Source: a virus
Strand: one strand, 5' to 3'
Length of the DNA: 28,225 nucleotides
Virus record (IMG/VR): IMGVR_UViG_3300008459_009749
Location: 1-28,225 of that record
Both the position numbers and the translations under genes were made by a program. The notes under the pieces are model-generated. The model did no database searches. It was not told the origin of the DNA and saw nothing but the letters and a program-made list of their open reading frames with translations. Positions 1 to 28,225 of the stretch are shown here, piece by piece. How positions within the stretch are numbered: position 1 is the stretch's first letter; every line of letters starts with the position of its first letter.

Positions 1-2
1 AT

Positions 3-248
3 AATCCGTGTGCGACTCAAACACCGACTCCAACCCCTACCAATACTCAAACACCGACCCCAACTCCAACCAATACTCAAACACCGACCCCAACTCCAAC
101 CAATACTCAAACACCGACCAATACTCAAACTCCAACTCCTACCTTTACTCCTACACCATCTTTAGTAACTTATTATATATTAAGTGAATCAGGAGACCCA
201 ATTGTTTCCGAGGATAATAATTATATAATGCCTGAAAATGGTGTGTAA
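3..248 (+). CDS. C-terminal end of a Thr/Pro-repeat structural protein (5' partial)
   Basis: This is the end of a protein that begins before the window. About 81 residues are visible. The first ~53 are Thr/Pro-rich repeats of the TPTPTNTQ type, followed by a short non-repetitive tail ending in YIMPENGV and a TAA stop. The repeat is encoded by 30-base tandem units. It has the same linker style as the large protein that starts 17 bases downstream and as the protein at 12677-14485, so it is probably another surface or fibre component of the virion. The function cannot be read from this fragment. The frame is supported by the in-frame repeat codons and by the short spacing to the next start. Confidence 0.75.
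   Translation, partial: NPCATQTPTPTPTNTQTPTPTPTNTQTPTPTPTNTQTPTNTQTPTPTFTPTPSLVTYYILSESGDPIVSEDNNYIMPENGV
42..131 (+). repeat. 30-base in-frame tandem repeat
   Basis: Two identical 30-base units (42-71 and 72-101) are followed by a partial third copy. Each unit encodes ten residues of Thr/Pro linker. Because the period is a multiple of three and the repeat lies inside a reading frame, it is a coding repeat that can grow or shrink without a frameshift. Confidence 0.8.
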
Positions 249-265
249 TGATAAGTATATAATAG

Positions 266-3200
266 ATGATTCAATCAATAGAAATAACAGGGGCAACTGG
301 TATTGGACCTTATGATATAGAGGTATGTGACATTACATTGTCGTTATGTATACCTATTGCATCGGGAGTTAACATACCCCCAACATATACTTTTAATTTA
401 CCACCTGAACTCTCAGGTTCCACTCAAGTTATTGTCAGGTTAACCGATACTAATGGATGTCCTTGTTTAGAGGTATGTCCTTGTCCAATAATTGAGCCGA
501 CACCTACAGTTACTCCGACAGTTACACCAACAATGACTGTTAATTGTAATTGTATTGAGTTTGATAATGTTGACTTGATAGAACACTCAATATCTTTTGT
601 TGATTGTTATGGTAATAATATCGATACAATAGTTCCTCCTGAAACATCATTAAGTTTTTGTGGTAAAGACCCTTCGGTTGATGACCCCATAGTAATAGTA
701 ACTATTGGTGATTTTTGTGTTGATGGAGAATGTCCTCCACCACCCCCAACCCCTACAAATACTCTTACTCCGACAAACACTCTTACTCCGACAGTTACAC
801 CAACAAAAACATTAGTTCCTTTGGTTGGGTATTTTCAGGATTGTTGTGACCCTTCAAATATTATTATTATTTCCACAATACCATTTACTTATTACCCTTT
901 AAGTGGTGTTTACTACGTTGAGAGTACGGGATTTAATGGTTGTGTCACGTCAATCAGCCCAACATATTCACCGAATGCTTATATACATATTAATGCAACC
1001 TCATTTAGTTCATGCCCTGATTGTGAATTAATATATCCTTGTCCAACACCAACACCTACAGTTACATCAACAAATACTGTCACACCAACAGTGACTCCGA
1101 CAATTACTGAAACTCCAACTAACACCCCAACTCAAACGGCAACCCCAACTATAACCCCAACAGTAACTCCTACAGTAACTTCAACACAAACAAACACGCC
1201 AACATCAACTTTAACATCTACACCAACGGTTACCATTACCCCAACTGTTACAAATACTAATACCCCAACTGTTACAAATACTAAAACACCTACTAAAACA
1301 CCTACAGTTACACCTACAGTTACAAGAACTCAAACCGTAACACCATCACCTACGGTTACTAAGACTCCTTCGTTAACTCCAAGTGTTACAAACACACCAA
1401 CAAACACGATTACACAAACTGTTACTAACACCCCAACTAATACTATTACTAACACCCCAACAGTTACTCCAGGGATTTCCCCAACTACAACACCTACTAA
1501 AACTGTTACGCCAACTAAAACCCCAACTAAAACTCCTACACCTACAAGAACACAAACTAAAACACCAACCCCAACTAAAACTCCTACACCTACAAGAACA
1601 CAAACTAAAACTCCTACTGTTACACCAACAAATACTAAAACACCTACTGTTACACCGACAAATACTAAAACGCCAACTAAAACCCCTACACCGACAAGAA
1701 CTCAAACTAAAACACCTACCGTCACACCTACGAACACTAAAACGCCAACTAAAACTCCAACTGTTACACCTACAAATACTAAAACTCCAACTAACACTGT
1801 AACTCCTACGATAACTAGGTCGAATACGCCTACTGTTACTAACACTCAAACAAATACACCAACAATTACCCCAACAATATCATTAACCCCAACCATAACC
1901 CCAACAATTACTGAAACACCAACAGTAACACCTACAATATCATTAACACCAACAATTACATCTACAGTTACAAATACTGTAACACCTACTATTACAAGGT
2001 CAAACACTCCTACAGTAACTCAAACACCAACAGTAACTCCGACAATTACTGAAACCCCTACTAATACCCCAACAGTAACTAAAACTAACACTCAAACTCC
2101 AACCGCAACACCAAGTCAAACTCCTGAAATAACATCAACCCCAACCGTGACACCGACGCCAACAAATACAATTACACCGACAGTAACTCCAACCGTAACC
2201 CCAACATTGACAAATACCCCAACAGAAACTCCAGCACAAACATCAACGCCAACAAAAACAATAACACCCACAAAAACAAATACCCCAACTGTGACACCTA
2301 CAGTAACTCCGACAGAAACACCTACTCAAACGCCTACACCAACAGTAACATCCACTAATACTCCTACTAACACAATAACAGTAACTCCAACTATATCATT
2401 AACACCCACTAACACTGAGACTCCGACTAACACCCCTACTCAAACAGTAACGCCAACTATATCATTAACACCTACTAACACTGAGACACCAACTAACACC
2501 CCTACTAGCACTGTTACCCCTACAATATCATTAACACCAACCAATACTCAAACTCCAACCAATACTCAAACCCCAACTAATACTCAAACACCTTCGGTTA
2601 CTCCAACAATATCATTAACCCCAACTAATACTCAAACCCCAACGGTTACCCCCACAATATCATTAACCCCAACTAATACTCAAACCCCAACTAATACTCA
2701 AACACCTTCGGTTACTCCAACAATATCATTAACTCCTACTAATACCCCAACCCCTACAATATCATTAACACCCACAAAAACGGTTACGCCAACAATATCA
2801 TTGACTCCTACTAATACCCCTACTAAAACTGTTACACCTACAATATCATTGACTCCTACTCGAACAGTAACCCCAACGGTTACTCCTACAATATCATTGA
2901 CCCCTACCAATACTCAAACTCCAACCAATACTCAAACACCTTCGGTTACTCCAACAATATCATTAACTCCGACTCAAACTCCAACACCTACAGTTACTCC
3001 TACAATCTCACTTACGCCTACAATATCATTAACCCCAACTAATACTCAAACCCCTACTAATACCCCTACTAAAACGGTTACACCAACTATATCATTAACC
3101 CCAACTAATACTCAAACCCCTACTAATACCCCTACTATATCATTAACCCCTACTAATACCCCTACTAAAACTGTAACACCTACAATATCTTTAACCCCAA

Positions 3201-4366
3201 CAAGAACTGTAACACCAACGGTAACTCCAACCATATCATTGACTCCGACTATTACGATAACCCCAACAGTTACTCCTTCGGTAACGTCAACTCCTGGTTC
3301 GTCAGCGACTCCAACTCCAACTGTTACTCCAACAATATCATTAACTCCGACTCGAACAGTAACCCCAACTATATCATTAACTCCAACCAATACTCAAACA
3401 CCTTCGGTTACTCCGACAATATCATTAACACCAACTAACACCCAAACCCCAACTAATACTCCTACTAAAACTGTAACACCTACAATATCTTTAACCCCAA
3501 CAAGAACTGTAACACCAACGGTAACTCCAACCATATCGTTGACCCCAACTAATACTGTAACACCAAGCAATACACCCCCACCCTCAAGAACCGCGACCCC
3601 AACAGTTACCCCAACAATATCTTTAACACCAACTAGAACGGTTACTCCAACAGTTACCCCAACTAAAACTAAAACACCAACAGTAACCCCAACTAAAACT
3701 AAAACACCAACAGTAACTCCTACAATATCATTGACCCCAACTAAAACACCAACAGTAACTCCTACTACTACCCCATCGTCAACGCCAGGATGTTTATCAT
3801 ATAGATTAACTAGAGGTGTAACATCATCATCATACACGTTTACACCATGTTGTGGTGAACCAACAACATCTCCTGTAACAGTTTCTGTGTTAAACCCAAT
3901 TAGGGATATTTGTTCATCCACATTACCTGTTAGAACAAGTGGTACTGGAACTATAACATTACTTGGTAATTGTTCGTTGTGTGATGATGCTAGTGTTACT
4001 ATTAGTGTTAGAACTTCATCTGGAGGAGGTGCGACTTCTCAATCAGGAACATTATCTTACACATTGAATGGTGGTTCTTCTGTGGTAATATCTTCATCAA
4101 TTAATTCAAACTTAGGTACGACATACGTAGGTTTTAGTAACATTCCTTGTAATTACGGTGATGTTTTAGTTTTTAGTTTTGTCCAAAACGTTGGTAATAG
4201 TAATAATTGGGGACAAGGATTCAACGGAAGTTACTCCAACTTAAATGATTGGCAATGTGGAAGTCCTAACACTTACACTTATACAGTCACCTCAACAGGT
4301 TTAAATAATCTATATTTTAATATTAGTTCTCAAAATACTGTTTGGAACTCGGTACCCCCTTGTTAA
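266..4366 (+). CDS. Giant mucin-like Thr/Pro-rich structural protein
   Basis: A 1366-residue protein arranged as beads on a string. Small Cys-containing beta-rich modules occupy roughly residues 1-80, 92-160 and 190-258, separated by short Thr/Pro linkers. Residues ~259-1172 form an almost unbroken two-residue repeat in which every second position is Thr or Ser. It contains about 26 copies of ISLTPT and many TNTQTPT, TKTPT and TVTPT blocks. A globular Cys-containing domain rich in Ser, Gly and Asn forms the last ~190 residues. No signal peptide or membrane segment is visible, as expected for a virion protein assembled in the cytoplasm. The most likely role is an extended fibre or surface protein. 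The enzymes just downstream suggest that the Thr residues may be glycosylated (inference). The start is the first ATG after the upstream stop; no Shine-Dalgarno sequence is seen. Confidence 0.88.
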   Translation: MIQSIEITGATGIGPYDIEVCDITLSLCIPIASGVNIPPTYTFNLPPELSGSTQVIVRLTDTNGCPCLEVCPCPIIEPTPTVTPTVTPTMTVNCNCIEFDNVDLIEHSISFVDCYGNNIDTIVPPETSLSFCGKDPSVDDPIVIVTIGDFCVDGECPPPPPTPTNTLTPTNTLTPTVTPTKTLVPLVGYFQDCCDPSNIIIISTIPFTYYPLSGVYYVESTGFNGCVTSISPTYSPNAYIHINATSFSSCPDCELIYPCPTPTPTVTSTNTVTPTVTPTITETPTNTPTQTATPTITPTVTPTVTSTQTNTPTSTLTSTPTVTITPTVTNTNTPTVTNTKTPTKTPTVTPTVTRTQTVTPSPTVTKTPSLTPSVTNTPTNTITQTVTNTPTNTITNTPTVTPGISPTTTPTKTVTPTKTPTKTPTPTRTQTKTPTPTKTPTPTRTQTKTPTVTPTNTKTPTVTPTNTKTPTKTPTPTRTQTKTPTVTPTNTKTPTKTPTVTPTNTKTPTNTVTPTITRSNTPTVTNTQTNTPTITPTISLTPTITPTITETPTVTPTISLTPTITSTVTNTVTPTITRSNTPTVTQTPTVTPTITETPTNTPTVTKTNTQTPTATPSQTPEITSTPTVTPTPTNTITPTVTPTVTPTLTNTPTETPAQTSTPTKTITPTKTNTPTVTPTVTPTETPTQTPTPTVTSTNTPTNTITVTPTISLTPTNTETPTNTPTQTVTPTISLTPTNTETPTNTPTSTVTPTISLTPTNTQTPTNTQTPTNTQTPSVTPTISLTPTNTQTPTVTPTISLTPTNTQTPTNTQTPSVTPTISLTPTNTPTPTISLTPTKTVTPTISLTPTNTPTKTVTPTISLTPTRTVTPTVTPTISLTPTNTQTPTNTQTPSVTPTISLTPTQTPTPTVTPTISLTPTISLTPTNTQTPTNTPTKTVTPTISLTPTNTQTPTNTPTISLTPTNTPTKTVTPTISLTPTRTVTPTVTPTISLTPTITITPTVTPSVTSTPGSSATPTPTVTPTISLTPTRTVTPTISLTPTNTQTPSVTPTISLTPTNTQTPTNTPTKTVTPTISLTPTRTVTPTVTPTISLTPTNTVTPSNTPPPSRTATPTVTPTISLTPTRTVTPTVTPTKTKTPTVTPTKTKTPTVTPTISLTPTKTPTVTPTTTPSSTPGCLSYRLTRGVTSSSYTFTPCCGEPTTSPVTVSVLNPIRDICSSTLPVRTSGTGTITLLGNCSLCDDASVTISVRTSSGGGATSQSGTLSYTLNGGSSVVISSSINSNLGTTYVGFSNIPCNYGDVLVFSFVQNVGNSNNWGQGFNGSYSNLNDWQCGSPNTYTYTVTSTGLNNLYFNISSQNTVWNSVPPC
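3161..3237 (+). repeat. 77-base exact direct repeat, copy 1
   Basis: These 77 bases are identical to 3461-3537. The copies are exactly 300 bases apart, which is 100 codons in frame. This points to a recent in-frame duplication or conversion within the repeat domain. Confidence 0.85.
3461..3537 (+). repeat. 77-base exact direct repeat, copy 2
   Basis: Second copy of the block at 3161-3237. Identity ends at base 3538, where A in the first copy becomes G in the second. Confidence 0.85.
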
Positions 4367-4424
4367 TTATTAATATCTTATTTATTTATTGAGGATTCTT
4401 TATATTTTTTTCATAAAAAACTTT

Positions 4425-5672
4425 ATGAAAATATTTGTTCAAATTGCTTCTTACAGAGACCCCGAATTAATAAAAACAATTAATGACATGATATTAAACG
4501 CCAAAAGACCTAAAAATTTGGTTATTGGTATTTGTAGACAATATCATCCTGAAGACGGATTTGATAGTCTTGAGGAATTCAATGGAGATAAAAGGATAAA
4601 ATCTATCGATGTCTTATATTCCGAATCAAAAGGAGTTTGTTGGGCTCGAAACCAAGTACAACAACTTTACGGTGGTGAGGAATATACGTTACAGATTGAT
4701 TCTCATATGAGATTTGAAAAAGATTGGGATGACACATTAATAAAAATGGTTAAACAATTACAAAAGAAAGGATTTAAAAAACCCTTACTAACAGGTTACG
4801 TTTCTTCGTTTAATCCCGAAAATGACCCTCAAGAAAGAATACAAGAACCATGGAGAATGGTTTTTGATAGATTTATTCCTGAAGGTGCCGTGTTCTTCCT
4901 TCCTGAAACAATACCAGGATGGAAAGATTTAAAAGAACCAATACCTGCAAGATTTTATTCGGCACATTTTGCCTTTACAGTAGGTCAATTTAGTGAGGAA
5001 GTCCAACATGACCCCGAGTTCTATTTCCATGGAGAAGAAATTTCAATTGCTGCAAGAGCGTATACTCATGGTTATGATTTATTCCATCCTCATAGAGTTG
5101 TTATTTGGCATGAGTATACTAGAAAGGGTAGAACTAAACAGTGGGATGATGATAAAGATTGGGTGAATAAAAACAATTTAGCACATTCTAAAAATAGACA
5201 ACTATTTGGGATGGATGGGGAAGAAGTTATTTATGACTTTGGTAAATATGGATTTGGGACCGAAAGAACCCTAAGAGAGTATGAAATCTATTCAGGACTT
5301 TTATTTTCAAGGAGAGCGGTTCAACAATATACATTAGATAAAAATTACCCACCTAACCCCGCGATATATGAAACTGAAGAAGAATGGTATAATAGTTTTG
5401 CATCAATTTTTAAACATTGTATTGATGTTGGGTATAGTCAAGTTCCTGAGAATGATTACGAATTTTGGGTTGTTGCATTTCATGATGAAAATGATGAAAC
5501 AATTTATCGTAAGGATGTCGATATTAATGAAATTAATATGATGAGAAATGACCCTGATGGTTATTGTAAAGTTTGGAGAGAATTCCAAACAAGTAAAAAA
5601 CCTTCATATTGGGTTGTATGGCCATATTCATCATCTAAAGGTTGGTGTGAAAGATTAACAGGTAATTTATAA
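4425..5672 (+). CDS. GT60-type GlcNAc glycosyltransferase (Skp1/mucin GlcNAc-transferase family, PF11397-like)
   Basis: A 415-residue cytoplasmic glycosyltransferase. It opens with MKIFVQIASYRDPEL, the typical start of the GlcNAc family. The metal-binding motif QIDSHMRF is at residues 90-97, the conserved FHGEE is at about 201-205, and it is followed by AARAYTHGYD and the IWHEYTR block at 227-233. Known relatives use UDP-GlcNAc to put the first sugar on a protein: hydroxyproline of Dictyostelium Skp1, or Thr in trypanosome mucins. The gene lies 58 bases after the Thr-repeat protein and heads an operon of sugar-modifying enzymes, so the repeat protein is an attractive substrate (inference). 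A TTG codon at 4389 would extend the frame by 12 residues, but the family motif starts at the ATG used here. The exact sugar and acceptor cannot be read from sequence. Confidence 0.9.
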   Translation: MKIFVQIASYRDPELIKTINDMILNAKRPKNLVIGICRQYHPEDGFDSLEEFNGDKRIKSIDVLYSESKGVCWARNQVQQLYGGEEYTLQIDSHMRFEKDWDDTLIKMVKQLQKKGFKKPLLTGYVSSFNPENDPQERIQEPWRMVFDRFIPEGAVFFLPETIPGWKDLKEPIPARFYSAHFAFTVGQFSEEVQHDPEFYFHGEEISIAARAYTHGYDLFHPHRVVIWHEYTRKGRTKQWDDDKDWVNKNNLAHSKNRQLFGMDGEEVIYDFGKYGFGTERTLREYEIYSGLLFSRRAVQQYTLDKNYPPNPAIYETEEEWYNSFASIFKHCIDVGYSQVPENDYEFWVVAFHDENDETIYRKDVDINEINMMRNDPDGYCKVWREFQTSKKPSYWVVWPYSSSKGWCERLTGNL

Positions 5673-5675
5673 TAT

Positions 5676-7253
5676 ATGGCGAATATTTCATTTTATGGTT
5701 CACACAATTCTTCGGTTGTGGTCGAAGACAATGGTAAAATTATAACCGTCATTGAGGTTGAAAGATTCCTTAATGTTAAAAATGCGGGATATGGTCAATA
5801 TCTAACCTCTAACACTAGATTCTTTTTAATACAAGAAATCTTAAAGTATATTAAAACCGAATTTGGGTTTTCAGAATTTGAGAATTGTTATTACTCAAAT
5901 ACTGATACAATAGAAGGACCTAAAAAAGTTGATTACGAGAAATACATACCTGCAAAAAATTACGTTAATGTTTTACATCATTTGTCTCATGCTGCTTGTG
6001 GTTTATATCAAACCGATTATAAAAATGCTTTAATAGTTTCATTTGATGGTGGTGGGAGTGATGGATTCTTTAATATCTATATTTCTAAAAATAGAAACTC
6101 TATCGAGTTGTTAGATAAATATAATATTGATTTAGGTTTTGCTTATATGTCATTTGGTGATTATTTAGATGATATACGACAAGAACCTGCATTAAATATA
6201 GGTAATTTAGTGTATTCAGGTAAGATAATGGGGTTATGTTCATATGGTAATTTAAACAATGATTGGTTACCTTACTTTGAGGATTACTACAGGTCAAAAC
6301 CTGATGGTTTAAATTATTTAGACTTACTTAAAATTTTAGGTGAGAAGACGGGATTAGTATTTGACAGGAATAATCGTATTAATGGTCAATCCTCTTGGGA
6401 TGTTGCTAAAACTTCTCAAATCGCTTTTGAGAATGTCTTTATGGAGATTGTTTCACCGTTTTTAGAAAAACACCCAAAACTACCATTAATACTTGTTGGT
6501 GGTTGTGCTCTAAACATTTTACTAAATACAAAATTGTATAATGAATTAGACAGAGATGTGTTTATACCACCCAACCCAAACGATTGCGGAATTGCGGTTG
6601 GTATGATGTTACTACATATGAAACCTAAAAAATCAATTGATTTAACTTATTCTGGTATACCAATTTTAGATAAAAACACTTTAATGATGATTTCTGAAAA
6701 TCATTATAATACATCACCATTAGAAACGGGTCAAGTTGTAAAAGATTTAACGGATGGTAAAATTATCGGAGTTGTTAGAGGTAATTCAGAACATGGACCA
6801 AGAGCATTAGGAAACCGTAGTATTATATGTGACCCGTCACATACGAATATGAAAGATATATTGAACTCTAAAGTTAAAAATAGAGAATGGTATAGACCTT
6901 TTGCACCCGTTTGTAGATTAGAGGATATTGATAAGTATTTTAATTTTAGTGGTGAAAGTAGATGGATGAGTTTTTGTCCTGAAGTCAAAGAAGAATGGAG
7001 GGGAAAATTAACATCAATAACCCATGTTGATGGTACTGCAAGAGTTCAAACAGTTACGAAAGAACAAAATGAATGGTTATACAATTTATTGACCGAGTTT
7101 GAAAAACTCTCGGGTATTGGGGTTTTATTAAATACATCATTTAACGTAAACGGTAAACCTATACTATCCACATATAAAGACGCGATACATGTTTTTAAAA
7201 ACACCCAAATGGATAGATTAATATTAGAAGATTATTATATTATTAATAAATGA
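5676..7253 (+). CDS. Carbamoyltransferase (NodU/CmcH/TobZ family)
   Basis: A 525-residue member of the carbamoyltransferase family, which moves a carbamoyl group from carbamoyl phosphate through carbamoyl-AMP onto a hydroxyl of a sugar or antibiotic. The N-terminal Kae1-like domain shows GSHNSS at 8-13, HHLSHAACG at 101-109 (two metal-ligand His in an H-x3-H pattern) and FDGGGSDG at 123-130. NPNDCGIAVG lies further along. The C-terminal domain has EHGPRALGNRS from residue 372, the most diagnostic motif of the family, and LLNTSFNVNGKPI near the end. The start is 3 bases after the previous stop and the gene overlaps the next one by 4 bases, so it is part of a translationally coupled operon with glycosyltransferases. 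The likely substrate is the glycan made by its neighbours (inference). Confidence 0.94.
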   Translation: MANISFYGSHNSSVVVEDNGKIITVIEVERFLNVKNAGYGQYLTSNTRFFLIQEILKYIKTEFGFSEFENCYYSNTDTIEGPKKVDYEKYIPAKNYVNVLHHLSHAACGLYQTDYKNALIVSFDGGGSDGFFNIYISKNRNSIELLDKYNIDLGFAYMSFGDYLDDIRQEPALNIGNLVYSGKIMGLCSYGNLNNDWLPYFEDYYRSKPDGLNYLDLLKILGEKTGLVFDRNNRINGQSSWDVAKTSQIAFENVFMEIVSPFLEKHPKLPLILVGGCALNILLNTKLYNELDRDVFIPPNPNDCGIAVGMMLLHMKPKKSIDLTYSGIPILDKNTLMMISENHYNTSPLETGQVVKDLTDGKIIGVVRGNSEHGPRALGNRSIICDPSHTNMKDILNSKVKNREWYRPFAPVCRLEDIDKYFNFSGESRWMSFCPEVKEEWRGKLTSITHVDGTARVQTVTKEQNEWLYNLLTEFEKLSGIGVLLNTSFNVNGKPILSTYKDAIHVFKNTQMDRLILEDYYIINK

Positions 7254-8137
7254 AAAAAACAAAATTAGTTACCGCTTTTTACACACAAATACATGGTCAT
7301 CCTTTTTATGGTCACTTTGAAGTTTCTAGACACGAAAGGTACCTACACTCAATGAGAGTGTTAAATAACATGGGTCTTGAGATTGTTTGTTTTTGTAATG
7401 AAAATCAATACGATTTATTAAAATCTCATATAAATCAATATGATTTGTGTAATATTAATTTAAAAATTTCAAATCTATCAGATTTACCATTTTCAAAAAA
7501 GATGAAAGAAATAAAAGATAAAACAAATAGTTTTAAATTTTATCATGAAGTTGACTGGAATAAAATTTACTTATTAGATAAAGAGTATGACGAAACGTAT
7601 GACTATCTTTATTGGATAGATGTTGGGTTATCTCACCATGGGATTTTTCCAAACAAGTATAACCCTAATTCTAAATTAGCGACGGGTATGTCTCACGATT
7701 ATAACACTTATTCTTTTACCGATTTATTTACCGATAAATTATTTGTAGGGATTAATAATTTTCTCGGGGATAAGTTAATTAGTATTGAGAATGAATTAAA
7801 ATTTCATAACGTTTATGAACTTAATTCAATATTAGAGGGTGAATATGACTATAAGGGTTTAACCGTTGGGGGTATTTTAGGAGGCCATATCAGTAAAGTT
7901 AAATGGTTTATTAATAAGTTTAACGAATTAGGGGGGAAATCCCTAAATAAAGAAGTAATTCTAAACCATGAAGCAATAATCTCTTTTATGAAAGAATATA
8001 AGAAAGAGTATTTTAATACATTCCTTTTCCAAACTTGGTATCATGAAGATACAACAGGGTTACCTGATTACATTATTAAAGACCAAATACATTTTAGTCA
8101 TTTTTTTGACATGATTTACAAAAATTATATTTTATGA
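7250..8137 (+). CDS. HtrL/YibB-like glycosyltransferase
   Basis: A 295-residue protein with the pattern of GT-A-type transferases: KLVTAFYTQ near the start, a hydrophobic strand ending in LYWIDVGLSHHGIF near the middle that corresponds to the WIDAG motif of HtrL/WlaTC proteins, then a Gly-rich GGILGGH and a late WYHED. The neighbouring 788-residue protein has a clearer HtrL module with WIDAG at 366-370, which supports the assignment. The gene overlaps both neighbours by 4 bases (ATGA), so it is coupled to the carbamoyltransferase and to the trimodular enzyme. It probably adds a sugar to the same glycan. Donor and linkage are unknown, and the family call is moderate because only part of the motif set is visible. 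Confidence 0.7.
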   Translation: MKKTKLVTAFYTQIHGHPFYGHFEVSRHERYLHSMRVLNNMGLEIVCFCNENQYDLLKSHINQYDLCNINLKISNLSDLPFSKKMKEIKDKTNSFKFYHEVDWNKIYLLDKEYDETYDYLYWIDVGLSHHGIFPNKYNPNSKLATGMSHDYNTYSFTDLFTDKLFVGINNFLGDKLISIENELKFHNVYELNSILEGEYDYKGLTVGGILGGHISKVKWFINKFNELGGKSLNKEVILNHEAIISFMKEYKKEYFNTFLFQTWYHEDTTGLPDYIIKDQIHFSHFFDMIYKNYIL

Positions 8138-10500
8138 TAACAGATTTATTCGATAAGGGAGTACATCATATAGGTAAAACTATGAAAGATGTGGTAACGA
8201 TTAATATAGGTGCAATGGACGGAGTTTTATTTGATGAATTATACGGATACTCCAATATGTATGATTTTACGGGTCTATACGTAGAACCTGTCCCATACCT
8301 ATTTGAACGTTTAAAAAACAATTTAGGACCTAAACATATTTACGAAAATTCGGTTATTTCGGACCATGATGGATATGTTGATATGATTACAATTGATAGA
8401 GACGCTATTGATAATAAATTAGTTCATGAATGTTTTTATGGAATGAGTGCGGTTTATCCGCCAAAAAATGGTTTGGGTAGTGAGTTTGATAAACCGACAG
8501 TTGAAAAATACGGGAGAATGATAACAGTCCCTTGTATCAGTTTGTCCACATTATTTAATAAACACAACATAAACAAGTTTGAAATTTTCAAAGTGGATGC
8601 CGAAGGGTACGATTTTAAAATAATTAATCAGTTAGATTTAAGTAAATTCAAACCAAAAGTTATTAGATGTGAATGGATTAATTTATCTGACGATGAAAAA
8701 GAAACATTAACTAATCGATTAACCGAATTTGGTTATGTTTATGAAGTTTTACATGGTGATATTACCGCAATTAGTGATGATTTATATAAGTCATTAGAAG
8801 AACAGTTAGGGATTAAAAAAGTTAATAAAGTTACCATTGTGACAGGATTGTGGGATATTGGTAGAGGTAATTTAAGTGACGGATGGTCTAGAACCTACAA
8901 CCAATATATCGAAAGGTTTGAGAAAATATTATCCATAAAAGAAAATATGATAATCTATGGCGACCATGAATTGGAAACTATTGTGTTTAAGCATAGAACC
9001 CAAGAAAATACCCAATTTATTAGGAGGGATACCAATTGGTTTAAATACAATGAATTCTACAATTTAATACAAGACATACGAACAAATCCTGAATGGTCTA
9101 ATCAAGCACCTTGGTTGGGAGATTCCACACAAGCGAAATTAGAGATGTACAACCCATTAGTCATGTCAAAAATGTTTTTATTAAACGACGCTAGAATAAT
9201 GGATAAATTTAATTCGGAATATCTTTTTTGGATTGATGCTGGTATAACTAATACTGTTCATTCGGGATATTTTACACATGATAATGTTTTTGATAAGATA
9301 CCAAATATCTGTAACAAATTTATGTTTTTAACTTTTCCATATAATGCAGTTAATGAGATTCATGGTTTTAATTACAAAAAATTGTGTGAATATTCAGAAA
9401 GTGAAAATGTTAATAAAGTAGGTCGTGGCGGCTTCTTTGGTGGACCTAAAGAAACAATTTCAGAGACAAATAATATCTACTATCAATTATTAATAGATAC
9501 CTTAACCAAAGGTTATATGGGTACTGAGGAAAGTATTTTCACCATTATGTTATACAAATACCCAAATTTATTTGATTATTGTGAATTAGAGTCTAATGGT
9601 TTCATTTCTAAATTTTTTGAGGATTTAAAAAATGATTTGTGTGTTGTAAAGTCAGAAAAAATTAAATACATTATTAATTCTAATGTTGATTTATCTGACG
9701 TTGGGTTATATGTGATTGGGTTTAACAGTCCTAATCAATTTAAAACATTAATAAAATCTATGTTATCTTATGATGAAGATTTTATTAATAAACCAAAAAA
9801 ATACTTATTAGACAATTCTTCCGACTTATCAACAACATCAGAATATTTAAACATTTGCAAAGAATATAATTTTGAACATATAAAACAAGATAACTTAGGA
9901 ATCTGTGGTGGGAGACAGTGGATTGCGGAACACTTTGAGAAATCTAATCTGAAATATATGTTATTTTTTGAGGATGACATGTTCTTCTACCCAAATAAAG
10001 GTGAGGTTTGTAGAAATGGATTTAATAGATTTGTGGAAGATTTATATTCAAAATCTTTAAAAATTATAAAAAACGAAAATTTAGATTTCCTTAAATTAAA
10101 TTTTACTGAGTTTTATGGTGATAATTCTATACAATGGAGTTGGTACAACGTACCTCAAACTGTTAGAGATGAGGTATGGCCAAACAATAAAAAATTACCA
10201 GTTCAAGGATTAGACCCTAACGCACCAAAAACAAAGTTTGATAATATAAAATCATTAGATGGAATTCCATACTCATTAGGTGAGGTCTATTATTGTAACT
10301 GGCCTCAGATAGTTTCTAAAGAAGGTAATAAAAAGATGTTTTTAACAACTAAATGGGCCAGACCTTTTGAACAGACATGGATGAGTCATATATATCAAGA
10401 AACGATTAAAGGTAATATTAAATCAGGTTTATTATTATTGACACCCACAGAACATGATAGATTCGACCATTATGATGGGTCGTTAAGAAAAGAAAGTTAA
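8134..10500 (+). CDS. Trimodular FkbM methyltransferase - HtrL-like glycosyltransferase - GT2-like glycosyltransferase
   Basis: A 788-residue fusion of three enzymes. Residues ~1-225 are an FkbM-type SAM-dependent methyltransferase: the SAM-binding INIGAMDG is at 23-30, VEPVP follows the second strand, and KVDAEGYD is at 153-160. Residues ~230-510 are an HtrL/WlaTC-like glycosyltransferase that begins with VTIVTGLWDIGRG and has WIDAG at 366-370. Residues ~525-788 resemble a GT-A transferase with a metal-binding EDD at 613-615 (FFEDDMFFY). FkbM enzymes usually O-methylate sugars. The gene is the last of the operon and overlaps the previous one by 4 bases. Together the modules could extend and cap an O-glycan, with the methyl group on a sugar hydroxyl (inference). 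The third module is the least certain, since only the EDD motif and its setting are clear. Confidence 0.88.
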   Translation: MITDLFDKGVHHIGKTMKDVVTINIGAMDGVLFDELYGYSNMYDFTGLYVEPVPYLFERLKNNLGPKHIYENSVISDHDGYVDMITIDRDAIDNKLVHECFYGMSAVYPPKNGLGSEFDKPTVEKYGRMITVPCISLSTLFNKHNINKFEIFKVDAEGYDFKIINQLDLSKFKPKVIRCEWINLSDDEKETLTNRLTEFGYVYEVLHGDITAISDDLYKSLEEQLGIKKVNKVTIVTGLWDIGRGNLSDGWSRTYNQYIERFEKILSIKENMIIYGDHELETIVFKHRTQENTQFIRRDTNWFKYNEFYNLIQDIRTNPEWSNQAPWLGDSTQAKLEMYNPLVMSKMFLLNDARIMDKFNSEYLFWIDAGITNTVHSGYFTHDNVFDKIPNICNKFMFLTFPYNAVNEIHGFNYKKLCEYSESENVNKVGRGGFFGGPKETISETNNIYYQLLIDTLTKGYMGTEESIFTIMLYKYPNLFDYCELESNGFISKFFEDLKNDLCVVKSEKIKYIINSNVDLSDVGLYVIGFNSPNQFKTLIKSMLSYDEDFINKPKKYLLDNSSDLSTTSEYLNICKEYNFEHIKQDNLGICGGRQWIAEHFEKSNLKYMLFFEDDMFFYPNKGEVCRNGFNRFVEDLYSKSLKIIKNENLDFLKLNFTEFYGDNSIQWSWYNVPQTVRDEVWPNNKKLPVQGLDPNAPKTKFDNIKSLDGIPYSLGEVYYCNWPQIVSKEGNKKMFLTTKWARPFEQTWMSHIYQETIKGNIKSGLLLLTPTEHDRFDHYDGSLRKES

Positions 10501-10508
10501 GATAATTT

Positions 10509-10541
10509 ATTTTATAAATCTAAAGTATTTATAAAATAAAA
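10509..10541 (+). promoter_or_regulatory. Palindromic leader element, copy A
   Basis: A 10-base inverted repeat (ATTTTATAAA at 10509-10518, TTTATAAAAT at 10528-10537) separated by 9 bases. It overlaps a 22-base block at 10520-10541 that is identical to 12648-12669. The element ends 3 bases before the ATG of the fibre gene. It may be a promoter or an mRNA 5' structure. The second copy before another structural gene suggests shared regulation. Confidence 0.6.
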
Positions 10542-10544
10542 AAC

Positions 10545-12290
10545 ATGTCAAATATTAAAGTATCTGAATTTCCTTACGAAAATAAATCAGGTTTTACACC
10601 ATCCGATTTATTTTTAATGGTTAATTATTTATTACCTTCAGGTACCACTGTTAATACAACTCTAACCGACCTAAAAGAATTTATATTAGATGGTTCTGTA
10701 ATAACAGGTGGTTCATATAATAATGGTGTTTATCAGTTTATAAATAATACAGGTGGTACTTTTAATATTTCCGCAACAACAACTTATAGTGCGGGTGTGA
10801 TAAGTGGAGGTACTTGGTCAAGTACTGGCGCGGGAGGTATTAATTTACCTGAAGTTAAAGTTGCCTTATTTAATAATTCTGAAAATTTAGAACCAATATA
10901 TGTATACACCGTACCCAGTGGTACCACAGGAGTTAATGGTATTCCTTCTTTATCAAATGATGACACAAATTACATAATTATTGACTATAATGGAGGGTCC
11001 CCAAAATGGGATGTTTCATTGACTGATTCAGTAATTAATGATAGTAATATTGTTCTATACATGATAGTATATAGAGCAAACACATTTGTTCATACATTAG
11101 ATTTCGGTAATCAAGGTGCGGGACTCCCTAATAAGATAAATGATAGGATAATAATGACAGATAGATTCGCTAGAGAATCAGGTTTTTCATTAGGATTAAG
11201 TGGTGGCACAGGTGTTGTAACCTTAAGTGCTGGAGTTAGTTGGAATGGGACTTATCGACAATCCTTAAATCAATTAAATTCACAGGATGATATCTTTTTC
11301 CAAAACTATCATTTAGGTGGTATTTGGGTTTATAGTACAAGTGCAAATATTTTAAATAACCAATATTATGATAACGGTATTAGTCCTGTTTCATCTTCAC
11401 CTGGTAAATTTTTGGTTAATTGGTATTTTAGAGGTCAAGAAATAAACGACCATATATATGAAGTTTGGGGTAATGACGAGTATGATAACTTATCAGAGGC
11501 TCAATTATCACCTGAACCAAGTTTACCTGAATTAATTACCTCACACGCTTTTTTAGTTGGTAGGATAATTGTTGAGTATGGGGCATTAACAGGTTCAGTC
11601 GAATCCGCGTTTACTAGATACTTCCAAGGGTCCGAGGTTCAATCACATAATGATTTAACAGGAATACAAGGTGGGGGACCTGGAGAGTACTATCATTTAA
11701 CTTCGGATGAATACAACAACTTACCTTTATTAAATACCAATAATAATTTCCAAAGTGGAATAACCGCTAATACTGTGACAGTTTTAAATACTACAGGAAC
11801 TCCTAATCAAGCTGCCTCATTTGATTCAACAGGTAAATTAGTTGCGGGATTAGGGCAATCAACATTCTCGTCTTTTGGAACGTCCACCTTAACGGTTACG
11901 AGTGCCGTAACCACATTTACCTTAATTCCAGGGTTAACTCAAACAATTACAGTACCTGAAAACTGTAGAGTTTTAATAACTACAGATGGTGGTATGAACA
12001 CAACTAGTACGAGTCCTACCGCAATTTCTACAGTTGATATTGCAATATTTATTGACGGTAGTCTTATCGGAAATGGTGCGTATAGAAGAATTAGCGCGTT
12101 TAACCCATCAGCAACCGCAATTAATAGTACAGGTATTGGATGGTCGTTAACAACAATACAAAATTTATCGGCAGGGTCTCATACCATAGATGTTAGGTCT
12201 ATTTATGTGATTGGTAGTTCTGCTTCAGTTTCTAGTAATAATAGTAATTCTAGACAAGGAGCGTTATATATAACAATAATTAAAAATTAA
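10545..12290 (+). CDS. Tail fibre / adhesin-like structural protein
   Basis: A 581-residue protein rich in Gly, Ser, Thr and Asn with short beta-strand patterns. The N-terminus (SNIKVSEFPYENKSGFTPSDLFLMV) is typical of phage fibre and appendage proteins that dock to the virion. At residues 368-393 it has HNDLTGIQGG...EYYHLTSDEY, a recurrent segment of tail fibres often found just before the receptor-binding tip. The last ~140 residues form a predicted beta-sandwich, with ITVPENCRVLITTDGG and a late AGSHTIDVRS, resembling a jelly-roll binding module. No chaperone-type or S74 peptidase domain is visible. It follows the glycan operon after 44 bases that contain a palindromic leader. The role in host recognition is inferred; the receptor is unknown. 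Confidence 0.8.
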   Translation: MSNIKVSEFPYENKSGFTPSDLFLMVNYLLPSGTTVNTTLTDLKEFILDGSVITGGSYNNGVYQFINNTGGTFNISATTTYSAGVISGGTWSSTGAGGINLPEVKVALFNNSENLEPIYVYTVPSGTTGVNGIPSLSNDDTNYIIIDYNGGSPKWDVSLTDSVINDSNIVLYMIVYRANTFVHTLDFGNQGAGLPNKINDRIIMTDRFARESGFSLGLSGGTGVVTLSAGVSWNGTYRQSLNQLNSQDDIFFQNYHLGGIWVYSTSANILNNQYYDNGISPVSSSPGKFLVNWYFRGQEINDHIYEVWGNDEYDNLSEAQLSPEPSLPELITSHAFLVGRIIVEYGALTGSVESAFTRYFQGSEVQSHNDLTGIQGGGPGEYYHLTSDEYNNLPLLNTNNNFQSGITANTVTVLNTTGTPNQAASFDSTGKLVAGLGQSTFSSFGTSTLTVTSAVTTFTLIPGLTQTITVPENCRVLITTDGGMNTTSTSPTAISTVDIAIFIDGSLIGNGAYRRISAFNPSATAINSTGIGWSLTTIQNLSAGSHTIDVRSIYVIGSSASVSSNNSNSRQGALYITIIKN

Positions 12291-12294
12291 TCAT

Positions 12295-12630
12295 ATGAAT
12301 AATAATTGGGATTATCTTAACATAGAATTAAATTATAACAATGAAATTATAAATGTTAATTCGGTACCTAAAATAGTTTTTGATTCGGGAAATCAAATAA
12401 GTTTGGAATCAACTTTAAACGATATATTTAGTAATATGATTTCAGAAACGTTGAGGTTAGGTAACCCAAATATACCAAATGATTGCTCTGTTTGGGAAAC
12501 AACTGCAATGTACATCTCTTACAATGAAGAAAAAATAAATGAAGTTATTAAGACCAAATCTGAGATGTTACAGTATCCATCATACGGTGAGGGAATATAC
12601 TCTATTTATTTGGATATTATAGAGTCTTAA
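12295..12630 (+). CDS. Hypothetical protein of 111 residues
   Basis: A small acidic protein with no family I recognise. It starts 4 bases after the fibre gene stop, which suggests co-transcription and perhaps a role in fibre assembly or attachment, but there is no motif to confirm this. The sequence mixes Asn/Ile-rich strands at the N-terminus with helical segments in the second half (DIFSNMISETLRLG, NEEKINEVIKTKSEML). No signal peptide or membrane segment is seen. The frame is supported by its position in a dense operon and by normal codon use. Confidence 0.7.
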   Translation: MNNNWDYLNIELNYNNEIINVNSVPKIVFDSGNQISLESTLNDIFSNMISETLRLGNPNIPNDCSVWETTAMYISYNEEKINEVIKTKSEMLQYPSYGEGIYSIYLDIIES

Positions 12631-12636
12631 TTAATT

Positions 12637-12669
12637 ATTTTATAAGACTAAAGTATTTATAAAATAAAA
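12637..12669 (+). promoter_or_regulatory. Palindromic leader element, copy B
   Basis: A 9-base inverted repeat (ATTTTATAA at 12637-12645, TTATAAAAT at 12657-12665). It overlaps a 22-base block (12648-12669) identical to 10520-10541. It lies just before the ATG of the Thr/Pro-linker protein. Having the same block before two structural genes argues against chance AT-richness. Confidence 0.6.
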
Positions 12670-12676
12670 CAATTGG

Positions 12677-14485
12677 ATGGAATTTTTCATTAAAAAAAAT
12701 GCGACTTTACCACTTTTAAAATTACAAGTTGTAAAAGATGGTAGAAGTGACTACAATAACTTTATGAAAAGTTTAGAAGAGTCTGCCATATTCTTTTCAA
12801 TGGTCGATTCCGATAGCGGGATTCCAAAAATAACCTCAAGACCTGCTGGTTTTGTTGAGAAGACTTTTATAGACCCAAACGCGGAACCTGAATATTATAT
12901 TTATTACCAATTTCAAAATAGAGACACTAATAAAGTAGGCCGATACGAAGGACAGTTTATGTTAAGAACTGATGACGGTGTTTTAATCCTACCAATAAGA
13001 GAGAAATTATTTATTAATGTACAAGAATCTTTTATTGCTGATGACTTACCGTATGAAACTTGTTATACATCTGAGTTTCCTTGTTGTTTACCAAATGGTA
13101 TAACAACAACAACCACAACATGTAATTGCCCAACGTGTCCCCCATGTCCATCACCGACGCCAACCCCTGAACCAGTTACGACGACAACTACTTATTCCCC
13201 AATTACTACAACAACTACAACAAATATTCCGTTGTCTGTTGTTTTAGACGTTGATATTAACCCTGGTTCGATAGTTATCGATTATAATTTAACTGCTAAT
13301 CAATATGTTGATGAAGAGGTTTATTTTGGGTTTACTCATTTTTTAGGTACTTATACAGGTTCACCGATAACGATAGTTACAGGTGTAACAATATCAATAG
13401 GTGATATTTCAGGTAATACCCAAGTTACAATTAATGATGATTTTAATAATTTATCAAGAGAAGATGGTTTTGGGGATTTCACATTTATACCTCCATTTTT
13501 TGAGTGGGTTATCTACGAGAATTACCCAACATCAACCCCTACTCCTACCCCAACATCAACCCCTACCCCAACTCCTACTGAAACTTTAACACCAACTCCA
13601 ACTCCTACTGAAACTTTAACACCAACACCTACCCCGACATACACTCCGACAGAGACACCAACACCTACCCCGACCCCTTGTGTCACTGGTGAAACTTTCA
13701 CAACAATAACAAATACTAATTGGATATATCCACAATCGGACATCGATACCGCATTATCGTTAACAACAATACCATATACTGCAATCAATAATACCTTGTA
13801 TTTTAACACTATCACTGATATGGGAACCGTGTACGATGAGGTGTTTGCTCAAACCGCTATATCACAACCATTAGGGAATCAAGGTTATTCTTTAGGGGTT
13901 GGTACTGAATTGCAAAATTATTATACTTTATTATATTGGAAATTATCTCCAACCGACGAACTTATTGTGACTTGGAACCTAACCCAACAATTAACTGACC
14001 AAAGTACTTTACCTACACCAGGAGAATCCCCAAATGGGACTATTGGTTATTTAACAAGATATGAGAATTGGCCGATTAACCAAAGACCTCAGTTTTATGA
14101 CCCTGTGTTATCAGTAGAAGGTCCGATTATCTGTGTAACACCTACCCCTACACCTACACAAACCCCAACACCTTCACTTTGTGGACCTAACCCATACCAA
14201 ATATTTTTAACATTCTCAACTAACACAACAGGGGCGTTCACATCAGATTTAAATTTAGCGTGTTCAGCATTAAGTTGTTTAAGTTCATCGTCATGTTTTG
14301 GGGCGGGAGCAATTTCAGGGTGGTTTAATAGTACATCTCCACAAGTTGGGGATTCTATTTACTCATCGTGCTCCTCAGTCATTCCTTCATCGGTTAATGG
14401 TTTTTATATTGTTAATGTAAACTCGGTTTATACATTATACGAATTCTCAAACGGGGTTATTGTATCAACTCCTACATGTCCTTAA
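12677..14485 (+). CDS. Multidomain virion protein with Thr/Pro linkers
   Basis: A 602-residue protein in four globular parts joined by linkers. Residues 1-140 resemble the Ig-like N-terminal modules that dock fibre or baseplate proteins, with patterns such as DGRSDY, FFSMVDSDSGIPKI and EGQFMLRTDDG. Linker 1 (141-186) is Cys/Pro/Thr-rich with runs of six Thr and the cluster CNCPTCPPCP. A beta domain spans 187-283. Linker 2 (284-334) is TPTPT/ETLTP repeats. A domain at 335-476 is followed by a short linker 3 and a Cys/Ser-rich end (492-602). The layout matches the giant protein at 266-4366, so both are probably appendage proteins of the same virion. The Thr linkers could be glycosylated by the adjacent operon (inference). 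The start follows the palindromic leader; no Shine-Dalgarno sequence is seen. Confidence 0.83.
   Translation: MEFFIKKNATLPLLKLQVVKDGRSDYNNFMKSLEESAIFFSMVDSDSGIPKITSRPAGFVEKTFIDPNAEPEYYIYYQFQNRDTNKVGRYEGQFMLRTDDGVLILPIREKLFINVQESFIADDLPYETCYTSEFPCCLPNGITTTTTTCNCPTCPPCPSPTPTPEPVTTTTTYSPITTTTTTNIPLSVVLDVDINPGSIVIDYNLTANQYVDEEVYFGFTHFLGTYTGSPITIVTGVTISIGDISGNTQVTINDDFNNLSREDGFGDFTFIPPFFEWVIYENYPTSTPTPTPTSTPTPTPTETLTPTPTPTETLTPTPTPTYTPTETPTPTPTPCVTGETFTTITNTNWIYPQSDIDTALSLTTIPYTAINNTLYFNTITDMGTVYDEVFAQTAISQPLGNQGYSLGVGTELQNYYTLLYWKLSPTDELIVTWNLTQQLTDQSTLPTPGESPNGTIGYLTRYENWPINQRPQFYDPVLSVEGPIICVTPTPTPTQTPTPSLCGPNPYQIFLTFSTNTTGAFTSDLNLACSALSCLSSSSCFGAGAISGWFNSTSPQVGDSIYSSCSSVIPSSVNGFYIVNVNSVYTLYEFSNGVIVSTPTCP
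13526..13678 (+). repeat. Thr/Pro linker repeat inside the multidomain protein
   Basis: In-frame low-complexity coding repeats (TPTPTSTPTPTPTETL type), including a near-exact tandem copy of a unit encoding PTPTPTETLT. It is of the same class as the repeats in the first two genes of the window. Confidence 0.85.
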
Positions 14486-14506
14486 AAGAAGAATTTAACT
14501 TATTAA

Positions 14507-14535
14507 TTGACTTAGAATATTTTTAGTAATATACT
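14507..14535 (+). promoter_or_regulatory. Sigma70-like promoter candidate for DNA polymerase
   Basis: TTGACT at 14507-14512 and TATACT at 14530-14535 are separated by exactly 17 bases, the optimal spacing. The pair lies in the 111-base gap before the polymerase gene and points towards it. It suggests early or middle transcription by host RNA polymerase. Many Bacteroidota promoters have a different -7/-33 pattern, so use in the true host is uncertain. Confidence 0.5.
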
Positions 14536-14596
14536 TTAAAAAGTAAGGTGAATGTCGTTGGTTAATGGCAGCTAATAAACCACTTAAAAGTATAAT

Positions 14597-17389
14597 ATGA
14601 TAAGTCAAGAAGAAATCAAATCCTTCTTAGAAGGTGGCGACCCAGAAGAATACATAGTCGCAATTGAGTTTGATTACGCGTCAAACTGTATTTACAAAAT
14701 CAAAGAAATTCCTGGAAAAGGTAAAGAAATTAGAAAAGATACGTTTACCCCATTTGCTTGGGTTGGTGATTTACGTGGTCTAAACTTTTACCAATCATCA
14801 AAAGGTGCTCAAAAAGAGGCCATGACCAAACACGGTATTATGATTGAAAAATTAGAAACCGATGGTAATGATAGATTAGAACAAGGTCTTAATTTTATGG
14901 TTAAATCCCTTAAAGGGTATCGAGAATTAATACAGTTCTTTAGAGATGGCGGAGTTGACCCATGGGGTGAAAAAACCAAAGACAAAATATTAATATTACC
15001 ACCTGTAGAACAATACCTCATCCAAAAAGAGAAACGTTTGTTTAAGGGGTATGAAGAATACAACGATATCACGAGATTAGGATTCGACTTGGAGACGACC
15101 GCGTTAGAACCAAAAGACGGTCGTATTTTCATGATAGGAATCAAAACAAACAAAGGTTATCGAAAAGTTATTGAGTGCTCAACTCCAGAAGAAGAAAGAA
15201 AAGGTTTAGTAGAATTCTTCAACATCATAAATGAGATTAAACCAAGTATTATCGGTGGATATAACTCATTCAACTTCGACTGGTATTGGATATTCGAGAG
15301 ATGTAAGGCGTTAAATCTAGATATTAAAAAGATTTGTAGGACTTTAAATCCAAACATTAATATCAAACAAAGTGAAAACTTATTAAAATTAGCCAACGAA
15401 GTTGAGAGATATAATCAAGTTGGTATGTGGGGATATAACGTAATTGATATAATTCATTCTGTTAGACGAGCTCAAGCAATTAATTCAAGTATTAAGTCCG
15501 CAGGTTTGAAGTATATCACTCAATATATTAATGCCGAGGCTAAAGACCGTGTATATATTGACCACGATAAGATTGGTTCAATGTACGCTCAAAAAGAAGA
15601 GTTTTGGTTAAACATTGAAAATGGGAAGTACAAGAAAGTTGGTACAGATTCTAAAATTGATGAAGTTTGTTTTAGACGAGGAGACATATACATTAAAACA
15701 ACAGGTGATGATATTGTAGAGAGATATCTTGACGATGACTTGGAAGAAACGTTATTGGTCGATGAGGAATTCAATCAAGGAACGTTTCTATTAGCATCCA
15801 TGATTCCAACAACATATGAAAGGGTTTCAACAATGGGAACCGCAACACTATGGAAGATGTTAATGTTAGCTTGGTCATATAAATACAAATTAGCAATCCC
15901 TAAGAAAAACGAGAAAACAGAATTTGTTGGTGGATTGTCACGGTTACTTAAAGTCGGGTATTCAAGAAACGTACTAAAACTCGACTACTCGTCACTTTAC
16001 CCATCAATCCAATTAGTTCACGATGTGTTCCCTGAATGTGACATTAGAGGAGCAATGAAAGGAATGTTGTCTTACTTCCGTAACGCTCGTATCATGTATA
16101 AAAACTTAGCTGCTGAATGGTATGATAAAGATAAAAAGAAATCGTTATCATATGACCGTAAACAGTTACCGATTAAGATTTTTATTAACTCGATGTTCGG
16201 TGCATTATCGGCTCCTCAGGTATTCGCTTGGGGTGATATGTACATGGGAGAACAAATTACCTGTACGGGACGACAATATCTTCGTCAAATGATTAAGTTC
16301 TTTATGAAGAAAGGTTACACACCTTTGGTGATGGATACAGATGGTGTAAACTTCTCTAAACCTGAAGGATGGGAAAATAGACGTTACATCGGTAAGGGTC
16401 TTAATTGGAAGGTTAAAGAGGGTAAAGAATATACAGGTGATGATGCCGACGTTGCAGAATTTAATGATTTATTCATGAGAGGAGAAATGGCGTTAGACAC
16501 CGATGGTACTTGGCCATCATGTATTAACTTGGCTCGTAAAAACTATGCGGTTATGGAAGCTAGTGGTAAAATCAAATTAACAGGGAATACAATTAAATCT
16601 AAAAAACTTCCGTTATATATTGAGGATTTCTTAGATAAAGGAGTTAAACAATTACTCGAGGGTAAGGGTCAGGATTTTGTTGAGTGGTATTATGAGTATC
16701 TTACTCAAATTTACAATAAACAAATTCCACTTATGAAAATTGCTCAAAGAGCTAAAGTTAAGTTGACTATGGATGATTATAAAAAACGGTCAACACAGAA
16801 AACAAAATCAGGAGGTGCTATGAGTATGATGGCTCATATGGAACTAGCGTTAAAAAATAAACTAAATGTTAGTTTAGGTGATGTTATTTACTATGTTAAT
16901 AATGGAACTAAAGCGTCACAAGGGGATGTTCAAAAGGTTAGTAAACTTAAACGAGGATGGAGTGAAGAACAACTTAAATATTATTTCTTAGACCATGGGA
17001 AATATCCTGATGATTCAGTAACATCTATGGTTCAAATCAATTGTTATATGTTGGACCAATCCGAAATTGAAAACAATCCTGAAATGAAGGGTGATTACAA
17101 TGTTCCGAGAGCTATTACAACATTTAATAAACGAATAGAACCATTATTAGTCGTATTTAAAGAGGAGATAAGAGAAAGTTTATTAGTCACTAAACCTGAA
17201 GATAGAGGGTTCTTTACCAAAGACCAATGTGAATTAATAAATGGTGTCCCATTTGAAGAAAAGGACCAAGATAAATTAGAAGAAGTACTATCCTTATCTG
17301 AAGGAGAAGTTAAGTATTGGGAAAAAAGAGGGATTGACCCAAATTATATTTATGAATTAGCATCAGAAGGATGGGAGGAGTTTGTTTAA
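14597..17389 (+). CDS. 43: Family B DNA polymerase (T4 gp43-like)
   Basis: The replicative DNA polymerase of the phage, 930 residues, close to the T4 enzyme (898). The 3'-5' exonuclease shows FDLET at 163-167 (catalytic D164 and E166) and YNSFNFDW as exo II. Polymerase motif A is LDYSSLYPSI with D463. Motif B is KIFINSMFG with K527 and N531. Motif C is MDTDGV with D580 and D582. A KNY-type motif (ARKNYAVME) follows. All catalytic acids are present. Motif C has Gly where most family members have Ser (DTDG instead of DTDS). The gene has its own 111-base leader with a promoter candidate, so it is probably expressed apart from the upstream structural genes. Its stop overlaps by 4 bases the end of a gene on the opposite strand. 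Confidence 0.97.
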   Translation: MISQEEIKSFLEGGDPEEYIVAIEFDYASNCIYKIKEIPGKGKEIRKDTFTPFAWVGDLRGLNFYQSSKGAQKEAMTKHGIMIEKLETDGNDRLEQGLNFMVKSLKGYRELIQFFRDGGVDPWGEKTKDKILILPPVEQYLIQKEKRLFKGYEEYNDITRLGFDLETTALEPKDGRIFMIGIKTNKGYRKVIECSTPEEERKGLVEFFNIINEIKPSIIGGYNSFNFDWYWIFERCKALNLDIKKICRTLNPNINIKQSENLLKLANEVERYNQVGMWGYNVIDIIHSVRRAQAINSSIKSAGLKYITQYINAEAKDRVYIDHDKIGSMYAQKEEFWLNIENGKYKKVGTDSKIDEVCFRRGDIYIKTTGDDIVERYLDDDLEETLLVDEEFNQGTFLLASMIPTTYERVSTMGTATLWKMLMLAWSYKYKLAIPKKNEKTEFVGGLSRLLKVGYSRNVLKLDYSSLYPSIQLVHDVFPECDIRGAMKGMLSYFRNARIMYKNLAAEWYDKDKKKSLSYDRKQLPIKIFINSMFGALSAPQVFAWGDMYMGEQITCTGRQYLRQMIKFFMKKGYTPLVMDTDGVNFSKPEGWENRRYIGKGLNWKVKEGKEYTGDDADVAEFNDLFMRGEMALDTDGTWPSCINLARKNYAVMEASGKIKLTGNTIKSKKLPLYIEDFLDKGVKQLLEGKGQDFVEWYYEYLTQIYNKQIPLMKIAQRAKVKLTMDDYKKRSTQKTKSGGAMSMMAHMELALKNKLNVSLGDVIYYVNNGTKASQGDVQKVSKLKRGWSEEQLKYYFLDHGKYPDDSVTSMVQINCYMLDQSEIENNPEMKGDYNVPRAITTFNKRIEPLLVVFKEEIRESLLVTKPEDRGFFTKDQCELINGVPFEEKDQDKLEEVLSLSEGEVKYWEKRGIDPNYIYELASEGWEEFV

Positions 17390-17739
17390 TCAAACTTAAC
17401 CCCATCCGATGAGGTAATGTACCAATTATTATTTAAAAACCTAAATTCAACACAGGCTCTATTATTTATAATTATTTCATCATATACCTCATCAATCTTA
17501 CCTTGTTTTGGTTTTATTAACACATTAGTTAATGCTTTTACTTTAACCATTTCAGTTGTTAAACCATCTAATAATATTGTGGAGTTATCAATGTCTTTAA
17601 CAACAATAAATTGTTCACCATTAGTGGTGTAATTAGATTGGGTAATAATCTTGTTTAACTCTATTAATTTAGGGTGCTCAAAGTGAATATGTCTATCACT
17701 AATCTTTTTCCTAACTAATGTGGATTTTTGTCCTACCAT
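17386..17739 (-). CDS. Hypothetical protein of 117 residues, last gene of the reverse operon
   Basis: A small protein with an alternating beta-strand pattern and an end (FLNNNWYITSSDGVKFD) of a kind common in phage virion beta-domains. I do not recognise the family. Its start lies 5 bases after the stop of the gp13-like neck gene, so the two are co-transcribed and it may be a head- or neck-associated protein. Its last four bases overlap the end of the DNA polymerase gene on the other strand, so the two transcripts converge with no spacer or terminator. The frame is supported by operon context and by the absence of any competing gene. Confidence 0.72.
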   Translation of the reverse strand: MVGQKSTLVRKKISDRHIHFEHPKLIELNKIITQSNYTTNGEQFIVVKDIDNSTILLDGLTTEMVKVKALTNVLIKPKQGKIDEVYDEIIINNRACVEFRFLNNNWYITSSDGVKFD

Positions 17740-17744
17740 AAAAT

Positions 17745-18866
17745 TTAAATTACGTATATTTGTCTTGGCATTGCAGTAAACTTCTTTTGTTTATTTAAAT
17801 TTTCTGCTAACAATGCTTCTCTTTCCATTACTTTTTCAGGTCTTAATCTTGTAAGTCGACCTTCAGCACCTATTAATTCTTCGATTAACTTTGTTTTTTC
17901 ATCCTTACCTTCAGTTGCTAATGATTGATAATCCATAGTTAATTCACTATCAGGAGTTTTAATGTTACCACTAAATTTACCTCTTACTTTGGATAGTGTT
18001 TCTTTTGCTGACGCGAAAAAATATCTACGAACCCAAATCTGAGCGGGGTTATTTAAATCAACCCAAGATATTTTATCTAAAGGTACGTCAGAAGGTAATT
18101 TAATAATATCAGGATTGTCTTTTAAACATTTATCTCTATCGGCAGGACCTACGTCATAATACCAATACCAAACTTGACCTCTAGATAATGAACCGTTACC
18201 AAAGTCAAATTTACCTCCAGGTACGTTCATTAAATGAACCGCTTTTTTACCATCAGGTAATGCGGTAATTCTATATGTTAAATCACCACCAATTATCCTT
18301 CTTTGTATATTAATTTCTTGTAGTCTTAATAACATATCAAAAGCAGGCATCATAAAATAAGACCCTGTATACCCCATTTGAGAATATCCTGCGGGACCTC
18401 CTAAACCTGCCCCACCTAACGCTCCAAATGACCACGGGTCAAATAAAATATTGTTAAGAGCACTTGGGGTGAACCACATTAATTCATTTATTTCTCTGCC
18501 CGCAGGTATTTCATAAATTTGTTTACCTCGTTCTAACGTAAAGAAATCTTTCTTTAAAACATAATCACCACCCGCTTGTAAACCAACTATTTTGGAGTAT
18601 GCGTATGTGTATCTATCTTCATAATCTAAACTTTTAGTTATAAAGGCTTTAGATAAGGACTGAGTATCTAAGTTAAGATTATACAATGATGTCCATTGAG
18701 ATTCAATTAACCAATCTTGGATGTATTGGGAATAATCCTCGATAGCAATCTCAAGAAGAGAATCCAATTGCTCGTCTTCTAATTCGACACTTCTTAAAGG
18801 AGCTCCTAATACGTGTCTTAATCTAGTATATAATTTAGTTCTTTCTGGTTCAGCAATAATTGACAT
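17745..18866 (-). CDS. T4 gp13-like neck (head completion) protein
   Basis: A 373-residue protein. Its N-terminal segment (RHVLGAPLRSVELEDEQLDS followed by a helical AIEDYSQYIQDW) matches the opening pattern of gp13-type neck proteins, LGAP-x-VE-hydrophobic-x-DEQ-h-x-x-h. In T4, gp13 and gp14 form the neck that seals the filled head and receives the tail. The middle contains a Gly-rich hydrophobic insertion at about 146-169 (FGALGGAGLGGPAGY) that is unusual for the family. The start is followed downstream by the small 117-residue gene. The partner gp14-like gene lies about 3.4 kb away on the opposite strand. The assignment rests on pattern and gene neighbourhood (gp14-, gp15- and gp18-like genes nearby), so it is good but not certain. 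Confidence 0.75.
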   Translation of the reverse strand: MSIIAEPERTKLYTRLRHVLGAPLRSVELEDEQLDSLLEIAIEDYSQYIQDWLIESQWTSLYNLNLDTQSLSKAFITKSLDYEDRYTYAYSKIVGLQAGGDYVLKKDFFTLERGKQIYEIPAGREINELMWFTPSALNNILFDPWSFGALGGAGLGGPAGYSQMGYTGSYFMMPAFDMLLRLQEINIQRRIIGGDLTYRITALPDGKKAVHLMNVPGGKFDFGNGSLSRGQVWYWYYDVGPADRDKCLKDNPDIIKLPSDVPLDKISWVDLNNPAQIWVRRYFFASAKETLSKVRGKFSGNIKTPDSELTMDYQSLATEGKDEKTKLIEELIGAEGRLTRLRPEKVMEREALLAENLNKQKKFTAMPRQIYVI

Positions 18867-18887
18867 GATTACTTTTTATTATAAATA

Positions 18888-20426
18888 TCATTTCAGTTGA
18901 TAAATTAACGATTCTTTAGGAAAGGTATAAGACCCATTAACTATTTTAGTATTTGAATTATCAAAAATGGATACTCCTCTACCTTTTCTTGCAAAAATTA
19001 ACCAATCAGTTGTATATTTTTTCACCTGTCCCGTATTCAGTACCGTCATAATACCATTCTCCTCAACGATGTTACCGTATGGTTTTATTTGACATGTTTT
19101 AGTTTCCCCATCAATCTTGACTTTACAATCAATCCCTTGAATCATATCCTCTTTATTACCTAACTCCCCGATTTGAATAACGTTTTCATCCCCAAATTCT
19201 TTATTAAGTACTCCAACCGCATAGTCTTCAGTTTCACCACCCATGGTATGGGTAGACCCTAAGGTTAACATCAGATTTTTAAAAGTTTCAGAATTAGTAT
19301 TAAAAATTCTTTCTTTATATTTGTCAATTATCGATATTAATTTCTTAGTATTACTTATCTGGGTAAACGGAGGTAATCCAACCATTTTAAGTTCGGGTTG
19401 ATTGGACGCTCTTAACACTTTATTAACATCTCTTAATAATATACAAAAACAACTATAATTAGTGTTTAGTTTATTAATTACTGACCTACCACCACTTTCT
19501 AAATCATAGATACCTGACATGGACCCATCAGAATATTTATCCTTATCATAATAATTTTTAGGAAAAACATTTTTTAAAATATCATCAATACCGTATCTAA
19601 AAATATTTTTAACTTTTGGGTTAACATTAAAAATAAAACGTATTGCTTCATTCATTTCCCTACTACATTTTTCACCAACACTTTCTGTTAGAATTTTTTT
19701 AACCATATTACTTTCATTTAATTTTGTTTTATCTTTTAATGAAAATAATTTATCAACAAATTCCCAATTAACAACGTCCCAAAAATTTTTAATATACTCA
19801 TCTCTTTTATTTCTATATTTCAGATAATAGGCATGTTCCCATAAATCTAAACCTAATATAGGATAACCACCATCTTTAACAATATTCATTAGTGGATTAT
19901 CTTGGTTTGGGGTTGTTGTTATCTTTAAATTATTTTTTTTAGTTAAGACTAACCACACCCAACCTGAACCAAAACTATCTTTTGCAGATTCCTCAAATTT
20001 AGATTTGAAATTCTTATAACTACCAAAATCTTTATTTAATTGTTTTAATAATTTATTGGAAGGTTTTTGTTTTTTTGGAGATAACATCTTCCAAAATAAA
20101 GCGTGGTTAAATGCACCACCTGCGTTATTCCTAATTGTTTTATTAAATTTACTAATAGATTTAACAATTTCCTCAAGTTCTAAATCACCACCTTTTTGTT
20201 TTGATAACGCTTTATTGAGTTTCTCAACATATCCTTTATAATGTTTGTTATAGTGATATGTCATTGTTTCGGCATCAATGAATTGTTTTAAGGCCGAGTA
20301 AGTGTAAGGTAATTTTTCAATACCTATTTTTTTCATTTCAAGAAGAAATAGAGATTCATTTTCTTTTTCTTCATGTAAGATTAACGATTCATTTATTAGG
20401 TTAATCTTATCTTGTATTTTTTTCAT
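18888..20426 (-). CDS. Mn/Fe superoxide dismutase fused to a PD-(D/E)XK-like module
   Basis: A 512-residue two-part protein. Residues ~36-229 are a full Fe/Mn superoxide dismutase, which converts superoxide to oxygen and hydrogen peroxide. The four metal ligands are present: H58 (YHYNKH), H108 (FNHALFW), D194 and H198 (LDLWEHAYY). The active-site Gln sits in NQDNPLM (Q175), as in Mn enzymes, while the Fe-type Gln position is Gly. Residues ~241-512 are a separate module with GGETEDYAVGVL, then GIDCKVKIDG (D433) and CQIKP (Q446, K448), the spacing of a PD-(D/E)XK nuclease fold with a QxK variant. A related module ends the protein at 22803-24290. An internal MVKKILTES at the junction looks like the former start of the second gene. 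Stand-alone superoxide dismutases are ~200 residues. Nuclease activity is inferred, not shown. Confidence 0.9.
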   Translation of the reverse strand: MKKIQDKINLINESLILHEEKENESLFLLEMKKIGIEKLPYTYSALKQFIDAETMTYHYNKHYKGYVEKLNKALSKQKGGDLELEEIVKSISKFNKTIRNNAGGAFNHALFWKMLSPKKQKPSNKLLKQLNKDFGSYKNFKSKFEESAKDSFGSGWVWLVLTKKNNLKITTTPNQDNPLMNIVKDGGYPILGLDLWEHAYYLKYRNKRDEYIKNFWDVVNWEFVDKLFSLKDKTKLNESNMVKKILTESVGEKCSREMNEAIRFIFNVNPKVKNIFRYGIDDILKNVFPKNYYDKDKYSDGSMSGIYDLESGGRSVINKLNTNYSCFCILLRDVNKVLRASNQPELKMVGLPPFTQISNTKKLISIIDKYKERIFNTNSETFKNLMLTLGSTHTMGGETEDYAVGVLNKEFGDENVIQIGELGNKEDMIQGIDCKVKIDGETKTCQIKPYGNIVEENGIMTVLNTGQVKKYTTDWLIFARKGRGVSIFDNSNTKIVNGSYTFPKESLIYQLK

Positions 20427-20428
20427 AT

Positions 20429-20458
20429 GGCTTATAATAATATATTAATAAATAAGCC
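20429..20458 (-). promoter_or_regulatory. Hairpin just before the dismutase-fusion start
   Basis: A 7-base inverted repeat, GGCTTAT at 20429-20435 and ATAAGCC at 20452-20458, with a 16-base AT-rich loop. On the coding strand it ends 2 bases before the ATG. It lies between the helicase stop and the dismutase start, so it may terminate the helicase message or control translation of the fusion protein. Confidence 0.45.
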
Positions 20459-20469
20459 GACATTTCAAA

Positions 20470-22194
20470 TTATCTCAAAGAATGGATTCGATTCATCATC
20501 TCTTCAACAATATCTCCCCTATCAAAATTATCCCCCATAACGGTCTCAAATATATTTTTCTTATTTGCTAGAATATCGTAAATAATCCCTTCAATAGTGT
20601 TTTCAAATATTGGATAATAAACAGACACATTTGATTTTTGACCGTATCGATACGCCCTATCTTCGGCTTGTGAATGGTCGGATGGAACAAAAGATAAATC
20701 ATTCATTATAACCGCTTCACCCGCAGTTAATGTTAAACCAACACCCGCAGCTTTAAGGTTACCAACAAAAACTTTAATTTTGTCATTATCTTGAAATTGG
20801 TCAACCGCGTATTGTCTTTGGGGTTTACTACTACTTCCATCTAATCTGACCGCTTGTTTACCAAAATGGTCCGCAATTTTATTTAATGTGTCAGTAAAAT
20901 TTGTGAAAATTATTACTTTTTTATCTTGGTCTATTATATTTTGAGCTAATTCTATGGTATTTGATATTTTTTCCTCGGCAATAACTTGTCTAACTTTCAT
21001 TAGTTTTGAAAATTGGACTGTTAGGGAATTAGATTCCTCTTTTTTGTTATCATACCAATTATAATACTCACCCATTAAACCTTCATACAATTTAGATTTT
21101 AATCTTAGGTATACAGGTGTTATAATTTTGTCAGGTAAATCTAAAACATCGGTTTTTAATCTCCTCAAAACTTGTCTTGAGGTTCTGTCTCTTAATTCCT
21201 CCAAGTTTGATGCTCCTGAAACGTTCCAAATTTTACGATTACCCGCTTTAAATTGATATCCTTGACAATATCTAATCGCATACGCCATCCAATTTTGAGC
21301 GACAGGACTTTCAATTAAACTTAATAAGTTAAAGTAATTCATAGGTCTTGAAGTCATCGGGGTACCTGTCAATAACCAAAGTCTTTCTGCTCTTTTACTA
21401 AAACTATTAACTAATTTAGTTCTTTGTGCTTGACCATTTTGGATATAGTGAGCTTCATCAATTATGATTAATTCAGGGTTGAATTGGTATATTAAACTTT
21501 CTTCTTTACCTTTACCTGTATCGTAAAAATTCTTTAAAATATCATAATTAACGATTACAAAATCATGTTCTAATGAAAAGTTTTTACCTTCAGCAATGTA
21601 CACACTTCTATCAGTGTAATTAGAAATTTCCCTCTGCCAATTTATTTTTAAAGAAGCGGGACAAACTATTAAAATTCTTTTAGCACCTGTTTCAATAGCC
21701 GCAATAATAGTTGACGTTGTTTTACCTAATCCCATGTCATCGGCTAAAATATATCTTTTAGAACCCGCTAAATTTTCAATTGCAGTGATTTGGTGTGATA
21801 ATGGAGGTCTATGGGAGTACTTTGTGTAATCTATCTGTACCTTATCAATTTTATGGGTTTTAAGTAAAGCTCCTTTAGGTAACCAAAAATCGTGTAAAGG
21901 TTCGTTATCAAAAAATTTACCCCAAATATGATAAGACTTTTCTTTTTCGGCCAATAATTTCTCAACCCAAACCTGCTCAGGGATTGACATAAATAACTTT
22001 TCATCTGCGATTTTTTTCGCGAAGTATGGGTCCATATCAACCCATTTACGAGCAACTTTTGGTTTTACATCGCAGTAATTTATAATATACTCGGATTGAG
22101 CTCTTGTTGGATAGAATTTTTTATTTGATTCTTTTTTAGATTTAATATTTAAGATATGGTTATTCGCCCCTGAATACGATTCAAGAATATTCAT
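20470..22194 (-). CDS. SNF2-family DNA helicase/translocase
   Basis: An ATP-dependent DNA translocase of 574 residues. The Walker A motif is DDMGLGKT (K158), motif II is DEAH (236-239), motif III is LLTGTP (264-269), and the C-terminal helicase domain has SQAEDRAYRYGQ with the arginine fingers. The compact two-domain core, without large insertions, resembles the SMARCAL1/HepA-like branch involved in fork remodelling and repair; in T4-like phages UvsW plays a similar role. The first ~110 residues are a separate N-terminal part I cannot place. The frame opens at a GTG at 22236, but I prefer the ATG at 22194 because GAGG lies 8 bases before it. The gene starts a reverse-strand operon from a 54- to 96-base divergent region shared with the gp14-like gene. 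Confidence 0.94.
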   Translation of the reverse strand: MNILESYSGANNHILNIKSKKESNKKFYPTRAQSEYIINYCDVKPKVARKWVDMDPYFAKKIADEKLFMSIPEQVWVEKLLAEKEKSYHIWGKFFDNEPLHDFWLPKGALLKTHKIDKVQIDYTKYSHRPPLSHQITAIENLAGSKRYILADDMGLGKTTSTIIAAIETGAKRILIVCPASLKINWQREISNYTDRSVYIAEGKNFSLEHDFVIVNYDILKNFYDTGKGKEESLIYQFNPELIIIDEAHYIQNGQAQRTKLVNSFSKRAERLWLLTGTPMTSRPMNYFNLLSLIESPVAQNWMAYAIRYCQGYQFKAGNRKIWNVSGASNLEELRDRTSRQVLRRLKTDVLDLPDKIITPVYLRLKSKLYEGLMGEYYNWYDNKKEESNSLTVQFSKLMKVRQVIAEEKISNTIELAQNIIDQDKKVIIFTNFTDTLNKIADHFGKQAVRLDGSSSKPQRQYAVDQFQDNDKIKVFVGNLKAAGVGLTLTAGEAVIMNDLSFVPSDHSQAEDRAYRYGQKSNVSVYYPIFENTIEGIIYDILANKKNIFETVMGDNFDRGDIVEEMMNRIHSLR

Positions 22195-22236
22195 TGCTTT
22201 AACCTCAATTAAGTTAGAACTGTTTTCTACTGTCAC

Positions 22237-22290
22237 AATATCTATATTTATCTTTAATAAAAATAATAAACAATAAGATATTTATCAATA
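22237..22290. promoter_or_regulatory. Divergent intergenic region between helicase and neck gene
   Basis: A short A/T-rich stretch that must carry start signals for the reverse helicase operon and the forward gp14-like operon. ATATTTATC occurs twice (near 22243 and 22277); on the reverse strand it reads GATAAATAT, one mismatch from the T4 late core TATAAATA. No other structure is evident. Confidence 0.4.
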
Positions 22291-22803
22291 ATGAATAATA
22301 AAGTACCAATCACTAGAGTCGGTAAATTTTTTGGTTCCGACGATTATAACCTTGACTTATCAATAGGGGAAGAATGGTTATATGGGGATATGAACTTCAC
22401 ATTAGTTCTTTATCGAATTGATAGGGTTAAAACTAAAACTGATGATGTTTACGGTGAAACGGTAAAAGACGGAATTAAGTTTTTACCTCCTGTCGAATTT
22501 AAGGGATACGTTCAAATAATGGCTCCTGAAAACAAAACGATTGGAACATCAAAAGTTAATCAATTTGAGCCAGGTAATATAAAAGTTTCTGTTTATATTA
22601 GACATTTAGAAGAATTAGGTATTGATATTAGTTATGGTGACTATATTGGTTATTATGAAACAGAAGATAAAGTGAGATATTATGTGGTTAATAATGATGG
22701 TAGAGTTGTTTCAGATAATAAACATAATTATGCGGGATATAAACCATATTATAGAACAATTGGTGGTTCTGCAGTAACTGAAAATGAATTTAGAGGGTTG
22801 TGA
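22291..22803 (+). CDS. T4 gp14-like neck protein
   Basis: A 170-residue protein resembling the core of T4 gp14 in order and pattern: an early YRIDRV stretch in place of YYVPRE, then DVYGETV in place of FGED, a central strand (VEFKGYVQIM) followed by VKVSVYIRHLEELGIDISYGDYIGYYE that matches the GDLIYFP segment, and RYYVVNNDG. gp14 works with gp13 to complete the neck on filled heads. The protein is shorter than T4 gp14 (256) and lacks its C-terminal part. The stop overlaps the next start by one base (TGATG), so translation is coupled to the zinc-ribbon protein. The similarity is at pattern level, supported by the gp15-like and sheath genes that follow. Confidence 0.68.
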   Translation: MNNKVPITRVGKFFGSDDYNLDLSIGEEWLYGDMNFTLVLYRIDRVKTKTDDVYGETVKDGIKFLPPVEFKGYVQIMAPENKTIGTSKVNQFEPGNIKVSVYIRHLEELGIDISYGDYIGYYETEDKVRYYVVNNDGRVVSDNKHNYAGYKPYYRTIGGSAVTENEFRGL

Positions 22804-24290
22804 TGAAAATTATATTAACTGAAAACCAAATAGTTTCTTTATTAGAAAAAATAAATTCTAATACAGTTACCTGTGATAAATGTGGATGGTCGTGGGATTT
22901 ATCTGATGGGGGTGATGACCCTTATATTTGTCATAAATGTGGTCATAATAATTCTGAAGAGGATTATATTGGTAAAAAAGTTATGGTGTATTATAATTTA
23001 CACAAAGAAACATTTTCCGTAACATATAAATCTAAAGTTGTTTTACACGCCGATTATGTAAAGTTAGGTAATGTTGAATTTAGAGTTAGACAAGGGGGTA
23101 AAGAAAAGGTTAGGGATGAAAAACGAAAAAACGTCCACGCATTTGTAATTGGTAAATTATTAGATTTTTGTGAATATCCTTGTGATAAAATACCTGAAGA
23201 GTCAACTTCTAAAGTTGTTACATACAATCCATACAAATATGACAGTTTTGTATATAAAGATACTGAAGAACCTGTATATAATGCAAAAGAGGTTGATATG
23301 ATTAACCGTAAGAATAAATTATTTGTTATATCTGAAATTGTGTCCTCATTAAATGAAAATGAAGAGGTTAACGAGGAATTAAATAAATTCACATATACAA
23401 CAATAGGGTTATTTCAAAAAGGTACGACTAAAAGATATTATTTTAACGACCCTAAACCTGTGGAAGGTAGAGACATACCTAACGGTATGATTGGTATTAA
23501 CGGAGCTTTGGGTAATTTTTTATTTAATAAAGATGACATTGGGTATGATTCAAAAAATAATAAACTTTTTGTTAATAAAGATGTTTTAGATTCTAAATAC
23601 AACGGTATTAAAAGTAGCAGTGATGCTGAGAAGATAGGGATTACTCCAACTAAAATTAGAGAAGCTCTGAATAAAGCATTTCCTGAAAATTGGCATGATG
23701 AAGACTCGATATTTACATCAGGGTTAAGAGATATCTATTCTATAGGTGAAAAAACCAATGATAGTGAAGAGACTTGGTCAATTATGAATTATTTCGACAC
23801 CAAACCAGAGATACACGCCTTACTTTATTTGAAGTATATGGATGAAGAATCTGACAAAGATATTGTTGACTGGATGGTTGACCTTTTTAGAAATGATAAA
23901 GGATTCACTCAACTACTCGTTGATAGACAATGGAATTCAATAGAAAATGGTTTAAGACTTGAGAGAGATTCAGTCTCAAACTTTTTAGATAAGATGGGTT
24001 CAGGAAATGTTGTCTATTACCCTCATGGTTCTAAAATGGATAGATGGTCAGGAGTCGATGTTACTATCGATGGAGTTAATTATCAAATTAAACCTTTAAA
24101 ATCTTATGAAGAAAATGATGGAGTGTTTACAGTAAACACTTATGGTATGAGAGATTATACGTCAAAAACTAAATTAAATAAAATAGCATTTGCAAATTCT
24201 AAAGAAGTTTTAGTTTTCGATAATAAAAATTATAATGTAATTAGTAGAAATAAAGTGGTGTTTAAACAGACCCCAAATATCATAAATTAA
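22803..24290 (+). CDS. Zinc-ribbon protein with a C-terminal PD-(D/E)XK-like module
   Basis: A 495-residue protein. It starts with MKIILTENQIVSLLEKI, followed by a zinc ribbon with C24/C27 and C43/C46 (CDKCGWSW and CHKCGHN). Residues ~57-120 form a basic domain ending in RKNVHAFVIG that I recognise only as a recurrent unnamed domain. The C-terminal third has LRLERDSVSNFL, then GVDVTIDG (D419) and YQIKP (Q428, K430). This is the same E...D...QxK pattern as in the dismutase fusion at 18888-20426, and the stretches before it also align (FPENWHDED against FPKNYYDKD, then G-x-x-DIY against G-IYDL). The frame could begin with GTG at 22800, but the ATG overlapping the previous stop fits better and has AGAGGG upstream. 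The function is unknown; a DNA-processing role near the neck genes is an inference. Confidence 0.82.
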   Translation: MKIILTENQIVSLLEKINSNTVTCDKCGWSWDLSDGGDDPYICHKCGHNNSEEDYIGKKVMVYYNLHKETFSVTYKSKVVLHADYVKLGNVEFRVRQGGKEKVRDEKRKNVHAFVIGKLLDFCEYPCDKIPEESTSKVVTYNPYKYDSFVYKDTEEPVYNAKEVDMINRKNKLFVISEIVSSLNENEEVNEELNKFTYTTIGLFQKGTTKRYYFNDPKPVEGRDIPNGMIGINGALGNFLFNKDDIGYDSKNNKLFVNKDVLDSKYNGIKSSSDAEKIGITPTKIREALNKAFPENWHDEDSIFTSGLRDIYSIGEKTNDSEETWSIMNYFDTKPEIHALLYLKYMDEESDKDIVDWMVDLFRNDKGFTQLLVDRQWNSIENGLRLERDSVSNFLDKMGSGNVVYYPHGSKMDRWSGVDVTIDGVNYQIKPLKSYEENDGVFTVNTYGMRDYTSKTKLNKIAFANSKEVLVFDNKNYNVISRNKVVFKQTPNIIN

Positions 24291-24295
24291 TAAAA

Positions 24296-25333
24296 ATGGG
24301 TTTACCTAAAAAAATAAAAAAACATATTCCATTAACCGAATCTAAAACTTTATTACCTAGAAGGCAAGAGTTAGTAGATAAGATTAATAAAGATGGTACT
24401 TTTTTACCTAAATCATTATTACATGCCGATTTAGATAAAGGTTTTTTGGATTTTGTAAAGGATGAGTTAAAATGTGTGGTTGAAGGTAAAGTGATACCAA
24501 TGGTTGATATTTTAATTACAACACAAAATTGGTCCCAATTTATCGAGACTTGGGATTTCCAAAACATTGATAAAAATGCCGAACCCCCATTCATAACTGT
24601 AATTAGAGTACCTGAAGTTAAATTCGGTACTAACCCCGCAGTATTATATAATATACCAAATAGAAGACAATATTTTTATGCACAAGTACCAACTTGGGAC
24701 GGTCAAAGAGCAGGTATGGATATATACAAAATACCTCAGCCAGTTCCTGTAGATATTACATATCAGGTTAAAATTGTATGTAATAGAATGAGGGAACTAA
24801 ATAAATTTAATCAGATTATTCTTGAGAAGTTTGCATCAAGACAAGCTTACCAAGTAATAAAAGGTCACTATATACCAATTATTAATGGTAATATTTCTGA
24901 TGAATCGGTGATGGATGTTGAGAAAAGAAAATATTACATACAAACATATGAGTTTACTATGTTGGGATTTTTAATGGATGAGGATGAGTTTGAAGTTTCA
25001 CCCGCAGTAACAAGATTATTACAAGTTGTAGAAGTTGACACTAAAACATCAAGAAGACAAATTAAAAAAGATACCTCAGTAGAAAAAGAACCGAAAGAAG
25101 TTTTATTTGTTGTGGGTAATGATGTTATATCACAAGTTTTTGATTATATCGCAGATATCAAAATAGTTGGAACCGAAAATATTGAGTCTTACGATGTCTT
25201 TATAAATAATGATTATTACGGTACCGATATAAGCACAATTCAAATTAACACTAATGATGTTTTAAAGTTTGTAATTGTTAAAACAAACGTTAATTTAGAA
25301 TCTAAAATTTTATTATACGGAGTGTTAATTTAA
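24296..25333 (+). CDS. T4 gp15-like tail completion / sheath stabiliser protein
   Basis: A 345-residue protein whose middle (about 148-240) follows the T4 gp15 pattern: PVDITYQVKIVCNRMRELN against PIKMIYELSIFTRYEDDM, then a helix with FNQIILEKF, a KGHYIPI strand, and YYIQTYEFTMLGFLMDED, which matches the EWSLTFEVNGWMYPP segment. gp15 caps the tail tube and sheath and joins the tail to the neck. The gene sits between the gp14-like and sheath genes, as in T4-like late regions, and starts 5 bases after the zinc-ribbon gene stop. A C-terminal extension of ~85 residues beyond the gp15 core is present. No membrane segment or signal peptide is seen. Confidence 0.8.
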   Translation: MGLPKKIKKHIPLTESKTLLPRRQELVDKINKDGTFLPKSLLHADLDKGFLDFVKDELKCVVEGKVIPMVDILITTQNWSQFIETWDFQNIDKNAEPPFITVIRVPEVKFGTNPAVLYNIPNRRQYFYAQVPTWDGQRAGMDIYKIPQPVPVDITYQVKIVCNRMRELNKFNQIILEKFASRQAYQVIKGHYIPIINGNISDESVMDVEKRKYYIQTYEFTMLGFLMDEDEFEVSPAVTRLLQVVEVDTKTSRRQIKKDTSVEKEPKEVLFVVGNDVISQVFDYIADIKIVGTENIESYDVFINNDYYGTDISTIQINTNDVLKFVIVKTNVNLESKILLYGVLI

Positions 25334-25494
25334 TTTTCACCGTAAATATCTTTCTTTTCCTTACATTTGTCCATTATAAGTTTCTCTAAAAACCTATACA
25401 TTTTAATTCCATGTTTGTCACAATACTTCTTTAATGTGTCATGAACCTCCACAGAAATCTTTAAATTCTTTATCTTTTTTTCATTATTTGACAT
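25330..25494 (-). CDS. Small ribbon-helix-helix-type regulator
   Basis: A 54-residue protein encoded on the reverse strand between the gp15-like and sheath genes. After a short Lys/Asn-rich start it reads NLKISVEVHDTLKKYCDKHG and then MYRFLEKLIMDKC: one strand followed by two helices, the layout of ribbon-helix-helix DNA-binding proteins such as Arc. Its stop overlaps the end of the gp15-like gene by three bases. Its ATG is directly preceded by repeated GGTAGAA half-sites, including a palindrome, as expected for an autoregulated repressor. It breaks an otherwise forward structural operon, like a moron gene. DNA binding is inferred from the fold pattern. Confidence 0.75.
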   Translation of the reverse strand: MSNNEKKIKNLKISVEVHDTLKKYCDKHGIKMYRFLEKLIMDKCKEKKDIYGEN

Positions 25495-25523
25495 GGTAGA
25501 AAAAAGGTAGAATTTATTCTACC
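25495..25523. promoter_or_regulatory. Operator candidate: GGTAGAA repeats
   Basis: GGTAGAA occurs at 25495-25501 and 25506-25512 as direct repeats 11 bases apart. The second copy forms a perfect 7-4-7 palindrome with TTCTACC at 25517-25523. The cluster abuts the start codon of the ribbon-helix-helix gene. Such proteins often bind half-sites about one helical turn apart, so this is a likely self-operator. Confidence 0.65.
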
Positions 25524-25528
25524 CAATT

Positions 25529-25536
25529 TATAAATA
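25529..25536 (+). promoter_or_regulatory. T4-like late promoter candidate (TATAAATA)
   Basis: An exact match to the T4 late promoter core, on the strand of the sheath gene and about 80 bases before its ATG. It lies just downstream of the GGTAGAA operator candidate. An 8-base AT motif is expected by chance in such DNA, so position is the main support. Confidence 0.4.
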
Positions 25537-25617
25537 GTTACATCAAAGTAAAGTATTTTGGGTTTTTTGCTAATATTTATCTATAAAAATAAATTAACTA
25601 GATAAATTAAATTAATA

Positions 25618-28225
25618 ATGGCATCTAACAACAAAGTATTCGTATCTCCTGGGGTGTACACATCAGAGGTGGATTTAAGTTTTGTGGCTCAAAGTGTTGG
25701 GGTTACAACTTTAGGGATTGTTGGTGAGACTTTAAAAGGTCCTGCTTTCGAACCTATTTTTATTAGAAACTTCGATGAGTTTACAACATATTTTGGGGGA
25801 ACTTCACCTGAAAAATTCATAAACACACAAATACCTAAATATGAAGGTGCGTATATCGCAAAATCATATTTACAACAATCTAATCAGTTATTCGTAACTA
25901 GAGTTTTGGGTTTGTCAGGTTATGACGCTGGTCCGTCATGGTCAATTACTACTAAAGCAAACGTGGACCCAAACACTATTGATTTTTATTGTACTGACCC
26001 AGTAATAACAAATTGTTTACCTGAATGTAATGAATATCTTACTATTGATTATGAGATTGACTTTACAGGTTGTACAAATGACGTTAGTTCAATATCGTTT
26101 ATAACTCCGTCTCAAATTCCTGATGAAATTGCTGCAAAAATGAATTTGTCTTATGAGAAATTTAATGGGTCAACATCTACTTTATATCAAGATATGACAA
26201 ATCAAATTTTTGATATATTAAATGATAACTCATTAGAATTAACTTCTATTAATTATTATGGGGCAATCTCAGGAGAAACTTACGACATATTATCAACTAT
26301 ATACACCGCAGAAACAAACGTTTTTGGTGTTGAGAATGTTAACGCATCGTCAATTGATTTCACCGCTTCGGTTAACGACCCTTGGTATTATGCAACATTT
26401 GATAACATTGGAAACGCAGTTTATAGTGGATTTTCATATTGGAGTGTTGTAACTAATTTAGAATTAATTCCTGTTACTACAACTACAACATTAGTACCAC
26501 CAACTACAACAACTACTACAACAAATCCTTGTGTTACACCAACACCTACATCAACTACAACAACTACAACCGCAGCTCCTGTTAATTGTTATACAGGTAC
26601 ACTTATCGGTAGAGTTTACATCTTCTCAGGTACGGCATACACCGATTATGACGACTTAGTAATTGCTACATTACGTTCAAGAGGTTTAGCAACATATGGT
26701 ACAGATGATGGAGCGGTATATGAAGTATCAGGTTTAACTGATGTTGAGATGGTTTGTGGAAATGAGTATTCTGCAGTTACTAAAAACCCTTACTCAACTT
26801 TCGCTTTAAATGTAACAGATAAAGATAATAATAAATTTTTCTTTGAGACATCGTTCTCAAATTCAGATAGTAAGTATATTACCAAAGTATTTGGTACTTC
26901 TAACTTCGCAAAACCTAAAGATGTCGTTCCTCTATTTGTTGAGGAGAGATTCCAATCGTTATTAAATTACGCGTGGAGAAAAGGTTACATTAGAGGTTTA
27001 AATTGTGAATTAACTGCGTTACCAAACGCAAGACAAGGTAGTGACCCTACTTCAATCGCTTGGTACTTAGAAAAATATCAATCACCTGTGTCTCCTTGGG
27101 TTGTTTCAGAATTAAGAGGTAATAAAGTTTATAACTTATTTAAAGTGACAACAATTGCGGACGGAGATTCGGCAAACATCGAAGTTAAAATCTCTATTGC
27201 GAATATCTCATTTGGTAACGGTACTTTTGATGTGTTAGTTAGAGATTTCTTTGACTCTGATTCCGCACCTACAGTACTTGAGAAATTTACAAATTGTTCT
27301 ATGGACCCAAGTCAGAATAATTTCATCGCTAAGAAGATAGGAACAGTTGATGGTGAGTACGCTTTAAATTCAAAATTCATCATGGTCGAAATTAATGAGG
27401 ATGCTCCTGTAGACGCATTACCTTGTGGATTCCAAGGATACTCGTTTAGAGAATATTCGGGAGTTAGACCACCATTCCCAATTTATAAAACTAAATACGA
27501 TTTCCCAGGTGAAGTAGTTTATAACCCACCGTTTGGTTTATCATCAGGGGCTGATGACATCGTAAGAAGTGCTGGTGACAATGTTCGTAGAACTTATTTA
27601 GGTATTTCAGATACTGTTGGGTTTGATGTTGATTTTTATGGTTACAAAGGTAAACAATTACCATTAGATATTTGTACAGACGTTAGTGGTGAAGATTGGT
27701 TCTATAAAACAAGAGGTTTCCACATGGATGTAAACGCTTCGGCAATAACAATTAGTAACGGATTTGTTACTAGTGGTACACCAGCATTCTACGTAGGTTC
27801 AGCACCGTTTACGACTGACCCTGAAGATTCTTCTAACCCTTATTATAGATTATTTGCACGTAAATTTAGTTTCTTATGTTCAGGTGGTTTTGATGGATGG
27901 GACATTTATAGAGACTACAGAACTAACGGAGATAGATTTGTTTTAGGTCAATCAGGTTATAGAAAAGGGGCTTGTCCTTCATTTAAATACCCTACCGCAA
28001 CAGGATGGGGAGCGTTTAAACAAATTACTGTTGGTGATAACACTCAGGATTGGGCAAATACTGACTATTACGCATACTTGTTAGGTCAAAAAACATTTGC
28101 AAACCCTGAAGCGGTTAACATAAATGTTTTCGTAACACCTGGTATTGATTATGTTAATAACTCTAACTTAGTTGAGGATTCTATAGATATGGTTGAAAAT
28201 GATAGAGCGGATTCAATCTACATTT
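25618..28225 (+). CDS. 18: Tail sheath protein, T4 gp18-like (3' partial)
   Basis: The contractile tail sheath subunit. 869 codons are visible and the frame is open at the window end. The start (FVSPGVYTSEVDLSF, then GVTTLGIVGETLKGPAFEP and IRNFDEFTTYFGG) is the hallmark of gp18-type sheaths. Later parts include RLFARKFSFLCSGGFDGWDIYRD split over codons ~745-770 and QKTFANPEAVNINVFVTPGID near the end, matching the conserved C-terminal sheath core. The sheath contracts to drive the tube through the host envelope. The protein is already longer than T4 gp18 (659). Part of the excess is a Thr/Pro/Cys-rich segment at about 285-321 with runs of five to seven Thr. The start follows a long A/T leader with a late promoter candidate. 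Confidence 0.95.
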   Translation, partial: MASNNKVFVSPGVYTSEVDLSFVAQSVGVTTLGIVGETLKGPAFEPIFIRNFDEFTTYFGGTSPEKFINTQIPKYEGAYIAKSYLQQSNQLFVTRVLGLSGYDAGPSWSITTKANVDPNTIDFYCTDPVITNCLPECNEYLTIDYEIDFTGCTNDVSSISFITPSQIPDEIAAKMNLSYEKFNGSTSTLYQDMTNQIFDILNDNSLELTSINYYGAISGETYDILSTIYTAETNVFGVENVNASSIDFTASVNDPWYYATFDNIGNAVYSGFSYWSVVTNLELIPVTTTTTLVPPTTTTTTTNPCVTPTPTSTTTTTTAAPVNCYTGTLIGRVYIFSGTAYTDYDDLVIATLRSRGLATYGTDDGAVYEVSGLTDVEMVCGNEYSAVTKNPYSTFALNVTDKDNNKFFFETSFSNSDSKYITKVFGTSNFAKPKDVVPLFVEERFQSLLNYAWRKGYIRGLNCELTALPNARQGSDPTSIAWYLEKYQSPVSPWVVSELRGNKVYNLFKVTTIADGDSANIEVKISIANISFGNGTFDVLVRDFFDSDSAPTVLEKFTNCSMDPSQNNFIAKKIGTVDGEYALNSKFIMVEINEDAPVDALPCGFQGYSFREYSGVRPPFPIYKTKYDFPGEVVYNPPFGLSSGADDIVRSAGDNVRRTYLGISDTVGFDVDFYGYKGKQLPLDICTDVSGEDWFYKTRGFHMDVNASAITISNGFVTSGTPAFYVGSAPFTTDPEDSSNPYYRLFARKFSFLCSGGFDGWDIYRDYRTNGDRFVLGQSGYRKGACPSFKYPTATGWGAFKQITVGDNTQDWANTDYYAYLLGQKTFANPEAVNINVFVTPGIDYVNNSNLVEDSIDMVENDRADSIYI
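26470..26580 (+). other. Thr-rich linker insertion inside the tail sheath
   Basis: Codons ~285-321 of the sheath encode runs of 5, 7 and 6 Thr with Pro, Ser and one Cys, unlike the rest of the protein. It resembles the linkers of the mucin-like and multidomain proteins and is probably exposed on the outer surface of the tail. Confidence 0.8.

Follow-up and report, generated by a model that had tools for sequence, protein, structure and literature searches.

The gene at positions 18888..20426 probably encodes a packaged, late-expressed cargo polyprotein, which would be cut in the prohead into a free superoxide dismutase (SOD) and a free nuclease, the two being probably ejected together with the DNA. 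We base this reading on features of the sequence, that is, the domains, the invariant sites, the position of these sites at the domain borders, the protease and its substrates in relatives, and the late-type motif upstream of the gene. The assembly principle is a known one, and the SOD-nuclease cargo is new.

The fusion gene and its relatives

The window, that is, the whole stretch of DNA analysed, was 28,225 nt in length and came from IMG/VR record IMGVR_UViG_3300008459_009749. The fusion gene and its two neighbours in the window are the following:

18888..20426, minus strand: SOD / PD-(D/E)XK polyprotein gene, 512 aa (Pfam; frame open and full-length in 80/80 related loci)
20470..22236, minus strand: SNF2-family helicase gene, immediately upstream (Pfam SNF2-rel_dom, 3.9e-30; conserved neighbour; without late-type motif)
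17745..18866, minus strand: head-tail adaptor (Ad2/neck-like) gene, immediately downstream (phrog_211, 7.4e-10; own late-type motif at -22)

The open reading frame of the fusion runs from 20426 to 18888 with its ATG at 20426, and over the same positions the plus strand has stops throughout. Relatives were taken from IMG/VR, where at least 597 loci were confirmed, and the best 80 of these were used for the comparison. The SOD and the C-terminal module lie in one open frame in all of these 80 loci, whose fusions are 52-71% identical (the window's own contig excepted). Gene order around the fusion is conserved among them: the SNF2 helicase is upstream in 80/80 loci (at most 600 bp away in 78) and the head-tail adaptor (phrog_211) follows in 78/80 (at most 600 bp away in 70). 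We also considered the helicase as UvsW and rejected this assignment, the database matches supporting an SNF2-family helicase and no more.

The original prediction had described a SOD fused to a nuclease-like module, and this fusion, on the minus strand and in 80/80 loci, is real. It had also allowed for a sequencing or assembly error joining two genes at the MVKKILTES junction. The same fused frame in 80/80 contigs refutes this; we found no point in favour of such a joining, and we give it a practically negligible probability.

A search for the same domain order in phage databases, which had been proposed as a check, returned the fusion in 80/80 of the IMG/VR loci examined and no full-length fusion in INPHARED. 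Many INPHARED matches resemble bacterial SODs and come from 'phage' records that are whole-genome-shotgun or unannotated contigs; the others are standalone phage SODs or one module-only protein. The GTDB species genomes gave SOD-only matches, none of them with the fusion; a cellular origin, or a host copy, of the fusion was likewise considered and set aside, the genome contig search having yielded SOD-only matches. In BFVD there was a match of 501 aa, named 'superoxide dismutase [uncultured Caudovirales phage]', hence such sequences have already been deposited. The open-access literature gave neither a description of a SOD-nuclease fusion nor a paper on 'phage-encoded superoxide dismutase'.

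Superoxide dismutase domain

19728..20330, minus strand: Mn-type superoxide dismutase domain, aa 33-233 (Pfam; VIA Z 24.6 to 4yip)

Judged by sequence and fold, aa 33-233 are a complete SOD of the Fe/Mn family and of the Mn type. At aa 36-226 Pfam matched both Sod_Fe_N (2.5e-23) and Sod_Fe_C (1.6e-40), and the metal ligands H58, H108, D194 and H198, assigned by motif, are invariant in 80/80 homologues, which bears out the claim of an Mn/Fe SOD with all four ligands. The second-sphere residues Y66 and Q175, the latter within PNQDNPLM, are invariant in 80/80 too, and from this second-sphere Gln we take the subtype to be MnSOD. The VIA fold search with the full-length model retrieved 4yip (Z 24.6), aligned to its residue 1, and solved SODs align from residue 33 to 233-235 of the fusion protein.

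Of the solved SODs, the MnSOD of the Bacteroidota bacterium Sphingobacterium sp. T2 is closest in sequence. Identity to the nearest solved bacterial SODs (SodFM, Mn subtype) is ~40-44%, and these have the same full domain, the four ligands, the Tyr and the Gln. What sets the present domain apart from Fe/Mn SODs is that it is phage-encoded and flanked by an N-terminal extension, a processing-type linker and a nuclease-type module. As to the statement that SOD is rare in phages, standalone phage SODs are not especially rare, examples being those of the jumbo phages PA5oct and Vibrio 2.275.O and of freshwater phages (PMC6802176). Those of freshwater phages have been interpreted as auxiliary genes for ROS defence (PMC6802176, PMC12542629), and giant eukaryotic viruses likewise package a SOD (PMC9405923).

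C-terminal module

18891..19676, minus strand: PD-(D/E)XK-type module, aa 251-512 (AF2 pLDDT 93.6, pTM 0.87; PDB matches; invariant residues)
19227-19229, minus strand: module residue E400
19128-19130, minus strand: module residue D433
19089-19091, minus strand: module residue Q446
19083-19085, minus strand: module residue K448

The module (262 aa) was folded by itself, from an alignment of 40 sequences, because the fold search with the full-length model had listed SODs only. The AF2 prediction was a confident one (pLDDT 93.6, pTM 0.87) and gave a PD-(D/E)XK-like fold for the C-terminal part, in agreement with the original prediction. The top PDB matches of the model are PD-(D/E)XK enzymes, namely Hjc resolvases (Z 8.4), I-Ssp6803I (7.6), NhoI (7.5), Eco15I, HhaI, DpnI, RecU, PvuII and EcoRV; the best of them (2wcw, 102 residues, 3.4 A) has a Z of 8.4, barely above the tool's caution level of 8. 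With Foldseek against the PDB the best E was 3.1e-3, none being under 1e-3. The Z values of the model are thus modest singly, yet the matches agree on one superfamily, PD-(D/E)XK.

The pattern E400...D427..G-I-D433...Q446-x-K448 is invariant in 80/80 fusions and in distant paralogous modules, so that the claimed module of ~270 residues with E...D...QxK is confirmed at the level of the pattern. Precisely, E400, D427, G431, D433, Q446 and K448 are among the invariants across 23 divergent modules (distant paralogues 20-25% identical). E400 is predicted on a long helix, D433 just ahead of a strand and QxK in the strand that follows, and in the model this is the placing required in the PD-(D/E)XK superfamily.

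Compared with Hjc resolvases, I-Ssp6803I and NhoI/Eco15I, the module shares the core fold (module residues 141-262) and the same order of E on the helix, D and QxK, with a D-to-Q spacing of 13. In contrast, its identity to those enzymes is ~6-16%, Q replaces E in (E/Q)xK, and there is an additional N-terminal helical subdomain, which carries an invariant SxxNxxxT. Pfam gave no family above cut-off for the module, with a weak RE_MjaI match in 4/40 members (best E 0.002); no PHROGs family matched it, and a profile search of solved structures returned weak unrelated matches only, for instance eIF2 alpha. The module is a predicted nuclease, the activity being assigned from fold and residues only.

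Putative processing sites around the SOD

20337..20426, minus strand: N-terminal extension, aa 1-30, putative capsid-targeting/pro-peptide, predicted helix, ending at L28-L-E30
19713..19721, minus strand: predicted prohead-protease site L236-N-E238|S (E238 in 80/80)
19683..19691, minus strand: predicted prohead-protease site L246-T-E248|S (E248 in 79/80)

In phage T4 the prohead protease gp21 cleaves after L/I-X-E, and internal proteins have a 10-residue N-terminal targeting sequence that is cleaved at such a site (PMC9026906). The contexts of E30, E238 and E248 match this rule and, as predicted sites, bracket the SOD exactly. As [LI]xE is a short motif, frequent by chance (~0.45 sites per 100 aa when P1' is permissive), the argument for processing relies on the invariance and the position of the sites and not on the occurrence of the motif.

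We considered both the 80 homologues and 25 representatives, that is, sequences under 75% identity. E30 is invariant in 80/80, with L/I/V at P3; E238 is invariant in 80/80, with L/I/V/M at P3 but L/I/V in 25/25 representatives; E248 is found in 79/80 homologues and 25/25 representatives, with I/L at P3. Among the representatives these three residues are the sole fully conserved columns of the N-extension and the linker, all three sites have L/I/V at P3 (75/75 cases), and the mean frequency of the top residue is 0.50 in the N-extension, 0.55 in the SOD-module linker and 0.83 in the SOD. Both GAA and GAG are used for the three Glu, hence selection acts on the residue. P1' of the first site is mostly Met (18/25 representatives), unlike the Ser/Asn/Ala at the other candidate sites. 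AlphaFold pLDDT is <50 around residues 22-32 and 233-238, which is consistent with accessible sites. We regard this as strong evidence, of the kind that sequences can give, for processing.

Head genes and cargo-type signals in relatives

Genes for both gp21 and gp23 are present in G001 and G002 (322 kb), the longest two of the relatives; the fusion protein of G001 has 513 aa. The 28-kb window does not cover that region and is without gp21, which is known from relatives only. The gp23 of the relatives has LINE|ATSDG in its N-terminal region. Between portal and gp21 there is a probable prohead-core protein that is the densest of the proteome in [LI]xE[SAGNTQ], with rank 1 in both G001 (8 sites/238 aa, p 1.7e-5) and G002 (7 sites/249 aa, p 2e-4), and its sites LNES, IKES and INET resemble those of the SOD linker. 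In T4 this position is occupied by gp67/68, which are fragmented by gp21.

Moreover, both proteomes have an excess of [LI]xE at residues 6-10 (62 against 27.6 shuffled, maximum 41, and 59 against 29.9, maximum 52), which is about twofold and is driven by families starting with MKxxITES and MKKIIRLTES. There are also arrays of small unrelated proteins in G001 (L089-L105) and G002 (L106-L122), for instance at G001 31641-34179 and G002 313405-317767, which begin with MKxxITES, MKKIIRLTESDLxxIVKRxxxE or MNLQENIxRIxxMMxxINE. These N-termini are probably capsid-targeting signals (CTS), and the arrays a reservoir of packaged cargo similar to an IP locus.

The module in other proteins

22800..24290, plus strand: second module-bearing protein (Pfam Phage_L5_gp82, 2.6e-31; iterative profile match)

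As judged from the proteins in which it occurs, the module is mobile and is found with differing partners. The second protein of the window consists, in order, of an N-terminal MKIILTE|NQ, a zinc-ribbon-like stretch, an L5 gp82-like domain, a linker with LNE|N and the module. In 12/12 of its homologues the hypervariable inter-domain linker holds an invariant Glu in [LI]xE context, and another is at the N-terminus. The module is also present in the gene directly after the fusion in locus L068, as a stand-alone protein with N-terminal MKITISEGQ between the gp21 and scaffold genes of G001 (118104-119060; not seen at that place in G002), and in a protein of a 735-kb phage, where E, D, Q and K are kept and there is no obvious targeting peptide. 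In the relative L143 a SOD is followed by two modules in tandem, with two [LI]xE sites at each joint (LMES/IKE after the SOD and KKLTES/LLE after module 1). With the exception of the 735-kb phage, the carriers of the module have T4-targeting-like N-termini with [LI]xE or similar (MKIILTENQ, MKITISEGQ); one of them, MKYIFTESQ, has F at P3.

Promoter motifs

20447..20455, minus strand: late-type promoter motif TTATTTATT, 29 nt upstream of the ATG (motif found de novo in relatives)

For the de novo motif search we counted 8-mers upstream of genes in G001 and G002. TATTTAT[ACT] was found ~20-30 nt ahead of start codons (near -25), with ATATTTAT in 58 upstream regions against 3.0 expected. The motif is upstream of the fusion in 77/80 homologues, precedes the genes for scaffold, gp21, core and portal proteins in G001, G002 or both, and in the window stands ahead of the head-tail adaptor, the sheath and the SOD fusion; it is absent ahead of the helicase and DNA polymerase genes. 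From the genes downstream of it, we infer that TATTTAT is a late promoter. The association between CTS and late promoter is modest (26/99 against 94/651, p 0.005).

Two other candidates were rejected. The T4 late promoter TATAAATA was not in excess, the window having 8 sites against 7.7 expected, and the longer motif GCTTATTTAT was local to the fusion gene, with 1 site near gene starts in G001 and none in G002, so the shorter TATTTAT[ACT] was taken as the general motif. The spacer between helicase and SOD (20427-20460, minus strand) has a partly palindromic GGCTTATTTAT...ATAAGCC that overlaps the late-type motif, its left arm being better conserved among relatives than the right.

A second class of motif upstream of genes in G001 and G002 is TATCTTTG, which we take to resemble the vegetative promoter of Bacteroidota (-7 element). 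The gp23 is similar to that of Flavobacterium phages, and this similarity, the TATCTTTG motif and the Bacteroidota-like SOD together suggest a Bacteroidota host. The phage is a T4-like jumbo phage, probably of Bacteroidota.

Comparison with known systems

The T4 proteins IPI/IPII/IPIII and Alt are capsid-targeted, processed by gp21 and ejected. The present system shares with them an N-terminal peptide ending in [L/I]xE, a gp21-type protease (in relatives), a late-type promoter motif, and diverse cargo genes with a similar N-terminus (MKxxITES.../MKKIIRLTES...). It differs in that SOD and PD-(D/E)XK are in one polyprotein, whose internal sites would release two or three enzymes; in addition, the N-extension resembles the targeting sequence of the T4 internal proteins but is longer, with ~30 aa compared with 10.

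The PA5oct SOD, EST35_0261, also has a site of the [LI]xE type, IAE|A, directly ahead of its SOD domain, but it is standalone, ~27% identical and without the nuclease module. Its record has the note 'ESI-MS/MS', as have the portal, head, baseplate and tail proteins of PA5oct, which we take to mean virion proteomics. Vibrio phage 2.275.O likewise has a SOD of its own, also standalone; we observed that this protein (L124 2968-3537) has a C-terminal tail containing LDE|S, which may be a processing site at the C-terminus as in T4 Alt. The phiKZ-like giant phages (201phi2-1, phiKZ, SPN3US) likewise have a large capsid protein load cut by a prohead protease after Glu, at S/A-x-E, whereas here we have T4-type gp21/gp23 and [LI]xE. 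The papers that we consulted on phiKZ-like ejection proteins do not mention a SOD-nuclease pair.

Proposed mechanism and alternative explanations

Packaging, actual cleavage, ejection, and enzymatic activity with its purpose are the steps that we infer. The N-terminal peptide would take the precursor into the prohead core, where a gp21-type prohead protease would cleave after E30, E238 and E248 ([L/I]-x-E|), freeing a Mn-type SOD of native length and a separate PD-(D/E)XK nuclease domain. The N-terminal peptide and the E238-E248 linker peptide would be discarded; T4 propeptides, too, are mostly removed. SOD and nuclease would remain inside the mature head, from which they would most likely pass into the host together with the DNA. 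The SOD may then neutralise superoxide during the first minutes of infection, or may protect the packaged genome beforehand, and the nuclease may have as its target the DNA of the host or of a competitor, or junction-like DNA. The phage's own DNA could be spared by modification, by a nuclease inactive until cut or ejected, or by action on special structures only.

The reading originally proposed stands in part: the SOD ligands and the PD-(D/E)XK-like fold agree with it, and the prohead-protease-type sites at the junction and N-terminus speak against a single bifunctional chain. Of the roles suggested there, protection of packaged DNA and delivery of a DNA-processing enzyme may each apply, packaging now being supported by sequence. 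A 'redox-linked' activity has no such support, and since the tether seems made to be cut, we disfavour a tethered enzyme of this kind. That the fusion is always one ORF, with key residues kept in both domains, would also suit an intact bifunctional cytosolic enzyme whose tethered SOD shields replicating phage DNA from oxidative damage. We hold this to be quite unlikely, in that it leaves unexplained the three invariant linker Glu in gp21 consensus at domain borders, the same rule in the unrelated gp82-module protein and in the three-domain variant L143, and the late-type promoter. Still less probable is an auxiliary metabolic (moron) SOD aiding the host cell, its linker Glu being kept for folding or helix capping: this is how freshwater phage SODs have been interpreted (PMC6802176, PMC12542629), but the gene has a late-type promoter and a position beside the head-tail adaptor, and [LI]xE is invariant in linkers that are hypervariable and of low pLDDT.

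Another explanation overlaps with packaged, cleaved cargo as regards packaging and differs on the module, which would be a structural or targeting domain (a DNA-binding anchor or a core-binding handle) of PD-(D/E)XK fold and not a nuclease. The differing partners, nearly all with N-terminal targeting-like peptides, and the module-only gene that G001 has between its gp21 and scaffold genes fit it. However, a pure anchor would need none of E, D, Q and K, which are invariant across modules 20-25% identical, and the catalytic-type residues are also found in the 735-kb phage protein, which lacks an obvious targeting peptide; we consider a non-nuclease module unlikely, though worth keeping in view.

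Returning to the cargo polyprotein, a wider reading, for which the chances seem to us evenly balanced, is that a widespread freshwater jumbo-phage clade delivers SOD and one or two PD-(D/E)XK nucleases jointly at infection, as a ready-made kit against the oxidative burst and for attack on DNA, and that the dozens of genes with the same N-terminal signal are further injected cargo. If the proposal is true, this would be a phage delivering superoxide dismutase out of the capsid, and reactive oxygen would matter to phages, either during the opening minutes of an infection or while the particle is free in sunlit water. In these jumbo phages the rule of an invariant [LI]xE at domain borders singles out tens of otherwise anonymous genes as candidates for injected effectors, and it would also serve to recognise capsid cargo from sequence.

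Other features of the window

Very long Thr/Pro repeats (TPTxTPTN...) are found at 266-4366, 12677-14485 and 25618-28224 of the window, in probable structural proteins, and include an insertion in a tail-sheath-like protein. A cluster at 4389-10500 encodes a GlcNAc-type glycosyltransferase, a carbamoyltransferase and an FkbM methyltransferase fused to an HtrL/YibB-like domain, and it probably modifies the virion surface or host glycans.

Follow-up and report, generated by a model that had tools for sequence, protein, structure and literature searches.

Why should the sheath of a contractile phage tail carry a segment rich in threonine and proline, and might such a segment be there to receive sugars? 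The question is raised by an open reading frame (ORF) lying at the end of the stretch of viral DNA that is analyzed here, consisting of 28,225 nucleotides (positions 1 to 28,225 of IMG/VR record IMGVR_UViG_3300008459_009749) and referred to as 'the window'. Few cases of glycosylated phage virion proteins have been documented, and the means by which phages select their acceptor sites are for the most part an open matter. A search of the literature yielded nothing that we recognized as concerning Thr/Pro tracts in tail sheaths, and a paper on sheath evolution (PMC9230969), in those portions of its text that were available, is silent on threonine, proline, low complexity, disorder, and linkers.

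The sheath gene and its Thr/Pro-rich segment

The features that are relevant to an initial consideration of this segment are as follows.

25618 to beyond 28225, plus strand: tail sheath ORF (gp18 type), 869 residues up to the window's end, where the ORF is cut
26473-26589, plus strand: Thr/Pro-rich segment VTTTTTLVPPTTTTTTTNPCVTPTPTSTTTTTTAAPVNC, residues 286-324, beginning with the Val that precedes the first run and ending with the closing Cys
26476-26490, plus strand: Thr run of 5
26503-26523, plus strand: Thr run of 7
26554-26571, plus strand: Thr run of 6

Homologues of the ORF extend about 240 residues past its cut end, and the window's own, truncated copy gave no match in either Pfam or PHROG. 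A full-length homologue, L005, which is 89% identical to the window's sheath, displays both of the Pfam domains by which a gp18-type sheath is here recognized, i.e., Phage_sheath_1 (7.9e-9) and Phage_sheath_1C (1.3e-9). A profile of the sheath family, as compared with the PDB, in addition finds T4 gp18 chains (E ~2e-34, over profile positions 824-1108). The ORF, that is, as judged from homology, is a contractile tail sheath of the gp18 type.

A preliminary description of the window had reported a Thr-rich insertion at 26470-26580, with runs of five to seven Thr. That insertion is indeed found, with runs of five, seven, and then six Thr, and with the segment as delimited above being slightly wider. 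Among 20,000 shuffles of the protein that preserve its composition (10.4% Thr), 174 had one run of at least five Thr and none had three such runs. The runs themselves are encoded by a mixture of ACA and ACT plus one ACC, i.e., not by a pure triplet repeat. Furthermore, with 101 Thr-run sequences reduced to 54 representatives, the codons of Thr-Thr pairs differ with a frequency of 0.544 within the segment versus 0.543 elsewhere in the gene, from which it follows that the runs should be of roughly the same age as the remainder of the gene. Shuffles, mixed codons, and codon divergence taken together thus indicate runs that are kept at the level of protein rather than being products of fresh slippage, with chance and recent slippage rejected, on codons and shuffles, as poor accounts of their origin.

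Position of the segment on the sheath subunit

Where the segment is found on the subunit may be considered in terms of three further features.

25921-26652, plus strand: extra sheath domain, about residues 102-345, positioned like domain I of T4 gp18 (N-terminal alignment along with the L005 model)
26419-26469, plus strand: first strand of a hairpin, residues 268-284 (L005 model, with the same numbering in this stretch)
26587-26637, plus strand: second strand of the hairpin, residues 324-340 (L005 model)

Two AlphaFold2 models were generated, the first from 37 sequences and the second, of L005, from 58. The core is poor and the extra domain good in the first of these; the second has a mean pLDDT of 68.6 and a pTM of 0.62. 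Both models have the same topology, with long strands (268-283/284 and 324-340) bordering the Thr segment, and the segment as read from those strands is, in the models, the tip of a long beta-hairpin belonging to the extra domain. Residues 291-318 in the second model are found at a pLDDT below 50, and most 10-residue blocks of the extra domain outside of the Thr segment are at 77-94. Residues 286-324 otherwise have the makings of a mucin-type tract, i.e., one that is predicted to be disordered and that is rich in Thr, Ser, and Pro.

The gp18 core is partly weak even in the better model, with pLDDT falling below 50 over most of residues 1-101 and over 908-1010, and exposure of the tip therefore rests on homology of position. 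In this regard, the extra domain follows, in the N-terminal sequence alignment, the very strand behind which T4 gp18 has its domain I. Residues 486-760 of the second model, furthermore, can be matched to the next sheath domain of phiCD508 (Z 7.6, 3.0 Å over 109 residues). Foldseek with the second model returned nothing at E 0.001 or better and a second aligner gave several sheaths, with a fold search that instead used the first model giving mostly non-sheath matches.

In phage T4, domain I of gp18 protrudes outward, without inter-subunit contacts (PMC3004832), and in a survey of 112 sheaths the extra domains are described, in the portions of that source available, as lying away from the tube (PMC9230969). 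It is from this protrusion in T4 and from this survey that outward exposure may be extended to the tip of the window's sheath. The preliminary description had called for mapping the insertion on a predicted structure as a check on its surface exposure, and the result is in agreement with that expectation, that is, a tip that is disordered, that belongs to an extra domain, and that, by position as well as by model, probably points outward in the assembled sheath.

Variation of the tip across the clade

Sheaths were extracted from 158 loci, including from two phage records, and 124 distinct ones were aligned. One of these, L158, is a sister-clade sheath that lacks the tract and which was set aside, so that tips are counted over 123 distinct clade sheaths; these are related sequences, and the counts therefore are not independent. 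A Thr run or Thr/Pro tract is present in 114 of the 123, consisting of 101 with a run of at least four Thr and 13 with a Thr/Pro tract that lacks such a run. The tip is occupied by an unrelated insert in four and is bare in five. All Thr/Pro-type tips are 39-47 residues in length, with some being largely Pro (PPPPPPP in L105 and L115). The unrelated insert (L116, L126, L153, and L155) spans 119-130 residues from segment start to closing Cys. With three of these proteins tested and no Pfam match to the insert found, the idea that it is an Ig domain was dropped, and it is for this reason described here simply as folded-looking.

With a tree that was built by a fast method from 92 core sequences, i.e., after removal of the extra domain, and that is weak at 20 of its 89 inner branches, nine changes are needed to account for the four tip types, five for the Thr/Pro class, and two for the insert class. 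Bare tips occupy basal positions in the clade (L157, L152, and L156) and are found once within it (L148 and L151). Runs of Thr per se are thus not a conserved feature. They instead interchange with PTPTP tracts as well as with the unrelated insert.

What is conserved includes cysteines.

26530-26532, plus strand: Cys305, of the NPC motif, which is C in 118 of 124 distinct sheaths
26014-26028, plus strand: Cys133 and Cys137, which are C in 117 of 124 each

The six sheaths that lack Cys305 are the five bare tips plus L158. Cys133 and Cys137 display the same pattern, bar one extra absence in a truncated row, and are missing from all bare tips. As these three cysteines persist in the presence of the unrelated insert, it is occupancy of the tip, not Thr, that they accompany. 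The association is looser for Cys152 and Cys324, which two bare-tip sheaths retain. Within the segment itself, the NPC/DPC motif and the closing Cys are conserved. Cysteines 133, 137, and 305, which are near the base of the loop, probably pin the tip, perhaps in combination with 152 and 324.

The candidate enzyme and its neighborhood

If the segment is modified, then what might modify it? A candidate is found toward the other end of the window, next to a protein that is itself a candidate substrate.

4389-5672, plus strand: PF11397-family glycosyltransferase (Pfam), candidate modifier; the ORF starts at TTG, with its first ATG at 4425
266-4366, plus strand: Thr-Pro-repeat protein of 1366 residues with about 150 TPT, ending 22 bases before the glycosyltransferase ORF
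12677-14485, plus strand: second window protein with Thr runs (6, 5, and 6) along with Thr-Pro repeats

The ORF at 4389-5672 matches PF11397, 'Glycosyltransferase (GlcNAc)', with an E of 1.6e-72, and this we take to be the same family as CAZy GT60. A sequence-based search found no solved structure for the enzyme. The enzyme was seen in 24 of 50 clade records, and in 23 of the 24 contigs that extend 20.6 kb or more upstream of the sheath, with distances to the sheath of 7.6-24 kb. It thus is a core gene inside of the clade and, as such, is uninformative on the sheath segment. Indeed, the enzyme is present along with bare sheath tips (L156 as well as L148, the latter with just 16.5 kb upstream) and along with run-free tips (L108, L125, L130, and L141). 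The sheath segment does not track the enzyme within the clade, that is, and the notion that the two are gained and lost together there is rejected on these same combinations.

Proteins that are rich in Thr-Pro are another matter. A Thr-Pro-rich ORF is found upstream, on the same strand, at all 60 of the related enzyme loci that have at least 4 kb upstream. The Thr-Pro-repeat protein at 266-4366 is the likelier main substrate of the candidate enzyme, ahead of the sheath tip.

Positions 4389-10500 of the window contain a series of glycan-type genes, these being the PF11397 transferase, a NodU-like carbamoyltransferase, an unmatched ORF, and an FkbM methyltransferase-HtrL/YibB fusion. Phage XacN1 has a transferase and then a carbamoyltransferase in the same order as the window. 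That pairing is not a general one, with a carbamoyltransferase found no more than 3 kb downstream of the enzyme in only three of 78 clade loci.

Enzyme and Thr-Pro repeats between phage groups

Sheaths of a sister clade are about 41-44% identical to those of the window's clade and lack the Thr/Pro tip. Sister-clade counts are from 28 of 63 loci; 50 clade loci were used for the enzyme search, with 29 of those used for TPTxTPT and Thr runs, and selection throughout, including for the comparison of contigs below, favored mainly length of contig. The PF11397 enzyme was found in none of the 28 sister-clade records (3.16 Mb in total), with the same family search matching in clade records, in TPTPTPT-bearing contigs, and in the XacN1 control. 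TPTxTPT similarly is present in zero of 28 sister-clade records versus 23 of 29 contigs of the window's clade. Runs of six Thr are present in five of 28 versus 26 of 29, and the clade thus has no monopoly on Thr runs as such.

Among 50,697 named phage records, and at an E of 1e-5, the enzyme was matched only in Xanthomonas phage XacN1 and in Stenotrophomonas phages RAS14 and CM1, at 45-48% identity to the window's. These phages possess, respectively, 51, 22, and 22 TPTxTPT sites. No such sites were found in the five RaK2-like phages RaK2, K64-1, PBECO4, GAP32, and CBB (345-378 kb), which gave no enzyme match in the same search of named records, nor in T4, Mel-JY01, and LR756508. As RAS14 and CM1 look like near-copies, the named phages supply one further contrast rather than three.

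With contigs of at least 40 kb, PF11397 was found in ten of 35 that bear TPTPTPT versus none of 29 that bear APAPAPA (Fisher p 0.0013), with these sets representing 35 of 80 and 29 of 80 contigs, plus XacN1 as a positive control. The association is weaker if only contigs of less than 75 kb are considered (three of 22 versus zero of 26, p 0.09), and it is weakened as well by kinship, seven of the ten enzymes being 60-76% identical to the window's. One of the ten contigs, L459, had entered via the enzyme search (as L385). Thr-Pro-rich proteins do track the enzyme between clades and groups, i.e., there is a genome-level co-occurrence of enzyme with Thr-Pro repeats in two separate phage groups. 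The preliminary description had taken the enzyme at 4425 to be a relative of the GlcNAc-transferase acting on trypanosome mucins and had linked it with the sheath. The assignment to a GlcNAc-transferase family holds, and the enzyme does keep company with Thr-Pro-rich proteins, but a specific tie to the sheath segment does not emerge.

What the tip may be for

The segment is best viewed as a mucin-like surface patch, the likeliest use of which would be as an O-glycosylation site of the phage's own PF11397 (GT60-like) transferase, an interpretation to which we would give about an even chance of being correct. The enzyme would act on virion proteins, glycosylating the Thr residues of their Thr/Pro-rich tracts, with Thr-Pro-repeat proteins serving as main substrates. 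The sheath tip would have joined this set of substrates later, that is, the clade would have acquired its tract following its acquisition of the enzyme, since L156, a bare-tip phage near the base of the clade, already has the enzyme. As the extra domain corresponds in position to T4 domain I, each sheath subunit should hold the segment away from the tail. Selection would be keeping the tip Thr/Pro-rich rather than keeping its exact sequence. Glycosylated tips on every subunit (138 being the sheath copy number for T4; PMC3004832) would coat the tail and leave the sliding core untouched, and a tail so coated could resist proteases or non-productive sticking. Counting against glycosylation is that PPPPPPP tips offer few acceptor sites.

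The main rival to glycosylation is that the tip is a plain, unmodified spacer, with Thr and Pro supplying a stiff, extended, soluble tip that counters aggregation or that tolerates inserted domains, no sugar being involved. The free exchange of tip types fits a spacer well: Thr runs swap with PTPTP and PPPPPPP five or more times on the tree, the unrelated insert takes over the tip at least twice, the enzyme is found without the sheath segment, and other proteins of the clade again display Thr runs, Thr-Pro repeats, and SG(T/S) repeats, much as though these were interchangeable linkers. A spacer does not account, however, for the joint presence or joint absence, in two phage groups, of the PF11397 enzyme and Thr-Pro repeats, and we consider it to be a possibility that is real but somewhat doubtful.

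The segment or its replacements could instead be for binding, i.e., attaching retracted fibers, making contact with the baseplate, or recognizing a cell-surface glycan. Domain I of T4 gp18 binds the baseplate as well as retracted long tail fibers (PMC3004832), and a folded-looking insert replaces the tract in four of 123 sheaths. A low-complexity sequence that drifts freely between Thr and Pro, however, would make for a poor site of specific ligand binding, and bare tips occur, which together render a binding role improbable. Still less probable, indeed very unlikely, is that the segment is a functionless product of slippage that drifts neutrally within a tolerant loop. The segment is missing from some phages, as neutrality would allow, but its codons are mixed and its synonymous divergence is that of the rest of the gene. 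Nor is neutrality easily reconciled with conservation, in Thr/Pro-type tips, of the NPC/DPC motif, the closing Cys, and a length of 39-47 residues, or with close strains, among which no wild variation in length was seen.

Returning to glycosylation, a broader proposal can be made, tentatively and at somewhat less than even chances. This is that some large myophages possess their own mucin-type O-glycosylation system, consisting of a GT60-like GlcNAc-transferase and Thr-Pro-repeat virion proteins that are gained and lost together, and that here this system has spread onto the sheath, with glycosylated tips ringing every subunit layer. If so, then a dense coat of sugar is borne by a machine whose contraction requires its parts to slide over one another. 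The question is a testable one, given a candidate enzyme, its candidate substrates, and sheaths that naturally range over Thr runs, Thr-Pro tracts, unrelated inserts, and bare tips.

Comparison with known systems

The sheath of T4 is similar to the window's in that the C-terminal domains are homologous (as noted, to E ~2e-34) and an extra domain follows the same N-terminal strand. It differs in that domain I of T4 gp18 consists of residues 98-188 (PMC3004832) and is, as aligned, without a Thr/Pro tract, whereas the extra region of the window's sheath is of about 240 residues and has the tract. XacN1, along with RAS14 and CM1, shares with the window phage a related enzyme and Thr-Pro repeats, with those of XacN1 including proteins of its neck/tail region (ORF350, 369, 370, and 372). 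XacN1 virions reportedly contain glycoproteins, though without these being named in the text available. The XacN1 sheath (ORF367), by contrast, lacks a Thr/Pro tract although the genome encodes the enzyme.

GT60 enzymes are polypeptide alpha-GlcNAc-transferases of Dictyostelium and Trypanosoma cruzi that add GlcNAc onto mucin-type Ser/Thr-rich domains, as described in the available portions of PMC8724618 and PMC9472816. The mucins of T. cruzi, like the candidate acceptors of the window, are Thr-rich (PMC9472816, in its available portions), and they are served by a transferase of what we take to be the same family. The difference is that theirs is a eukaryotic Golgi system. Among phages, virions of mycobacteriophages are reported to be glycosylated on capsid and tail tube, at C-termini (Freeman et al. 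2023, as cited in the available portion of PMC12619734). The likeness is in having sugars on phage structural proteins, which for the window phage are candidates, and the difference is in location, i.e., C-termini versus the Thr/Pro segment of a contractile sheath. What are called 'moraphages' are large and aquatic, have predicted hosts that are mostly Bacteroidota, and possess four putative glycosyltransferases in their core set, as per the available text of PMC12619734; they may be the same group as the window's clade or a neighbor. The only match of the sheath profile to a genome collection was to L158, on a contig filed under a Bacteroidota MAG.

Other proteins

Long SG(T/S)-repeat proteins are encoded by the relatives L211 (record G004) and L207 (record G013), at up to 2770 residues in G004. 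These repeats apparently are another low-complexity substitute for Thr-Pro repeats. In the window itself, an ORF of 512 residues at 18888-20426 on the minus strand begins with an iron/manganese superoxide dismutase (Sod_Fe_N 2.5e-23, Sod_Fe_C 1.6e-40), which extends to residue 226 and is fused to residues that have no Pfam match. The stretch at 22800-24290 includes a domain belonging to the gp82 family of Mycobacterium phage L5 (2.6e-31), which is preceded by a short stretch with four Cys.
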